Positions 1 through 64,000 of a stretch of DNA of 64,000 bases are shown here, one piece after another. Numbering within the stretch: the stretch's first letter is position 1; every line of letters starts with the position of its first letter. The DNA is from Acuticoccus sediminis (GTDB lineage: Bacteria > Pseudomonadota > Alphaproteobacteria > Rhizobiales > Amorphaceae), in assembly GCF_003258595.1 (NCBI RefSeq), contig NZ_QHHQ01000001.1, positions 992,001-1,056,000 on the forward strand, written 5' to 3'. The translations under genes and the position numbers were made by a program. The notes under the pieces are model-generated. The model saw only the letters and a program-made list of their open reading frames with translations. It did no database searches and was not told the origin of the DNA.

Positions 1-310
1 CGCGACGAACGACCGGGCGGCGATCGCGCGGGCGCCGGGCGTCGGCAAGCGCGTCGCCGAGCGGATCGCGACGGAACTGAAGTCCAAGGCCCCGGCGCCG
101 GGCATCGCCATCGCGGCGGCCGCGGCGGGAGCCTCCGCGGGCGTGGCGGCGGCCGAGGACGATGCACTGGCCGACGCCATCTCGGCGCTCACCAATCTCG
201 GCTACGACGAAGTGTCGGCGCGCAGCGCGGCGATGACGGCGCGCAAGGATCGGCCTGAGGCGGGCGCCGCCGAGCTGATCCGGGCCGGTCTCAAGGTGCT
301 CTCGGCATGA
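1..310 (+). CDS. ruvA: Holliday junction branch migration protein RuvA, C-terminal part (truncated by window edge)
   Basis: RuvA binds the four-way Holliday junction and loads the RuvB motor during recombinational repair. Only about the last 102 codons are present; the frame opens at base 2. The first residues contain the helix-hairpin-helix core ([15 protein letters not shown]), then an Ala/Gly-rich flexible linker, then the small C-terminal domain III that contacts RuvB ([19 protein letters not shown]...). The stop codon overlaps the ruvB start in an ATGA arrangement, so the two are translationally coupled, as is usual for ruvAB. The beginning of the gene lies outside the window. Confidence 0.93.
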
Positions 311-1326
311 GCGACCGCACCCTTTCCCCGGAGGAGCAGGACGGCGACCACGACCGCGCCCTGCGCCCGCAGCGCCTCGCCGACTTCGTCGGCCAGCCGG
401 CGGCCCGCGCCAACCTCGAGGTCTTCGTAAAGGCCGCGGCCTCGCGATCCGAGGCGCTGGACCATGTGCTGCTCGTCGGCCCGCCGGGCCTCGGCAAGAC
501 GACGATGGCGCAGATCGTCGCCAAGGAGCTCGGCGTCGGGTTCCGCTCCACCTCCGGGCCGGTGATCGCCAAGGCTGGCGACCTCGCCGCGCTGCTGACC
601 AATCTCGAGGAGCGGGACGTCCTCTTCATCGATGAGATCCACCGCCTGTCGCCCCACGTGGAGGAGATCCTCTACCCGGCGATGGAGGACTTCCAGCTCG
701 ACCTCATCATCGGCGAGGGGCCGGCGGCGCGTTCGGTGAAGATCGACCTCGCCAAGTTCACCCTCGTCGGCGCGACGACGCGCCTGGGACTGCTGACGAC
801 CCCGCTGCGGGACCGGTTCGGGATCCCGCTCCGCCTTGAATTCTACTCGGTGGAGGATCTGACGACGATCATCCGCCGTGGCGCCAACCTGATGGGGATC
901 GCCACCACGGACGAGGGCGCGGTCGAGATCGCCCGCCGCTCACGCGGGACGCCGCGCATCGCGGGCCGGCTGCTGCGCCGGGTGCGGGACTTCGCCATCG
1001 TCGGCGGGGCGGAGGCGATCGACCGCGAGATCGCCGATTCCGCGCTCCTGCGGCTCGACGTCGATGCCGCGGGGCTCGACGCGCTCGACCGGCGCTACCT
1101 GAAGCTCATCGCCGAGAACTACGGCGGCGGTCCGGTCGGGATCGAGACGATGGCCGCCGCGCTTTCCGAGCCGCGCGACGCGCTGGAGGACATCGTCGAG
1201 CCGTACCTGTTGCAGCAGGGGTATCTGCAGCGCACGCCGCGCGGCCGCCTGCTGACGGCCCGGGCGTTCGAGCATCTCGGCATCGAGGCGCCCCGCGGCC
1301 CGGGCCAGGGTGCGCTCTTCGGCTGA
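307..1326 (+). CDS. ruvB: Holliday junction DNA helicase RuvB
   Basis: RuvB is the hexameric AAA+ motor that drives branch migration of Holliday junctions together with RuvA. The protein is 339 aa, a normal length. The Walker A box GPPGLGKT is near residue 59 and Walker [10 protein letters not shown] near residue 108; the arginine-finger/sensor region ([18 protein letters not shown]) and the C-terminal winged helix ([42 protein letters not shown]) are intact. It starts at the ATG that overlaps the ruvA stop by 4 bases. A short hairpin (CCGAAA/TTTCGG) follows the stop, before a convergent small gene. Confidence 0.97.
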
Positions 1327-1398
1327 CGCGCCGAAACCGTTTCGGAATGGGAGGAGGGGCCGCGTGTGTTCGCCCGCCATGGCGGGGGGCGCCTGGCG

Positions 1399-1752
1399 TC
1401 AGGCGCCGATGGCCTCGAAAAGGGCCTCGTCCCGGATCGAGGCGGCGATGTCGATCGAGAGCCCCTCGAGCGAGGCGATGGGCGTGTGGGTTCGCTCGTC
1501 GACGACGAAGATCGCCCTCACCGTGCCGGCGACCAGGCGCCGGCCGCGCGGCTCGAAGCGGAAGCCGCAGCCGACCACGGTGATCGCGGTGCCGTCGGCG
1601 GTGTGGAAGATGAAAGTGGTGTCGGTCCCCACCGTCACCTCAGCGGTCTCGAACTGTGCGAGATCGATCGGCAGGCGACAGGGGATGACCGGGAAAGCGT
1701 TGCAAGGTCTCATCGGTCTGAAGCTCGGTTGCAGTTGATGGATTTGGGTCAT
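1399..1752 (-). CDS. Small hypothetical protein with a beta-rich, RTX-protein-like segment
   Basis: A 117-aa protein of unknown function, convergent with ruvB. From about residue 35 it reads like a compact beta domain (VTVGTDTTFIFHTADGTAITVVGCGF, then GTVRAIFVVDERTHTPIASLEGLSIDI). This resembles, by eye, the short repeats near the ends of secreted RTX/hemolysin-type calcium-binding proteins (F-x-Y-x-DGT-x-x-x-x-GxGF ... GTVT-x-I). No signal peptide, no GGxGxD calcium repeats. Start uncertain: the ATG used here has no good Shine-Dalgarno and an internal ATG (residue 14, MRPCNAF) is possible. The codon positions look coding and the other strand does not. It could be a remnant of a larger secreted protein. 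Confidence 0.5.
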   Translation of the reverse strand: MTQIHQLQPSFRPMRPCNAFPVIPCRLPIDLAQFETAEVTVGTDTTFIFHTADGTAITVVGCGFRFEPRGRRLVAGTVRAIFVVDERTHTPIASLEGLSIDIAASIRDEALFEAIGA

Positions 1753-1791
1753 CGGACTGAAGTCGGTTCGGTGAGCTCCGTGTCGCTCTCG

Positions 1792-1818
1792 AAAAAGGTC
1801 CCGGCCGAAGCCGGGATC
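1792..1818 (-). terminator. Rho-independent terminator with UUCG tetraloop (minus strand)
   Basis: On the minus strand the arms TCCCGGC and GCCGGGA enclose a TTCG tetraloop, and the stem is followed by CC then TTTTT. It would stop minus-strand transcription about 40 bases before the small gene at 1399-1752, so it ends an upstream minus-strand transcript or works as a leader attenuator for that gene. Confidence 0.6.
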
Positions 1819-1941
1819 AGTGTCGAGGAGATCGCGCCGGCGGCGGGGAAGCGGTGCCCTTGCCGGCTCCCAGAAGATGGTCCCGTCAGGCGCGGCCGGG
1901 TTTGACGCACGTCACACTTTTTGCGTCTGCGGCCTCCGGGC

Positions 1942-1975
1942 AAAAAAAAGGCCCCGGCGCGGGGCGCCAGGGGCC
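1942..1975 (-). terminator. Strong Rho-independent terminator (minus strand)
   Basis: Minus-strand stem GGCCCC-(T)-GGCGC / GCGCC-GGGGCC with a CCC loop, 11 base pairs with one bulge, followed by eight T. No minus-strand protein gene lies upstream of it before the divergent TRAP operon, so it must end a non-coding transcript; see the small RNA entry. Confidence 0.8.
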
Positions 1976-2045
1976 AGTTGCGAGGAGGATCGCACCGAAC
2001 GAACGGGAGCTGCCCGCCCGGTGCACATGAAATGGGACCCCATTG
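1942..2045 (-). ncRNA. Candidate trans-acting small RNA with anti-Shine-Dalgarno loop
   Basis: Read on the minus strand, this stretch has three consecutive hairpins and no reading frame. The first has closing arms GCACCG/CGGTGC (plus coordinates about 1992-2023) with an inner GGG/CCC pair. The second is GCGA-TCCTCC-TCGC (1980-1993), whose loop is complementary to a Shine-Dalgarno sequence. The third is the strong intrinsic terminator at 1942-1975. This layout, with a CCUCC loop and a terminal terminator hairpin, is that of several alphaproteobacterial trans-encoded small RNAs (the rhizobial alpha-r families). The 5' end is not determined; I placed it near an AATGGG-AC-CCCATT inverted repeat. 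It lies in the gap upstream of, and divergent from, the TRAP operon. I could not assign it to a named family. Confidence 0.55.
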
Positions 2046-2209
2046 GCCTTGCTTATTTGACCGGCATCACAGTTTTGTCGTGCGAGACCTCAGGAACTAA
2101 TATTCTACAATGATGTAGCTGTTGCTGGCGGGTTCAGTGTCGGCTACTCTGTTGGGAAGGGGCTAAGGCCCCAAGAAAACGGTGCATAAGCACGGCTTTG
2201 GGGGAAACG

Positions 2210-3220
2210 ATGATCCGCACGTTGCTCGCCGGCGTGGCGCTGGCGACCTTTTCCGTGTCCGGCGCTTTCGCGCAGGACGTCACGCTTCGCATTCAGACCC
2301 ATTTGTCGCCGGAATCGGTCTCCGGCCGGCAGGCTGCGCAGTTCTTCGACGACATCCAGGTGATGTCGGGCGGGCGCATCGCGGTCGAGCCGTTCTTCTC
2401 CTCGGCGGTCGTGAAGTCGGTCGAGACGTTCGACGCCGCGGTGAACGGCATCCTCGACGGTGACATGACCGGCGGCGCCTACCAGACCGGCAAGGACCCG
2501 GCCTTCCAGTTCGTCGGCGACCCGATGGGCGGCTACGACACGCCCTGGCAGATGTACGCCTTCCTCTACGAAGGCGGCGGCCTCGAAGCGGCGCAGAAGC
2601 TCTACAACGAATACGGAATGGAGCTGATCGGCTGGTGGATTCCTGGTCAGGAGTCGCTCGCCTCGTCGGAGCCGATCGACGGGCCGGAGGCGCTCAAGGA
2701 CTGGAAGTTCCGTTCGCCGCCGGGGATGGAGACGAAGATCTTCGCCAACCTCGGCGCCTCGCCCATCGTGATGGACTTCACCGAAGTCTTCACCGCGCTG
2801 GAGTCGGGGATCATCTCGGGCGCCGACGCGTCGAACCTCTCCACCAACCAGTCGCTCGGGCTCTACGATATCGCGAAGTACGCGACCTATCCGGGCTTCC
2901 ACTCGATGCCGGCGGACCACCTCGCGATCAACAAGACCGTCTGGGACTCGATGCCCGAGGACCTGCAGCGGATCATCCAGGTGGCGATGCAGAAGCTCGC
3001 CTTCCGCACGACGCTCGCCTACGCGGTCGACATCCAGCGCGCCGCCAACGAGCTCGAGGCCAAGGGGATCGTGCTGGAGGACTGGTCGCCGGAGGATCGC
3101 CGGGTGTTCCGCGAGGCCGCCGTCTCCGCCTGGGATGAGTTCGCGACGACCGACAACGCCAAGGCGCTGGTCGCGCAGCACAAGGAATTCCTGAAGACCA
3201 TCGGCCTCCTCGGCGACTAG
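2210..3220 (+). CDS. TRAP transporter substrate-binding protein DctP (copy 1)
   Basis: Periplasmic solute receptor of a tripartite ATP-independent transporter, which captures a (usually carboxylated) substrate and delivers it to the DctQM membrane pair. 336 aa from the ATG chosen because GGGGG lies 5-10 bases ahead of it; an upstream in-frame TTG adds 4 residues and is unlikely. A signal peptide ends at about residue 22 (TFSVSGAFA|QD). The DctP fold is recognisable (LRIQTHLSPESVSGRQAAQFFDDIQVMSGGRIAVEPFFSS; DWKFRSPPGMETKIFANLGASPIVMDFTEVFTALESGIISGAD). A second, very similar copy follows, then DctQ and DctM, all on the same strand. The substrate cannot be read from sequence; the type resembles the mannitol/chloroaromatic (FcbT) class. 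Confidence 0.92.
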   Translation: MIRTLLAGVALATFSVSGAFAQDVTLRIQTHLSPESVSGRQAAQFFDDIQVMSGGRIAVEPFFSSAVVKSVETFDAAVNGILDGDMTGGAYQTGKDPAFQFVGDPMGGYDTPWQMYAFLYEGGGLEAAQKLYNEYGMELIGWWIPGQESLASSEPIDGPEALKDWKFRSPPGMETKIFANLGASPIVMDFTEVFTALESGIISGADASNLSTNQSLGLYDIAKYATYPGFHSMPADHLAINKTVWDSMPEDLQRIIQVAMQKLAFRTTLAYAVDIQRAANELEAKGIVLEDWSPEDRRVFREAAVSAWDEFATTDNAKALVAQHKEFLKTIGLLGD

Positions 3221-3403
3221 GAGCGCCCGCGCGTGGCGGCGACGCTGGGCCCGAGTGCGGCCCGGCCCTTGCCCGCAGACCGAAGCATTGAAGTTCGTGG
3301 CGCCGCAGGACCGGCGGCGCCCGTCGACACGGGGCCGCGGCGTTCGCGGTCCATGGGGCCCGAGCGGCGAAAGAACGCCGGGTCGTTTCCACAGGGAGGA
3401 AGA

Positions 3404-4423
3404 ATGAAGAACGCGATCGCCATCGGTACGCTGTCGGCGTGCCTCGCGCTGCCCGTCGGCGCCCAGGCGCAGGAATACACCCTGCGCATCCAGAGCCTCT
3501 TCGCCGAGGCATCGCTGCCCGGACAGAACCTCCTGCAGTTCTACGACGATATCGAGGTCATGTCGGGCGGGCGCATCAAGGTCGAGCCGTTCTTCTCCTC
3601 GGCGGTGGTCAAGTCGCCGGAGACGTTCGACGCCGTGATCAACGGCATCCTCGACGGCGACACGACGCAGCCGTCCTACCAGGTCGGCAAGGACACCGCG
3701 TTCCAGTTCGTCGGCGATCCGATGGGCGGCTACGACACGCCGTGGCAGATGTACGCCTGGCTCTACGAGGCGGGCGGCCTGGAGATGGCCCGCGAGCTCT
3801 ACGCCGAGTACGGCATGTTCCTCGTCGGCTGGTGGGTGCACGGGCCGGAGTCGCTGTCCTCCTCCAAGCCGCTGGCCTCGGTCGAGGACCTGAAGGGCTG
3901 GAAGTTCCGCTCGCCGCCGGGGATGGAGACGGACATCTTCGCCAACCTCGGCGCGTCGCCGGTGGTGATGGACTTCACCGAGATCTTCACCGCGATGGAA
4001 TCCGGGGTGATCGACGGGGCGGACGCCTCGAACCTCTCGGTCAACAAGTCGCTCGGCATCTACGACGTGGTAGACCACGCGACGTACCCGGGCTTCCACT
4101 CGATGCCGGCGGACCACTTCGCGATGCGGCTGGAGCAGTGGGAGTCGTTCCCGGACGACATCAAGCGGATCATCGAGGTCGCCTGGGAGAAGCTCTCCTT
4201 CCGTGACTCGCTCTCCGGCGAGGTGGCGATCGCCATGACCGCCAACGAACTGCGCGAGGCGGGCAAGACCCTCCACGCCTGGTCGCTGGAGGACCGCAAG
4301 GCGTTCCGCGAGGGTGCCGTGAAGGCGTGGGACACCTACGCCGACTCCGACCGCGCGAAGGCGATCGTCGCCTCGCAGAAGGACTTCATGACCCAGATCG
4401 GCCTGATCGGCGACGGTCAGTAA
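3404..4423 (+). CDS. TRAP transporter substrate-binding protein DctP (copy 2)
   Basis: Second periplasmic receptor of the same TRAP system, 339 aa. The ATG is preceded by AGGGAGGA at ideal spacing; the upstream in-frame extension is not used. Signal peptide to about residue 21 (LPVGAQA|QE). It aligns without large gaps to copy 1 and long blocks are the same (MSGGRI-VEPFFSSAVVKS-ETFDA, FQFVGDPMGGYDTPWQMYA, WKFRSPPGMET-IFANLGASP-VMDFTE-FTA-ESG), while ligand-facing stretches differ (copy 1 GWWIPGQESLASSEPI; copy 2 GWWVHGPESLSSSKPL). This is tandem duplication with divergence, so the two receptors probably feed one membrane pair with related substrates. The 183-base gap between the copies has no gene. 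Confidence 0.92.
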   Translation: MKNAIAIGTLSACLALPVGAQAQEYTLRIQSLFAEASLPGQNLLQFYDDIEVMSGGRIKVEPFFSSAVVKSPETFDAVINGILDGDTTQPSYQVGKDTAFQFVGDPMGGYDTPWQMYAWLYEAGGLEMARELYAEYGMFLVGWWVHGPESLSSSKPLASVEDLKGWKFRSPPGMETDIFANLGASPVVMDFTEIFTAMESGVIDGADASNLSVNKSLGIYDVVDHATYPGFHSMPADHFAMRLEQWESFPDDIKRIIEVAWEKLSFRDSLSGEVAIAMTANELREAGKTLHAWSLEDRKAFREGAVKAWDTYADSDRAKAIVASQKDFMTQIGLIGDGQ

Positions 4424-4429
4424 TCCGCC

Positions 4430-4452
4430 GGCGCCGGGGATCGCCCGGCGCC
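4430..4452 (+). other. GC-rich inverted repeat in the DctP2-DctQ gap
   Basis: Perfect 9-bp arms GGCGCCGGG / CCCGGCGCC around GATCG, starting seven bases after the DctP copy 2 stop, without a T tract. Such a hairpin could stabilise the receptor mRNA or partly attenuate transcription into dctQM. The rest of the 287-base gap up to dctQ shows no gene. The same arms recur after dctM at 7120-7140. Confidence 0.5.
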
Positions 4453-4710
4453 CCGGTGCATCCGCCCGCGTCCGGAAGCGATCCGGCAAGTGGGCACCCC
4501 CCTCGGTCCGGGGCGACCGGCGGGGCCTGACGGGCACGTGGCGACGGGAGGTCGCCGCGGCGCCCGGGTGCACCGGCACCGTCGCGGCAGGGCGTGCCCG
4601 CCGCGGCAACCGCGACGCGGCAGGTCCGGGCCCGCCGCGTCCGCTTCCGTCCGGCGGGTGCGGTCCGCCGACCCGATCCGATGTGCCGAGATCTCGAGGC
4701 TCCAATCGCC

Positions 4711-5286
4711 ATGTATGAAGTCAAACCCAAATCGCCGATCGACTATATCAGCCTCGCGATCAGCCGCGTCGGGCTGTTCCTCGTATCGGTCATCGTTGCG
4801 ATCATGTTCTACGAAGTCGTGATGCGGTACTTCTTCGAGAAGCCGACGCTCTGGGTCAACGAGATGAGCCTGTGGATCGGCGGCTTCATCTACCTGCTCG
4901 CCGGGCTCTACGTGCTGCAGCAGCGCGGCCACATCCGCATCACGCTCCTCTACGACATCGTCCCGCGCAACGTGCAGCGGCTGTTCGACGTGATCTCGAC
5001 CATCTGCATCTGCATCTTCGCCTTCATGGTGATCATGGGCGGGCTGAACGAGGCGGTGCAGAAATATGGCCGCTGGGAGACCTTCGGCACGGCCTGGGAT
5101 CCGCCGATCCCGGCGACGATGAAGCCGGCGATCCTGATCGTGTCCGGCCTCATCATCCTCCAGGCCATCGCCAACCTGATCGCGGACTGGAAGGAGACGC
5201 CGATGCCCGAAGGCTTCGTCGAGGACGACGTCGTGGGCGAATTGCGCGACTCCTACCGCGACACCATCACCGACCGCCACGACTGA
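4711..5286 (+). CDS. TRAP transporter small permease DctQ
   Basis: Small membrane subunit that links the receptor and the large permease of the TRAP transporter. 191 aa from the ATG at MYEVKPKSPIDYI. Four hydrophobic segments fit the family (about residues 15-35, 50-68, 88-110, 138-155), with the typical WVNEMSLWIGGFIYLLAGLYVL stretch in the second. A 30-base-upstream in-frame ATG (MCRDLEAPIA...) is an alternative start; neither has a strong Shine-Dalgarno. The C-terminus is acidic and cytosolic. The gene ends 34 bases before dctM. Confidence 0.85.
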   Translation: MYEVKPKSPIDYISLAISRVGLFLVSVIVAIMFYEVVMRYFFEKPTLWVNEMSLWIGGFIYLLAGLYVLQQRGHIRITLLYDIVPRNVQRLFDVISTICICIFAFMVIMGGLNEAVQKYGRWETFGTAWDPPIPATMKPAILIVSGLIILQAIANLIADWKETPMPEGFVEDDVVGELRDSYRDTITDRHD

Positions 5287-5320
5287 CGCTGACGCGCCAC
5301 GCGCCAACGGACTGGATACG

Positions 5321-7099
5321 ATGCCCTTTTACCCCTGGCTGCTCGTCCTCATCCTCGCGATCGCCGCATTCCTGGTGATGGCCGTACGCGGCCACGACCG
5401 CGCCGCGGCCGTCCTGCTCGCGGTCGCGGCCACCGTCCTCATCTTCGTCCTGCCGCCGGACTTCGCCACCGCGCCGGACACGCAGCCGCTGCGCGACCAG
5501 ATCTGGGCGCTCTACGGCCAGCTGCCGAAGGTCTCGGGGATGCACATCGCCACGATCTCGATCATCCTTTTGATCGGCATCGTCGTGCTGCTCGCCATCG
5601 GCATGCCGCTCGGCTTCGCGTCGGGCTTCCTCGCCGTGGTGGTGCTCTACCTGCGCTTCGGGCCGGATGTCCTGTTCCGCCAGTTCGGCACGGGGCCCTA
5701 CTCGGTCTTCTCGCAGCGCATCTACGGGCTGATGACCGACTACGTCATCATCTCGGTGCCGCTCTTCATCTTCATGGCGTCGCTGCTGGAGCGCTCCGGC
5801 CTCGCCCGGGACATGTACGGCTCGCTCAACATCTGGCTGTCGCGCACCCGGGGCGGCATCGCGCTGGTGACGGCCATCATGGCGATCATCATGGCTGCGA
5901 TGTCCGGCATCATCGGTGGCGAGGTGGTGCTGCTCGGCCTGATCGCGCTGCCGCAGATGCTGCGCCTCGGCTACAACCAGAACCTCGCCATCGGCACGAT
6001 CTGCGCCTCCGGCTCGCTGGGGACGATGATCCCGCCGTCGATCGTCCTCATCATCTACGGCCTCGTCACCGAGACCTCGATCCAGAAGCTCTTCACGGCG
6101 GCGTTCATCCCGGGCTTCATCCTCGCCTCGTTCTACCTGATCTACATCATCGTCCGCACACAGCTGAACCCGTCGCTGGCGCCGCTGCCGGAGCCGCGCG
6201 ACGACGACCTCGTCGGCTGGCAGAAGCCGGTGCGCTTCGCCGCGTTCCTGATGACGCTCTTCTCCGGCATCGCGGTGGCGGCGGGGCTCCTCCTGCTCGC
6301 GCAGGGCACCGTGGGCGGGCGCACGTCCGGCTTCTTCACCACCGATCCGGTCATCGACGCCGTGGGCCTCTTCGTCGCCGCCGTCGTCCTGCTGCTCTTC
6401 GTCTCCGTCGCGTTCGGCCGAAGGATCGCAGGCGAGGGGTGGGCGATGGGCAAGGGCCTCGTCGCGCCGATGGTCGTGGTCTTCGTCGTGCTGGGCTCGA
6501 TCTACGGCGGCGTCACGGGCATCACCGAGGCGGCCGGCATGGGCGTCGTCGCGGTTCTGCTCTTCATCATCCTGCGCGGCGAGTTCACGTGGTCGCTGTT
6601 CTACCAGTCCCTCCAGCGCACGTTCAAATCGACCGGCACCATCCTGATGGTCACCTTCGGCGCCACGGTGCTCGCGGGGTCCTACTCCATCGCGGGCGGG
6701 CCGGCGTACGTGGCGAACCTCATCACCGGGGCGGACCTCCCGCCGATGACGGTGATCCTCATCATGATGCTGATCTTCCTGTTCCTCGGCGCGCTGATGG
6801 ACTGGGTGGGGATCGTGCTCCTGGTGATGCCGGTCTTCCTGCCGATCATCCTGAAGCTCGACCTCGGGATGACCGCCGGGGACGCGCGGATCTGGTTCGG
6901 CATCCTCTTCTGCGTGAACATGCAGGTGTCCTTCCTGTCCCCGCCGTTCGGGCCGGCCGCCTTCTATCTGAAGTCCGTCGCGCCGCCGCACATCACGCTG
7001 CCGGACATCTTCAAGGGCTTCCTGCCCTTCATCGGCATCCAGCTCCTCGTGCTGGTGCTGATCCTGCTCTTCCCCGGCCTCACGCTGCTCCTGGTCTGA
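5321..7099 (+). CDS. TRAP transporter large permease DctM (extended type)
   Basis: Ion-coupled transport subunit of the TRAP system in the inner membrane. 592 aa, longer than the usual ~430 aa DctM: it has an N-terminal extension with two extra hydrophobic segments and a central insertion (about residues 285-370) with two more. Core family signatures are present: IGMPLGFASGFLAVVVLYL, GIIGGEVVLLGLIALPQMLRLGYNQNLAIGTICASGSLGTMIPPS, and LSPPFGPAAFYLKSVAPPHITLPDIFKGFLPF. Such long DctM proteins are known in the FcbT3-like group. A hairpin 21 bases downstream (7120-7140) probably ends the transcript. Confidence 0.92.
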   Translation: MPFYPWLLVLILAIAAFLVMAVRGHDRAAAVLLAVAATVLIFVLPPDFATAPDTQPLRDQIWALYGQLPKVSGMHIATISIILLIGIVVLLAIGMPLGFASGFLAVVVLYLRFGPDVLFRQFGTGPYSVFSQRIYGLMTDYVIISVPLFIFMASLLERSGLARDMYGSLNIWLSRTRGGIALVTAIMAIIMAAMSGIIGGEVVLLGLIALPQMLRLGYNQNLAIGTICASGSLGTMIPPSIVLIIYGLVTETSIQKLFTAAFIPGFILASFYLIYIIVRTQLNPSLAPLPEPRDDDLVGWQKPVRFAAFLMTLFSGIAVAAGLLLLAQGTVGGRTSGFFTTDPVIDAVGLFVAAVVLLLFVSVAFGRRIAGEGWAMGKGLVAPMVVVFVVLGSIYGGVTGITEAAGMGVVAVLLFIILRGEFTWSLFYQSLQRTFKSTGTILMVTFGATVLAGSYSIAGGPAYVANLITGADLPPMTVILIMMLIFLFLGALMDWVGIVLLVMPVFLPIILKLDLGMTAGDARIWFGILFCVNMQVSFLSPPFGPAAFYLKSVAPPHITLPDIFKGFLPFIGIQLLVLVLILLFPGLTLLLV

Positions 7100-7119
7100 G
7101 GCCGGACGCGAGGCAGGGC

Positions 7120-7140
7120 GGCGCCGGGTCCCCCGGCGCC
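7120..7140 (+). terminator. Terminator-like hairpin after dctM
   Basis: Perfect arms GGCGCCGGG / CCCGGCGCC with a TCC loop, the same arms as the hairpin between DctP copy 2 and dctQ. It has no T tract, so Rho-independent termination is not certain. Confidence 0.45.
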
Positions 7141-7189
7141 GTGACCAGCCGTTCATCGATTGGTCAAAAATAGGGCCGAACTCCCAATT

Positions 7190-7225
7190 GAAGATCCGGA
7201 CGCCGACGACGGCGTCCGGATCTTC
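7190..7225. repeat. Perfect 16-bp inverted repeat, 4-base loop
   Basis: Arms GAAGATCCGGACGCCG and CGGCGTCCGGATCTTC around ACGA. It is by far the longest perfect hairpin in the window. No T tract follows on either strand, so it is not a standard terminator. It sits between the end of the TRAP operon and the leader of the synthase operon. Confidence 0.75.
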
Positions 7226-7884
7226 GGCGCGACGCAGGCCCCGATCGGCGGCCGTTCGCTGCACCGCACAGCGGCCCCGGGCCCGCAAGGCCCTCGAGAT
7301 TTCCCAGTATTGTCAATTTCCTGAGACGGCTTTGGACTCGTCCGAAGCCGGTCGTTGCTGTCTGGCGACGGCACAATAGTGCAGTTGCGAGGTCACGATT
7401 CGGTGACCGCAGTGTTGGCGGGTCGCCGGGCCGCGCGGTTCTGGCCGGGGATTTGCAAGAAGAAGATCCTGCCGGTGTGGTGCAGCATGAAGGGCAGGCG
7501 AGGGGATCTCTATTGTCGCGGGTGCCATGTGACGTTCGCGTTACTGCTCGCGAAAAACGGAGAAGTTGTGACGCCGATGGCATAGAGGGGGCGCGTTGGG
7601 TGGTTGCGATTTAGCGCAGCGAACTTTATAGACAATGTCCACAATTGGTGCATATCGACGCAGACAAACGCTGACAAAAAGGACCGTTTGTATGTCAGCG
7701 ATTACATTTTCGTGTCCCCGCGTCGGGAAATGTTCTGACCGAACCGTCCGGTCAGGACGGGATGGGTGCGGTGCACCCCAACAGGTGTGGCGAACGACGC
7801 AGTTGTTATGGCCCAAATTATTGCAGGGGCTCCGTCTCTATACGGAATGGCTGTGTCGTTGTGCTGGTGATGTTGGGTGGCACA

Positions 7885-7898
7885 CGGTCGATCGACCG
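7885..7898. promoter_or_regulatory. 14-bp perfect palindrome, possible operator
   Basis: CGGTCGATCGACCG is fully self-complementary, a typical form for a dimeric regulator site, about 170 bases ahead of the TPR gene. No regulator gene lies next to it, so the role is inferred only from symmetry and position. Confidence 0.35.
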
Positions 7899-8067
7899 GG
7901 CGTGACCTGTTGAACTTCGAGGTGGGGAGGCATCGCTAAACCCGTGACGGCCGGCAACGGCGGCACGGTTCGGGAGCGGCTGGGCAACCGCTCCAACTAT
8001 GTCGATTTGGGGGCAGCTCCTCGTCCTAAATCCAGCGATTTGAGGGGCGCCAGCGGTGAGAAGCACA

Positions 8068-9198
8068 ATGGACACAAGGACAAAATTGCGGCTCCGCCGC
8101 GAGGTTCAGACCGCCATGCAGTATCTGCGGAGCGGCGAGCTTGAGCACGCCCGCGCGGCCTTCGTCGCGATGGTCGAGGCCAATCCCGACGTGACGCTCG
8201 GGTACATCGGTCTCGGCGAAGTCCATATGCAGGAGGGCGACGTCGAGACGGCGCTCAAGTACTTCCAGGACGCCCTCGAGATCGACCCGCAGTCGACCAT
8301 GGCGCTCAACATGAGCGCCCGCGCCCGCCAGCGTCTCGGCGACATCGACGGCGCCCTCGAGGACTACGAGGAGTCCGGCCAGGTCGATCCGGGCCGGGGC
8401 ACCTCGCAGATCCGCATGAGCCAAATCTTCGCCCGGGAGGGCGACCTCGAGGAGGCGACGAGCCGCCTGCGCGAAGCGCTGAAGCGCAATCCGCAGCAGA
8501 CAGCCGCGCGCTTCATGCTGGCGAGCAACCTCGAGAAGATGGGGGACGTCGCCGGCGCGAAGACCGAGCTCCTGCGCGTTCTCGACACCAATCCCGACAT
8601 GGGCGTCGCCGCCTATCGCCTGTCCCGCCTCTACATTCAGGAGCGTGACTACGCGTCGGCCGAGCCGCTGCTGATGCAGGCCATCGAGCAGGCGCCGGAC
8701 AAGCCCGCCCCCTACGCCACGCTCGGCGCCGTCCTGAAGGCCCAGGGCCACACCCGCGACGCGCTCGACGCCTTCCGGGCCGCGCTGGAGCTGAAGCCAG
8801 GCTCCCAGCCGTTCGCGATGGGCGTCGCCGACTGCCTCTCGGACCTCGGCGAGCATGCCGAGGCGGTGAAGGTGCTGCGCGGCGTGCTGCGTGGCAGCCG
8901 CCGTCCCGCCTTCGTTCACAAGCGCCTGGGCGACACCTACGTCGCGATGGGCAGCTACGAGCAGGCCATCGACGAATATCGCGCCGCGATGCTCGGCGCG
9001 CCCGAGTTCACCGAGACGCATCCGGACCTGACGTCGATGCTCGACGCGCCGGACACGCCGGAGACGAAGGCGCGGAAGGTGCAGGCCTACCTAGCCGACG
9101 CGATGCAGGCGCAACGCGAGGCCGCGCCGGCCGAACGCCGCTTCGCGGGCCTCCGGCGCAACCGAACTCCTCGATCGATCCAAACTACGGGTGCGTAA
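8068..9198 (+). CDS. Tetratricopeptide-repeat protein, first gene of the synthase operon
   Basis: A 376-aa soluble protein made almost wholly of TPR helical hairpins, roughly residues 15-310 (for example ARAAFVAMVEANPDVTLGYIGLGEV, ALKYFQDALEIDPQSTMALNMSARA, ALDAFRAALELKPGSQPFAMGVADC). TPR arrays bind peptides or assemble complexes. There is no signal peptide or membrane segment, so it is cytosolic. The start could be the ATG given or a GTG 12 bases earlier. It is followed 4 bases later by the phosphatase-superfamily gene and then by the synthases on the same strand, so a scaffold or product-handling role for the synthase is a reasonable inference, not shown. Confidence 0.8.
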   Translation: MDTRTKLRLRREVQTAMQYLRSGELEHARAAFVAMVEANPDVTLGYIGLGEVHMQEGDVETALKYFQDALEIDPQSTMALNMSARARQRLGDIDGALEDYEESGQVDPGRGTSQIRMSQIFAREGDLEEATSRLREALKRNPQQTAARFMLASNLEKMGDVAGAKTELLRVLDTNPDMGVAAYRLSRLYIQERDYASAEPLLMQAIEQAPDKPAPYATLGAVLKAQGHTRDALDAFRAALELKPGSQPFAMGVADCLSDLGEHAEAVKVLRGVLRGSRRPAFVHKRLGDTYVAMGSYEQAIDEYRAAMLGAPEFTETHPDLTSMLDAPDTPETKARKVQAYLADAMQAQREAAPAERRFAGLRRNRTPRSIQTTGA

Positions 9199-9202
9199 CC
9201 GA

Positions 9203-10024
9203 ATGCCGCGCAATCTTGTGTTCATGGTCCTCGACAGCTGCCGCTTCGACAGCTTCGTGCGTGCGAAGACCCCGAACTTCGACCGTCTCGGCGAGGCCGA
9301 GAAGCGGTATTCCTACGCCTCGTGGACCGCTCCGTCCCACTACACCTTCACGATGGGCCTCGTGCCTCACAAGAGCCCGCAAGGTGTCTATGCTTCGGAA
9401 GTCTACAAGGAAGACTTCGGCGCGTGGGTCGACCGGCTCGGCATCCCGAACCTGGGGTTCAAGAACTTCATCCCTGAACTGTCGTTGCCCAAGCTTCTGA
9501 AAGATAACGGGTATCGCACCGTCGCGCGCGTCTCGATGCCGGTCCTGAACCCGTTTACCGCCATCAACAAATTCTTCGATGACTACAAGTTGATGTCGAA
9601 CCACAACGATTTTGCCGGTATGGTCAAGGAGATGGAGTTTTCGGCAGACGTGCCGAGCTACTATTTCTTGAACCTGGGCGAGACGCACTATCCCTACATG
9701 CTTTCGGGCGAAAATCTGCCTCACATTTCTGGTGTCCATGGCGCGGTGAAGTCGCTGGCCAAAGGCGGGGACGGCGGCGGCAAGGTCGAGGACGAGTTCT
9801 TCGACGAGGCGATGATGAAGTCGCTTCACGATCAACAGGTTCGGTGTGTCGAGTACGTCGACAATCTGTTTGGTGAACTTCTCGGGAAGGTGCCTGAGGA
9901 CACGTACTTCGTCATCGTCGGCGATCACGGCGAAGCATTTGGCGAAGGCGGGTACTTCGGGCATGGCCCGGTGATGCATGAAATCGCGTTCACCGTGCCG
10001 TTTCTCGAAGGTTTGCGGCCCTAG
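9203..10024 (+). CDS. Cytosolic alkaline-phosphatase/sulfatase-superfamily hydrolase
   Basis: A 273-aa member of the metal-dependent phosphatase/sulfatase fold. Metal-ligand motifs are visible: DSCR near the N-terminus (FMVLDSCRFDSF), a His in GETHYPY, and DHGE with a later GHG (VIVGDHGEAFGEGGYFGHGP). At the nucleophile position, where sulfatases have C-x-P-S-R for formylglycine, this protein has T-A-P-S-H, so a formylglycine sulfatase is unlikely and a Thr-nucleophile phosphatase or phosphotransferase is more likely. No signal peptide and no membrane anchor, unlike most family members. It is short for the family and is less GC-rich than its neighbours, which hints at separate acquisition. 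A GTG 12 bases upstream, overlapping the TPR stop, is an alternative start. Confidence 0.75.
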   Translation: MPRNLVFMVLDSCRFDSFVRAKTPNFDRLGEAEKRYSYASWTAPSHYTFTMGLVPHKSPQGVYASEVYKEDFGAWVDRLGIPNLGFKNFIPELSLPKLLKDNGYRTVARVSMPVLNPFTAINKFFDDYKLMSNHNDFAGMVKEMEFSADVPSYYFLNLGETHYPYMLSGENLPHISGVHGAVKSLAKGGDGGGKVEDEFFDEAMMKSLHDQQVRCVEYVDNLFGELLGKVPEDTYFVIVGDHGEAFGEGGYFGHGPVMHEIAFTVPFLEGLRP

Positions 10025-10081
10025 CCAGCAGTCTTGGCAGCACGAAACGGATTGAGTCTAGACCATGGCTGAGGGGAAGGC

Positions 10082-10678
10082 ATGAGCAATTCTGAGGCGG
10101 ACAAGCGGCGGGAGCGCCTGCGGAACCTGCGCGCGATGCGCGGGCAGAGCGGCACCGCGAGCGGGGCCGGGCCGGCGGGCCCGGCGGGCGGCGGAGCGTT
10201 CCGCGAGATGATGCAGCGTCGCCGCGCCGCCAACGGGGCCGCCGGTGACACCGCTGGCCTCGCCGACGGGGCCGGCCTCGGCGCCGGCGCCGGGCGCGGC
10301 GAGTTCCTGCGCCGCGTCATGAACGACAAGGCCGCGGGCGGCCAGGGTGTCGGCGGTCAGGCCGCCGGGGGCGCCGCGGCGCCGGGCCTCGCCGGGCAGG
10401 GGCCCGCGGGCCAGGGCGGTCCGCGCGGCGAGATCCTGCGCCGCATCATCGAGGCGCGCCGTCAGAACCAGGGCGGGGAGCCCGCGGCTGGCGGGACCGA
10501 GGGGCCGCTCGCCGCCCGCGCCCGTCAGGTCCGCGCCCAGCGCGAGAGCGACCTCGAGGCCCGCGTCACCAAGCTCGAGGCGGAGGTCGCGCGTCTGTCC
10601 TCCCTCCTTCCGGCCGACACGGCGGAGCCGCAGCCCGCGGCGGCCGCCGACGAGCCGGCCAAGATCTCCGAAGCATAG
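10082..10678 (+). CDS. Gly/Ala-rich protein with three repeated basic helical motifs and a C-terminal coiled coil
   Basis: A 198-aa protein I do not recognise. A good Shine-Dalgarno (GAGGGGAAGG) fixes the start. It has four parts: a basic N-terminus (SEADKRRERLRNLRAMRG); a low-complexity Gly/Ala/Pro region carrying three similar short basic helices (GGAFREMMQRRRAA at about 39, RGEFLRRVMNDKAA at 74, RGEILRRIIEARRQ at 120); a predicted coiled coil (about 155-180, SDLEARVTKLEAEVARLSSLL); and a disordered acidic tail. No signal peptide. It lies between the phosphatase-superfamily gene and synthase 1, 60 bases ahead of the latter. Repeated short motifs on a flexible chain look like docking sites; a scaffold role is inference. 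Confidence 0.75.
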   Translation: MSNSEADKRRERLRNLRAMRGQSGTASGAGPAGPAGGGAFREMMQRRRAANGAAGDTAGLADGAGLGAGAGRGEFLRRVMNDKAAGGQGVGGQAAGGAAAPGLAGQGPAGQGGPRGEILRRIIEARRQNQGGEPAAGGTEGPLAARARQVRAQRESDLEARVTKLEAEVARLSSLLPADTAEPQPAAAADEPAKISEA

Positions 10679-10738
10679 AACTCGAGCGGGTAGGGCCGGG
10701 TGAACCGCGATCATTCACGTCACAACGGGAGCGCGTCC

Positions 10739-13700
10739 ATGGCGAGCGAGAGCTTTGGGATCATTGCGCTGACACCGGCCGGCCTGCCTGACGCCCGGCT
10801 CGTGTTCGCCGCCGACCGGTCCGGCCATCTCGGGATCCTGAACGCGGAATCCGGCCCCTTCCCGCACGAGGCGATCGCCGCGTTGCGGGGCCGCACCCGC
10901 GCGCCCTTCGGCGTGAAGCTCGGTCCGCTCGACGAGGCGGCCCTCGCGGCCGTCGCCGGCGCCGTGGAGGACGGCCTAGGCTGGCTCGTCGTCGACGCCG
11001 CCGACGTGTTCGCCGACCCCGGGCTCATCGCGGCCGCTATCGCCCTCGGCGTCGAGGTGATCGTCGAGGCGATCGCCTGGGACGACCGCCTGGCCGCCCT
11101 CGAGGGGCACGCCGCGCTGATGGTGAAGGGCCATGAGTGCGGCGGTCTCGTCGGCGAGGAGACCGCGTTCATCCTCATGCAGAAGGCGCTGGCGCGCCAG
11201 TCGGCCCCGGTCTGGGTGCGCGGTGGGATCGGCATGCACTCGGCCTCCGCGGTGCGGGCGGCGGGCGCGGCCGGCGTCGTGCTCGACGACCAGCTTCTGC
11301 TCCTCGCCGAGTCGCCGCTCGCCGAGAAGGCACGCGCCGCGCTGAACGACCTGACCGGGCTCGAGACCGGCCGCGTCATCGCCGGCGCCCGGACGTGGCG
11401 CGTCTTCGAGAAGCCGTCCTTCCGGCACCTGCGTGCCCTGCGGGAGACGATCCGCACCTCCGCGGACGCGGACGCGGAGGCCGTGGTGACGGCCCGGATC
11501 GGCTGGGCGGACCCCGCGGTCGACATCGTCCCGCTCGGCCAGGCAGCCACTTTCGCGGCCCCGTTCGCGGCCAGGTACGTCACCTTCGGGCGCCTCGCCG
11601 CGGCGATGCTCGCCGAGACCGAGGCACGCCTCGACCTCGCGCTCGAGACCGATCCGCTCGGCAGGGACAAGGGCGTCGCCGCGACCCACGGCACCCTGTA
11701 CCCGATCGTCCAGGGCCCGATGACCCGGGTCAGCGACGATGCCGGGTTCGCCCAGGCGGTGGGCGAGGGGGGCGGCCTCCCGATGCTGGCGCTCGCGCTG
11801 ATGCGGCCGGACGCCGTCGAGGCGCTTCTGAAGGATGCGTCGGACCGTCTCGCGGGCAAGCCCTGGGGCCTCGGCCTCCTCGGATTCGCGCCGGCCGAGC
11901 TCGTCGCCGCGCAGGTCGAGGTCGCGCGGCGCTACAATCCGAAGTTCGCCCTCATCGCCGGCGGCCGTCCGGATCAGGCAAAGGCGTTCGAGGACGACGG
12001 CATCGCCACGTACCTCCACGTCCCGTCGCCGCGGCTCCTGACGATGTTCATCGAGCAGGGCGCGAAGAAGTTCGTCCTCGAAGGGCGCGAATGCGGCGGC
12101 CACGTCGGCCCGCTGTCCTCGTTCGTCCTCTGGGACTCGATGGTGACGACGCTCCTCGCCAACGCCGGTACCCCGGAGAAGAACGCGGAGATCCACGTCC
12201 TCTTCGCCGGCGGCATCCACGACGCGCAGTCGGCCGCCGTGGTCTCGGCCATCGCGGCGCCGCTCGCCAAAGCCGGCTTCAAGGTCGGCGTCCTCGTCGG
12301 CACGGCCTACCTCTTCACCAGAGAGATCGTGGAGGCCGGCGCGATCGTGCCGGAATTCCAGAAGACCGCGCTGTCCTGCCGGACCACGCACACGCTGGAG
12401 ACCGGTCCCGGCCACGCCTCGCGCGCCGCCGAAAGCCCCTTCACGGACGAGTTCGAGCGTCGCCGCCGCGAGCTGCAGTCCGGCAACGTCTCCGCCGACG
12501 ACGCGCGCGAGGAGCTCGAGGCGCTGTCGCTCGGCCGCCTGCGCCTCGCCTCCAAGGGGACCGAGCGCGGCGGGCCGAACGGGGATATCCAGGAGGTCCC
12601 GCTGGAGCGCCAGCAGACCGAAGGCATGTACATGATCGGCCAGGTCGCGACGATCCGCGACGCCGTCACCACGGTGGCCGACCTGCACGAGGAGATCTCC
12701 GTCGGCGGCCACGCGCTCCTCGAAGCCGCCCGGGCGCGCCGGACGGAGTCCGCGCTGGAGGCGGCGCGCACCGCGCGCCGCGGCGAGCCGACCGAGATCG
12801 CCATCGTCGGCATGTCCGCGTCCCTGCCGGGCGCCGAGACGGTGAAGGCCTACTGGGAGAACATCCTCGACAAGGTCAACGCCATCTCCGAGGTGCCCGA
12901 GACGCGCTGGGACTGGCGCATCTATTTCGACGAGGACCGCAACGCGCCGGACAAGATCTACTCGCGCTGGGGCGGCTTCTCGAGCGACCTGCTGTTCGAT
13001 CCGCTGAAGTTCGGCATGCCGCCGAACTCCATCCGGTCCGTCGACCCGCTCCAGCTCATGACCCTGGAGCTGGTGCGCCGCTGCCTTGCCGACGCGGGGA
13101 TCGAGTCGGCGCCGGACAGCCGCGAGAAGATGTCCATTATCCTCGGCGCCTCGGGCGGCGCGGGTGACGTCGGCGCCCAGTACGCCGTGCGCTCGGAGAT
13201 GCCGCGCTTCCTCGGCGAGCTGGAGCCCGCGGCGGCCGAGCGCCTGCCGACCTGGACCGAGGACTCGTTCGCCGGCATCCTGCTCAACGTCGCTGCCGGC
13301 CGCTCGGCCAACCGGCTCGACTTCGGCGGCGTCAACTACACGGTGGACGCGGCCTGCGCCTCCTCGCTGACGGCGGTCTACCAGGGCGTTCTGGAGCTCG
13401 AGACCGGGCGGTCCGACTGCGTCATCGCCGGCGGCGTCGACACGGTGCAGGGCCCCTTCGGCTACCTCTGCTTCTCCAAGACGCAGGCGCTGTCGCCGCG
13501 CGGCCGCTGCCGCACGTTCGACTCCACCGCCGACGGCATCGCCATTTCCGAGGGCATCGCCGTCGTCGCGATGAAGCGCCTCGCCGACGCCGAGCGTGAC
13601 GGCGACCGCATCTACGGCGTCATCAAGGGCGTCGCCGGCTCGTCGGACGGGCGCGCGAAGTCGATGACCGCGCCGCATCCGGACGGCCAGATCCGCGCCC

Positions 13701-16700
13701 TCCGCCGCGCCTACGAGATGGCCGGCTACTCGCCGACCACCGTCGGCCTGTTCGAGGCGCACGGCACCGGCACCGTCGCCGGCGACACGGCCGAGCTGGA
13801 GACCGTCTCGCGCGCGCTCAGCGAAGCGGGCGCGGCGGTCGAGGGCGAGCACGCCATCGGTTCGGTGAAGACGCTGATCGGCCACACCAAGGCGGCCGCC
13901 GGCATCTCCGGCCTCATGAAGGCGACGCTCGCCTGCTATCACAAGACGCTGCCGCCGCACGGCTATCTCGACAAGCCGAACGGCAAGCTCAGCGCCGACG
14001 GCGCCCCGCTCTACATCGTCGACGAGGCGCTGCCCTGGCTGGTTCGCGACGGCGAGAAGCGCCGCGCCGGCATCAGCGCCTTCGGCTTCGGCGGCACCAA
14101 CTTCCACGTGACGGTCGAGGAATACGACAGTCTCGCCCCCGCGCCGGCACCGCGCGAGGTGTGGTCGCACGAGCTCCTCGTCTGGCGCGCGCCGGACCGG
14201 GCCGCCCTTGCCGCTGCGGTGAAGCAGACCGCCGACCGCCTCGAGGGCAACAGCCCCGCGGTGCGCGACCTCGCCATGACCCTCGCGCGCAAGCTCCCGG
14301 CCAGGGGCGTGACCGCCTCGCTGGTGGTCGACGGCCGCGCCGACCCGCAGGCCGCCGTCGCCCGGCTCGCCGCCGCGCTCGCCGATCCGGAGGCCGCGAC
14401 CCCGGCCGGCGCCGCATTCAGCGCCGCGCCGCTGCTCGCCTCCGGCAAGACGGCGTTCGTCTTCCCGGGTCAGGGCTCGCAGTACGTCGGAATGTTCCGA
14501 GAGCTGGCGCTCCTCTTCGAGGAAGCCCGGGCGGGACTCGAGGCGGCCGACACGGTGCTCGCCGACGTCATGGCCGGCAAGGGCCTGCCGGGCGGGCGCC
14601 TCAGCCGCGCCGTCTTCGCCCGCGCGCTCTACGATCAGGCCGCGCGCGACAAGGCGCAGTCCCGCCTCACCCGGACCGACATCGCCCAGCCCGCGCTGGG
14701 CGCGGTCGAAACCGGGCTGCTGGCGCTCCTGAAGCGGCTGGGTGTCACCGCCGACATGGCGGCCGGCCACAGCTACGGCGAGTTCGTCGCCCTCTACGCC
14801 GCCGGTGTCCTCGACCTCGGCCAGCTCCTCGAGCTGTCCGAGCTGCGCGGCCGCCTCATGATCGAGGCGGCGGGCGAGGGCGACCTCGGCACGATGGCCG
14901 CCGTCCGCGGCAAGCGGGCCGACATCGAGGCCGCGCTCGCCGGCATCGAGGGTGTGTGGGTCGCCAACCACAACGCTCCGGACCAGACGGTGCTGTCGGG
15001 CACCAGGACCGGGATCGACGCGGCGCTGAAGGCGATGGAGAAGGCCGGCCTCTCCGGCCAGAAGATCACCGTCGGCGCGGCCTTCCACTCACCGATCATC
15101 GCCGAGGCCGGCGCCCGTCTCGCCGAGCATATCGGCGCGATGCGGCTCGCCGCCCCGGCCTTCCCGGTCTACTCGAACACCACCGGCAAGCCGCACGACG
15201 CGGACCCCGCCGGGGTCGCCGCGGCGATGGGCGCGCATCTCGCCAGCTCGGTCGAGTTCGTCGCCGAGATCGAGGCGATGTACGAGGCCGGCGCCCGCGT
15301 CTTCCTGTCGGTCGGGCCGAAGTCGGCGCACGCCAGCATGGTCCGGAAGGTGCTCGGCGACCGCCCCTGCAGGTCGGTGTCGATCGACGACGGGAAGGGC
15401 GGTCTCGAGGGCCTCCTGCGCGCTCTCGGCGCGATGCTCGCCGAGGGAGCCGAGCTGGACCTCGAGCGGCTCTGGCAGGGCCGCGACTGCCGCGCCCTCG
15501 CGACGGACTTCAAGGCGCACGAGCGCCAGCCCGCGCCGGCGAGGCACATGTGGTGGCTGAACGGCAGCGGCGCCCGCCCCGTCGGCGCGCCGCCTCTCCC
15601 GGTCCTCACCCTCGAGGCCGCGGAGGCCGAGCGGGCCGCGCGCGCGTCCGCGCGCACCCTCGCGGCAGACGCGCCGGTCGCTGCGATGAACGGCGCAACG
15701 AACGACGGGGCACATGCCCCGACATCCACCGGGGCGGAGATCCCGGGGCTCAACGGGTCGCATGGCCCGGCAGAAACGTGGGGAGCGGCGCGGTCGGCAT
15801 CCGACTCAACCCAGGAGACTCGCAACAGTGTGACCGCCAGGTCGGCAACGCGCTTGGGCCGCAGAGACACATTGAAAAAGGAGAGAGTTCGAATGGTGGA
15901 TTCGACGCGAACGGCCGCGCAGGACGCGTCGCTCGCCGATTTTCAGGCGACGATGCAGCGCTTCCTGGATGTTCAAGAAGGCGTCATGCTGGCCTACTTC
16001 GGCGGGACGGACGTGTCCGCCGGCACGGCACAGCAGCCGAGCCTCCCGGCCCGCACCCGGCGTGAGCCGATGCGCCTTCCGGCCCGCGGCGACCTGGGCG
16101 GTGCCCGCCCCGGTCCGAGCCGTCTGGCCGCTCCGGCGCCCGCGGCCTACGAGCCCGATCCGGCTCCGGCCCCCGCTCCGATGAGCAACGGCGGCTACGC
16201 CAACGGTCACGACCACGGGCACGGCCTCAACGGCGCGTCGCACAAGGCGAACGGCACCGCCGTCGCCGAGGCGTCACGGCCGGCTCCCGCTCCGGCACCG
16301 GCGCCCGCGCCCGCTCCGGCCCCCGCGCCGGTCGCGGCGGCCCCGGCGAGCGCCGACCTCGGCCGCGCGCAGATCTCCGAGATCCTCCTCGGCGTCGTGG
16401 AGGAGCGCACCGGCTACCCGCGCGACATGCTCGACATGGACCAGAACCTCGAGGCGGACCTCGGCATCGACTCGATCAAGCGGGTCGAGATCGTCGGCGC
16501 GCTCCTCAAGGGCCTGCCGGCCGGCGTGCAGCCGAACGTCGCCGACCTCGGCGAGACGCTCAACGCGCAGAAGACCCTCAACGGCATTCTGGACACCCTC
16601 TCCGAGCGCATCGGGTCGGGTGCGGGGGCCACAGCCCCTTTTGAGTTAACCGAGACGGGCACCTCTTCCCCGGCGGCGACGGCATCCGCCCGTCCGTCTC

Positions 16701-19171
16701 GGTACATTCTCAAGGCCCATGCCGAACCTCTCGGCGCTCCGGCAGCCTTCGCGCTGCCGAAGGGCACCTACCTCGTCAGCGAGGACGCAGGCGGGGTCGC
16801 CCGGACCCTCGTCAGGCTCATCGAGGAGGCCGGCGCCCGGGCCAGACTGATCCCGGCCGACCTCAAGGCGCTGCAGGACGTGACGATCGATCCCGCTTTC
16901 CCGGTGGTCGGATTCGTCCACGCCGCGCCGCTCTCCGCGGCCCGCATGTCGGCCGACAGCGACCCCTCGCAGTGGCGCAACGAGCTGCTGCGCAACGAGC
17001 TCTTTCCCCATCAGGCCCTGCGCGCCTTCGGCAGGTCGCTGTCGGACGGCGGGCGCATCGTCCTCGTCTCCGGTCTCGGCGGACGCTTCGGTCGTGACGG
17101 CCGCGTCAACGCGCTGAAGCTCGAAGGCGGCGGGCCGGGCCTTGCCAAGAGCGTCAAGGAAGAGTGGCCGAACGCCGTCGCCAAGGCGGTCGACCTCGAC
17201 TCCAAGGCTCCGAAGGACGTCAACGCCGCGCTCGTCCTGGACGAGCTGCGCGTGCCCGGCGGGCGCATCGAGGTGGGCTACCCCGAGGCCACCCGCACCG
17301 TCTTCCGCAGCGAGGCCGTCGAGATCGCGGCCGGACCCGACCGCGACGCGCTGCCCGAGGGCGCCGTCGTGATCGCCACCGGCGGCGCGCGCGGCATCAC
17401 CGCGGAGGCGCTCCACGCGCTGGCCCGGCCGGGCGTGACCTTCGTCATCGTCGGCCGCACGCCGCTCCCCGAGCCGGACGCCGACCGCTTCCCCGCCGCC
17501 GGGACGGTGGCCGAGCTGCGTACGGCCATCATCGCCGACGCGAAGGCCCGCAAGGAGCCCGTGAAGCCCGCGCAGGTGGAGCGGATCGTGCGCGCCACAC
17601 AGCGCGACCGCGAGATTCTTGCCAACCTCTCCGAATTCCAGAAGGCCGGCGCGCGGGTCGAGTACCGCATCGCCGACGCGCAGGATCCGAAGGCCATCAC
17701 CCGCATGGTGAAGGACCTCTACGCCACCTTCGGCCGCGTCGACGGCGTCATCCACGGCGCCGGCGTGATCGAGGACCGCCTCCTCGTCGAGAAGGACGCG
17801 GAGAGCTGGCTGCGCGTCGTCGAGACCAAGATCCTCGGCGCCCTCGCCATCGCCCGCGGCCTGGATCCGGCCGGGCTGCGCTTCTTCGTGATGTTCGGTT
17901 CCGTCGCCGGCCGCTACGGCAACGCCGGCCAGTCCGACTACTCGGCCGCCAACGAGCTGCTCAACCGCCTCGCCCTGCAGTTCCGCTCCAAATGGCCGGA
18001 GACGGTCAAGGTCGCGGTGCTCAACTGGGGCCCCTGGGCGGGCACGCGCCACGGCCCGGGCATGGTCTCGGACGAGACGCGCCGCAAGTTCGAGGGCAAG
18101 GGCGTCATCCTTGTCGAGCCGGTCGGCGGTGCCGAGGCCTGCCGCGACGAGATCTTCCGCGGCCCCATCGACGTCGTCGAGGTGGTGCTCGGCGAAGGTC
18201 CGTGGGAGCGCCACGAGACCGACCAGAGCGCGCTTCTCCCCGGTGCGGCGGAGGCCGTCGCCGGCGAGCCGAGCGCCCTGCCGCTCCTGCCCGGCGCCAC
18301 GAACACCGAGGGCCAGCGCGGCGGGCGGCTCGTCACGCGCACGCTCTCGGTCGCGTCCGACCTCTACCTGCCGCAGCACCGCATCGACGGCGTTCCCGTC
18401 CTGCCGATCGCCTGCGCGCTGGAACTCGCGGCCGAGACGGCGGCGATGGTCTGGCCGGGCTGGACCGTGACCGAGGTGTCGGACGTGCGCCTCCTCAAGG
18501 GTCTGCGCCTCGAAGGCGACCGGGACGTGCCCGTCGAGCTGGTGGTTCAGGGCAGCGAGCACGGCGACGCGTCGGGCTTTTCCGCCTCGGTCCGCATCAA
18601 GTCGGCCGGGCCGAAGGGCGCGCCGCACTACAGCGCCGCCGTCCAGCTCGCCGACCGACTGCCCGACGCCGAGACGGTGAGCGACATCATCGACCCGCGC
18701 CCCGCCAGCGTGTCGGCGCGCCAGGCCTACCGCGAGATGTTGTTCCACGGCCCCTGCTTCCAGGCGGTCACGGAGATCGTCGGCCTCGACGAGACCGGCG
18801 TCGTCGCCTCCGTCGAGGGGCGCGGCCCGGCCGAGTTCATGCGCCCCGTCGCGGCGGACGCCGGCTGGCTGTTCGACCCCTCGCTGGTTGACTCCGCCGC
18901 TCAGCTCGCCTGGGTCTGGTCGTGCGTCCACCGCAACGCCCCGGCGCTGCCGAACCGCATCGGGCCGATCCGCCGCTTCGCCGGCGCCGGTCCCGCCGCA
19001 CGCATGGTGCTTCGGGTGCGGGAGGACCCGGCCGCCCCTAACGCCCTCTGTTCGGAGGTGCTCGTGCTCGACGACGACGGCCGCACGGTGATGGTGATCG
19101 ACGAGCTGGAGAGCACGTCGAGCGAGGCGCTCAACCGCTTCCGCGGCTGGAACGGCGACGTGCGCGTCTGA
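10739..19171 (+). CDS. Multidomain type I synthase, PUFA-synthase class: NMO-NMO-KS-AT-ACP-KR-DH
   Basis: About 2810 aa. Order: two tandem nitronate-monooxygenase (PfaD-like enoylreductase) domains (about 5-240 and 320-590; motifs GHECGGLVG and GRECGGHVG); ketosynthase 685-1130 with DAACASS (Cys about 873), EAHGTGT and KTLIGHTKA; malonyl-type acyltransferase 1235-1540 with GHSYGE (Ser about 1345) and AAFHSP; one ACP 1850-1940 with LGIDSIKRVEI (Ser about 1912), the hallmark of PUFA-synthase carriers; ketoreductase 2190-2470 (TGGARGI, Tyr in SDYSAANE); PKS-type dehydratase 2520-2800 with H-x3-G-x4-P (HRIDGVPVLP) and Asp in DPSLVDSAAQ. All catalytic residues are present except that NMO-1 lacks the His of the GGH motif. 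Pro/Ala-rich linkers flank the ACP. Start: ATG with GGGAG upstream; a GTG at 10700 is possible. It would elongate and fully reduce an acyl chain iteratively; the product is unknown. Confidence 0.92.
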   Translation: MASESFGIIALTPAGLPDARLVFAADRSGHLGILNAESGPFPHEAIAALRGRTRAPFGVKLGPLDEAALAAVAGAVEDGLGWLVVDAADVFADPGLIAAAIALGVEVIVEAIAWDDRLAALEGHAALMVKGHECGGLVGEETAFILMQKALARQSAPVWVRGGIGMHSASAVRAAGAAGVVLDDQLLLLAESPLAEKARAALNDLTGLETGRVIAGARTWRVFEKPSFRHLRALRETIRTSADADAEAVVTARIGWADPAVDIVPLGQAATFAAPFAARYVTFGRLAAAMLAETEARLDLALETDPLGRDKGVAATHGTLYPIVQGPMTRVSDDAGFAQAVGEGGGLPMLALALMRPDAVEALLKDASDRLAGKPWGLGLLGFAPAELVAAQVEVARRYNPKFALIAGGRPDQAKAFEDDGIATYLHVPSPRLLTMFIEQGAKKFVLEGRECGGHVGPLSSFVLWDSMVTTLLANAGTPEKNAEIHVLFAGGIHDAQSAAVVSAIAAPLAKAGFKVGVLVGTAYLFTREIVEAGAIVPEFQKTALSCRTTHTLETGPGHASRAAESPFTDEFERRRRELQSGNVSADDAREELEALSLGRLRLASKGTERGGPNGDIQEVPLERQQTEGMYMIGQVATIRDAVTTVADLHEEISVGGHALLEAARARRTESALEAARTARRGEPTEIAIVGMSASLPGAETVKAYWENILDKVNAISEVPETRWDWRIYFDEDRNAPDKIYSRWGGFSSDLLFDPLKFGMPPNSIRSVDPLQLMTLELVRRCLADAGIESAPDSREKMSIILGASGGAGDVGAQYAVRSEMPRFLGELEPAAAERLPTWTEDSFAGILLNVAAGRSANRLDFGGVNYTVDAACASSLTAVYQGVLELETGRSDCVIAGGVDTVQGPFGYLCFSKTQALSPRGRCRTFDSTADGIAISEGIAVVAMKRLADAERDGDRIYGVIKGVAGSSDGRAKSMTAPHPDGQIRALRRAYEMAGYSPTTVGLFEAHGTGTVAGDTAELETVSRALSEAGAAVEGEHAIGSVKTLIGHTKAAAGISGLMKATLACYHKTLPPHGYLDKPNGKLSADGAPLYIVDEALPWLVRDGEKRRAGISAFGFGGTNFHVTVEEYDSLAPAPAPREVWSHELLVWRAPDRAALAAAVKQTADRLEGNSPAVRDLAMTLARKLPARGVTASLVVDGRADPQAAVARLAAALADPEAATPAGAAFSAAPLLASGKTAFVFPGQGSQYVGMFRELALLFEEARAGLEAADTVLADVMAGKGLPGGRLSRAVFARALYDQAARDKAQSRLTRTDIAQPALGAVETGLLALLKRLGVTADMAAGHSYGEFVALYAAGVLDLGQLLELSELRGRLMIEAAGEGDLGTMAAVRGKRADIEAALAGIEGVWVANHNAPDQTVLSGTRTGIDAALKAMEKAGLSGQKITVGAAFHSPIIAEAGARLAEHIGAMRLAAPAFPVYSNTTGKPHDADPAGVAAAMGAHLASSVEFVAEIEAMYEAGARVFLSVGPKSAHASMVRKVLGDRPCRSVSIDDGKGGLEGLLRALGAMLAEGAELDLERLWQGRDCRALATDFKAHERQPAPARHMWWLNGSGARPVGAPPLPVLTLEAAEAERAARASARTLAADAPVAAMNGATNDGAHAPTSTGAEIPGLNGSHGPAETWGAARSASDSTQETRNSVTARSATRLGRRDTLKKERVRMVDSTRTAAQDASLADFQATMQRFLDVQEGVMLAYFGGTDVSAGTAQQPSLPARTRREPMRLPARGDLGGARPGPSRLAAPAPAAYEPDPAPAPAPMSNGGYANGHDHGHGLNGASHKANGTAVAEASRPAPAPAPAPAPAPAPAPVAAAPASADLGRAQISEILLGVVEERTGYPRDMLDMDQNLEADLGIDSIKRVEIVGALLKGLPAGVQPNVADLGETLNAQKTLNGILDTLSERIGSGAGATAPFELTETGTSSPAATASARPSRYILKAHAEPLGAPAAFALPKGTYLVSEDAGGVARTLVRLIEEAGARARLIPADLKALQDVTIDPAFPVVGFVHAAPLSAARMSADSDPSQWRNELLRNELFPHQALRAFGRSLSDGGRIVLVSGLGGRFGRDGRVNALKLEGGGPGLAKSVKEEWPNAVAKAVDLDSKAPKDVNAALVLDELRVPGGRIEVGYPEATRTVFRSEAVEIAAGPDRDALPEGAVVIATGGARGITAEALHALARPGVTFVIVGRTPLPEPDADRFPAAGTVAELRTAIIADAKARKEPVKPAQVERIVRATQRDREILANLSEFQKAGARVEYRIADAQDPKAITRMVKDLYATFGRVDGVIHGAGVIEDRLLVEKDAESWLRVVETKILGALAIARGLDPAGLRFFVMFGSVAGRYGNAGQSDYSAANELLNRLALQFRSKWPETVKVAVLNWGPWAGTRHGPGMVSDETRRKFEGKGVILVEPVGGAEACRDEIFRGPIDVVEVVLGEGPWERHETDQSALLPGAAEAVAGEPSALPLLPGATNTEGQRGGRLVTRTLSVASDLYLPQHRIDGVPVLPIACALELAAETAAMVWPGWTVTEVSDVRLLKGLRLEGDRDVPVELVVQGSEHGDASGFSASVRIKSAGPKGAPHYSAAVQLADRLPDAETVSDIIDPRPASVSARQAYREMLFHGPCFQAVTEIVGLDETGVVASVEGRGPAEFMRPVAADAGWLFDPSLVDSAAQLAWVWSCVHRNAPALPNRIGPIRRFAGAGPAARMVLRVREDPAAPNALCSEVLVLDDDGRTVMVIDELESTSSEALNRFRGWNGDVRV
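15877..15895 (+). promoter_or_regulatory. Internal ribosome-binding site and in-frame ATG inside synthase 1
   Basis: AAAAGGAGAGAG lies 9-10 bases ahead of ATG 15893, in frame with synthase 1. The preceding ~40 codons (GSHGPAETWGAARSASDSTQ...) look like translated intergenic DNA, while the codons after the ATG start a clean domain (MVDSTRTAAQDASLADFQATMQRFL) that resembles a protein N-terminus. Translation from here would give a separate ~1092-aa ACP-KR-DH protein. Confidence 0.55.
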
Positions 19172-19312
19172 CGCGCCGCCGGGCGGCGAGGCGCCGGCCC
19201 CGCCGCCGTCGCGATGGGCGCCACTCCGGACGGCCGGGCCATTCTCAGACGCGGCGACGTCGCCGAGTACGACGGCCGGGCGGCGAACCCTTGAGTGATA
19301 TCGGAGATTTCG

Positions 19313-22300
19313 ATGGCCGACGCTGGCCGGATTGATCGAGCAAGAGACGTTGCCGTCATCGGGATGGGCTGCCTGTTCCCGGGCGCCGACGGTCCCGCCC
19401 AGTTCTGGCAGAACATCTGCGCCAAGTCCGTGCAGATCCGCCAGCCCGTCGAGGCGTGGGAGGCGGACCGCTACCTCGGCTCCGACAGCACGACCCGCAT
19501 CACCACCTCCGCCGGCGGCTTCCTCGGCGACCTGTGCCGGGTCAATCCGGCGTCCCTCGGCATCATGCCGAACTCCGTCGACGGGTCCGAGCCGGACCAG
19601 TTCCTCGCCCTCAAGGTCGCCCGCGACGCGCTCGCCGACGCCGGCTACCTCGACGGCTACGACCACGAGACGACCGGCATCATCCTCGGCCACTCGACGT
19701 ACCTGCACCGGGGCAACGCGAACGTGGTGCAGCACGGCGTCGTGCTCGACCAGACCGTCGGCCTGCTGCGCGACCTCCTGCCCGGGGTGTCGGAGGACGC
19801 GCTCGCGCGGATGCGGGAGGTCCTCCTCGACCACCTGCCGCCGTTCAACGCCGGCACCGCGCCGGGCCTCGTGCCGAACGTCATGACCGGGCGCATCGCC
19901 AACAGGCTCGACCTGCGCGGCCCCAACTACATCCTGGACGCGGCGTGCTCCTCCTCGCTGCTCGCCGTCTTGTCGGCGGTCGAGGAGCTGCGCGCGGGGC
20001 GCAGCGATCTCATGATCGCCGGCGGCGCGAACGGCGCGATCCCGGCGGAGGTGAACATGGTGTTCACCCAGCTCGACGCGCTGTCGAAGTCCTCCACCGT
20101 CATGCCGTTCTCGGAGGATGCGGACGGCACGCTCCTCTCGGAGGGCGTCGGCGCCATCGTCCTGAAGCGCTACGCCGACGCGGTGCGGGACGGGGACAAC
20201 ATCTACGCCGTCGTCAAGGGCCTCGGCCAGTCGTCGGACGGCAAGGGATCCGGCCTCCTCGCGCCGCGCCTCGAGGGCGAGATCGCCGCGATCCGCCGCG
20301 CGTACAAGGACGCCGGCGTGTCGCCGGACACGATCGGCCTCATTGAGGCGCACGGCACCGGCATCCCGCTCGGCGACCAGACCGAGGTGTCGGCGCTGCG
20401 CGAGGTCTTCGGTGCCAGGCGCAAGGCGGTGCCGGAGATCGCGCTCGGCGCGCTGAAGTCGCTCATCGGCCACTGCATCCCCGCCGCCGGCATCGCCGCG
20501 CTCATCAAGACGACGCTGGCGCTCCATCACCGCACACTGCCGCCGACGGTGTGCACCGAGGTCAACACCACGATCGGCCTCGGCGAGAGCCGCCTCTACG
20601 TCAACACCGAGACCCGGCCCTGGATCCAGCCTCGCAACGCGCCCCGCCGGGCCGGCGTCAACGCCTTCGGCTTCGGCGGCATCAATTCGCACGCCGTGCT
20701 GGAGGAGGCGCCCGAGTCCGAGGCGAACCCGCCGCGCCCGGCCTTCTGGCCCGTCGAGCTGATGGTCCTCGCCGGAGAGACGCGCGACGGGCTGGTCGCC
20801 GCCATCAGGGAGCTGGAGGCCGCCGTCGCCGGGCCACTCAAGGGCGAGCCGCTCGGCGGCATCGCCAAGGGGCTGGCCGAACGGTACGGCAATGTCGGCC
20901 CCGTGCGGGTCGCGATCGTCGCCACCAGCACAGACGAGCTCGCCGACCGCCTCGCCAAGGCGCGGGAGCGCATCGAGGGGGGCCGCGCCCGCTTCCAGGT
21001 CCGCTCCGGCATCTACGGCTCGGACGGCGACGGGCACGGCAAGGTGGCCTTCGTCTTCCCGGGCGAAGGGGCGCAATACCAGTCGATGCTGGCCGAGATC
21101 CTCGGCCCCTTTCCCGAGGCGCGCCGCTGGTTCGACTTCTGGGACGGCCTCTACGGCGATGCCCGCGGTTTCCGGCCGTCGGAAGCCGTCTATCCGCCGC
21201 CGACCCTCCTCGCCTCCGACACCAAGGCGGAGTTGGACCGCGCCCTCTTCGGCCTGGAGATGGGCTCGGAGTCGGCGTTCATCGCGAGCCGGGCCCTCTC
21301 CGCCGTCGCCGCGCGGCTGGGGCTGAAGCCGGACTGCGTCGTCGGCCACTCTTCCGGCGAGCACGCCGCGCTCTACGAGGCGAAGGTCCTCGGCGCGTCG
21401 GGCTGGGACGAGCTGGAGAGCCGCATCCGCGAGCTGAACACGCTCTACAAGGCCATCGAGGACTCGACGACCATCTCCGGCGGTGCGCTTCTCACCATCG
21501 GCGGCCTCGCCCGCGAGAAGGTCCACGCGCTGGCGGGCGCCGCCGAGGACGTCCACGTCGCGCTCGACAACTGCCCGCAGCAGACCGTCCTCTACGGCCA
21601 GCGCACCGAACTCGACAAGATCGTCGCCGAGGCGGGCAAGGAGTCCGCGCTGTGTGCCTTCCTGCCGTTCGACCGGCCGTACCACACCTCGCTCTTCGCC
21701 CCGGTCGCGGAGATGGTGGAGGGGATCTACGCGCAGCTCGACTTCGCCGCGCCGCGGATGCCGGTCTACTCCTGCGCCAGTGCGGCGCCGATGCCGGAGA
21801 CGCCGGAGGAGATCCGCAAGCTCGCTGCCCTCCAGTGGCAGAGCAAGGTGCGCTTCACCGAGACGGTGGAGCGCATGTACGCGGACGGCGTGCGCACTTT
21901 CATCGAGCTCGGCCCGTCGGCCAACCTCACCGGGTTCATCGAGAACACGCTCCAGGGCAAGGACGTGCTGGCCGTCGCCTTCGGCAGCCGCCGCCGCTCC
22001 AGCCTGGTGCAGCTCATGCACAGCCTGGCGCGCCTGTGGGTCGGCGGGGTGCCGGTCGAGGTGGGCGCCCTGTTCGAGGGGCGCCGCTTCGGCCCGTCCG
22101 ACGTCGTCGGCGACCGTGCCAAGCGGCGGCCGGAGACGGTCATCTCCAACACGCTGCCGATCATCCGCCTTCCCGAGGACAAGATCGCCGAGCTGCGGGC
22201 GGCGATGTTCCCGGCCGGCCCGCCGCAGGCCGTGGAGGCTCCGACCGAGGCGCCTGCGGCCGAGGACGTTGTCGCGCCGGCCGAGCACCCGGCCGTCTCG

Positions 22301-23989
22301 CGCCCGCCGGCCGGCGCCTACCCGTTCCTGCAGCGCATCGGCGTCAACGACGGGCGCCGCCTCGTCGCCGAGTGCGACCTCGCCCTTGCGGCCGACGCGT
22401 TCCTGCGCCACCACGTCCTCTACGCGATGGAGGTCTCCGACCTCGACCGGGACCTCTGCGCGCTTCCGGTGGTGCCGCTCGCGGTCACCATGGAGATGAT
22501 GGCGGAGGCGGGTGTCGCCCTGACCGACGGCCTCGCGCCGGTCCGGCTCGAGAAGGTTCGCGCCTACAACTGGGTCTCGCTCGACGAGGGTGCCCGCACC
22601 ATCGGCATCGAGGCGACGCGCCTCGCCGACCGCGAGAATGACGCGGTGGTCGTCGTTCGGGTGGTCGACGCGCTCGGCGGACCGCTGGTGGAGGGCACCG
22701 TCGTCCTCTCCACGTCACCGGCGGTGCCGGGTGACGTCGCCATCACGCCGCTGGCCGAGCCGCAATGGCCGCTGTGGTCGGACGAGCAGCTCTACCGGAC
22801 GGGGATGTTCCACGGTCCGCTCTTCCAGGGCGTCGCGAGCCTCCATTCATGGGACGACACCGGCCTCGACGCGATCCTCGCCGACACGCCGCTCGACGGC
22901 TTCTTCCGCGACGGGGAGCGGCCGCGGCTGGTCCTGAACCCGGCGCTGCTCGACCAGGTCGGGCACGTCACTGCCTTCTGGATCGCGCAGGGGATGGGGA
23001 CGGACTTCTCGTCCTTCCCCTCGCGGATCGACCTGATCGAGCTGTTCGACGCCGGCCGGGAGGATACGGCGGGGGCGATCATGTCCGGCCGCCTCGGCTT
23101 CGAGGAGGGCGAGGGCGGCACGAACTACCTCCGGGGCGATTTCGTCTGCATCGGCGCGGGCGGCGAGCCGCTGCTCCGCGTGACGGGCTGGCACGACCGC
23201 TTCTTCGACGTGCCGCACAACTACTACCGCGCCCGCTGGCAGCCGCGGGACGAGTTCTACGGCTACGAGGTGTCGGACCTGTTCGCGGAGCTTCCCGATG
23301 GGGCGGTGGTGTGGCAGGTGCCGGCGTTCCCGGCCGGATTCCTCGACGATGCCGGTGGGATCTGGCGTCGCGTCCTGGCGCATACGGTGCTCTCCGGCGA
23401 CGAGCGGGCGGAATGGGCGACCTTCGCCGGCAAGCCGAGGCGGGCCGACGAGTGGCTCCTCGGCCGCGTCGCCATGAAGGAGGCGGCGCGCGGCTGGTTC
23501 ATGCGCCACCTCGACATGGGGGTGCTGCCGGCCGACATCATCATCCGCGTCGACGCCGACGGGAAGCCGTACATCGACCCCGAGGGCCTAGCGATCCTCG
23601 GCGCGGTGCCGGAGATCTCCGTGGCGCACGTCGCGGGCGAGACGGTCGCCGTCGCCGCGCCCCCGGGCGTGCCGGTGGGGATCGACCTCGAGGTCCTCGG
23701 GCGGGCGCAGCCGGCCGACATCATGACCGGCGGCTTCTCCGACGCGGAGCGGCAGTACATGAACGAGATGGGCGCCTGCGGCGAGGTGGACGTCCTCCTT
23801 GCGTGGTGCGCCAAGGAGGCCGCGGCCAAGTGCCTGGGCACCGGGCTCAACGGACAGCCGACGGCCTTCGCGCTCATGATGCTCGACCCGGCCGGCGGCG
23901 CGGCTGCGATCGCGGCTCCCGACGGCTCGGAGGTCGAGATCTGCCTCGGCATGGCCGACCGCGCGGTGCTGGCCGTGGCCTACCTCTGA
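19313..23989 (+). CDS. Multidomain type I synthase partner: KS-AT-DH-phosphopantetheinyl transferase
   Basis: 1558 aa; ATG chosen for GGAG 6 bases upstream, an in-frame GTG 18 bases earlier is less likely. Ketosynthase 1-460 with DAACSSS (Cys about 212), EAHGTG and KSLIGHCIPAAG, so it is a catalytic KS, not a chain-length factor. Acyltransferase about 575-890 with FPGEGAQY, GHSSGE (Ser about 680) and PYHTSLF. PKS-type double-hotdog dehydratase about 1000-1330, with a His in LRHHVLY and Asp in NPALLDQVGH. C-terminal 4'-phosphopantetheinyl transferase about 1365-1558 with GIDLEVLG and WCAKEAAAKCLGTGL, both metal- and CoA-binding motifs intact. The transferase presumably activates the single ACP of synthase 1 in trans, the job PfaE does in PUFA operons. 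It contains no ACP or KR, so it must act with synthase 1. Confidence 0.92.
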   Translation: MADAGRIDRARDVAVIGMGCLFPGADGPAQFWQNICAKSVQIRQPVEAWEADRYLGSDSTTRITTSAGGFLGDLCRVNPASLGIMPNSVDGSEPDQFLALKVARDALADAGYLDGYDHETTGIILGHSTYLHRGNANVVQHGVVLDQTVGLLRDLLPGVSEDALARMREVLLDHLPPFNAGTAPGLVPNVMTGRIANRLDLRGPNYILDAACSSSLLAVLSAVEELRAGRSDLMIAGGANGAIPAEVNMVFTQLDALSKSSTVMPFSEDADGTLLSEGVGAIVLKRYADAVRDGDNIYAVVKGLGQSSDGKGSGLLAPRLEGEIAAIRRAYKDAGVSPDTIGLIEAHGTGIPLGDQTEVSALREVFGARRKAVPEIALGALKSLIGHCIPAAGIAALIKTTLALHHRTLPPTVCTEVNTTIGLGESRLYVNTETRPWIQPRNAPRRAGVNAFGFGGINSHAVLEEAPESEANPPRPAFWPVELMVLAGETRDGLVAAIRELEAAVAGPLKGEPLGGIAKGLAERYGNVGPVRVAIVATSTDELADRLAKARERIEGGRARFQVRSGIYGSDGDGHGKVAFVFPGEGAQYQSMLAEILGPFPEARRWFDFWDGLYGDARGFRPSEAVYPPPTLLASDTKAELDRALFGLEMGSESAFIASRALSAVAARLGLKPDCVVGHSSGEHAALYEAKVLGASGWDELESRIRELNTLYKAIEDSTTISGGALLTIGGLAREKVHALAGAAEDVHVALDNCPQQTVLYGQRTELDKIVAEAGKESALCAFLPFDRPYHTSLFAPVAEMVEGIYAQLDFAAPRMPVYSCASAAPMPETPEEIRKLAALQWQSKVRFTETVERMYADGVRTFIELGPSANLTGFIENTLQGKDVLAVAFGSRRRSSLVQLMHSLARLWVGGVPVEVGALFEGRRFGPSDVVGDRAKRRPETVISNTLPIIRLPEDKIAELRAAMFPAGPPQAVEAPTEAPAAEDVVAPAEHPAVSRPPAGAYPFLQRIGVNDGRRLVAECDLALAADAFLRHHVLYAMEVSDLDRDLCALPVVPLAVTMEMMAEAGVALTDGLAPVRLEKVRAYNWVSLDEGARTIGIEATRLADRENDAVVVVRVVDALGGPLVEGTVVLSTSPAVPGDVAITPLAEPQWPLWSDEQLYRTGMFHGPLFQGVASLHSWDDTGLDAILADTPLDGFFRDGERPRLVLNPALLDQVGHVTAFWIAQGMGTDFSSFPSRIDLIELFDAGREDTAGAIMSGRLGFEEGEGGTNYLRGDFVCIGAGGEPLLRVTGWHDRFFDVPHNYYRARWQPRDEFYGYEVSDLFAELPDGAVVWQVPAFPAGFLDDAGGIWRRVLAHTVLSGDERAEWATFAGKPRRADEWLLGRVAMKEAARGWFMRHLDMGVLPADIIIRVDADGKPYIDPEGLAILGAVPEISVAHVAGETVAVAAPPGVPVGIDLEVLGRAQPADIMTGGFSDAERQYMNEMGACGEVDVLLAWCAKEAAAKCLGTGLNGQPTAFALMMLDPAGGAAAIAAPDGSEVEICLGMADRAVLAVAYL

Positions 23990-24158
23990 GCCGGCCTCCG
24001 GGCGCACATGTTCCATAGAAAGCCTCGCCTTATGACGGGGCCGCCGGGATAAGTGAAAAAAAGTGCAGCGGCACGGAACCAAGTCCGGATTGGGGCATTA
24101 GGTAACCTGTGGTTCTCGGTCGTCCCCCGTCCGAGTGCGACATCCACCTTCGACAGAC

Positions 24159-24186
24159 TGGCCGCCCGCGAGGCGGCCATTTTTTT
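24159..24186 (+). terminator. Rho-independent terminator of the synthase operon
   Basis: Perfect 8-bp arms TGGCCGCC / GGCGGCCA with loop CGCGA, followed by seven T. It lies about 170 bases after the synthase 2 stop and just before the convergent EamA gene; the 170 bases contain no gene. Confidence 0.85.
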
Positions 24187-24201
24187 GTCCTCCGCGCGGT
24201 T

Positions 24202-25044
24202 TCAGAGGCGGACGACCACGACGCCGAGGGCGATGAAGACCGCCGCCGCCCAGCGCTTGTGGCTGACGGGCTCGCGCATCACCGTGGCGGCGATGAGGAT
24301 GGCGAAGAGGATGCTCGTCTCCCGCAGCGAGGCGACGAGGGCGATGGGGGCCTGGGTGAACGCCCACACCGCGATCCAGTACGACCCCAGCGACATCGCG
24401 CCGGCCGCGACCCCCGGGAGGCCCGCCGCCGGGAGCCGGGCGAAGGCGGCGCGCCCGCGCATCGTGCCGGCGATCACCGCCATCAGCACCGCGTTGAGCG
24501 CCATCATCCAGAGGATATAGCCCGACGCCGTCCCCGCGACGCGCGCGCCGAGACCGTCGAGCAACGTGTAGGACGCGGTGAAGCACGCCGTGCCGAGCGC
24601 GTAAAACAGCCCCTTCCGGTTCATCGGCTTGCCGCCCGACCGTTCGAGCGAGAGCGCCAGCACCCCGCCGGAGATCGCGAGGATCGCCGCCAGCTCCCGC
24701 ATCGTCGGTGCCGCGCCGAGCCATATCGCGGAGACCAGCGTGACGATCAGCGGGGCGGTGCCGCGCGCCATCGGATAGGCCTGGCTGAGGTCCGCGTGGG
24801 TGTACGCCTGGACGAGGAAGAGCTGGTAGCCGCAGTGGAGCAGCGCGGCGGCGACGATCCAGGGGATCGCGTCCGCCGACGGCAGCGGCACGAACGGCAT
24901 GATCGGCACCGCGAGCGCCCCCTGCGCCAGCGCCAGGAGCAGCACCGACGAGTAGCGGTCGAGCCCGACCTTGATGACCGAGTTCCATCCGGCGTGGAGG
25001 AGGGCGGCCGCGAGCACGGCGAGGAAGACGGCGGTGTCCATCAT
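24202..25044 (-). CDS. EamA/DMT-superfamily membrane transporter
   Basis: A 280-aa inner-membrane protein with ten hydrophobic segments in two EamA halves, the usual size for drug/metabolite exporters. The first half has the family pattern LSQAYPMARGTAPLIVTLVSAIWLGAAPT, and the second ends with the matching LVASLRETSILFAILIAATVMREPVSHKRWAAAVFIALGVVVV. It starts with two adjacent ATG codons. It is transcribed divergently from a LysR-type gene 212 bases away, the classic arrangement for a regulator controlling a neighbouring exporter. The substrate is not predictable. Confidence 0.85.
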   Translation of the reverse strand: MMDTAVFLAVLAAALLHAGWNSVIKVGLDRYSSVLLLALAQGALAVPIMPFVPLPSADAIPWIVAAALLHCGYQLFLVQAYTHADLSQAYPMARGTAPLIVTLVSAIWLGAAPTMRELAAILAISGGVLALSLERSGGKPMNRKGLFYALGTACFTASYTLLDGLGARVAGTASGYILWMMALNAVLMAVIAGTMRGRAAFARLPAAGLPGVAAGAMSLGSYWIAVWAFTQAPIALVASLRETSILFAILIAATVMREPVSHKRWAAAVFIALGVVVVRL

Positions 25045-25256
25045 TCCGCCCCGACCGTCGCCGCGAGCGCCCGACGGTCGGCCCGAGGCGCGGCCCTCAT
25101 GTCGGGGTTTGCGCGCGGGCCGGCGGCCGCGACCGGCGGGACGCGGTTTGCCCGAACCTCGGGCACTGTGATTTTGTGTGTCATCGGGATGATATGGCCG
25201 ATAATAACCACCCGGAATAACGATATCTTCTCGAACTCGATGTGAGGTTTCCGCAC

Positions 25257-26176
25257 ATGAAGCGAGGCGTCCTGCCGCTCAATGCCCTGCGCGCCTTCGA
25301 GTCGACCGCGCGGCTCGGCCAGATGACACTGGCGGCGGACGAGCTGGGCGTCACCCACGGCGCCGTCAGCCGGCAGGTCCGGTCGCTGGAGGACGTCCTC
25401 GGCGTGGCGCTCTTCGAGGGGCCGCGCAACCATCTGACGCTCACCCCCGCGGGCCGCGAGCTCCATCCGGACCTCACGCGCGCCTTCGACCTCATCGATA
25501 GCGCCGTCACGCGGATCACCGAGCCCGACCGGCAGACGCTCGACGTCTCATGCCTCGGCACCTTCTCGATGCGCTGGCTGATCCCCCGCCTGTTCGACTT
25601 TCACGACACCCACCCGGCCATCGAGGTGCGCCTCACCACCGACGACATGCCGGTGGACTTCCGCCGCCAGCGCCTCGACGCCGCGGTGCGCGTGGGGACG
25701 GGACCGTGGCCCGGGGCTGTCGTCACGCCGCTGTTCGACGAGTTCGTGGGACCGGTGCTGAGCCCGAAGATCGCCCCGCCGGATGCCGCGCCCGGTGCGT
25801 CGTTCACCGCCATCTCGGGCCTGCCGCGGCTTCATACGCGGACACGGCTTGCGGCTTGGCCGGACTGGTGCGCGTGCGCGGGCGCGCCCCGCCGGAGGCC
25901 GGGGAGGGGCGGACCTACGAGCACTTCTACTTCATGCTGGAGGCGGCGACCGCGGGGCTGGGTGTCGCCATCGCCCCCGAGGTGCTGGTGCGCGACGACG
26001 TTGCCGCCGGCCGCCTCGTCGCCCCCTTCGGCTTCGTCGCCAGCGGCATGCGCTACGTCGCGCTGAACCCTGAAGGCTCCGGCGGGCGCGAGCGGCCATT
26101 CATTACCTGGCTGGCGGACCGGGCGAAGGCGGAGGACGCGCTCGCCCGCGAGCTCGCCGCCGCGACCGGCGCCTGA
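25257..26176 (+). pseudogene. LysR-family regulator (GcvA-like), broken by a one-base frameshift
   Basis: The N-terminal helix-turn-helix (LPLNALRAFESTARLGQMTLAADELGVTHGAVSRQVRSLED) and the first half of the effector domain are read from ATG 25257. After WPDWCACAGAP the frame is lost and continues in the -1 frame as PEAGEGRTYEHFYFMLEAATAGLGVAIAPEVL to a stop at 26176. The break lies at the C run near 25888-25893; adding one C restores a normal ~306-aa protein. As written, the first frame would end with about 60 foreign residues (stop 26066). This is either a true pseudogene or a base-calling error in a GC homopolymer. It is divergent from the EamA exporter. Confidence 0.8.
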
Positions 26177-26205
26177 GCCGGCCGGAGCGCCCGGACCGGT
26201 GCGCT

Positions 26206-27981
26206 CTATTCGGCGGTTTCGCGGGCGCCGGCGGCCTGGGCGAGCTCGCGGCGGCCGGCCTCGCGCTGGTCGCCGATGATCGAGTGCGCGGCGTCGCGCG
26301 GGAAACCGAGCGCGACGAGCGTCTCCTCGCCCATCTGCAGCGACGCCTCGAACGCTTCCAGGACCACCTCGTCGGCGCCCATCGCGTAGAGCTCGGAGGC
26401 GTTCGAGGTGTCACGGGCGCGAACGATCACCGGCACCGTCAGGCCCGCCTCGCGCACGAGGCGGACGACGTCGGCGTTCGCGGCGGGACTGTCCATGGTG
26501 AGGACGATGGCGCGCGCCGTGCCGATATGGGCGTTCTTCAGGACGTCGAGCCGGCGCACGTCGCCGAAGTAGACCGGCAGGTCCTTCTTGCGCGCGTGCG
26601 ACACGGCCTTCGCGTTCATCTCCAGCGCCACGTAGGGGATGCGCCGGGCATCGAGGAGCGCGCCGATCGACCGGCCGATGCGCCCGAAGCCCGCGACGAT
26701 GACGTGGTTGTCAGGTGCAGCGGCGGCGAGGTGCGCGGGCGCCGGGGCCTCGCGGGCGCTCGACGTGAAGCGCTCCGTCAGCCGCTGGATCAGCCCGGAG
26801 GAGGCGGTCGTCAGCGCCATCGCGACACCCGCCGACACCACGAGGAGCCGCGCCACGTCGGACGGTACCACCCCCAGCGCGTAGGCGAGGGAGAGGCCGA
26901 CCAGCGAGAACTCGCCGATCTGCGCCAGCATCAGCCCGCTCTCCAGCGCGACCGAGAAGGGCTGGCGGAAGAGGAGCGCGAGGACCGTGATGATGACCGC
27001 CTTGATGGCCGACACCGCGGCGATGATGGCGAGCAGGGTGAGCGGCTGGTCGACGACGATGCCCGGGTCGATCGTCATGCCGACCGAGAGGAAGAAGAGA
27101 CCGAGCAGCAGCCCCTTGAACGGCGCGATCTCCACCTCGAGCTGGTGCGAGAACTCGGTGTCGGCGAAGACGAGGCCGGCGAGGAAGGCGCCGAGCGCCA
27201 TCGACAGACCCGCCATCTGCGTCGCCTCGGCCGTCACCAGGATCACGAGGAGGGCGGCCGCGGTGAACATGTCGCGGTCCTGCCTGGCGCCGGTGAAGCG
27301 CAGCACCGGGGCGAGCACGCGCCGGCCGGCGAGCAGGATGGCCGTGATCATCACCGCCGCAAGGCCGAGGCTCGTCAGGAGGTGCAGCACGATGCTGGAC
27401 TCGCCCTCCGCCGCCATCGAGCCGATCACGAGGAGGACGGGGACGACGGCGATGTCCTGCATCAGGAGGATGGAGAACATCACCTGGCCGGACGGCGAGG
27501 CGAGGCGGCCGGCGCTGATGAGGAGCTGCACGACGATCGCCGTCGAGGAGAGGGCGAGCGCCGAGCCGACCGCGACGGCGGCCTCCAGCCCGAGCCCCGC
27601 CGCCTGCCCGGCGAAGGTGAGCGCGATGGCGGTGACGAGCACCTGCAGCCCGCCGAGCCCGAAGACGAGGCGCCGCATGGCCCACAGCCGCGGCGCGGAG
27701 AGCTCGAGTCCGATGAGGAACAGCAGGAAGACGACGCCGAGCTCGGCGATCTGCCGCACGCCCTCCGTGTCGGTGATCGTGAAGAAGGTGATCGGCACGC
27801 CCGACACGCTGTCGGCGAGCTGCACGATCCCGTAGGGGCCGACCGCGATGCCGGCGAGCAGGTAGCCGAGGATCGAGTTGATCCCGAGGCGCTGCAGGAT
27901 GGGAACGATGATGCCGCCCGCGACGAGGAAGATCGTTGCTTCCTTGAGATAGGGGACCGTGTGGGCCGCTTCGCCTTCCAT
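26206..27981 (-). CDS. Monovalent cation:proton antiporter-2, KefB/C type with RCK domain
   Basis: 591 aa from the ATG at MEGEAAHTVPYL. About twelve transmembrane segments form the CPA2 antiporter core (residues about 10-375; GVVFLLFLIGLELS, ALSSTAIVVQLL, FFLSVGMTIDPG, MLAQIGEFSLVGL). A TrkA-N/RCK domain follows (about 405-520), with nucleotide motif GFGRIGRSIGALL and a downstream acidic residue in VALEMN. It exchanges K+ (or Na+) for protons and probably senses NAD(H) or a related nucleotide. An upstream in-frame ATG adds 15 poorly conserved residues. It is divergent from trkH, so both sides of this region concern potassium movement. Confidence 0.9.
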   Translation of the reverse strand: MEGEAAHTVPYLKEATIFLVAGGIIVPILQRLGINSILGYLLAGIAVGPYGIVQLADSVSGVPITFFTITDTEGVRQIAELGVVFLLFLIGLELSAPRLWAMRRLVFGLGGLQVLVTAIALTFAGQAAGLGLEAAVAVGSALALSSTAIVVQLLISAGRLASPSGQVMFSILLMQDIAVVPVLLVIGSMAAEGESSIVLHLLTSLGLAAVMITAILLAGRRVLAPVLRFTGARQDRDMFTAAALLVILVTAEATQMAGLSMALGAFLAGLVFADTEFSHQLEVEIAPFKGLLLGLFFLSVGMTIDPGIVVDQPLTLLAIIAAVSAIKAVIITVLALLFRQPFSVALESGLMLAQIGEFSLVGLSLAYALGVVPSDVARLLVVSAGVAMALTTASSGLIQRLTERFTSSAREAPAPAHLAAAAPDNHVIVAGFGRIGRSIGALLDARRIPYVALEMNAKAVSHARKKDLPVYFGDVRRLDVLKNAHIGTARAIVLTMDSPAANADVVRLVREAGLTVPVIVRARDTSNASELYAMGADEVVLEAFEASLQMGEETLVALGFPRDAAHSIIGDQREAGRRELAQAAGARETAE

Positions 27982-28032
27982 TGCGCTTCCTGATTCTCGC
28001 TCCGGATCGCCTTTGCAATAGAACACTTACGT

Positions 28033-28060
28033 CATTGAAGGGGCATTTGTCCCATCAATG
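28033..28060. promoter_or_regulatory. Inverted repeat in the kefB/trkH divergent promoter region
   Basis: CATTGA-a-GGG ... CCC-a-TCAATG, arms of nine matched bases with one unpaired base each, 52 bases upstream of the antiporter ATG. A likely operator by symmetry and position. Confidence 0.4.
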
Positions 28061-28108
28061 CGGCGGCCCGGGAGCGCGATCGTGACCCCGCAGTCGCCCG
28101 GAGTCATT

Positions 28109-28124
28109 GTGACCTCTCGGTCAC
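28109..28124. promoter_or_regulatory. GTGACC-tctc-GGTCAC inverted repeat before trkH
   Basis: Perfect 6-bp arms with a 4-base spacer, 112 bases upstream of the trkH start. A possible second operator in the kefB/trkH gap. Confidence 0.3.
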
Positions 28125-28235
28125 GGACCGTCGCCGATTTGGTCGAGGACACTGTGCCGGCTTTTAACCGCCAGTCCCTTGGTCTATCGGCACGAACCCG
28201 ACCCCCCGTGACGCGAGAGAGAGGCAGGGCCGCAT

Positions 28236-29741
28236 GTGGCGCAGCTGAGCGGACGGAACGAGCGGCGATATCATCACGTCCCCCGTGGGGTGCTTCATCT
28301 GCGCCCGGCTCTTTATATCGCCAGCTATTTTGGCATCGTCCTGGCGCTCGCCATGGTGATTCCGGCGCTCGTCGACCTCGCTGACGGCGAGCCGACGTGG
28401 AGCGTGTTCGCCGTCTCCGCGGGCGGTGTCTTCTGCGTGTCGGTGCTGGGCGTGGTGTCGCTGCGCGAGCCGATGCCGAACTTCACGCCGCGCTTCGGCT
28501 TCCTGCTCACCAGCGTCATCTGGGGCACGACCAGCGTCGTCGCGGCGGTGCCGTTCTGGCTGTCCTCGCTGCCGATCACCCCGGCGGGCGGCTTCTTCGA
28601 GGCGGTCAGCGGCCTGACCACCACCGGCGCCACGGTCTTGTCCGAGCTCGACGCCCTGCAGCGCTCGTTCCTGCTCTGGCGGGCGATGACGCAGTGGCTC
28701 GGCGGCATCGGCATCGTCGCCATCGGCCTCTTCCTGTTCCCGTTCCTCAGGATCGGCGGCATGCAGGTGTTCCGCACGGAGAGCTCGGACCGCTCCGACA
28801 AGGCGCTGCCGCGGCTCGTCTCGGTGACGCGGGCGCTGTGCTTCATCTACTTCCTGATCTCGCTCGCCTGCGCGATCGTCTACGCCGCCCTCGGCATGAG
28901 CGTGTTCGACGCGATCTGCCACGCGATGACGACGATCTCGACCGGCGGCTTCTCCAACCACGACCGGTCGTTCGGCTTCTTCCAGAACTCGCAGCTCCTG
29001 TGGGCGGCGGTGTTCTTCATGGTGCTGGGCGCGCTGCCCTTCGTCCTCTACGTCGAGGTGCTGGTGCGCGGGCGCATCGGCAACATCTGGAAGGACTGGC
29101 AGGTGCGCACCTTCATCACCGGCGTGGTGACGGTGACGATCGCGCTGACGATCTGGCTGGACCAGACGCGCAACATCAACGTCGGCGACGCGCTCACCCA
29201 GGCGGCGTTCAACGTCGTCTCGGTCGTGACGACGACCGGCTATGCCTCGGACGACTATGCCGTGTGGGGCCCGTTCGCGTATGGCATCTTCTTCATCCTG
29301 ACGTTCATCGGCGGCGCGTCGGGTTCCACGACGGGCGGCATCAAAGTATATCGTTTCATCATCGTGTTTCAGGCGTTGCGGCGGGCGTTCACGCGCCTCG
29401 TTTATCCGCACGCCATGCAGCCGCTACGCTTCGGCGACCGGATCATCGAGCAGGACGTGTACGACTCGGTGATTATCTACTGTATTGCATTCTTTCTGGT
29501 ATATGGTTTAGCGATCCTTGCACTCTCGCTCGCCGGCCAAGACTTCATCACCGCGTTGACCGGTGCGCTGACCGCGCTCACAAACGTGGGGCCGGGTCTG
29601 GGAGAGACGATCGGTCCGGCCGGTAACTTCGCTCCGCTGGGCGAGTTCGAGCTGTGGCTCCTGTCATTCGTCATGATCCTCGGCCGGCTCGAGATCATGA
29701 CCGTATTGATTTTGTTCACGCCGGTGTTCTGGAGGGACTGA
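28236..29741 (+). CDS. trkH: TrkH-family potassium uptake protein
   Basis: 501-aa integral membrane K+ translocation subunit. Four pore-loop filters are recognisable: TTTGAT (about 130), STGGFS (about 240), TTTGYA (about 330) and NVGPGLG (about 450), with the conserved GGASGSTTGGIK between loops 3 and 4. TrkH normally works with cytosolic TrkA; no trkA is in the window, though the divergent antiporter has an RCK domain. The start is a GTG; the first membrane segment begins at about residue 25. The TGA stop overlaps the ATG of the next gene by one base, implying coupled translation with metZ. Confidence 0.9.
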   Translation: MAQLSGRNERRYHHVPRGVLHLRPALYIASYFGIVLALAMVIPALVDLADGEPTWSVFAVSAGGVFCVSVLGVVSLREPMPNFTPRFGFLLTSVIWGTTSVVAAVPFWLSSLPITPAGGFFEAVSGLTTTGATVLSELDALQRSFLLWRAMTQWLGGIGIVAIGLFLFPFLRIGGMQVFRTESSDRSDKALPRLVSVTRALCFIYFLISLACAIVYAALGMSVFDAICHAMTTISTGGFSNHDRSFGFFQNSQLLWAAVFFMVLGALPFVLYVEVLVRGRIGNIWKDWQVRTFITGVVTVTIALTIWLDQTRNINVGDALTQAAFNVVSVVTTTGYASDDYAVWGPFAYGIFFILTFIGGASGSTTGGIKVYRFIIVFQALRRAFTRLVYPHAMQPLRFGDRIIEQDVYDSVIIYCIAFFLVYGLAILALSLAGQDFITALTGALTALTNVGPGLGETIGPAGNFAPLGEFELWLLSFVMILGRLEIMTVLILFTPVFWRD

Positions 29742-30952
29742 TGTCTGACGATTGGGCTTTGGCCACGCGCCTCGTGCACGAGGGCGGGATGCGCTCCCAG
29801 TTCGGCGAGACCTCCGAGGCGATGTTTCTGACCCAGGGCTTCGTCTACAAGACGGCGGAGGAGGCGGCCGCCCGCTTCGCCGGCGAGGCGGAGGGGTTCG
29901 TCTATTCGCGCTACGGCAACCCGACGGTCGCGATGTTCGAGAGCCGCATGGCCGCGCTCGAGGGCGCCGAGGCCTGCCGCGCGACGTCGTCCGGCATGTC
30001 GGCGGTGACCGCCGCGCTGACGGCCGCGCTGAAGGCGGGCGACCATATCGTCGCCGCGGCGGCGCTGTTCGGCGGCTGCCGCTACGTGGTCGAGACCTAT
30101 CTGCCGCGCTTCGGCGTCGAGGCGACGCTGGTCGACGGGACCGACCTCGCCGCCTGGGAGGCGGCGGTGAAGCCCAACACCAAGGCCTTCTTCATGGAGA
30201 GCCCGACCAACCCGACGCTGGCCCTCGTTGACATCGCGGGCGTCGCCGGGATCCGTGACGCCAGGGCGCCCGAGGCGCTGGTCGTCGTCGACAACGTGTT
30301 CGCGACGGCGCTGTGGCAGAGCCCGCTGAAGCTCGGCGCGGACCTCGTCGTCTATTCGGCGACCAAGCACATCGACGGGCAGGGGCGCTGTCTCGGCGGG
30401 GCGATCCTCGGCCGCGAGGAATGGATCAAGGACAACCTCGACATCATCCTGCGCCAGACCGGCCCGGCGATGAGCCCGTTCAACGCGTGGGTCCTCCTGA
30501 AGTCGCTGGAGACCCTGCCTCTGCGCATCCGGGCCCAGACCGAGACCGCCGCCAGGCTCGCCGACGCGCTGGCGACGCACGATGCGGTAAAGCGGGTCAT
30601 CTACCCGGGGCGCGACGACCACCCGCAGGCCGAGCTCGCGCGGCGGCAGATGACCGGGGGCTCCACCCTGCTGGCGTTCTCGATCGCCGGCGGACGGGAG
30701 GAGGCCTTCCGCGTCTCCAACGCGCTGCGTCTGATCAAGCTGTCCAACAACCTCGGCGACGCCAAGAGCCTGCTGACGCATCCGGCGACGACGACGCACA
30801 AGAACCTCGCCCCCGAGGCACGCCTCGCGCTCGGCATCGACGACGGCCTCCTGCGCCTCTCCGTCGGCCTCGAGGACGCGGACGACCTGATCGCCGACCT
30901 CACCCAGGCGCTCGACCAGGCGAGGTCAGGCGGACGCCTCGCCGGCGAGTAG
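29741..30952 (+). CDS. metZ: O-succinylhomoserine sulfhydrylase (Cys/Met PLP family)
   Basis: 403 aa, normal length. PLP-dependent enzyme that makes homocysteine from O-succinylhomoserine and sulfide in methionine synthesis. The PLP lysine is in YSATKHIDGQGR (about residue 207); substrate and PLP contacts include YSRYGNPTVAMFE, MESPTNPTLALVDI and the C-terminal SLG-type loop SNNLGDAKSLLTHPATTTHKNL, all typical of MetZ. Other members of the family (cystathionine gamma-synthase, methionine gamma-lyase) are possible but less likely. It is coupled to trkH by a 1-base overlap, an unusual partner. Confidence 0.88.
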   Translation: MSDDWALATRLVHEGGMRSQFGETSEAMFLTQGFVYKTAEEAAARFAGEAEGFVYSRYGNPTVAMFESRMAALEGAEACRATSSGMSAVTAALTAALKAGDHIVAAAALFGGCRYVVETYLPRFGVEATLVDGTDLAAWEAAVKPNTKAFFMESPTNPTLALVDIAGVAGIRDARAPEALVVVDNVFATALWQSPLKLGADLVVYSATKHIDGQGRCLGGAILGREEWIKDNLDIILRQTGPAMSPFNAWVLLKSLETLPLRIRAQTETAARLADALATHDAVKRVIYPGRDDHPQAELARRQMTGGSTLLAFSIAGGREEAFRVSNALRLIKLSNNLGDAKSLLTHPATTTHKNLAPEARLALGIDDGLLRLSVGLEDADDLIADLTQALDQARSGGRLAGE

Positions 30953-31531
30953 ACGAACCGGCGGTCCTGCCCGGATCCGTCCCGGCGGGACTCCGCGCTG
31001 CCCCCCGCCCTGCGGGACCGCGCCGCACGAGCGACTCCTCACCCATCCCCGCGCCGGACAGTCCGGCGATGTGCCCGTCCGTGCGGCCTCCGGAGCTGCG
31101 TGTCCGCATGGCCGGGCGCCGTTCGCTCGCGCCGGGCGAGAATACCCCTGCGTCTTTCTATTTCGGGATGTGCGTCGTCCCGGATTGCAGCATCCGGCCG
31201 GTCCTGCGGCAGAATTACACGCGGTGATGGTTAATCGTGCCGTAATTTATCGAGTCGACCGTTCGGCCCGGTTCCGCGCCGGATTGCATACGGTTTCGCC
31301 AGCATTCTCGGGCTGTTGCGAGGCTTGCCAGGGGGAGGAGACATGCGGGTGCAGCCCTGCTCCGAACGGGTCGTATCCTTCACAAGGCTGCGAGGGAACT
31401 CTATCTGGGCAGAGGGCCGGGCCGAAAGGTGCGGTTCTTCCACCGCCGGCTCGCGGCTGGACGGAATTCGCCGCCGGCACGCTTGGGTCGGCTTTCGGGG
31501 GCGCGGCCACGCGCTCGTTTAGGATACCTCA
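30953..31531. other. 579-base gap before the DUF475 gene
   Basis: No convincing gene on either strand. A GTCCC-ggc-GGGAC hairpin lies soon after metZ. The last 300 bases are GC-rich with several short inverted repeats and probably form a leader for the DUF475 gene. I looked for a manganese (yybP-ykoY) riboswitch, common before TerC-type genes, and did not find its conserved loops. Confidence 0.4.
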
Positions 31532-32587
31532 ATGACCGCGACAGTGCGATATTTCGGCTGGCCCCTCGGGCTGACTATCCTCGGGCTCATTCTCGCTTTC
31601 GCGGTCGGGTATGCGTCCACGGGCACGCTGTCGGGTGGTCTGTCCTTCCTCGCCATCGGTATCGTCCTCGCGGCTCTCGAAATCTCGCTCTCGTTCGACA
31701 ACGCCATCGTCAATGCCAACAAGCTGAAGTCGATGGACCCCAAGTGGCAGCACCGCTTCCTGACCTGGGGCATCGTCATCGCCGTCTTCGGCATGCGCGT
31801 GATCTTCCCGCTGGCGGTGGTGGCCATCGCCGCGCACATCGGCCCGATCGAGGCGATCGTCCTCGCGGCCAGCAAGCCGGCTGAATACGCAGCCATCATG
31901 AACGACGCGCACCTCGCGATCGCCGCGTTCGGCGGCACCTTCCTGATGATGGTCGCGCTCACCTACTTCATCGACGAGGAGAAGGAGGTCGACTGGGTGC
32001 ATGCGGTCGAGCACCGGCTGCGCCGCTGCGCGTCGATCCGCGGCCTCGAGATGGCGTTCGTCCTGCTCCTCGCCCTCGTCATCTCCGAGGCGCAGCCGGA
32101 AGTGGACGAGATGACGTTCCTCTTCAGCGCCGTGTGCGGCCTCGTCACCTTTTCGGCGGTCGACATCCTCGGCCGCGTGCTCGACGCCACCAGCCAGGTG
32201 CAGGGCGCCGTGGTGCGCGGCGGCATCGGCGCCTTCCTCTACCTCGAGGTTCTCGACGCCTCGTTCTCGTTCGACGGCGTCGTCGGTGCCTTCGCACTGA
32301 CGCAGAACCTCTTCCTGATCGCCATCGGCCTCGGCATCGGCGCCCTCTACGTGCGCTCCATGACGATCATGCTCGTCGAGCGCGGCACCCTCGCCCAGTT
32401 CCGCTACCTGGAGCACGGCGCGTTCTACTCGATCCTGGTGCTGTCGGTGATCATGTACGCGCAGTCGATGGTGCACGTGCCGGAGTTCATCACCGGCCTG
32501 CTCGGCGCCTCGTTCATCATTCTGGCGCTGTGGTCGTCGATCCAGTACAACAAGCGGGCCGAGGCTCACGAGGGCACTCACGCCTGA
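31532..32587 (+). CDS. DUF475 family TerC-like integral membrane protein
   Basis: 351 aa with about nine membrane segments. The two acidic motifs of the family, SFDNAIVNANKL (about residue 52) and DASFSFDGVVGAF (about 245), occupy equivalent places in the two halves, as in TerC/MntP-like metal transporters. DUF475 proteins are related to TerC (tellurium resistance, and in other bacteria manganese export), but their own substrate is not established. The start has no clear Shine-Dalgarno; the upstream 300-base leader may carry its control. Confidence 0.85.
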   Translation: MTATVRYFGWPLGLTILGLILAFAVGYASTGTLSGGLSFLAIGIVLAALEISLSFDNAIVNANKLKSMDPKWQHRFLTWGIVIAVFGMRVIFPLAVVAIAAHIGPIEAIVLAASKPAEYAAIMNDAHLAIAAFGGTFLMMVALTYFIDEEKEVDWVHAVEHRLRRCASIRGLEMAFVLLLALVISEAQPEVDEMTFLFSAVCGLVTFSAVDILGRVLDATSQVQGAVVRGGIGAFLYLEVLDASFSFDGVVGAFALTQNLFLIAIGLGIGALYVRSMTIMLVERGTLAQFRYLEHGAFYSILVLSVIMYAQSMVHVPEFITGLLGASFIILALWSSIQYNKRAEAHEGTHA

Positions 32588-32605
32588 GCCGCCTGCCGGG
32601 CGGGT

Positions 32606-33655
32606 GTGTGCGACGCCCGGGCCGGCATCCGCCAGCCCCGCCGCAGCGACCGACCACCGCCCGTGCCCCCACCTGATCCCGCCGCCCAGCATCAGGCCTA
32701 CCTCGATTATCAGAGCCGCCGGCCGGAGCCGGTACGGACGCCCGTCGTCGAGACGCTCCGCAACGCGACGGTGACCGGCATCGCCAGGACGTCGAGGAGC
32801 CCCGAGGGCGTCGACATCCAGGACAGCGGCGTCTACGCGGCCGACGGGGCGCTCTGTCCCCTCGGCCTGCACCGCGCCTGCAACATCTCCAAGGACAACG
32901 TCGCGCCGGACCCGCTGCCGCAGGCGCGGCGCGCCACGGAGGCCGCCGTCCCGGGCCGGCACCTCTTCTGCGGCCTCCTCGGCCCGCACTTCGGCCACTT
33001 CCTGATCGAGAGCCTCGGGCGGCTGTGGGCGGCGGACGAGCTTGCCGGGGACGTCCGGTCCCTCGTCTTCATCGTCGCGCACGGCCCCGGGCGCACGCCG
33101 CTCGACGACTTCGCGAGCGACGTCCTCGCCGCGCTCGGCCTGACGCTGCCGGTCCGCTCCGTGGGCCGGCCGGAGGTGTTCGAGGAGCTCGTCGTGCCGA
33201 GCCAGCTCTTCGGCTTCCACCTGCGCGCCGGGCACCCCCGGTTCCACCGCTTCGTCCATGCCCGGCTGCGCGACCCCGCCGCGGCGGGTGCCAGGCGGCT
33301 CTACGTGTCGCGCGGGCTGATCGGCGACATCCCCGGTGAGGCGGCGCTCGAGGCGCTGCTCGGGGCGCACGGCTTCCGCATCGTCCACCCCGAGACGATG
33401 ACATTCGCCGAGCAGATCGCGGCCTACAATGCCGCCGAGACGATCCTTGCGGCCGAAGGCTCCGCCGTCCACGTCATCGGCCTTGTCGCCCGCGAGGATC
33501 AGCGGATCGGTGTCATCAAGCGCCGGTCCGGGCCGTTCGCCATGGGCATGGACCAGATCCGGGGCTTCTCGGGCCGCGCCGGGGTGCGGATCGAGCCCGA
33601 CGACGATGCGTCGGTGATGGCGAGGCGTCTGGCGGCCGCGGGATTTCTGGTTTAG
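32606..33655 (+). CDS. Glycosyltransferase family 61-like protein
   Basis: 349 aa as listed from a GTG; a second GTG at 32663 fits better with where similarity begins, so the start is uncertain. Family features: GLLGPHFGHFLIESLGRLW near residue 120, RRLYVSRG (about 230), GFRIVHPETMTFAEQIAAYNAAETILAAEGSAVH (about 255-288). GT61 (DUF563) enzymes transfer pentoses or similar sugars, in bacteria mostly to capsule or lipopolysaccharide. No signal peptide. It follows the DUF475 gene by 18 bases, probably cotranscribed by chance of position; no other surface-sugar gene is close. Confidence 0.75.
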   Translation: MCDARAGIRQPRRSDRPPPVPPPDPAAQHQAYLDYQSRRPEPVRTPVVETLRNATVTGIARTSRSPEGVDIQDSGVYAADGALCPLGLHRACNISKDNVAPDPLPQARRATEAAVPGRHLFCGLLGPHFGHFLIESLGRLWAADELAGDVRSLVFIVAHGPGRTPLDDFASDVLAALGLTLPVRSVGRPEVFEELVVPSQLFGFHLRAGHPRFHRFVHARLRDPAAAGARRLYVSRGLIGDIPGEAALEALLGAHGFRIVHPETMTFAEQIAAYNAAETILAAEGSAVHVIGLVAREDQRIGVIKRRSGPFAMGMDQIRGFSGRAGVRIEPDDDASVMARRLAAAGFLV

Positions 33656-33821
33656 GTATGATGTAATACCTGTTGAATTTCCGATTATTGCCCAAGTGGT
33701 CCAAAATTTGTCGGTTTCGACGCCCGGTTTGCCGCTTTGCGGGACATTCCGACTAATATATCTTCCGTCATTTACTGAATCAGGCCGCCTTGGCGACGAC
33801 GCGGGTCGCCAGTGAGGATCG

Positions 33822-34502
33822 ATGAACTTTACAGCCAACGCCTGGGTCCGGACGGAGGCGGCCTTCGCCGCGATCCGCGAGACGGAGTTCATCACCGAGC
33901 TTGCCGACGGCTCGCTCGATCGCCCGACGTTCGAGCACTATCTGGTCCAGGACGCGCACTTCATCGCCGGTCTCGACCGTGCGCTGGCGATTGCCGCGGC
34001 CAAGATGCCGCGACGCCCGACCCTGGTGCAGTTCACCGACGCGGCCGCCAAGGTGATGAATGCCGAGCACGCCCTGCAGGGACACGTCTTCCGGCACTGG
34101 GCCATCGATTCCAACACCTTCGCGCAGACGCCGATCGCTCCGGCATGCACCCACTACGTCTCGTTCATTATCGCCGCCGCCGACGCCGAGTCGAACGAGG
34201 TGCTGATGGCGACCATCCTCCCCTCGCTCTGGCTCTACGCCGAGCTGGGGCGCGATCTCGGCCGCCGGCCCGTCGCGGACAATCCGTATCAGGTCTGGAT
34301 CGACACCTACTCCAGCCCGCTCTACCAGTCCTCGATCGCCGAGATGCTGGCGGCGGTCGACGCCGCTGCCGCCAGGGCGAGCGACCCGGTGCGGGAGGAG
34401 ATGATGGCGAGCTACCTCGCGGCGGTCCAGATCGAGTGCGCCTTCTGGGACGCCGCGTTCCGGCAGCAGCCGCTGGCGGTCATCAGGAGGCGCTCGGCCT
34501 GA
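33822..34502 (+). CDS. tenA: TenA family thiaminase II / aminopyrimidine aminohydrolase
   Basis: 226 aa, all-helical TenA fold. TenA hydrolyses aminopyrimidine breakdown products of thiamine for salvage. The catalytic cysteine is in APACTHY (about residue 109) and the conserved C-terminal glutamate in IECAFWDAAF (about 208); other signatures are FEHYLVQDAHFIAGLDRALAIAAAK and LPSLWLYAELGRDL. A GAGG box lies ahead of the ATG. The AT-rich 166 bases upstream probably hold the promoter; I see no TPP riboswitch there. A CPBP protease gene follows after one base, so the two form an operon. Confidence 0.85.
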   Translation: MNFTANAWVRTEAAFAAIRETEFITELADGSLDRPTFEHYLVQDAHFIAGLDRALAIAAAKMPRRPTLVQFTDAAAKVMNAEHALQGHVFRHWAIDSNTFAQTPIAPACTHYVSFIIAAADAESNEVLMATILPSLWLYAELGRDLGRRPVADNPYQVWIDTYSSPLYQSSIAEMLAAVDAAAARASDPVREEMMASYLAAVQIECAFWDAAFRQQPLAVIRRRSA

Positions 34503-34503
34503 C

Positions 34504-35121
34504 ATGACGTCCGGCCGCCTCATCGCCTGCGGCGTCGCGCTGATTCCGGCAGCGCTCGTCGCGGTCCTGGTCCTGACCGGGTGGTGGCCCGGGGGTCTTG
34601 AAGGCTACCTCGCGGTCCTCGCCCTCTACTGGCTGTTCTACTGCATCCCGGTCGGGCTGGCGTCCGGCGCGTTCCGCCTCGGCATCTCGTTCAAGGTGAA
34701 GCGGGCCGTCTGGGCGCCGGTGCTCGTCCTCGTGCAGGCCCTGTCATTCGTCGCCTACGGCCTCGCCAAGGGTTTCGCCGAGATCCCGCTGGAGACGATG
34801 GCCATCGGCGCGCTGCTCGCGTTCATCAACGCGCCGCTGGAGGAGTTCGCCTGGCGCGGGGCCTATCTTTCGGTGGCACGGCGCAATCCGCTGATCCAGG
34901 CCGTCGGCGTCTGGCTCTTCGCGCTGTGGCATGTGCCGATGATGATGGCGACCGGGATCACCTTCAGCGAGAGCGCCGCGTCGGTCGTATTCGGCACCTT
35001 CATGTTCGGCTCGGTCTGGGCGCTGGCGGCGTTCTGGACCGGGGGGATCGGCTGGGGGATCGTCGGCCACGTCATCGTCAACATGGTCGCCTTCCCCGCG
35101 CTCATCGCCGGCAACGGCTAG
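34504..35121 (+). CDS. CPBP-family intramembrane metalloprotease (CAAX/Abi-like)
   Basis: 205 aa with about six hydrophobic segments. Conserved motif EEFAWRG (about residue 113) and two histidine motifs, FALWHVP (about 141) and GHVIVNM (about 190), match the glutamate/histidine active site of CPBP proteases. Family members process or degrade membrane-anchored peptides. It is one base downstream of tenA, so probably translated with it. It ends by overlapping the convergent secreted-protein gene by 4 bases. Confidence 0.8.
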   Translation: MTSGRLIACGVALIPAALVAVLVLTGWWPGGLEGYLAVLALYWLFYCIPVGLASGAFRLGISFKVKRAVWAPVLVLVQALSFVAYGLAKGFAEIPLETMAIGALLAFINAPLEEFAWRGAYLSVARRNPLIQAVGVWLFALWHVPMMMATGITFSESAASVVFGTFMFGSVWALAAFWTGGIGWGIVGHVIVNMVAFPALIAGNG

Positions 35122-35492
35122 CGCACCGGGATCGCGATCGCCGGGCCGGGCCCATGCTCGCTGTCGACGGCGTAGACCTTCACCTCATCGACGTCGTCGG
35201 GGATCGTGATGCCGGTCAGGCTGCGCGTGAACGGCTGCTCGTTGACGTGGGGGTGGAAGATGGTGCGCGTGCCGAGCGTGCGCCCGTCCTCGGTCGCGAC
35301 CACGAACGTCTTCACGTAGTGGTCCCAGCCCTCGTCGTCGTGGCGCACGGTGACGTCGAAACGCCAGGTGTCGCCGGTTCGCACGGGAATGGCGGCGACG
35401 ATGGTGGGCGCATCTGCCGCGGCCGGTCCTGCCGCGGGGGCGGAGAGGGCGGCGAGGACGACAGACGCTACAGCGAGGGCGCGTCGGACCAT
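35118..35492 (-). CDS. Secreted hypothetical protein
   Basis: 124 aa with a clear signal peptide (RRALAVASVVLAALSAPAAGPAAA|DA). The mature ~95-aa part is probably a single beta-sandwich (TWRFDVTVRHDDEGWDHYVKTFVVATEDGRTLGTRTIFHPHVNEQPFTRSLTGI). The HPHVNEQPFTRS block looks strongly conserved in character, with His residues that could bind metal, but I know no function. Its start overlaps the alkB 3' end by 25 bases on the same strand, so it is expressed together with alkB. Confidence 0.75.
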   Translation of the reverse strand: MVRRALAVASVVLAALSAPAAGPAAADAPTIVAAIPVRTGDTWRFDVTVRHDDEGWDHYVKTFVVATEDGRTLGTRTIFHPHVNEQPFTRSLTGITIPDDVDEVKVYAVDSEHGPGPAIAIPVR

Positions 35493-36100
35493 GGGGTGAC
35501 CCGTCTCAGCGTGAGATTGATGCGGCCGCCGCCGTCGATCAGCCGGGAGGAGCCCGACAGCACGCGGTCGATGCCATGGTACATCAGCCGCGACTCCCCG
35601 CCGAACACGACGACGTCACCGGAGGAGAGGCGCACCGAGCGCGTCGGCCCGCGCCGCGTGGTCCCGCCCATCCGGAACACCGCGGTATCGCCCAGCGAAA
35701 CGGAGACGACGGGCGCGTCGTAGGTCCTTTCGTCGCTGTCCTGATGCATGCCGAGCTTGGCCCCTTCGTCGTACATGTTGACGAGGCAGGCTTCCGGTTC
35801 CGCGGGCGCGCCGAGCGAGCGCCACAGGGCGACGAGGCGGTCCGGCATCGGCGGCCAGGGCTTGCCGGTCTCCGGGTGACGCGGCTGGTAGCGGTAGCCG
35901 GTCTTGTCGGACACCCAGCCGAGCGGCCCGCAGTTCGTCATCATGACGGAGAACGGCTTGCCGGTCCGGGGCATCGTCGGCCGGAACAGCGGCGCCTTGC
36001 GGATGACCGCGGCGATGTCGGACAGCAGCGCGCGCTGTTCGGCGGGCGACAGCAGTCCGGGATGGATCGCGAGGCCGGCGGCCTCGATCGTGTCGGCCAT
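35468..36100 (-). CDS. alkB: Alpha-ketoglutarate-dependent DNA repair dioxygenase AlkB
   Basis: 210 aa from the ATG at MADTIEAAGL. AlkB removes alkyl groups (1-methyladenine, 3-methylcytosine) from DNA by Fe(II)/2-oxoglutarate oxidation. Iron ligands HQD (in LGMHQDSDE, about residue 125) and the distal His (LMYHGIDR, about 180) are present, as are the 2-oxoglutarate arginines in RINLTLRRV. The nucleotide-binding lid (YRYQPRHPETGKPWPPMP) is typical. An in-frame ATG 69 bases upstream is not supported. Divergent from yceI; no ada gene nearby. Confidence 0.9.
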   Translation of the reverse strand: MADTIEAAGLAIHPGLLSPAEQRALLSDIAAVIRKAPLFRPTMPRTGKPFSVMMTNCGPLGWVSDKTGYRYQPRHPETGKPWPPMPDRLVALWRSLGAPAEPEACLVNMYDEGAKLGMHQDSDERTYDAPVVSVSLGDTAVFRMGGTTRRGPTRSVRLSSGDVVVFGGESRLMYHGIDRVLSGSSRLIDGGGRINLTLRRVTPWSDAPSL

Positions 36101-36377
36101 GGGCGCCCACCCTTGTTGCGGGATCCTCGATCGGTGCGGACGTCTGCCCGATCTGGAGGACGAACGCAAATTTGTTTGCAGGCGATCGGCAGGAACGCCG
36201 CGAACGTTACCTCGGCGGGACGCGAGTCACTTTTCGGTGCCCTCTTCATCGAAAATCTCAGGTGCTTAGGTGTGGGCACGATCGGACGCGGCTCGCTCCC
36301 GTCTGTGACTCTTGATCGTCAATCACCCGCACTGTGCCGCGCGGCGCTTTGCGACCGGTTCCCTTTTGGAGACACTC

Positions 36378-36992
36378 ATGCGCCTCATGCTTGCCGCCGC
36401 CGCCACGTCGCTGGCTCTTGTCCTGCCCGTCCTGCCGGCGTCGGCCCAGTCGCTCGACATTCCGTCGGGCACGTACAAGAACGACCCGACCCACTCCTCC
36501 ATCGTCTGGAAGGTCACCCACCTCGGCTTCTCGACCTACACCGGCATGTTCGCCCGCGAGGGCATCAGCGCCACGGTCGAGCTCGACGCCGAGGACGTGT
36601 CGAAGTCGAAGCTGACCGTGACCCTCGCCGGCGACCAGGTCCGCACCCTTCACCCGGGCGACAAGGACTTTGACGCCGAGATCGCCTCGCCGATGTTCAT
36701 GAACACGGTCGAGTTCCCCGAGGTCACCTTCACGTCGACCAGCATCGAGGTGACCGGCGACAACACCGCCGAGATCACCGGTGACCTGACGATCGCCGGC
36801 CAGACCCACCCGCTGACGCTGCACACCACGCTGAACCAGGCCGGCGAGCACCCGATGGCCGGCATGCCCGCCTTCGGCATCTCCGCCACCGGCACGCTGC
36901 TGCGCTCCGAGTACGGCAACGAGGGTCTGCTCGGCCCCGTATCGGACGAGGTCTCGCTCGAGATCCAGGCCGAGTTCCTCCCGGCCCAGTAA
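36378..36992 (+). CDS. YceI family periplasmic lipocalin-like protein
   Basis: 204 aa, signal peptide to about residue 23 (LALVLPVLPASA|QS). The mature part is a YceI beta-barrel that binds polyisoprenoids in characterised members (DPTHSSIVWKVTHLGFSTYTGMF; FPEVTFTSTSIEVTG; GDLTIAGQTHPLTLHTTLN). Start at the ATG after GGAGACACTC. It is followed by a cytochrome b561 fused to a second YceI domain, a common pairing that suggests a role in isoprenoid quinone or membrane redox chemistry (inference). Confidence 0.88.
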   Translation: MRLMLAAAATSLALVLPVLPASAQSLDIPSGTYKNDPTHSSIVWKVTHLGFSTYTGMFAREGISATVELDAEDVSKSKLTVTLAGDQVRTLHPGDKDFDAEIASPMFMNTVEFPEVTFTSTSIEVTGDNTAEITGDLTIAGQTHPLTLHTTLNQAGEHPMAGMPAFGISATGTLLRSEYGNEGLLGPVSDEVSLEIQAEFLPAQ

Positions 36993-37165
36993 TCGGCCCA
37001 GTAAGCCGCCGAACGCCGCGGGTCCGGCCAGACCGGATTCGCGGCGTCCCTGCCGGGAGGCATGGCGGGCCGGCCCGCGTGCCCTGTGCTCCCAACCGTG
37101 CTGTTCCCAACCGAGCCGCGCGTGCCGGGTTGTATCGGCCGCGGCAGTTGTCGGAGAGTGACCCC

Positions 37166-38698
37166 GTGCCGACCACCCCCACAGACCGCCCGTTCCGCCC
37201 CTCGCGCTACACCACCGGCGCGATCCTCCTCCACTGGTCGATCGCGCTCCTGGTGATCCTGCAGATTGCCAGCGGCTATGCGATGGGCGCACTCGTTGCG
37301 CCTGGTTCGCCGACCCAGTACACGCTCTTCCAGCTCCACAAGAGCCTCGGGGCCACGGTGCTGCTGCTGACGGTCGCGCGCATCACGTGGCGGTTCTTCA
37401 ACCCGCCGCCGGCCGAACCGGAGAGCGTGACGCGGGTGGAGCGCCTCGTCGCCGGGCTGGTGCACAAGGTCTTCTACCTCCTGCTGATCGTGATCCCGCT
37501 GACGGGCTGGATCGTGATCACGGTCTCTCCGGTCCAGATCGACACGATCCTCTATTTCCAGAACTGGCTGCCGTGGCCGCACCTTCCCGGCCTCGCGGGC
37601 CTCTCGGCCGACGCGCGGACGGGGCTCGAGGACATCGCCGGCGAGACCCACGAAATTCTCGCGTACGCGATGGGCGCGCTGGTCCTGCTCCACATCGCCG
37701 GCGCGGTGAAACATCAGCTCGACGACGGGCAGTACATCCGGCGCATGTCGCTCCTCGCCCGCGGTGCGGGTCCCCGGAAGGCCTACGGCCACGCGACGAC
37801 GGTGCTGGCGACGGCCCTGATCGGCGCCGGAATCATCGGGAGCGCAGGCTTCGCGCGGTACGAGCCGGACGCCGACAAGGCCGCCGTCTCGCCGGGCACG
37901 GCCGAGACTGCGCCGGCCCGGGACGCTGATGTGGCGGAGACGTTCGCGACCGCCGCCATGGACGCGTCGGAGGCCGAAGCCACCGAACTGGCCGCCGCCG
38001 ACGCCGCTCCGGCGGCTGCCGAGACCGCCGCTGCCAGCGACGACGCTGAACCCGCGGCGGCCGGGGCCGTCACCGACCGCACGACGGCCGTGGAGCCCGC
38101 GCCCGCCGGCGTCGCGGCGGACGCCGCGGAGGAGGCCGAGGCGACCCAGCTCGCCGCCGTCGCCGGCGCCACGTCCCCGGACGCTCCCGCCGCGTCGGTG
38201 CCCGAGTGGGCCGTTCGGCCGCAGGAGAGCGCGCTCGCCTTCACCTTCGGCTACCAGTCGGCGGAGATCGCCGCCCGGTTCGGCAGCTTCGACGCCCGGA
38301 TCGCGTTCGACCCGGACAACCTCGACGCCTCGACGGTCAGCGTGACCGTCGACCTCGACAGCGTCGCGATCACCAGCGGAACGATCGCAATCGGCCAGGT
38401 CAAAGGCGGCGACGGCCTCGGCGTGAGCGCCAATCCGCAGGCGACCTTCACCTCCGAGACGATCCGCCGGACCGGGGAGGGGGCCTATGTCGCCGAGGGC
38501 GTGCTGCGCCTGAAGACCATCGAGCGCCCGGCCACGCTCGACTTCACGCTCGAGATCGACGGCGACACCGCGGTGGCGCATGGCAAAACCACGCTCGAGC
38601 GGCTCGGCTGGGACGTCGGCAGGCAGAGCGATCCCAAGGGGGGAACGATATCCCCCGCGGTCGAGGTGACATTCGACGTGACGGCAGATCGGCGTTAA
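37166..38698 (+). CDS. Cytochrome b561 fused to a YceI domain
   Basis: About 510 aa from a GTG (VPTTPTDRPF) with GGAG 10 bases ahead; the longer frame begins at 37079. Residues about 10-215 are a four-helix di-heme cytochrome b561 with its histidines in LLHWSIALL, FQLHKSLG, HKVFYLLL and HEILAYAMGALVLLHIAG. One more membrane helix (about 220-240) leads to a ~130-aa Ala/Glu/Pro-rich periplasmic linker and a C-terminal YceI domain (about 355-510; FGYQSAEIAARFGSFDARIAF ... GVLRLKTIERPATLDFTLEIDG). Electrons could pass from quinol through the b-hemes to a ligand held by the YceI barrel; that is inference from the fusion. Confidence 0.85.
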   Translation: MPTTPTDRPFRPSRYTTGAILLHWSIALLVILQIASGYAMGALVAPGSPTQYTLFQLHKSLGATVLLLTVARITWRFFNPPPAEPESVTRVERLVAGLVHKVFYLLLIVIPLTGWIVITVSPVQIDTILYFQNWLPWPHLPGLAGLSADARTGLEDIAGETHEILAYAMGALVLLHIAGAVKHQLDDGQYIRRMSLLARGAGPRKAYGHATTVLATALIGAGIIGSAGFARYEPDADKAAVSPGTAETAPARDADVAETFATAAMDASEAEATELAAADAAPAAAETAAASDDAEPAAAGAVTDRTTAVEPAPAGVAADAAEEAEATQLAAVAGATSPDAPAASVPEWAVRPQESALAFTFGYQSAEIAARFGSFDARIAFDPDNLDASTVSVTVDLDSVAITSGTIAIGQVKGGDGLGVSANPQATFTSETIRRTGEGAYVAEGVLRLKTIERPATLDFTLEIDGDTAVAHGKTTLERLGWDVGRQSDPKGGTISPAVEVTFDVTADRR

Positions 38699-38725
38699 CT
38701 GCATGATGATCGGCGCGCACACCGA

Positions 38726-38753
38726 CTTGTGCGCCACATCACTGGTCTTATAT
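38726..38753 (+). promoter_or_regulatory. Sigma-32-type heat-shock promoter of dnaK
   Basis: CTTG (38726-38729), 17 bases, CTTATAT (38747-38753). This matches exactly the alphaproteobacterial RpoH consensus CTTG-N17/18-CYTATNT. It lies about 118 bases upstream of the dnaK ATG. Confidence 0.8.
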
Positions 38754-38870
38754 CTGCGAAGTGTGAGGGGGCTTAGCGGCCCCTGATGTCTGTCACGCGA
38801 ACCGGGGACCGGTCTCGTGAGCTTGGGGACGCCATAACGGGTCCCACCGGTCCGCCACGAAGGAGAGAAC

Positions 38871-40778
<1,908 letters not shown>

Positions 40779-40813
40779 GCCGGCGTCGTGACGCCGGACC
40801 GCTCCGATAGACC

Positions 40814-41899
40814 ATGGAACCGGACACAGCATCCCTGTCCGTCAAACCACTGTCCTCCGAGGGGTCGGCCTCCGCGCCGGCCCTTCTCCATGCGAGGAAT
40901 GGTGATGTCCGCCCACGCGGTGCGGACGGTGACAAGCCGACCTACGTGGTCATCGGGGCCAGCCGCAGCGGGACGACCATGACCGCCGGCCTGTTGCAGA
41001 TCCTCGGCGTCGAGTTCGGGGATCGGATGGCGCCGCGCGGGGAAGATCTCGAGATCAACGACTGCGTGCTTCGCCTCCAGAGCGCACTGTTTCCGGTGCG
41101 CCTCTGGGGCGTTCGCCGCGCGTTCGGAAAGCTCGTCGCCGCCCGTCGCGAGCGCTGGGGCGTGTTCGGTTTCAAGACACCTCACCTGGGTCAGGTCCTG
41201 CCGGTCCTCGCCGACAAGATCCCGAACCCTGTCTACATTTACGTTTTGCGTAATCCGTTGAAGAGCGCCGTCAGCTGGGAGCGCACGCACAACCGTGCCA
41301 TCTGGAAGACGCTGCCGAGCGTGCTGATCACCCAGTTCGCGACCGCGCTGTTCGTCGCCCGCACGAAGAGCCCCGTCCTCATGTTCGCCTACGAGGACGC
41401 GACGCGGTCCCCGGAGCGTTTCGTAGAGGAGTTCGTCTCGGCGACCGGCTTGTCCGCCAGCCCGGCCACGATAACGACCGCGGTCGACTTCATCTCCCCC
41501 ACTCGAGGCTACCGCGACGCGCGCCGTTTCTTCGGCCACGTCGACCGGATCAACGAACAGGGGGTGAGCGGCTGGGTCTGTGACCTCGCCGATCCGAATG
41601 CCTCGCTGAAGATCGAGGTGTTGCTCGGGGACACGGTCGTTGCGACCGGGACGGCGGACGTGAGGCGCGGCGACGTGCAGCGCGCCGGACATCACGCGAC
41701 GGGGCACTGCGGCTTTCAGCTCAAGTTCCCGACGCCGATCGCCGCCGCCGAGCACGGGCCGCTGAAGCTTCGCGTGCCGGCGTCACGCCACGAGGTGATG
41801 ATCGACGCGACGGAGGTCGTCCTGTCGGACAGGGGACCGCCTGGCGCGCCGGCGAACGATCCCAATCCCCGACCGACGGATACGACCGCAAAAGCCTAG
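40814..41899 (+). CDS. Sulfotransferase-like protein with C-terminal glycan-enzyme accessory domain, between dnaK and dnaJ
   Basis: 361 aa. After a ~40-aa disordered N-terminus comes a sulfotransferase-type P-loop for PAPS binding ([17 protein letters not shown], about residue 46), with FGFKTPHLG and [21 protein letters not shown] as the 3'-phosphate-binding segment (Arg/Ser). From about residue 240 there is a beta domain of the type appended to glycosyltransferases and sulfotransferases ([34 protein letters not shown] ... [10 protein letters not shown]). Likely role: sulfation of a surface glycan or lipid; the acceptor is unknown. No signal peptide. It sits 35 bases after dnaK and 16 bases before dnaJ, a place usually empty, so it is a probable insertion that would be cotranscribed with the heat-shock operon. 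Confidence 0.75.
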
Positions 41900-41915
41900 A
41901 GAAAATATCGCACCT

Positions 41916-43061
41916 ATGGCAACGACACAAAAGCGCGACTACTACGAGCTTCTCGAGGTCACCCGGACCGTGGACGAGAAGGGGCTGAAGACAGCCTACC
42001 GTAAGCTCGCCATGCGCTTCCACCCGGACCAGAACCCGGGTGATGCCGATGCCGAGCTGAAGTTCAAGGAAGTCTCCGAGGCCTACGAGGTGCTGCGCGA
42101 TCCGCAGAAGCGCGCCGCCTACGACCGCTTCGGCCACGCCGCCTTCGAGGGCGGCATGGGTCGTGGAAACGGCGCCGGCTTCGGCACCGACTTCGCCTCG
42201 GCGATGAGCGACATCTTCGACGAGTTCTTCGGCGGCGCCCGCGGGCCCGGCGGCGGCGGCCGGGGCGGCCGTCATCGCGGTTCGGACCTCAGGTACAATC
42301 TCGAGATCAGCCTCGAGGACGCGTTCAAGGGCAAGCGCGTCACGATCAACGTCCCGACCAGCGCGACCTGCGACGTGTGCACCGGGTCCGGCGCGCGGCC
42401 GGGCACCGAGCCCGTGACCTGCCCGACCTGTCAGGGCGCCGGGCGCGTGCGCGTCAGCCAGGGCTTCTTCACGCTGGAGCGGACCTGCGTCACCTGCTCG
42501 GGCCGCGGCTCGGTGGTACGCGACCCCTGCACCAACTGCGGCGGCTCCGGCCGCGTGTCCAAGGAGCGCGAGCTGTCGGTGGAGATCCCCAAGGGGATCG
42601 AGGACGGCACCCGCATCCGCCTCGCTGGCGACGGCGAGGCCGGCGTGATGGGCGGGCCTCCCGGCGACCTCTACATCTTCCTCTCGATCAAGCCGCACGA
42701 CTTCTTCCAGCGGGAAGGGGCGGACCTTTATTGCCGCGTGCCGATCTCGATGGCACGGGCCGCTCTCGGCGGCTCCATCGAGGTGCCGTCGATCGACGGC
42801 GAGAAGGCCAAGGTGAAGATCCCCGAGGCGACGCAGACGGGCCGTCAGTTCCGTCTGCGCGGCAAGGGCATGCCTGTCCTTAGGTCGAATCAGACAGGTG
42901 ATATGTACATTCAGGTGGTTGTTGAGACGCCTCAGAAGTTGACGCGGCGGCAGCGTGAGCTACTGACGGAGTTCGAGGAGCTGTCCTCGAACGAGAACCA
43001 TCCCGAGAGTCATGGGTTCTTCTCCCGTGCCCGTGAGTTTTTCGAGAACCTCTCACAGTAG
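41916..43061 (+). CDS. dnaJ: Chaperone DnaJ (Hsp40)
   Basis: 381 aa. J-domain with HPD (RFHPDQNP, about residue 33) that stimulates DnaK ATPase; Gly/Phe-rich region (about 75-125); four CxxCxGxG zinc repeats ([32 protein letters not shown]); C-terminal substrate domains to [13 protein letters not shown]. The ribosome-binding site is weak. Only 16 bases separate it from the sulfotransferase-like gene, so translation of dnaJ may now depend partly on that gene. pmtA follows 36 bases later. Confidence 0.97.
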
Positions 43062-43097
43062 CGTCAGACGCGACAGAGTCCCTGCCGGAGCCCCCGA

Positions 43098-43886
43098 ATG
43101 ATCGACCAAGCCCGTCAACGTGCGAGAGAGATGCAGACGCGTCTGACGCAGGAAATGCAGACTCTGAAGCGCAAGAAGACACAGGGCGCGACCACACGGA
43201 GGGACATCCGTGTGCTGGAGGAGCTGCGCATCCTGGCGCGTCGGACCGAAGCGGAGCTGAAGCCGTCCGCGGCCTCCCGCGCCCGGGTGCGGCGGGTCCG
43301 CGAGCGCATCGTCGACGAGGTGAGGTTCCTGCGCCAGTGGGCCGAGAATCCGCTGAAGACCGGCGCGGTGGCCCCTTCCGGACAGGAGCTCTCGCGGCTG
43401 ATGGCGGCGTACGTCGAGCTGGACCGGCCGGGCGTCATCGTCGAGCTGGGGCCGGGCACCGGGGCGGTGACCCAGGCGCTCGTCGATCGCGGCGTCCCGC
43501 AGGACCGCCTCCTCCTCATCGAATATTCGCCCGAGTTCTGCACCCTGCTGCGCGAGCGCTTCCCCGACGCGACGGTGATGCAGGGCAACGCCTACGCTCT
43601 CGGCGAGGTGCTGGCGGAGATGGGCCATCCGCCCGTCGCCTCCGTGGTGTCGGGCCTCCCGCTGTTCACCCGGCCGCTGCCGGAGCGCCAGGCGCTCCTG
43701 AGCGACGCATTCCGGGCGATGGCGCCGGGCGCGCCGTTCATCCAGTTCTCCTACGCGCTGGTGCCGGCGGTGAAGGGGCTCGTCGGCATCACGTGGTCGA
43801 CCTCGCGCTGGGTGCTCGCCAATCTGCCGCCCGCCCGCGTCTGGGCCTACCGCTCCGCCGAGGACATCGTCGCCGTGGCCGCCTGA
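43098..43886 (+). CDS. pmtA: PmtA-type phospholipid N-methyltransferase with N-terminal coiled-coil extension
   Basis: 262 aa. The C-terminal ~190 residues are an SAM-dependent methyltransferase of the rhizobial PmtA type: LKTGAVAPSGQELSRLMAAYV, then SAM motif I VELGPGTGAVTQALV, LIEYSPEFC, and VVSGLPLFTRPLPERQALLSDAFRAM. PmtA methylates phosphatidylethanolamine stepwise to phosphatidylcholine. The first ~75 residues are highly charged, Arg/Lys/Glu-rich and helical (a probable coiled coil), not part of ordinary PmtA, which is ~200 aa. It follows dnaJ, an order seen in rhizobia. An rRNA-dimethyladenosine-type methyltransferase is a less likely reading. Confidence 0.8.
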   Translation: MIDQARQRAREMQTRLTQEMQTLKRKKTQGATTRRDIRVLEELRILARRTEAELKPSAASRARVRRVRERIVDEVRFLRQWAENPLKTGAVAPSGQELSRLMAAYVELDRPGVIVELGPGTGAVTQALVDRGVPQDRLLLIEYSPEFCTLLRERFPDATVMQGNAYALGEVLAEMGHPPVASVVSGLPLFTRPLPERQALLSDAFRAMAPGAPFIQFSYALVPAVKGLVGITWSTSRWVLANLPPARVWAYRSAEDIVAVAA

Positions 43887-43924
43887 CCGGCACGGCGAGG
43901 CCGCCCGCGACGGGACGCGATGTC

Positions 43925-43962
43925 AGGGAGCGCTCGGGCCACCGGGCGCTCCCTTTGCGTTT
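43925..43962 (+). terminator. Probable terminator after dnaK-sulfotransferase-dnaJ-pmtA
   Basis: 12-bp stem GGGAGCGCTCGG / CCGGGCGCTCCC (one G-T pair) with loop GCCA, followed by TTTGCGTTT. The rest of the 366-base gap to hslV holds only the promoter region. Confidence 0.65.
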
Positions 43963-44194
43963 CGGGCCGGTCTCCGGCGGGTGGCGGGGGATCGGGCGGG
44001 CGGCGACGCATTCGCAGCCCGCAGGCCAGATCATCGTGTCGCGGTGCATGGTAATCGCGGTGCAGAATCGAAATATATGAGGCGAGCACTCGGGTGGCGC
44101 GCCGATCAGCGCCGTCGCCATTGCAGAGACCGTCTCGCGACGACACCTGCGCGTGCTCGATGGGACCAGCCGTTGCGCCCCGGCGGCGCAGGCA

Positions 44195-44224
44195 CATTGC
44201 GGCCCTCCCGCGCGGGTCCCATAT
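44195..44224 (+). promoter_or_regulatory. Possible sigma-32-type promoter of hslVU
   Basis: ATTG followed by 18 bases and CCCATAT, ending 28 bases before the hslV ATG. It differs from CTTG-N17/18-CYTATNT at one position in each box but is close enough for a heat-shock operon. Confidence 0.4.
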
Positions 44225-44252
44225 CCGAGCAGTCTAAATTTGGTAATCCACG

Positions 44253-44807
44253 ATGAGTCAAAGCAACGAAGCCCCCTGGCACGGCACGACGATCCTGACC
44301 GTCCGCAAGGGCGGCAAGGTGGTCATCGCCGGCGATGGACAGGTGTCCATGGGGCCGACCGTCATGAAGGGGACCGCCCGCAAGGTGCGCCCGATCGGAA
44401 ACGGTACCGTCATCTCCGGGTTCGCCGGCGCGACCGCCGACGCCTTCACGCTGCTGGAGCGGCTGGAGGCGAAGCTGGAGCAGTATCCCGGCCAGCTCAT
44501 GCGCGCGGCCGTCGAGCTCGCAAAGGACTGGCGCACCGACCGCTATCTGCGCCACCTCGAGGCGATGATGATCGTCGCCGACAAGGAGCACACGTTCGTC
44601 ATCACCGGCAACGGTGACGTTCTTGAGCCGGAGAACGGCATCGCCGGTATCGGCTCGGGCGGGACCTACGCGCTCGCCGCCGCCCGCGCCCTCGCCGACA
44701 CCGGCATGTCGGCCGAGGAGATCGCCCGGCGCGCGATGAAGATCGCTGCGGAGATCTGCGTCTACACCAACGAGAACGTCATCGTCGAAGCGCTCGACGC
44801 GGCATGA
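44253..44807 (+). CDS. hslV: ATP-dependent protease peptidase subunit HslV (ClpQ)
   Basis: 184 aa. Proteasome-like threonine peptidase that forms the core of the HslUV protease. The catalytic Thr becomes the N-terminus after removal of the short leader ([13 protein letters not shown]); the S1-site and lysine (GTARKVRPI) and [19 protein letters not shown] are conserved. HslU, its ATPase, follows 198 bases later; the gap has no gene. Confidence 0.97.
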
Positions 44808-45005
44808 CGCTGGCCCGCTCCGTTCCGGTCTGGTCCGGGGCAGGGCAGGCGAGCCGCCGCCGGTCGCGCGAAGACCGACACGCCAAGATATGAGTTGCCC
44901 CAGCGCTGCGCGCGCCCGAAATCATAGGGGTCGCAGCGGACAACGCCGCGCCGACTGGGCGGCACCCGGCGGGATCTGCAGGATCAGCCGGTGGAAAGGA
45001 ACACC

Positions 45006-46310
45006 ATGACCGACTTTTCGCCCCGCGAGATCGTCTCCGAGCTGGACCGCTACATCATCGGCCAGAAGGATGCGAAGCGCGCCGTCGCCATCGCGCTGCG
45101 CAATCGCTGGCGCCGCCAGCAGCTCCCCGACGAGCTGCGCGACGAGGTGATGCCCAAGAACATCCTAATGATCGGCCCCACGGGCGTCGGCAAGACGGAG
45201 ATTTCCCGTCGCCTCGCCAAGCTCGCGAACGCGCCGTTCATCAAGGTCGAAGCCACGAAGTTCACCGAGGTCGGCTATGTCGGCCGCGACGTCGAGCAGA
45301 TCGTCCGCGACCTCGTCGAGATCGGCCTCTCGCAGGTGCGCGAGCGGCGCCGCAAGGAAGTGCGCGCCACGGCCCACACCGCCGCCGAGGCACGTGTCCT
45401 CGAGGCGCTTGTCGGCAAGAACGCGTCGCCCGCCACGAAGGAATCCTTCGCCAAGCGCCTGCGCAGCGGCGAGCTGGACGAGCGCGAGATCGAGATCGAG
45501 ATCGTCGCCTCGCCGCAGATGCCGAACTTCGAGATCCCCGGCATGCCCGGCGCCAACATCGGCGTCATGAACCTCTCCGACATGTTCGGGAAGGCCTTCG
45601 GCGGCCAGAAGAAGACCCACCGCACCAGCGTGCGCGATTCCTACGAGCTCCTCATCGCCGAGGAGTCGGACAAGCTGCTCGATGACGAGAAGCTGACCAA
45701 GGAGGCGCTGCGGCAGGTCGAGAACAACGGCATCGTCTTCCTGGACGAGATCGACAAGATCACCGTGCGGTCCGACCGGGTCGGCGGCGACGTCTCCCGC
45801 GAGGGCGTGCAGCGCGACCTGCTGCCGCTGGTGGAGGGCACGACCGTCAGCACCAAGTACGGGCAGGTGAAGACGGACCACATCCTCTTCATCGCCTCGG
45901 GCGCGTTCCACGTGTCGAAGCCGTCCGACCTCCTGCCGGAACTGCAGGGCCGCCTGCCGATCCGCGTCGAGCTGCAGCCGCTGACGAAGGAGGACTTCCG
46001 CTCGATCCTGACGGAGACGGAAGCCTCCCTCATCAAGCAGTCGTCCGCGCTGATGAGCACCGAGGGCGTGACGCTCGACTTCACCGATGACGGCATCGAG
46101 GCGATCGCCGAGGTCGCGGTGGAGATCAACGCCACGGTCGAGAACATCGGCGCACGGCGCCTGCAGACGGTGATCGAGCGGGTGCTGGACGACATCTCGT
46201 TCACCGCGACCGACCGCGCGGGCGACACGCTCACCATCGACGGCGAGTACGTGCGCTCGGGTGTCGCGCAGATCGCCAAGAACGCGGACCTGTCGCGCTT
46301 CATTCTCTGA
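45006..46310 (+). CDS. hslU: ATP-dependent protease ATPase subunit HslU (ClpY)
   Basis: 434 aa from the ATG after GGAAAGGA; an in-frame start 15 bases earlier is less likely. AAA+ unfoldase of HslUV: Walker A GPTGVGKT (about residue 58), Walker B VFLDEIDK (about 250), arginine-finger region [11 protein letters not shown], and the C-terminal tail SRFIL that docks into HslV. The intermediate (I) domain spans about 110-235. Heat-shock-type promoter upstream of hslV. Confidence 0.97.
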
Positions 46311-46557
46311 GGCGCGACGGGAAGCGGGCGCGGGCGGGCCGCATCGCGGCCGTCCCGCCGCCCGGAACCGCAGTGTTCTGGGGACGATCGGGCCCGGATG
46401 CCGGCCCGAAACGTGGACCCTCCGCTCCCGAACATGGTATCGCGGCACATAGTGCAGTGTTTGGGTGCGTCCTAACCGAGGCTGCATGTGTCGACGACGG
46501 AGTCGATGCCGCGTTGAAACTGTCAGCGCGCGTCGACGGTGCTTCGAAAGGCTGCAT

Positions 46558-47829
46558 GTGAGCAACGAGGACGATAACACTTCCCCGAAGGGCGACCGTC
46601 GCGGCAAGGGCGGGCCCGGAGGCGGGGGCGGCAGGCGCCGCCGCCCCGAGGGCGCAGCCGGGGGAACCGACGCCGGGGAAGTCGACCGCGCCGCGAAGCG
46701 CGCGGCGCGCCGCGCCCGCCGCAAGGCCGAGAACGCGCGTGCCGCGGCCCAGACGGCCGCGGCGGCACCCGCTGCGCGACCAGCGCCCGAAACGCAGCCG
46801 GCGGCCACCGAGCCGGCCGCACGGGCACCGAAGGCGCCGGCGCAGAAGCCCGCGGAGACGGCGGCCAGATCCGCGGCGGAGAGGCCTGAGAGCGCCAAGC
46901 CGGCGGCGACCGCCGAGCCTGCGACCCCCGACCCCGCGCCCACCGAGCCCGTCGAGCCTGCGGTGAAGCCTGCCCGGACGGCCAAGACCGTCGCCATGTC
47001 GTCGGGCAAGCCGAGCAAGAAGAACCCCTACATCCTCCTGTCGGACGCGACGGCGCCGTCCTTCGCGATCGGCGCGGCGCTGGCGGACCGGCTGCTCGGT
47101 GCGGCCATCGACGCGGCCGACGCCTACTTCCGCCAGTACGTCGCCGCCACGGGCAGCGTGACGGACGAATACCGCGCCGCGATCGCCAAGACGCTGGCCT
47201 TCAACCGTGAGACGGCGGCGAGCCCCACCTTCCGCGAGGACGAGTTCGTGGCGACCGCCGTGCTGGTGGCGCTGCTGGAGCCCGAGCTCGTCGTCCTTGC
47301 CGGCGCCAAGGCCGACGCGGTGGCCGCCGCCTACGCGACGTCGAAGGCGAGGGTCCTCGCGGTCGCCAAGGATGCCGACACGTTCGCCCGCGCCATCGCC
47401 CGCGACACCTTCGTGGAGGGCGACTTCGGTGCGCACGATTTCGGCACGCTGCCGTCCGGCTCGCTGGCCCATATCGCCGACGACAAGCCGACCGCGCGCC
47501 GCCTGCTGGAGGCCGAGGCCAAGGGCTTCGACGCGGCCGTCGTCACCAATTCGCCGGGGATCACGGGGATCGTCCGCCAGGGCCTCTCCGCCGTCCCCAC
47601 GCTGCCGATGATCGTCCACGCCGACCGGTTCGCGGTCGGCGACACGATCTCCTGGTCGAACCGGCGCCGTCGCTTCGACGTGACGGTGACCGAGGCGATG
47701 CTGGACGAGATGCAGCGGGCGAGGGACGTGATCGACCGCGTGGTGCCGTTCCCGAGCCTCGAGGACGAGATCGCCCTCCCGCTCGAGGACAGGTCGCCGG
47801 CCCGCCCCGCGCTGGTCCTCTTCCGCTGA
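46558..47829 (+). CDS. Uncharacterised protein with basic, Ala/Pro-rich N-terminal half and a folded C-terminal half
   Basis: 423 aa from GTG (VSNEDDNTSPKG). Residues 1-150 are low-complexity: a Gly/Arg-rich stretch (GRRRRPEG), an Arg/Ala helix (RAAKRAARRARRKAENARAAA) and an Ala/Pro/Glu-rich linker. Residues about 160-420 look folded (PYILLSDATAPSFAIGAALADRLLGAAIDAADAYFRQYV; LEPELVVLAGAKADAVAAAY; FDAAVVTNSPGITGIVRQGL). I do not recognise a family; no signal peptide, no membrane segment. The basic N-terminus may bind nucleic acid or membranes. A 12-base repeat (aggctgcatgtg) occurs at the start codon and about 70 bases before it. Confidence 0.7.
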   Translation: MSNEDDNTSPKGDRRGKGGPGGGGGRRRRPEGAAGGTDAGEVDRAAKRAARRARRKAENARAAAQTAAAAPAARPAPETQPAATEPAARAPKAPAQKPAETAARSAAERPESAKPAATAEPATPDPAPTEPVEPAVKPARTAKTVAMSSGKPSKKNPYILLSDATAPSFAIGAALADRLLGAAIDAADAYFRQYVAATGSVTDEYRAAIAKTLAFNRETAASPTFREDEFVATAVLVALLEPELVVLAGAKADAVAAAYATSKARVLAVAKDADTFARAIARDTFVEGDFGAHDFGTLPSGSLAHIADDKPTARRLLEAEAKGFDAAVVTNSPGITGIVRQGLSAVPTLPMIVHADRFAVGDTISWSNRRRRFDVTVTEAMLDEMQRARDVIDRVVPFPSLEDEIALPLEDRSPARPALVLFR

Positions 47830-48072
47830 GCCGCGCCGGGCCGACTCGGCGTCAGGCGGGCGCGCTCGGCCTGTCTAGGCGTCATTGAAGCCGCTTGCGG
47901 CCGCATTGGCGGCCGGGCGATGGGCCCGGTCTGCGCCGGGCGGCGTCGTTCAGGGAGCGGTTCGCCTTCCGCGCCGAAAATTCCCGCCGCGCAAGATTGT
48001 CGCAGGGGGGGCCGATTCCTGCCTCGAACCGCGAGCGCCGGCCGGGCCCGGAGGGCCGGGCCGGCCGCCCGG

Positions 48073-48639
48073 TCAGCGGGAAACGGTGATCCCGCTGCCT
48101 TCGGCGGTGGAGCCGGAGAAGTTCTGCGCGGAGTTGGCCCGCAGCGTCGCGACGGCGGCGGACCCGTCGCCGCCCTTCAGCGTCACGGTGCTGCCGTTGA
48201 GGTCCCAGGCGGCGATCCCGGCGAGCGAGGGCTGCGAGCAGCCGCGCGTCGAGGCGCGGTAGCCACCCGTCCAGGTCGTCAGCGACATGAAGAGCTGGCA
48301 GTTGTCGCCGCCGCTGGAGATGGTCCAGCCGCCAAGGAGGTCCGTACGGCCGACGCTGACGCTCGACGGCTGGGCCGCGGCGACGTTCGTGCCGCCGGTG
48401 CCCTGGTCGCCGGGCAGGGGCTCGCCGGAAACCGGGGCTTCGGGCGTCTCGGGCTGCGGCGGCTGCTCGACGGCCGGCGGGGGCGCCAGCGGGGCCTGCT
48501 GCACGGGGCGCGAGGGAGCCGGCTGGATCGCGGCGTAGGTCGTCTGCGTGCGCTGCGACATGCAGCCGCCGACGGCGATCGTCAGGGCTCCGACCATCGC
48601 GAGGCCCAGAGTGCGCGATATGGAACGGTACTCGATCAT
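48073..48639 (-). CDS. Omp19-like lipoprotein with AprI/Inh protease-inhibitor domain
   Basis: 188 aa. Lipoprotein signal peptide with lipobox VGGC (GALTIAVGG|CMSQ). A Pro/Gln/Glu-rich spacer (about 35-85) leads to a ~95-aa beta-barrel of the AprI/Inh type (LLGGWTISSGGDNCQLFMSL ... YRASTRGCSQPSLAGIAAWDLNGSTVTLKGGDG ... GITVSR), with two cysteines that can form the conserved disulfide. The layout matches Brucella Omp19, a surface lipoprotein that inhibits proteases. The ATG 3 bases after an in-frame GTG is taken as start. Confidence 0.82.
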   Translation of the reverse strand: MIEYRSISRTLGLAMVGALTIAVGGCMSQRTQTTYAAIQPAPSRPVQQAPLAPPPAVEQPPQPETPEAPVSGEPLPGDQGTGGTNVAAAQPSSVSVGRTDLLGGWTISSGGDNCQLFMSLTTWTGGYRASTRGCSQPSLAGIAAWDLNGSTVTLKGGDGSAAVATLRANSAQNFSGSTAEGSGITVSR

Positions 48640-48825
48640 CACTTCGTGCCCCTTCAGGCGTTCCTGGCGTCATTGACCGGCCGGGCGGCCCGGCGGATCC
48701 GGCGGGCGGCGACCCGCGACGTGCGCATCCCCTTACCCGTGTTTGCCCGTTTCCGTCGATATACCGTTAACGTCGTCCAACGTCGAAGGGGGGGGCGACG
48801 CGGTTGGGGATGACCGCCCGGCGGC

Positions 48826-49833
48826 CTACGCCGACAGCGGGCGGTGGACCGGGGGCTGCGACAGGACGAGGTCCGGCGGCCGGTGCCCGTCCATGAAGAC
48901 GCGGATGTTGATGATCACCTTGTCGCCCATGTCGATGCGCCCCTCCTTCGTGGCGGATCCCATGTGCGGCAGCAGCAGCGCCTTGCCCGACCGGGCGAGC
49001 TTGACGAGCTTCGGGTTGACCTCCGGCTCGTTGGTGAAGACGTCGAGGCCCGCGCCGGCGAGGTGGCCGTCCTCGATGAGGCGGATCAGCGCGTCCTCGT
49101 CGACGATGTCGCCGCGCGCGAGGTTCACGAGGATCGCGCCCTGCTTCATCAGCGCCAGCCGGCGGCCGGAGAGGAGATGGAACGTCGCCGGGGTCTGCGG
49201 GCAGTGGATGGTGACGAAGTCCATGCGGGCCAGCATCTGGTCGAGGCTCGCCCAGTAGGTGGCGCCGAGGGGCTCGGCGATCGAGGCGGCGGCCGGCCGG
49301 CGGTTGTGGTAGTGCACCGACATTCCGAACGCCTTGGCGCGCTTGGCGACCGCGGCGCCGATGCGCCCCATGCCGACGATGCCGATGCGTTTGCCCCAGA
49401 CGCGGTTGCCCATCATCCAGGTCGGCGCCCAGCCGGTGAAGCCGCCCTCCTCGATGACGCGCGTCCCCTCGACGATGCGGCGGGGGAGGGCGAGGATCAT
49501 CGCCATGGTCATGTCGGCGGTATCCTCGGTGAGGACGCCGGGGGTGTTGGTGACGAGGATCTTGCGCGCGGCGGCAGCCTCGACGTCGATATTGTCGGTG
49601 CCGTTGCCGTAGTTGGCGATGAGGCCGAGGTCGGGGCCGGCCTGCGCGAGGACGGCGGCGTCGATCCTGTCCGTGATGGTCGGCACCAGGACGCGCGCGT
49701 GGCGCACGGCCTCGACGAGCTCCGCCTGGGTCATCGGCCGGTCGGCGGCGTTGAGGGTCACGTCGAAGAGCTGGCGCATGCGCTCCTCGACCGACTCCGG
49801 CAGCTTGCGCGTGACGATGACGCTTGTCGACAT
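48826..49833 (-). CDS. D-2-hydroxyacid dehydrogenase, glyoxylate/hydroxypyruvate reductase-like
   Basis: 335 aa from ATG (MSTSVIVTRKLPESVEERM). NAD(P)-dependent reductase of the GyaR/GhrB group. NAD-binding Rossmann motif GIVGMGRIGAAVAKRAKAFG (about residue 152); catalytic Arg in ANYGNGTDNID/VNLARGDIVDE, Glu in NEPEVNP, His in LPHMGSATKEGR (about 290). An 18-residue upstream extension is possible but poorly supported. It is a single gene, divergent from an SH3-domain gene 87 bases away. Confidence 0.88.
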   Translation of the reverse strand: MSTSVIVTRKLPESVEERMRQLFDVTLNAADRPMTQAELVEAVRHARVLVPTITDRIDAAVLAQAGPDLGLIANYGNGTDNIDVEAAAARKILVTNTPGVLTEDTADMTMAMILALPRRIVEGTRVIEEGGFTGWAPTWMMGNRVWGKRIGIVGMGRIGAAVAKRAKAFGMSVHYHNRRPAAASIAEPLGATYWASLDQMLARMDFVTIHCPQTPATFHLLSGRRLALMKQGAILVNLARGDIVDEDALIRLIEDGHLAGAGLDVFTNEPEVNPKLVKLARSGKALLLPHMGSATKEGRIDMGDKVIINIRVFMDGHRPPDLVLSQPPVHRPLSA

Positions 49834-49920
49834 GGCGCTCCTCTTCAAGCCGGCGCGTTTTGATAACCGAGACGCAACCCGCTCCATGCCACGTTACCGC
49901 TCCCTGCCAAAGAGGGAACG

Positions 49921-50460
49921 ATGAAGCCGTTCGTAATCACGCTAGCATCTCTGGCTCTCGCGCTCACCGTGAGCCTTCTACCCCATTCCCAGCAACCGAA
50001 AGCCCAGGCGGCCGAATCGGTCGAGACTGGCCCCAGCGGGCTGCCGTTGCCGCGATTCGTCAGCCTGTCGGCGGCCAAGGTCAATGTCCGGGTCGGACCC
50101 TCGCGCTCCTACAAGATCAAGTGGACCTTCAACAAACGGGGTCTGCCGGTCGAGATCGTGCGCGAGTACGGCAACTGGCGGCGTGTGCGGGACGTCGACG
50201 GCGAGGACGGTTGGATCCACCGCTCGCTGCTCTCGGGCAAGCGCACGGCGCTGGTGGCGCCGTGGGGCGGGGACGACAACGTGCCCCTGATGAGCGCACC
50301 GGCGGTCAGCGCGGCGACCGTCGCCTACCTGGAGCCGTTCGTGCTCGCGGACGTGGAGCGCTGCGACGGCGCCTGGTGCGCGATCTCGGGCCGCAACTGG
50401 CGCGGCCTGGTGCCGCAGAAGTCGCTGTGGGGCGTCTACCCGACCGAAATGGTCAACTGA
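49921..50460 (+). CDS. Secreted SH3-domain protein
   Basis: 179 aa with signal peptide (FVITLASLALALTVSLLPHSQQPKAQA|AE). Two bacterial SH3-like repeats: residues about 45-105 (VSLSAAKVNVRVGPSRSYKIKWTFNKRGLPVEIVREYGNWRRVRDVDGEDGWIH) and 108-175 (VPLMSAPAVSAATVAYLEPFVLADVERCDGAWCAISGRNWRGLVPQKSLWGVYPTE). Such domains bind peptidoglycan peptides; the role is probably in the periplasm. A GAGGGAACG Shine-Dalgarno precedes the ATG. Confidence 0.85.
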   Translation: MKPFVITLASLALALTVSLLPHSQQPKAQAAESVETGPSGLPLPRFVSLSAAKVNVRVGPSRSYKIKWTFNKRGLPVEIVREYGNWRRVRDVDGEDGWIHRSLLSGKRTALVAPWGGDDNVPLMSAPAVSAATVAYLEPFVLADVERCDGAWCAISGRNWRGLVPQKSLWGVYPTEMVN

Positions 50461-50594
50461 GCAGCCCGCCGGCCGATGTCGACGGGCCCGGGAGGGTGCG
50501 TCGGTCCCGACCGGCGCGCCCTGTGCACGCCCGCGCGACGCGTTCCCTCCGGGGCGCCCACGCAATACGAGCCGGAGCCTGATCGTCGGTGGGA

Positions 50595-50617
50595 CCGGAG
50601 CCCGCCGGAGGCTCCGG
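50595..50617. terminator. Hairpin between convergent SH3 gene and recR
   Basis: Arms CCGGAGCC / GGCTCCGG with a 7-base loop, no T tract on either side. Probably a shared, weak terminator for the two converging genes. Confidence 0.35.
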
Positions 50618-50643
50618 CATATCCGTTCCGGCAGGCGGGTGGT

Positions 50644-51246
50644 TCAGCTGAACGGCCGCCGCTGGTGGATGGCCGCCGCGAGGGTGCCCTCGTCGAGATA
50701 GTCGAGTTCCCCGCCGATGGGCACGCCCGAGGCGAGGCGCGAGATCGTCACGTCGAGCGGCTCCAGCCGCTCGGTGATGTAGTGGGCGGTGGTCTGGCCC
50801 TCGACCGTGGCGTTGAGGGCGAGCAGGACCTCGCGCACGCCGCCGCCGGCGACACGCTCGACCAGCCGGCCGATGCCGATATCCTCCGGCCCGAACCCGT
50901 CGAGCGCCGAGATCGTGCCGCCGAGGACATGGTAGCGGGCGCGCAGGGCGCTGGCGCGTTCCAGCGCCCACAGGTCGGCGACGTCCTCCACCACGATGAG
51001 CGTCGCCGGATCCCGCGACGCGTCGGCGCAGACGGTGCAGGGGTCGGAGGTGTCGACGTTCCCGCAGACGCTGCACACGGTGACGCGCTCGCCGACTTCC
51101 GCGAGGGCGGCGGCGAGAGGGTGCAGCAGCGCCTCGCGCTTCTTCACCATGTGGAGCGCGGCGCGTCGGGCCGAGCGTGGGCCGAGGCCCGGAAGCTTCG
51201 CCAGAAGCGCGATCAGCCGCTCGATTTCGGGACCGGCGATCGCCAC
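50644..51246 (-). CDS. recR: Recombination mediator RecR
   Basis: 200 aa, GTG start. RecR with RecO/RecF loads RecA at gaps. Helix-hairpin-helix [20 protein letters not shown], a C4 zinc finger ([16 protein letters not shown], about 57-72), and Toprim domain ([34 protein letters not shown]). It is the last gene of dnaX-ybaB-recR, 7 bases after ybaB, the standard bacterial order. Confidence 0.96.
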
Positions 51247-51253
51247 GGGCCGG

Positions 51254-51580
51254 TCAGCCTCCGAACGGGAGCTTCATGCCGGGGGGCAGGCCGAGGTCGC
51301 CCATCAGGCTCTGCGTGCGCTCCTGGACGAGGACCTGGACCTTAGCCTGGGCGTCCGAGACGGCGGCCATGACGAGGTCCTCGACGATTTCCTTCTCTTC
51401 CGGCTTCATGAGGTCCGGGTCGATGGAGAGCGAGGTGAGCACCATGGCGCCGTTCATGGTCGCCTTGACGGAGCCCGCGCCCGATTCGCCGTGAGCCTCG
51501 ATGGTCTTCAGCTCGTCCTGAAGATCGCCCATGCGGCTCTGCAGCTCGCGGGCCTTGCCCATCATCTTGAATAGATCCAT
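51254..51580 (-). CDS. Nucleoid-associated protein YbaB/EbfC
   Basis: 108 aa from [17 protein letters not shown]; a 5-residue longer start is possible. Small dimeric DNA-binding protein, helical arms around a central sheet ([22 protein letters not shown]) and a Gly/Pro-rich tail ([16 protein letters not shown]). It lies between dnaX and recR with gaps of 11 and 7 bases. Confidence 0.93.
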
Positions 51581-51591
51581 GCCTTCTCCTC

Positions 51592-53241
51592 TCACCCCTT
51601 GCGGTCGCGCGCCTGTTCGACCGGCGGTTCCGCTCCCTGGGTAGTCTCACGTACTTCAACGATTTCCGCATCGCTGAAGCGCTCTAATATCGCCTTAACC
51701 AGCGGGTCGTCCCCCGCCTCGGCCTTCAGCCGGATCTGTTCCGCGGTCCTGACCTCGTGGATGGTCGGGGCGGTCGAGCCGTCGCTGACCGAGACGATCC
51801 AGCGTGCGCCGGTGATCTCGGTGAGCTTCTGGCCGAGCTGGCCGGCGGACGCGGCGTTGGCGTTCTCGGTCAGCGAGACCTCGATCCGGCCGGGCGCGAA
51901 CGATTTCAGCCGCATGTGCTGCTCGACCGCCTGCTTCAGGATCAGCGAGTGCGAGCCCATCAGCGCGGCCACGTCGGCGAAGTTCTGCGGCTGCTGCGGC
52001 GGGGCGCTGGCGACGGTGTCACGCGCCGGGGTGCGCGGGACGCCGGGGGCGCGCGCCGGCGGGCCGCCCGGCGCCTGCGGGGCGTCGCTGAGCGGCAGCC
52101 TGTCCGGGTCCGGCAGGCTCGCCATGTAGGTGAGGCGGATGAGGACCATCTCGGCCGCCATCAGCGGCTTGGGCGCGGACTGCACCTCCTGGATGCCGGT
52201 CAGGAGCGCCTGCCACATGCGCGACAGCGCCGCCATGCCGAGCCCGGCGGCGAACTCGACGGAGCGCTCGCGAACCTCCTGCGGCTCGCCGGGGTCGGGC
52301 TCGCCGTTGGTCACCTTGAGGCGCGTCACCTGATGGGTGAAGGCGGCGAGGTCCGAGAGGATGACGGCGGGGTCGGCGCCGACCTCGTACTGCGCGGCGA
52401 GCTCGGCCAGCGCGCCTGCGGGGTCGCCCTTCATGATGAGCTCGAAGAGGTCGACGATGCGCGTCCGGTCGGCGAGGCCCAGCATGTCGCGCAGGCTCTC
52501 GGCCGAGATGACGCCGCCGCCGTGGCTGATCGCCTGGTCCATCAGCGACAGCGAATCGCGCACCGAGCCTTCCGCCGCGCGCGCGATCAGCCGCAGCGCC
52601 TCGTCCTCGGCGGTGATGCCCTCCCTGACGGCGACGGACTTCAGGTGCCCGGTCAGTTCGCCGGCCTCGATGCGCCGCAGGTCGAACCGCTGGCAGCGCG
52701 ACAGGACCGTGACCGGGACCTTGCGGATCTCGGTCGTGGCGAAGATGAACTTCACGTGCTCGGGCGGCTCTTCCAGCGTCTTCAGCAGGCCGTTGAAGGC
52801 CGCCGTCGACAGCATGTGCACCTCGTCGATGATGTACACCTTGTAGAGCGCCGAGACGGGCTTGTAGCGCGCCGCGTCGGTGATCTCGCGGATGTCGTTG
52901 ATCGAGGTGTGGGAGGCGGCGTCCATCTCGATGACGTCGACGTGCCGGCCTTCCATGATGGCCTTGCAGTGGTCGCCGAACTCGGTGAACTCCACTGTCG
53001 GGCGGCGCGTGCCGTCTTTCTCGTAGTTGAGGGCGCGGGCGAGGATGCGGGCGGTGGTCGTCTTGCCGACGCCGCGGACGCCCGTCAGCATCCACGCCTG
53101 CGGGATGCGGTCGTGGGCGAAGGCGTTCCTGAGGGTGCGGACCATCGGCGCCTGGCCGATCAGCTCGCCGAAGTGTGTGGGGCGGTACTTGCGCGCCAGA
53201 ACCGTATAGGGCGTAGCGGACGGTGCGGTGCTGTCGGACAA
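51592..53241 (-). CDS. dnaX: DNA polymerase III subunit gamma/tau
   Basis: 549 aa. Clamp-loader motor. Walker A GVRGVGKTTTARIL (about residue 54), Walker B YIIDEVHML, sensor 1 FIFATTEIRKVP, domain III to about residue 375, then a Pro/Ala-rich linker and the tau C-terminal part. Only one of the usual zinc-finger cysteines is left (GDHCKAIMEGRHVDVIEMDAAS), which is typical of related alphaproteobacteria and not damage. I see no obvious slippery A-run for a frameshifted gamma form. First gene of the dnaX-ybaB-recR operon, just downstream of the SRP RNA gene. Confidence 0.96.
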   Translation of the reverse strand: MSDSTAPSATPYTVLARKYRPTHFGELIGQAPMVRTLRNAFAHDRIPQAWMLTGVRGVGKTTTARILARALNYEKDGTRRPTVEFTEFGDHCKAIMEGRHVDVIEMDAASHTSINDIREITDAARYKPVSALYKVYIIDEVHMLSTAAFNGLLKTLEEPPEHVKFIFATTEIRKVPVTVLSRCQRFDLRRIEAGELTGHLKSVAVREGITAEDEALRLIARAAEGSVRDSLSLMDQAISHGGGVISAESLRDMLGLADRTRIVDLFELIMKGDPAGALAELAAQYEVGADPAVILSDLAAFTHQVTRLKVTNGEPDPGEPQEVRERSVEFAAGLGMAALSRMWQALLTGIQEVQSAPKPLMAAEMVLIRLTYMASLPDPDRLPLSDAPQAPGGPPARAPGVPRTPARDTVASAPPQQPQNFADVAALMGSHSLILKQAVEQHMRLKSFAPGRIEVSLTENANAASAGQLGQKLTEITGARWIVSVSDGSTAPTIHEVRTAEQIRLKAEAGDDPLVKAILERFSDAEIVEVRETTQGAEPPVEQARDRKG

Positions 53242-53351
53242 ATTCTCCGGCCCTCATCTCCGACCGCGGGTGATCGCGGACACGCGGGGCACATGCCTGC
53301 GGTGCCCCTATAGCGCGCGAGGCCCCTTGGCGCGCGGGTGAGGGGGGAAGT

Positions 53352-53446
53352 AGGAGGCCGGCGAATGACCCGGACCGGATTCGTTAGGGCTGCTTCGTTC
53401 CCGACCTGACCCGGTTGGCGAGTGGCCCGTCCACCGCCGACCTCCC
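53352..53446 (-). ncRNA. ffs: Signal recognition particle RNA, small bacterial type (4.5S)
   Basis: On the minus strand the conserved apical motif GGTCAGGTCGGGAACGAAGC followed by AGCC is present (plus 53388-53412), matching the SRP54/Ffh-binding loop with its GGAA-type tetraloop region. The ends pair over eleven bases: GGAGGTCGGCG at the 5' end with CGCCGGCCTCC at the 3' end, giving the long hairpin expected. A TATAGG box lies just upstream on the minus strand. Its place directly before dnaX is usual in alphaproteobacteria. End positions may be off by a few bases. Confidence 0.9.
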
Positions 53447-53457
53447 AATTCCCTATA

Positions 53458-54120
53458 TCAGGACCATCCGCCCTGTTGGCAAGGCCGGATCTCGACGATC
53501 TCACCGCCGGCCGCCTCGGCATCCGCAGGATCGTGGCTCACCATGACGACGGGCAGCCCGTCCTGCCGCGCCAGATCGAAGACGATCCCCCGCACCTGCG
53601 CCCGAAGCGCCGGGTCGAGGGCCGAGAACGGCTCGTCGAGGAGGAGCGCGCGCGGTGCGGAGGCGAGGGTGCGTGCCAATGCCACACGGCTTTTCTGGCC
53701 TCCGGACAGCGTGTCCGGATCGCGCGCGGCCGCGTCCGCCATGCCGACGCGGGCAAGGTTCGCCTCGGCCCGGGCGCGGCGCTCGTTTCGCCCCAGGCGG
53801 TGCCCGTTGTCGCGGCGCGGCACTGCGAAGAGGACATTCTGCAGGACCGACATGTGCGGGTAGAGGAGCGCGTCCTGGAACATCAGCCCCATCCGGCGCC
53901 TCTCCGGCGGGAGCGTCGAAAGGTCCTCCCCGTCGAGCCGGACGGTGCCGGAGACGGTGAACGGCCGCTCCAGCAGGCCGGCGATCGCCAGGAGGAGGGT
54001 GGACTTGCCCGCCCCCGACGGCCCGATCACGGAAAGGACTGCCCCCGGCTCCACGGTCGCCGCGAGCCGGGCCATGACCGCACCTCGGAAGGCGACGGCG
54101 AGGTCGATCCCGAGGCTCAT
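53458..54120 (-). CDS. ABC transporter ATP-binding protein, YnjD-like
   Basis: 220 aa. Walker A GPSGAGKST (about residue 32), Q-loop FQDALLYPHM, signature LSGGQKSRVALART, Walker B ALLLDEPFSALD and switch His in MVSHDPADAEA. It energises an importer with the permease whose stop codon overlaps this ATG (ATGA). The pair looks like YnjC/YnjD, thought to import thiamine-like or small anionic solutes; the substrate is not shown. The start is set by the overlap. Confidence 0.87.
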   Translation of the reverse strand: MSLGIDLAVAFRGAVMARLAATVEPGAVLSVIGPSGAGKSTLLLAIAGLLERPFTVSGTVRLDGEDLSTLPPERRRMGLMFQDALLYPHMSVLQNVLFAVPRRDNGHRLGRNERRARAEANLARVGMADAAARDPDTLSGGQKSRVALARTLASAPRALLLDEPFSALDPALRAQVRGIVFDLARQDGLPVVMVSHDPADAEAAGGEIVEIRPCQQGGWS

Positions 54121-55826
54121 ACGCGCCCCTGCATCGCGCGGCGGTGGCGGAAGAGGAACGCCGGGACGCCGCGCGCCACCGCGAACGCGACGAACGGGAG
54201 CGCGAGCTGGATCAGCGCCAGCATCGCCACCAGCCGGCGATCCCCGCCGGTCGCCGCGGCGACGGCCTCGGTGGTGACGGTCGCCACCCGGCCGCCGCCG
54301 ATGATGCGCGTCGGCACGTAGAGGGCGACGCTCACCGCCATGCCGAGCGCCGCCGCGACGCAGAGCGGGCGCGTCAGCAGTGCGAGGCGGACCGTCACGA
54401 AGCGCCGCCACCGCGGGACGCCGAAGCTGCGCGCGGCCATCTCGTAGCGCGCGTCGAGCGCCCGCCAGGGGCCGGACAGGGCGATCAGCGCGTAAGGGAG
54501 AGTGAAGAGCGCGTGGGAGAGCGTCACCAGGACGGGGCCGGCCGTCAGTCCCGCCGCGATGGTGAGGATCGCGAGGCCGAACAGGAAGGCCACCTGCGGC
54601 ACGATCAGCGGCAGATAGATGATCCCGCCCACCGTCACGCCGCTGGCCAGCAGCGTGACGGCGAGCGGCAGGGCGATGGCGGTCGCGCCCAGCGCGACGG
54701 CGAGCGTGGTGCCGAGGGTCGCGAGGTGGTCCCCCATCCGGCTCTGCCAGACGGCGAGGCCCATGTTGGTGGGCGCGACGTCCGGAAACGGCCAGTAGCC
54801 TGCGACCGACTGAACGGCGAGGCCCGCGACGGCGAGGGTCATCGTCGCGGTCAGCGCACTGGCGAAGGCGAGTGCGGCGAGGCGCACCGCCCCGTCGTGC
54901 CGGGCGCGCCGGCCGCTCGCCCGCAGGGCCGCGAGGCCCCGGCCGGCGAGCCGCTCCAGCGCGGTCCAGACGAGGACGAGGGCGAGCATCAGGGCGAGCA
55001 GCAGCACCGCGCCCGCGCTGCCGACGAGCCAGGCGGAGACGTCCGGCGCGGTGAGCTCGTTGAGGATGCGCACGGCGAGCGGGGCGGGCCGGGTCGGCCC
55101 GAGGATCATCGCGACGTCCACCACGGACACGGAGAAGGCCAGCACCGCCAGCACCGGCAGCTTGATCTGCCGGTAGACCAGCGGCCAGACCCCGTGAAGG
55201 AACGCGGCCATCCGCCCGTACCCGAGCGAGCGCGCGAGCTGGACGCGCTGGCGCGGCTCGGTCTGGGCGAGGGCGGCGAGGCCCATCAGCACAAGGAACG
55301 GCGTCTCCTTCATGACGAGAGCGGCCGTCATCGCGATCCCCCACGGGTCCTTGACGAGGGCGATGTCCGGCGGGGCGGTCAGCCCGGTCGCCCACGGCGA
55401 GAGGAGGCGCAGCACGAGCCCGGACGGGGCGAAGAGCAGCGTGAAGCCGAGCGCCGCTGCCGCGTGCGGGACCGAGAGGAGCGGCGCCAGTAGTCGGTCG
55501 GTCACGGCCATCGCCCGCGTCCCGTAGCTCGCCGCCAGGATCAGCGCGGCCGCGCCGAGCGAGACGAGGGTCGCGACCAGCGCCGTGCCGGCCGAGAGCG
55601 CCGCGGAGTGGGCCATCCCCGGCCGTCCCGCGAACGCGGCGAAGGCGGCAAGGTCCACGCTGTCGGCCCCGATCGCGGGCAGGTAACCGAAAGCCGGCAC
55701 CGTCACGCCCGCGAGTCCGGCAACGACCGGAACGGCGATGACGAGCTTGACGGCGAGGCCCGCCGCGGCCGACGGGGTCACGCGCCGTTCAGCCGGGCCG
55801 TGGCCAGAGGCCGTCCGGGACGGCAC
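54117..55826 (-). CDS. ABC transporter permease, double-length YnjC-like
   Basis: 569 aa with about twelve hydrophobic segments arranged as two fused permease halves (about 40-270 and 310-555). Each half has an EAA-type cytoplasmic loop contacting the ATPase (ARSLGYGRMAAFLHGVWPLVYRQIKLP and ARSFGVPRWRRFVTVRLALLTRP). The start is a GTG; a second GTG 45 bases later is possible. No periplasmic binding-protein gene is next to the pair, whereas ynjB normally precedes ynjC. Confidence 0.85.
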   Translation of the reverse strand: MPSRTASGHGPAERRVTPSAAAGLAVKLVIAVPVVAGLAGVTVPAFGYLPAIGADSVDLAAFAAFAGRPGMAHSAALSAGTALVATLVSLGAAALILAASYGTRAMAVTDRLLAPLLSVPHAAAALGFTLLFAPSGLVLRLLSPWATGLTAPPDIALVKDPWGIAMTAALVMKETPFLVLMGLAALAQTEPRQRVQLARSLGYGRMAAFLHGVWPLVYRQIKLPVLAVLAFSVSVVDVAMILGPTRPAPLAVRILNELTAPDVSAWLVGSAGAVLLLALMLALVLVWTALERLAGRGLAALRASGRRARHDGAVRLAALAFASALTATMTLAVAGLAVQSVAGYWPFPDVAPTNMGLAVWQSRMGDHLATLGTTLAVALGATAIALPLAVTLLASGVTVGGIIYLPLIVPQVAFLFGLAILTIAAGLTAGPVLVTLSHALFTLPYALIALSGPWRALDARYEMAARSFGVPRWRRFVTVRLALLTRPLCVAAALGMAVSVALYVPTRIIGGGRVATVTTEAVAAATGGDRRLVAMLALIQLALPFVAFAVARGVPAFLFRHRRAMQGRV

Positions 55827-56037
55827 GGCCGGTGGGGGTGCGCTGCCGCGTCTCGCATTCGCTCAATCGCCGTCCGTTCCGCCGCCCCGATGTCGGGGCC
55901 GAACCTAGGCCATGTGCCCCGGGCGTGTACACGGGTCTTGGCCCCGGGCGCGCTCCCGCCGGCGCGGCCGCTCCGGTGGGCCCCGTCTGTGACGAAGGGC
56001 CATCGTCGGCAACGGATTGCAGCGCTATAGTGACCCG

Positions 56038-56514
56038 ATGTCGATCGCCGATGCTGAATCCTTTCACGCGGTTCTCTTCCCGCATCGTTCGCTGACACGT
56101 CGTGGCTATCTCGTCATGATGGCCATCGTCGTCGGCACGATGGGCTTCGCCGCGCTGCGAACGATGGCGATCGGCGCCTGGCCCGTCGCGGTGTTCGCGG
56201 TCGCCGACATCGCGCTCGTCTGGGGCGCCTTCCGCCTCTCCTACCGTTCCGGCCGCCAGTTCGAGGAAGTCAGCGTCACGCCGGCCGAGGTGCTGGTGCG
56301 CAAGGTGTCGCCGGCCGGGCGCATCGTCGAGCATCGCTTCCAGACCGCATGGGCGCGGCTGAAGGTCGTGCGCCGCGACGAGGACGTGGTGCACCTGCAG
56401 ATCGGCTCCCATGGCCGCGCGACGGTGATCGGCGCCTTCCTGAACCCGGCCGACCGCGCGTCCTTCGCCGACGCGCTCGACGCGGCCATCGCCCGAAACC
56501 GGCTCAGCCGCTGA
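56038..56514 (+). CDS. DUF2244 membrane protein
   Basis: 158 aa from ATG (MSIADAESFHAVLFPHRSLTRRG). Two adjacent membrane helices (about 28-72), with the family block FPHRSLTRRGY and RQFEEVSVTPAEVLVRKVSPAGR..., then a ~85-residue cytosolic beta-rich domain ending FLNPADRASFADALDAAI. DUF2244 proteins are common in alphaproteobacteria; the function is unknown. Divergent from the ABC permease, convergent with the TraB gene. Confidence 0.85.
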   Translation: MSIADAESFHAVLFPHRSLTRRGYLVMMAIVVGTMGFAALRTMAIGAWPVAVFAVADIALVWGAFRLSYRSGRQFEEVSVTPAEVLVRKVSPAGRIVEHRFQTAWARLKVVRRDEDVVHLQIGSHGRATVIGAFLNPADRASFADALDAAIARNRLSR

Positions 56515-56538
56515 CGCCGTCGCCGCCGCGGCGCCGGT

Positions 56539-57597
56539 CTATTGCGCCGGCTCGGGCATCAGTCGGAGCTGCGATCCGGTCTTGGCGGGCATCTCACCCG
56601 CGCGGTGGGCGTCGCCCTCGACGCGGCTGACGGTCAGGCCGGCGGCGCGCACCAGCTCGACGAGGCCGTCCTCGCCGGGCAGGTGGAGGGCGCCGACCGC
56701 GACGACCTTGCCGCCCTCGCGCAGGCCCGGCAGCAACCGCCGCGCCATCACCCGGTTGCGGCCCGCGACGAGGCGCTCCCAGAACATCGCCTCGATCTTG
56801 GAGGCCTCCTCGGGGCCGACGAGCTCGTCCATGTCCGCGGCGCCGAGGGCCCACATCGCGCCGATGTGGCGCGTGCGGTAGAGCGCGAGGTTGAGATACC
56901 AGAGCGCGCTGTCGTCGAGGTCCTGGGAGAGGGTCATCCGCAGGATCGGGTCCATCTCCTCGGGCGGACCGTCGAGCGCGGAGATCTGCTCCTCCACCGT
57001 CTCCAGCGCCTTCACCTCGATGCCGGCGTCCTCGGCGATCTCCTCGAGGTTGTCGTCGAGGCCCGGGCCGTCGAACTGGTCCAGCGCGCAGGGGGGGACG
57101 CTCAGCAGCGAGAGCAGCATCAGCGGGCGGAGCTGCTCGGCGACGGCGATCGGCATGCCGTAGCCCATGAGGACGTCGGCCGCGTGGGCGCGCTCGGCCT
57201 CGCTCATGCCGTCGGTGAAGCGGCTGCCGTCGGTGCGGAAGAGGTTCTTCGGATCGGCGCCCCACCGCGCCACCTCGCCCTCGACCGACTCGCCCTCGAG
57301 CTCGAGGTAGAGGCCCGATGCGCCGGCCACCAGCGCGGCAAGCTCCGGCCCCGGCTCCTCGATCCCGCCCGCCGCCACGTGGAAGGTGCCGACGAGGTAG
57401 GACGGCGGATCGGTCTCGACGCGCCAAAGCCGGCCCTCGGCGTTCGGCATCGAGCGTTTCGCCTCGGCGATCGCCTCGACGGCCTCGGGGCTGGCGAGCA
57501 GCGTGGCATCGGACGCGGGGGGCGGGCCGCATTCGGCTTCGGCACCGCCGGCCGCCGCCAGCCAGATGGCGGCGACGGCCCAATGCGCGAACTTCAT
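56539..57597 (-). CDS. TraB/GumN family protein, secreted
   Basis: 352 aa with signal peptide (FAHWAVAAIWLAAAGGAEA|EC). TraB/GumN (Tiki-like) fold, proposed metal-dependent peptidase: two GxxH motifs, GTFH (about residue 71) and GALH (about 308), plus Glu-rich LYLELEGESVEGEV. ATG chosen at the signal-peptide methionine; a 20-residue extension is not supported. It lies 31 bases downstream of the PfkB kinase, likely one operon. Confidence 0.83.
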   Translation of the reverse strand: MKFAHWAVAAIWLAAAGGAEAECGPPPASDATLLASPEAVEAIAEAKRSMPNAEGRLWRVETDPPSYLVGTFHVAAGGIEEPGPELAALVAGASGLYLELEGESVEGEVARWGADPKNLFRTDGSRFTDGMSEAERAHAADVLMGYGMPIAVAEQLRPLMLLSLLSVPPCALDQFDGPGLDDNLEEIAEDAGIEVKALETVEEQISALDGPPEEMDPILRMTLSQDLDDSALWYLNLALYRTRHIGAMWALGAADMDELVGPEEASKIEAMFWERLVAGRNRVMARRLLPGLREGGKVVAVGALHLPGEDGLVELVRAAGLTVSRVEGDAHRAGEMPAKTGSQLRLMPEPAQ

Positions 57598-57628
57598 CAA
57601 AACCTCGCGAGATCGGCGCGACGTCCGA

Positions 57629-58627
57629 TCAGAACGTGAAGCCTGCGTCTTTGGCAAGGTCGGCGAGCGTCGTCTGCGGGCGGGCGCCGAAGTGCGAGAT
57701 CACCTCGGCGGCGCAGAGGGCGCCGAGACGGGCGCATTCCGCCGGGGCGAGGCCGCGGGCGTGACCCAACATGTAGCCGCCGGCGAAGAGGTCGCCTGCG
57801 CCTGTGAGGTCGACGACCTTGGTCTTCCCGGCCGGGACGTCGATCGCCTCGCCGCCCGTGATGACGCGCGCGCCCTTCTCGCTCATCGTGACGACGGCGG
57901 TCGGCACCAGCTCGCCGAGCCTGGCGGCGGCGGCGTCGAAGTCGTCGGTCTGGAAGAGGGACTTCACCTCGGAGGCATTGGCGAAGCAGAGGCCGATGGT
58001 GCCGCCCGACAGGATCGTCATGAAGTCGTCGCGGTGCCTTTCGACGCAGAACGAGTCGGACAGCGTGATCGCGGCGATCTTGCCGGCGGCGGTGGCCCGC
58101 TTGGCGGCGAGGTAGAAGGCGGCCATCGCGGCCGGCGGGTCGAAGAGGTAGCCTTCGAGGAAGGTGATCGCCGCCGCCTCGACGAGGCCGTCGACGATGT
58201 CCGCCTCGGTCAGCTCCTGGCTGGCGCCGAGGAAGGTGTTCATGGTGCGCTCGCCGTCCGGCGTCACCAGGATGGTGGAGGTCGCCGTCGGCGCGCCGCC
58301 GATCAGCGGCGGGGTCGTGAAGGCGACGCCCGCGTGGCGCATGTCGTGGACGTAGGCTTCGCCGTTCGCATCGTCGGCCACCTTGCCGATGAAGGCCGCG
58401 CGTCCGCCGAGGGAGGCGACGCCCGCCACCGTGTTGCCCGCCGAGCCGCCGGAGACGCGCACCGAGTCGGTGAGCTGGTCGTCCACCGCGCGGGCTTCCT
58501 CCTCGTTCACGAGGCGCATGGAGCCCTTGGCGACGCCGAGACGCTCCAGCGCGTCGTCGTGAACGTGGCCCAAGATGTCGAAGATGGCGTTCCCGATGCC
58601 GAGAACGTCAAAGCGTACGTCTGTCAT
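57629..58627 (-). CDS. PfkB-family sugar/nucleoside kinase, adenosine-kinase type
   Basis: 332 aa. PfkB fold with substrate motif VSGGSAGNTVAGVASLGGRAAFIGKV (about residue 58) and ATP/catalytic motif VDLTGAGDLFAGGYM (about 285; Asp of GAGD is the base). The pattern is that of the alphaproteobacterial adenosine kinase group. It phosphorylates adenosine or a similar nucleoside to the monophosphate. Starts 173 bases after (downstream of) the capsule-type gene; upstream of the TraB gene. Confidence 0.85.
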   Translation of the reverse strand: MTDVRFDVLGIGNAIFDILGHVHDDALERLGVAKGSMRLVNEEEARAVDDQLTDSVRVSGGSAGNTVAGVASLGGRAAFIGKVADDANGEAYVHDMRHAGVAFTTPPLIGGAPTATSTILVTPDGERTMNTFLGASQELTEADIVDGLVEAAAITFLEGYLFDPPAAMAAFYLAAKRATAAGKIAAITLSDSFCVERHRDDFMTILSGGTIGLCFANASEVKSLFQTDDFDAAAARLGELVPTAVVTMSEKGARVITGGEAIDVPAGKTKVVDLTGAGDLFAGGYMLGHARGLAPAECARLGALCAAEVISHFGARPQTTLADLAKDAGFTF

Positions 58628-58800
58628 TCAAATCTCCAATTGGAGAACACGGCGAACCATGCTCCGCCGGTCCGGTCAACCTCGGACGGTGTCGGCAAAA
58701 ATGCTGCCGCGCCGGCCAAAATCGCAAAACAGGCCTCCGATCGGGGCCGTTCGTGCCGGAAAACCGGTCGCGCGGGCACCGTCGTCCTGGCACGGTCGAC

Positions 58801-60072
58801 CTAGCGAGGGCGGATGCCGAGGGCGCCCGCCCGCGCGTAGCGCGGCGGCGTCCGGTCGGCGGGGTCGGGGGCGTTGACGGTGCCGGTGAGGATGCGGTTC
58901 GCCATCGCCTCGGCGGCGGCGCGGGTGCCGGCGCGCGAATAGATCGTCCCGCGCACCTGGATGCTGGCGGCGAGCGCCTTGCGGTAGGCGGCGAAGAGAG
59001 CCGGGTCCGGTACCTGCGGCGCGGTCCAGAAGGCGTCGAGCGGCTGCTGCGCCGTCAGGCCGGGGACGTCGTAGATCGCCGGCGACAGGGTGATCGTCGG
59101 GATGCCGGCGGCGAGACCGTCGAGGCCGGCGGACGAGTTGATCGTCACGAGACCGGCCGCGTCGTGCGTCCATTCCGACATCGGCAGGCCGTCCACGAAC
59201 GCAACGCGCCCGGCGATTCCGGCGGCGGCGGCGAGTTGCGGCACACGCTCCGCCCAGTGGACCGGCCCGAGGTCGCCGGGGTGCTTCTTGACGACGAGGC
59301 GCGTCCCCGCCGGGGCGTGGGCCGCAAAGGAGGCGAAGACCTCCGTCAGCGCCTCGGTCGTGTCCGCGTACTGGGAGTTCGTGCGGATCTGGAAGTCCGT
59401 GTCCGTCTGCATCGCGAAGAGGAAGAAGGGCGCGGCGAGACGGTCGCGCACCGCCCGGGCGGCGGCGTTGCGGCGAGAGAGCTGGCCCTCGCGCCACAGG
59501 AACCGCGCGTAGGCGACGAACGGGTGGTAGAGCCCGTGCTGGCGGTAGTGCGGATAGGTGAACCAGAGGAAGACGTTGGCGAGGTTCGTCTTCAGGTCGT
59601 CGACGGTCTCGAGGCCGGCCTCGCGCGGGTAGCGGACGGCCGTGTCGACGTCCGGCACGCCGGCGGCGAGGGCGCGGATGGTGTCCGGATCGGTGGGGAA
59701 CAGCGAATCGACCGAGTTGCCGTACTTCTCGATCGTCATCCAGTCCGGCCGAAGGTAGCCGAGTTCGGTGACGATGACGTCGATGCCCCGCCGCCGCGCC
59801 TCGGCCGCGGCCTCGTGATGGTACGGGCGCTGCTCCGAGTGCATCAGGACGGCGGTGATGGCGTGGCGCTCCATGAAGGCGCCGACGAACGCCGGCCAGT
59901 CGGCCAGCCGCCCGCGAAAGGCCACCGCCGGGGCGAGGCCCCAGGCGGCCCTGTCACCGGGGCACAGGTTGATCCGGTGGACCGTGGCGCCCCCATCGGT
60001 CAGATGGCGGGCGATCTGGCGGTAGAGCGGAGAGAGCGGCCCCTGAAGAAGAAGGACCCTGGGTCCTGTCAG
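58801..60072 (-). CDS. Capsule polysaccharide biosynthesis/export protein (KpsS/LipB-like)
   Basis: About 423 aa. The protein begins near [36 protein letters not shown] and includes [29 protein letters not shown] and a late [22 protein letters not shown], all typical of KpsS/KpsC-type Kdo transferases used in capsule lipid-linker synthesis. No ATG or GTG lies before the conserved N-terminus; the only candidate is a CTG whose bases overlap the grpE TGA, or a rare start slightly inside. The first ordinary start codon, GTG at 59925, would delete about 49 conserved residues. No other capsule gene is next to it. Confidence 0.78.
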
Positions 60073-60719
60073 GCCGCGTCTCCGGTCGCCCCGGCGTCGC
60101 CCTCGCCTTCGGCCTTCGGCTGGCCGGGCTTGGGACCGCCCTTCGACACGCCCACCATGGCGGGGCGCAGGACGCGATCGCCGATCACCGAGCCGACCTG
60201 CACGGTCTGGATCACCGTGCCGGACGCGACGTCGGGATTCTCGAGCTCGAACATCGCCTGGTGGAGGTTCGGGTCGAACTTCTGCCCGGTCGGGTCGAGG
60301 CTCTTGATGCCGTGCCGCTCGAAGACGGACTTCAGCTCGCGCTCGGTCATCTGGATGCCTTCGACCATCCCCTTCACCTCGGGCGGCAGGGATTCGAGGT
60401 CGGCATGCTTCACCGTGTCCATCGCGCGGGCGAAGTTGTCGGCGACGTTGAGGAGATCGCGGGCGAAGCTCGTCACGGCATACTGTCGTGCGTCGCTCAC
60501 GTCGCGCTGGGCGCGGCGGCGCACGTTCTCGGCCTCGGCGAGGGCACGCAGCATCTGGTTGCGCATGTCCTCCACCTCGGCGCGGGCCTCGGCGAGCGCC
60601 GTGTCCGCGTCGGAAGCGGGAGCGGCGGACTCCGCCGCCTCGCCCGCGCCCATGATCTCGGCGGCGTCGGGCACGAGGGTGTCCCCCTCGTGCCGATTCT
60701 TGTTCGTCTCGTCAGACAT
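60069..60719 (-). CDS. grpE: Nucleotide exchange factor GrpE
   Basis: 216 aa. GrpE releases ADP from DnaK. Acidic N-terminus, long coiled coil ([38 protein letters not shown], about 38-75), and beta-wing ([48 protein letters not shown]). It is 9 bases after trxA and overlaps the next gene, so it lies in a trxA-grpE-capsule operon rather than beside dnaK or hrcA. Confidence 0.95.
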
Positions 60720-60728
60720 TGACGGTCC

Positions 60729-61049
60729 TTAGATAGAGGACTTGATCCAGTCGACGAGCTTGCCCTTCGGGGCAGCGCCCACTTGCGTGGCCGTCGGCTC
60801 GCCGTTCTTGAACATGATGAGCGTGGGGATCGAGCGGATGCCGTACTTCATGACGGTGTCCTGGTTCTCGTCCACGTTCATCTTGGCGATTTTGACTTTG
60901 CCATCCATCTCGGCGGCGATTTCTTCGAGCGCCGGGGAGATCATTTTGCAGGGGCCGCACCACTCGGCCCAGAAGTCGACGACGACGGGTTCGTCGGCCT
61001 TGATGACATCGCTGTCGAAGGTCGCGTCCGTGACCGTTGTGGAGGACAT
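60729..61049 (-). CDS. trxA: Thioredoxin TrxA
   Basis: 106 aa from the ATG after AAGGTGAG; a GTG 3 bases earlier also exists. General cytosolic disulfide reductant. Active site WCGPCK (about residue 31), cis-proline SIPTLIMF, and [12 protein letters not shown] at the end. It lies 57 bases downstream of addA and just upstream of grpE. Confidence 0.97.
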
Positions 61050-61106
61050 CACTCACCTTACTATCGCTGAAGTGTGAAGCCTACGTATGGATAGGGTGGG
61101 GGAGCG

Positions 61107-64000
61107 TCAAGCAGCGGTCGTCATGCCAATGGCGGGCAGCACCCCATCCATTTCCATCATTGTGGCGTTTGCGGTCCACACAATCGCCGTTCCGACGGTC
61201 GTTCCGGGAAGCATCTGCCGCACCAACGCCCGGTAGATGGCGAGCTGACGGCGGTAGGCCTCCGGCGCCTCCGCCGCGCGGCGCGGCACGATGCGGTCGG
61301 TCTTGTAATCCACAATCACGACGCGGCCGGGGGACAACTGGAGGCGGTCGATGCGCCCGCTCGCCCGCCGGGCGACCCCGTCGACGAGGATGTCGCCCAT
61401 CACGTCGACCTCGCGCCGGGCCGGTCCGGCAAGGCCGGGGAGAGCCAGGACGGCCTCGGCCTCCCGCGCGATCGCAACCGTCTCCTCCGGAGGGAGCGCG
61501 GGGTGCGCCCGGGCGACGCGCGCCGCCATGGCGTCGACCGGTTCGTCGCGCTCGAGCAGGAGGTGCATGATCGTGCCGAATGCGACGGCGTCCAGGGGGC
61601 GGCGCTCGATCACCGGGATGCCGACGGCCGTGAGGTGCTCGCCGTCCGAGGGGATCAGCGGCTCCGGCGTGTCGCTGTCGATGGTCGCGGGCTCGTCGAG
61701 CCAGGCCGGGCGCTGCGGCGGCGGGGCGGCGGGCTCGGCCCGCTCCGGCGCGGGGGCCGGGATCGGGGCAGGGTTGCGCCAGGCGAGGCCCTCGCCGCTC
61801 GGCATCTCGGCCCGCTCGCCGTCGGGCGAGAGGGCGGCCTCGACCATCTCGTGCCACATCCCGCTCTGCGGCTTGCGCTTTCCGTAGGCGCCGCAGACGA
61901 CGAGGTGCTGCTCCGCCCGCGTCATCGCCACGTAGAGCAGGCGGTAGTGCTCGGCGAACTCCGCCTCCGACTTCGCGCTCAGCACGGCGCGGACGGGCTC
62001 GCTCTGGTAGTCCTTGTTGGGGGCGTAGACGAGGACGTCGTCATAGCCCGGGGCGGGGGCGGCGACGGGCACGACCGGGCTGCGGCTGGGGTTCGTCGCC
62101 TGGGTACCGACGTCGGCGAGGAAGACGACCTTCGCCTCCAGCCCCTTGGAGCCGTGCGCGGTCATGACACGCACCGCGTCCACAGTACCGTCCGAGGAGC
62201 GGCGCAACTCCGCCTTCGTCTTGGACAGGCGCATCAGGAAGGTCTCGAGGGTCGGAACGTCCCGGCTCTCGAACGCGAACGCCTCGTCGAGGAAGGCGTC
62301 GAGCGCGTCCTCCGCCTCCGAGCCGAGCCGGGCGGCGAAGTCGGCCCGCCGGCCCTCGCCGACGAGGATCGCGGAGAAGAAGTCGAACGGGCGCCGGGTG
62401 CGGGCGAGGACGCGCCAGCGCATCAGCGTCGTGTGGGCGACGCGGGCGAACATGTCGCCCTCGGCGAGGGCGTCGAGGAGGGAGCCCTCGCGGCCGTGGG
62501 CGACCTCGAACAACGCATCCTCCGAGAAGCCGAACAGCGGGCTCTTCAGGACCGTCGCCAGCGAGAGGTCGTCGCGCGACAGCAGCGCGCGGGCGAGCGC
62601 GACCATGTCCTGCACGGCGATGTGGTCGGTGATGGTGAGCCGGTCCGCGCCCGCGGTCGGGATGCCGCGGTTCTTCAGCTCCCGGTTCATCAGGTTGGCG
62701 AAGGCGCCGCGCTTGCGCGACAGGATCATGATGTCGCCCGGCCTCACCGGCGGCGCGCCGCCGGGACCTTCGCCGCCGGTCCAGGCCTCGATGGTGTCGG
62801 CGATGGCGCGCACGAGCTTCACGACGCCGGCGTTGTCCGGGGCCTGGTCGAACGGCGCGTCCCAGGCCTCGGACCTGTCGTCCTCCTCGTCGAAGAAGAG
62901 GGGCCAGAGGTCGACGCCGCCCGGGCCGTCCTTCACCGCCACGTGGCGCACGGCGCCGGGGTCCGCGCCGACCGACGCGGCGAGGCTGCCGTCCGCGAAC
63001 ACGCGGTCGACCGCGGAGAGGACCTGCGGGGCGGAGCGCATTGAGTGGGCGAGGTCGACCGCGCGGAAGGTGAGTCCGGCGTCCGAGGCGGCCGCCTGGT
63101 AGTGCGCGCGCTTCTCGCCGAAGAGCTGCGGGGCGGCGCCCTGGAAGGAGTAGATGGACTGCTTCTCGTCGCCCACCACGAAGAGCGTGCGGTGGACGTC
63201 CTTTGCGCCGCGTCCGGCGAAGAACTCGCCGGTCAGCGCCTCCACGAGCTGCCACTGCGGCGGGGATGTGTCCTGCGCCTCGTCGACCATCACGTGGTCG
63301 ATCCCCTCGTCGAGCTTGTAGCGCACCCAGGCCGCCGCCGTGCCGGAGCGCACGAGGTTCATCGCGGTCTCGATCTGCTCGTCGTAGTCGATGACCCCGC
63401 GGCGGCGCTTGGCGGCGGTGAGCTCCTCCTCCACCAGCCAGGCGAGCTGCATGAGGGGGACCGTGGCGGCGATGGCGGCCGTCGCGCGGCCGGCGTCGGC
63501 GGCGCGCGCGAGGCGGTCCTGCTCGGCGGCGACGAGGTCCGCGAGCCCGGGCCAGGCCTCCAGCACCTTCTTGGGCGCGATGCCGCCGATCTTGCGCGGC
63601 TCGCCCGTCCCGGTGAGGAAGATCGCGTTCCAGTGGGGATCGCGCTCCTCCGCCGGGCAGTTCAGGGCGGTTTCGATCCGCTCGATGGTCCCCTTGCCGG
63701 CGTTGGCCGCGCGCAGCGCCTCGGCGAGGGCGCGGCAGGTGTCGTCGGAGAGCGGCGGTCCAGGGTCGGCGGGGGCGAGCGCGCGGCTCAGGCTCTCGGC
63801 GAGGCGCTCGTCCGAGGCACCCATCCCGAGCCAGCGCGTCAGGCGCCGCCGCTCGCCCAGCACCGCCTTGAGGCTGCCGACGAGGCCGAAGTCGGAGACG
63901 TGCGGCAGCAGCGCGTCGATGTAGCCGCCGACGGGGCCGCCGGGGTCGATCGTGCCGCGGGCGAGGACGTTGGCGATGGCGCGGTCGGTCAGTTCCTCGC
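61107..64000 (-). CDS. addA: Double-strand break repair helicase-nuclease AddA, C-terminal part (truncated by window edge)
   Basis: Open to the window edge; about the last 964 codons are present, and the N-terminal Walker A lies outside. AddA with AddB resects double-strand breaks for RecA loading. UvrD-type motifs: VDEAQDTSP (II), VVGDEKQSIYSFQGA (III), VMTAHGSKGLEAKVVFLADVG (V), LYVAMTRAEQHLVV (VI). The C-terminal RecB-like nuclease has GRIDRLQLSPGRVVIVDYKTD with the D and K active residues. It is followed by trxA, an order found in rhizobia. Confidence 0.95.
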   Translation of the reverse strand, partial: EELTDRAIANVLARGTIDPGGPVGGYIDALLPHVSDFGLVGSLKAVLGERRRLTRWLGMGASDERLAESLSRALAPADPGPPLSDDTCRALAEALRAANAGKGTIERIETALNCPAEERDPHWNAIFLTGTGEPRKIGGIAPKKVLEAWPGLADLVAAEQDRLARAADAGRATAAIAATVPLMQLAWLVEEELTAAKRRRGVIDYDEQIETAMNLVRSGTAAAWVRYKLDEGIDHVMVDEAQDTSPPQWQLVEALTGEFFAGRGAKDVHRTLFVVGDEKQSIYSFQGAAPQLFGEKRAHYQAAASDAGLTFRAVDLAHSMRSAPQVLSAVDRVFADGSLAASVGADPGAVRHVAVKDGPGGVDLWPLFFDEEDDRSEAWDAPFDQAPDNAGVVKLVRAIADTIEAWTGGEGPGGAPPVRPGDIMILSRKRGAFANLMNRELKNRGIPTAGADRLTITDHIAVQDMVALARALLSRDDLSLATVLKSPLFGFSEDALFEVAHGREGSLLDALAEGDMFARVAHTTLMRWRVLARTRRPFDFFSAILVGEGRRADFAARLGSEAEDALDAFLDEAFAFESRDVPTLETFLMRLSKTKAELRRSSDGTVDAVRVMTAHGSKGLEAKVVFLADVGTQATNPSRSPVVPVAAPAPGYDDVLVYAPNKDYQSEPVRAVLSAKSEAEFAEHYRLLYVAMTRAEQHLVVCGAYGKRKPQSGMWHEMVEAALSPDGERAEMPSGEGLAWRNPAPIPAPAPERAEPAAPPPQRPAWLDEPATIDSDTPEPLIPSDGEHLTAVGIPVIERRPLDAVAFGTIMHLLLERDEPVDAMAARVARAHPALPPEETVAIAREAEAVLALPGLAGPARREVDVMGDILVDGVARRASGRIDRLQLSPGRVVIVDYKTDRIVPRRAAEAPEAYRRQLAIYRALVRQMLPGTTVGTAIVWTANATMMEMDGVLPAIGMTTAA

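Follow-up and report, generated by a model that had tools for sequence, protein, structure and literature searches.

Two adjoining genes of Acuticoccus sediminis raise the question of what kind of chain their products build and what becomes of it. They lie in a 64,000-nucleotide stretch of one contig, here called the window, and their reading frames (10700-19171 and 19295-23989, encoding proteins A and B) are both open throughout. An earlier note on this DNA had read the pair as NMO-NMO-KS-AT-ACP-KR-DH and KS-AT-DH-PPTase, and this order is borne out by Pfam, motif checks, a family alignment and a structure model of the NMO region.

Domain content of the two proteins

The features of the pair are as follows.

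10700..19171, + strand, protein A, NMO1-NMO2-KS-AT-ACP-KR-DH, 2823 aa, start at GTG 10700 or ATG 10739
10757..11653, + strand, NMO1, enoyl-reductase-like without the catalytic His (predicted pseudo-ER; family alignment and structure model)
11684..12700, + strand, NMO2, putative FabK-like enoyl reductase with an ECGGH motif (PF03060, TIGR03151, Foldseek FabK)
12794..14284, + strand, KS of A (PF00109, PF02801, PF16197)
14456..15349, + strand, AT of A (PF00698)
16385..16549, + strand, single ACP domain of A (PF00550, one stretch)
17366..18040, + strand, KR of A (PF08659, 115.5 bits)
18281..19132, + strand, PKS-type double hot-dog dehydratase of A (PF21089, PF14765)
19295..23989, + strand, protein B, KS2-AT2-DH-PPTase, 1564 aa (Pfam and family alignment)
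19343..20824, + strand, KS of B (KS2), active-site Cys kept (Pfam)
21050..21961, + strand, AT of B (Pfam)
22337..23191 (start estimated), + strand, second PKS-type dehydratase, in B (PF14765; N-terminal half weak)
23315..23986 (start estimated), + strand, PPTase domain of B (PF01648; P1a and P1b' motifs)

In protein A, Pfam scored NMO at 58.9 bits, ketoacyl-synt at 204.9, Acyl_transf_1 at 136.9, KR at 115.5, PKS_DH_N at 45.5 and PS-DH at 53.1, with PP-binding (PF00550) at 25.3-27.0 bits over one stretch. In protein B, the corresponding values were 175.4 for ketoacyl-synt, 66.8 for Acyl_transf_1, 34.6-37.6 for PS-DH (PF14765) and 43.7-46.6 for ACPS (PF01648). As the earlier note had claimed, the pair is PUFA-related: A exceeds the cut-off of TIGR02813 (1030.3 bits against 1010.1), which marks a PfaA-like KS-AT, and B reaches 512.9.

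Motif checks found the catalytic motifs reported earlier for both KS, both AT, the ACP, the KR, the first dehydratase, NMO2 and the PPTase. In A these include C886 of the KS, GHS of the AT, GIDS of the ACP, the KR Tyr and, in the dehydratase, HRIDGVPVLP plus D/Q. The family alignment keeps the KS Cys in 86/86 rows, the AT Ser in 81/81, the ACP Ser in 73/73, the KR Tyr in all 66 rows having a letter, and the dehydratase His and Asp in 43/44 and 44/44. In B, the KS2 cysteine is C218 (Cys in 50/54 rows, replaced by Ser in the other 4) and the AT has a GHS motif whose Ser is present in 60/60 rows. The N-terminal half of the B dehydratase scored under the cut-off (PF21089, 14.3 bits), and its catalytic His and Asp are kept in 53/53 rows and in 50/50 rows having a letter, respectively. 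The PPTase shows P1a and P1b', with P0 and P1b absent from the motif scan of the window; the 2011 survey (PMC3098273) gives P1a/P1b' for types M-T and P0/P1b for canonical Pfa PPTases.

A domain search of both proteins, which the earlier note had proposed, returned no FabA-type dehydratase and no extra ACP. PF07977 gave no match in A/B even at E up to 10 on separate dehydratase pieces, and the AT-KR linker of A held one PP-binding match. On the Pfam search, we rejected both a concealed FabA domain and a further ACP within A/B; both dehydratases are of PKS type, as had been claimed. KS2 has its active-site Cys and is therefore not a chain-length factor; with Cys kept in both KS, such a factor in B was rejected, again in line with the earlier reading. 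The PKS-type dehydratases, the lack of a chain-length factor and the fused ER and PPTase together make an omega-3 PUFA product unlikely, which the note had also argued.

A predicted dead/live pair of enoyl reductases

Pfam marks one NMO domain in protein A. The count of two is based on the family alignment and on an AlphaFold model (residues 14-667; pLDDT 94.5, pTM 0.94) that has strand-helix repeats in both halves. The catalytic His is present in NMO2 in 86/86 rows and in NMO1 in a single one of the 82 rows having a letter (absent in 81). On alignment and model, NMO1 appears to be a conserved but inactive reductase fold, with the FabK-like NMO2 as its live neighbour.

The earlier claim that ER and PPTase are fused stands as to the fusion; the ER type is FabK-like, not PfaD-like. 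In NCBIfam, which includes a PfaD model, the NMO region of all four members searched matched only FabK (TIGR03151, below cut-off; 104.7 bits for NMO2). Foldseek placed FabK (E 2.8e-19, TMt 0.84) well ahead of PfaD (E 4.1e-9, TMt 0.49), and the dehydrogenase/isomerase FabX was also weaker than FabK (E 8.2e-13). A PfaD-like ER was therefore rejected. The NMO1/NMO2 pair offers a clean system for studying the requirement of flavin enoyl reductases for a second barrel.

Distribution of the family

The 80 loci that we analysed are the best-scoring 80 of at least 543 relatives, so the frequencies below do not describe the whole family. The relatives carry 13 phylum labels so far and include Paracoccaceae and a Gloeobacterales genome. 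The window architecture occurs in 18 of the 32 loci with both proteins complete, that is, in the window and in 17 others from several phyla; in three of the 18 (L049, L054 and L094) the A-type dehydratase rests on a weak match (28-34 bits). An architecture unique to this genome is refuted by the 17 further loci. The claim of a new division of domains falls with them, and fused pfaDA and pfaBC-PPTase genes are also described in a 2026 paper (PMC13291983). The number of ACPs varies: the 56 complete A proteins have one in 35 cases, two to six in 20 and none in one.

The KS phylogeny, likewise proposed earlier, was a quick tree whose reference rows are labelled by architecture, not product, and it placed the pair inside no family with a known product. 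A 47-row group (SH-aLRT 99) unites 40 A-type KS with type P, SC52-like, Streptomyces and second-system rows, two of them type-P-like, and stands beside nine Pfa/Hgl-like rows (SH-aLRT 99). A/B is best read from these sequences as a distinct group, probably kin to the PUFA, heterocyst-glycolipid and alkylresorcinol chain synthases. We know of no product for any member with this architecture. Its presence in many unrelated bacteria makes the pair a widespread lipid factory and not a one-off. Fischerella muscicola has separate PfaA-like genes over the cut-off besides an A/B-type pair, so the two can coexist. Among the 20 secondary-lipid synthase types listed in 2011, 14 are given without a product in that survey (PMC3098273).

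Genes near the pair in the window and in relatives

Three genes precede A in the window.

8056..9198, + strand, TPR-repeat protein (Pfam TPR families; cluster c6, 10 loci including the window)
9191..10024, + strand, compact alkaline-phosphatase (AP)-superfamily hydrolase, sulfatase fold (PF00884, 42.7 bits; cluster c2, 26 loci including the window)
10082..10678, + strand, 198-aa Arg/Gly/Ala-rich low-complexity protein (sequence reading)

TPR homologs lie near A in several relatives, although TPR similarity may be unspecific. The 198-aa protein has no family above the Pfam cut-off, and look-alikes lie directly upstream of A in four loci (L021, L024, L025 and L047). The hydrolase, which has a single match in its own genome, scored 60.1 bits with NF038075 (cut-off 250), and a PDB search returned sulfatase only (3 sequences), with a weak best E of 0.0044. 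The formylglycine sulfatase motif is C-x-P-S-R with Cys or Ser. Here the putative formylglycine position is Thr, in the motif T-[AS]-P-S-H, in 24/24 rows with letters, and a formylglycine sulfatase was rejected on this ground. The other neighbours scanned in the window comprise one glycosyltransferase besides transport and housekeeping genes; the AP-superfamily hydrolase is the only tailoring enzyme found next to the pair, and no sulfotransferase matched in the window.

Relatives are richer in such genes. An ACP-like protein adjoins B in 17 of 23 loci, a count that takes every locus whose flank extends 420 bp or more beyond B, and in 12 of those 17 a phosphodiesterase or c1-type (hydrolase) gene comes next. 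These proteins are weak in Pfam (no match in the relatives' scan), and their ACP-like identity is read from a SID motif. Phosphodiesterase or sulfatase-fold hydrolases, an alpha/beta hydrolase, a beta-propeller and an HlyD protein are common to relatives, and part of them have sulfotransferases and PAPS genes near the pair. The gene clusters (c0-c92) were built by single linkage: in c0 one fused protein bridges small ACP-like proteins and sulfotransferases, and in c1 fused proteins link alpha/beta hydrolases with beta-propellers, so that the 27 loci of c0 and the 26 of c1 are mixed totals. For the propeller homolog of L025 the model was moderate (pLDDT 68.4, 4 sequences) and Foldseek returned general beta-propellers, from which no function follows.

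A sulfotransferase lies upstream of A in 9 of 51 loci, these being all loci whose upstream flank reaches 8.5 kb or more, against about 0.4 expected at the density observed in 16 genomes; the probabilities treat placement as uniform and loci as independent, which related genomes break. The other 42 flanks have none upstream, and the downstream flank is visible for few loci. A PF13469 match (Pfam, 1e-5) falls within 20 kb of the pair in 12 of 16 genomes, a figure biased upward because the 20 genomes from which these were drawn (G387, G393, G402 and G404 being left out) were chosen after their neighbours were known; distances were read by eye. The four genomes without it are G396, G399, G400 and G401, and the G399 pair (L071) does have a sulfotransferase nearby by custom profile. 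PF13469 also matched in 2 of 14 control genomes. In all, the linkage covers 16 loci, confined to Pseudomonadota, one cyanobacterium and one Bacteroidota bin. In the Bosea cluster an APS-kinase/GTPase protein (CysNC type) is preceded by a PF01507 protein, read as CysD by its position, and homologs of both lie near L028, L032 and L044. Neptuniibacter has a fusion of an ACP-like domain with a sulfotransferase.

Tailoring gene homologs elsewhere in the genome

In A. sediminis these homologs lie at two distant sites on the contig that carries A/B (C1), instead of adjoining B. The first, C1:169348-181394, about 0.8 Mb from the pair, holds phosphodiesterase, hydrolase, two SDR, propeller, ACP-like and HlyD genes in the order found in Frigidibacter, minus two genes and with the last gene turned. 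Its ACP-like protein (C1:175411-175695) is of the B-adjacent kind and scores just below the PP-binding cut-off (18.8 bits against 20.8); the earlier claim of a single ACP holds within A/B, with this ACP-like protein encoded elsewhere in the genome. The second site, C1:1731497-1735822, about 0.7 Mb away, holds two sulfotransferases, a propeller and an esterase-like gene; a sulfotransferase and a propeller form a pair here, as they do in Bosea. Genome-wide, the propeller matched twice, once at each site, and the phosphodiesterase once; a PDB search with the latter found nothing at E 0.001.

There are 11 sulfotransferase matches genome-wide, so that having some is not telling; of the seven whose surroundings were viewed, only the pair at C1:1.73 Mb lies among pathway homologs. 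For the one sulfotransferase searched, the only PDB matches at E up to 0.001 were 4gox, a polyketide-synthase sulfotransferase that we take to be from an olefin synthase (E 1.1e-14), and the CurM sulfotransferase 4gbm (1.4e-12). The alpha/beta hydrolase has a GHSFG motif and lies at the other site. Two sites 0.7-0.8 Mb away on one contig are not proof of a common pathway with A/B.

Proposed function

We propose, with a probability of about 0.55, that A/B is an iterative secondary-lipid synthase handing its chain to a discrete ACP, after which the chain is tailored, sulfated (the sulfate being head group or leaving group) and exported. The observed basis is the domains, their conservation, the clustering in relatives and the homologs in the same genome. 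The PPTase of B would arm the ACP of A, and self-activation is plausible. The two KS-AT pairs would extend a long chain from malonyl units, which the KR, the two PKS-type dehydratases and NMO2, with dead NMO1 as its built-in partner, may process to a mostly saturated or trans-unsaturated form. Handed to the discrete ACP, the bound chain would be tailored by the alpha/beta hydrolase, SDRs, AP-superfamily hydrolases and putative sulfotransferases of the dispersed sites, which would serve the A/B synthase, and leave through an HlyD-type adaptor. The presumed sulfate is best read either as the final head group or, by analogy with curacin and olefin synthases, as a leaving group. The recurring set of sulfotransferase, PAPS genes, ACP-like protein and exporter makes an "unknown lipid" testable. 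More tentatively, the pair may lie at the centre of a large family of not yet described pathways to sulfated or sulfate-released long-chain lipids, with a dead/live ER, a discrete ACP relay, CurM-like sulfation of the ACP-bound chain, two Thr-type AP-superfamily hydrolases, a beta-propeller and an HlyD-type exporter. Such pathways would place either sulfolipids of a new class or very long alkenes at the cell surface.

It is doubtful that sulfation serves decarboxylation, in which a CurM/Ols-like sulfotransferase would sulfate the beta-hydroxyl of a beta-hydroxyacyl chain while it is bound to the discrete ACP, and release by the alpha/beta hydrolase, with loss of CO2 and sulfate, would give a long terminal alkene, a mechanism set out in PMC3903477. 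The sulfotransferase's sole PDB matches, the Neptuniibacter fusion and the GHSFG hydrolase at the other site are consistent with it. However, few such sulfotransferase structures exist, so that a nearest match is weak evidence; the hydrolase's best matches are esterases, with none named CurM among the 60 matches listed of 345; and many relatives have no sulfotransferase nearby. The exporter and the two AP-superfamily hydrolases suit a polar exported lipid better.

Still less likely, A/B could supply an acyl chain to a phenolic lipid, polyketide or peptide assembly, as in ArsABCD or hybrid clusters. Beijerinckia plasmid pBIND02, taken as its type P cluster, does combine NMO1-NMO2-KS-AT-ACP-ACP-KR with two type III PKS and a DH-PPTase, and PMC13291983 describes fused pfaDA/pfaBC-PPTase genes with PKS-NRPS. 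Yet a type III PKS query matched 3 ORFs in the full set of loci searched; these belong to the two type-P-like plasmid loci, and window positions 1-40000 gave no hit. The neighbours scanned in the window are those named above. That A/B is an ordinary PUFA-type synthase of membrane or storage fatty acids, with coincidental tailoring neighbours in relatives, agrees with the TIGR02813 match and with the sparse tailoring genes next to the pair in the window; we consider it improbable, given neighbours conserved across phyla and a synthase without FabA-type isomerase, PfaD-type ER or chain-length factor.

Comparison with known systems

The iterative secondary-lipid synthase that we propose can be set beside five systems. 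The sponge-symbiont Swf PKS/FAS (PMC3908369) also links a type I PKS/FAS to a sulfotransferase, but SwfA is KS-AT-DH-ER-KR-ACP and is accompanied by a reductase-sulfotransferase protein, SwfB. CurM/Ols systems share a similar sulfotransferase, and an ACP-like protein and alpha/beta hydrolase are among the tailoring genes here. Unlike in CurM/Ols, where sulfotransferase and TE are fused into the PKS module or adjoin it, the chain would be built by A/B, the sulfotransferase is not fused to a PKS module, the pathway-like sulfotransferases are 0.7 Mb off, and the hydrolase lies at a different site. With canonical Pfa (types A/B) the pair shares the PfaA-like KS-AT over the TIGR02813 cut-off and a KR after the ACP, but not tandem ACPs, a chain-length factor, a FabA-type DH/I, a PfaD-type ER or a free PPTase.

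Type P (ArsA/ArsD; Azotobacter, Beijerinckia indica) was compared through the Beijerinckia and Methylosinus plasmid loci (L019, L020). These loci have the NMO1-NMO2-KS-AT-ACP(s)-KR fusion and a DH-PPTase protein, with KS in the same 47-row group. They lack KS2-AT2 and the A-type dehydratase and carry type III PKS genes, whereas here B has KS2-AT2 and window positions 1-40000 gave no type III PKS hit. Types M and O may resemble the pair: its P1a and P1b' PPTase motifs are those given for types M-T, and the relatives include Paracoccaceae and a Gloeobacterales genome. Shulse and Allen (PMC3098273) assign Renibacterium, Frankia and Streptomyces avermitilis to type M and Dinoroseobacter, Gloeobacter and Parvularcula to type O; the fused genes of the 2026 paper are likened there to the 2011 Renibacterium cluster (PMC13291983). 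In the wide sense of Shulse and Allen, the proximal KS of a secondary-lipid synthase falls with validated FAS/PKS lipid pathways, a point on which the quick tree shows the 47-row group beside the Pfa/Hgl-like rows. Their definition also calls for one or more each of KS, ACP and KR within a pfa-like cluster, and Pfam finds all three here.

The synthase pair of the window

The window, C1:992001-1056000 of a 7.76-Mb genome in 44 contigs, GC 0.70, encodes two long open reading frames side by side:

10700-19171, + strand, protein A: Pfam NMO, KS, AT, ACP, KR and PKS-type DH
19295-23989, + strand, protein B: Pfam KS, AT, PS-DH and ACPS

These matches bear out the domains that an earlier note, made from sequence alone, had named in both frames. 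The note had also described one ACP and no FabA-type dehydratase, and Pfam searches of A and B pieces at E up to 10 found no exception: PP-binding was a single stretch and no FabA-type domain was detected. The PfaA model scored A at 1030.3, above its cut-off of 1010.1, and B at 512.9, below it. Another large KS-AT protein of this genome (C8:63486, open frame of 2439 aa) is distant from the pair in the ketosynthase tree.

Architecture and spread among relatives

Using aligned NMO2-KS sequences as the query, we searched a genome collection of 84,980 species and obtained at least 543 relatives; the best 80 were taken as loci, from which profiles were built. With these profiles the domain order of the window was seen repeatedly. 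Among the best 80 loci plus the window, A was complete in 56 of 81: 38 read NMO1-NMO2-KS-AT-ACPn-KR-DH, 11 lacked the DH, 6 stopped after the ACPs and 1 after the KS. The order KS2-AT2-DH-PPTase occurred in 27 of the 35 complete AT2-bearing proteins. Both proteins were complete in 32 loci, 18 of which, the window counted, shared its order; 14 of these 18 had a single ACP, and the DH match was weak in three (L049, L054 and L094).

The observations of the earlier note were confirmed; its interpretation was partly right. The “new division of domains” recurs in 17 further complete-pair loci, and it is already in print in outline because excerpts of PMC13291983 describe fused pfaDA and pfaBC with PPTase, Renibacterium-like, in Aquimarina and Flavobacterium. 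The same excerpts report cyanobacterial pfaBC genes without a chain-length factor.

The closest relative among the matches listed was Bosea sp. 117 (70% identity). The best 80 loci carry 13 phylum labels (Pseudomonadota 42/80, two unlabelled), and many are metagenome bins. The distribution is patchy. In the taxonomic order to which the window belongs, 60 other genomes were sampled and gave no match at E 1e-150; in the class, 5 out of 384 further genomes matched B at 1e-100, with 33-37% identity.

Several variants were seen. Stagnimonas and Solimonas (L173 and L174) carry a second two-protein system beside the main pair, with A-type frames of 2525 and 2380 aa and B-type frames of 1487 and 1480 aa; its KS clusters with that of a Streptomyces plasmid system. 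On a large linear plasmid of Streptomyces sp. NBC_01243 (L017:7994-22968), a two-protein relative is followed by genes for an ACP, an alpha/beta hydrolase, a glycosyltransferase and a methyltransferase. Anammox bacteria (Candidatus Brocadia) have either the same synthase (L061) or a version with a shortened B (L072). B-type proteins of Rhodobacteraceae SC52 (L018) and genome G295 (L014/L016) consist of an N-terminal stretch and AT-DH-PPTase; the KS2 profile found no ketosynthase in them, and KS erosion is possible.

Ketosynthase and PPTase relationships

The KS tree was a quick maximum-likelihood tree of 105 rows, with long branches and architecture-based reference labels. The KS of A grouped with those of Bosea, an uncultured Rhodobacteraceae and Frigidibacter (support 99). 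A 47-row group (99) held 40 A-type, 2 type-P-like, 2 SC52-like, 1 Streptomyces and 2 second-system rows, and 9 Pfa/Hgl-like rows (99) adjoined it; B-type KS formed one side of a branch with support 70. By this grouping A appears to neighbour type P, and the tree does not place it within a family of known product.

The window PPTase shows motifs P1a (its search pattern is loose) and P1b'; neither P0 nor P1b is present. P1b' occurred in 38 of the 42 PPTase domains examined. According to excerpts of PMC3098273, which lists 20 synthase types, 14 without product, P1b' marks types M, N, O, P, R, S and T, and P1b marks A-D, F, I and L.

The enoyl reductase pair

An AlphaFold model of NMO1-NMO2 (pLDDT 94.5, pTM 0.94, from 42 sequences) gave nitronate monooxygenase/FabK structures as top Foldseek matches, from E 2.6e-20; PfaD was far weaker (4.1e-9). 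In four members of the family tested over this part, FabK was the only NCBIfam match. The histidine of motif III, which excerpts of PMC13311796 propose to be catalytic, is present in 86/86 NMO2 domains and in 1 of the 82 NMO1 rows with a letter there. Because 81/82 lack it, NMO1 is a conserved pseudo-reductase. Such ER domains work as homodimers, and a thraustochytrid heterodimer is reported (PMC13311796, excerpts); by analogy, NMO1 is probably a built-in dimer partner of NMO2.

Tailoring genes beside the pair

Neighbouring genes were clustered by single linkage, hence two mixed clusters: ACP-like proteins with sulfotransferases (27 loci) and alpha/beta hydrolases with beta-propellers (26 loci). 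Also recurrent near A-B were a ~270-aa hydrolase of the alkaline-phosphatase (AP) superfamily resembling window 9191-10024 (26 loci, the window among them) and a Phosphodiest protein of 535 aa (23 loci). HlyD fusions were seen in 18 loci, an esterase-like protein in 13 and TPR proteins in 10, the window again counted. Where the sequence ran on for 420 bp or more beyond B (23 loci), an ACP-like protein came next in 17 and a phosphodiesterase lay within 700 bp in 9. We read the small protein as ACP-like from its conserved SID motif, a Pfam score just below cut-off (one member had no match) and a Streptomyces gene label. A sulfotransferase lay upstream of A in 9 of the 51 loci with sufficient flank, against ~0.4 expected from the density in 16 genomes, assuming uniform placement and independent loci. 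CysD-like and CysNC-like genes occur together in four loci, and in Neptuniibacter an ACP-like domain and a sulfotransferase are fused in one protein. These recurring tailoring genes are what makes the finding valuable.

Next to the window pair, on its upstream side, only three genes remain, encoding a TPR protein, the hydrolase of the AP superfamily and a low-complexity protein; an EamA transporter gene and potassium transport genes lie downstream. The protein of 10082-10678 is Arg/Gly/Ala-rich with short repeated LR-rich units, and is perhaps a scaffold; look-alikes immediately precede A in L021, L024, L025 and L047. The remaining tailoring homologs sit at two sites on the same contig (C1).

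Tailoring homologs at the two distant sites
Within C1:169348-181394:
phosphodiesterase, 59% against Frigidibacter
alpha/beta hydrolase, 40%
two SDRs, 46 and 62%
beta-propeller, 66%
ACP-like protein, 60%
HlyD protein, 49%
Within C1:1731497-1735822:
two sulfotransferases, one 50% to Bosea
esterase-like gene
second propeller, 54% to Bosea

Gene order at C1:169348-181394 is that of Frigidibacter, minus two genes and with the last gene inverted. Across the genome the propeller matched twice, once at each of these sites, and the phosphodiesterase once. Sulfotransferase matches number 11; among the seven whose surroundings were examined, only the C1:1731497-1735822 pair adjoins pathway homologs, and PDB matches of one of this pair were Ols-type and CurM sulfotransferases only. 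A 1758-aa protein at C1:176121-181394 (L151:1122-6395) carries an HlyD domain at its C-terminus, along with a long stretch of low complexity in which EAT repeats occur.

A working scheme and its nearest precedent

Domain presence and conservation are observed; from them we infer every reaction, and the fate of the sulfate, in a scheme that as a whole is probably right. The PPTase would arm the ACPs, the KS-AT pairs would add malonyl units, and the chain would be reduced via KR, the two DHs and NMO2. It would then be handed over to the discrete ACP and finished by hydrolase, sulfotransferase and AP-superfamily enzymes, with an HlyD-type adaptor serving export. The sulfate might be kept on the product or might act as a leaving group to give a terminal alkene (compare excerpts of PMC3903477).

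Among the titles, term counts and abstract openings of the matches listed, we found no link between a PUFA-type synthase and a sulfotransferase. The nearest was another sulfotransferase-linked synthase, of different architecture, for which excerpts of PMC3908369 weigh the same two fates of the sulfate.
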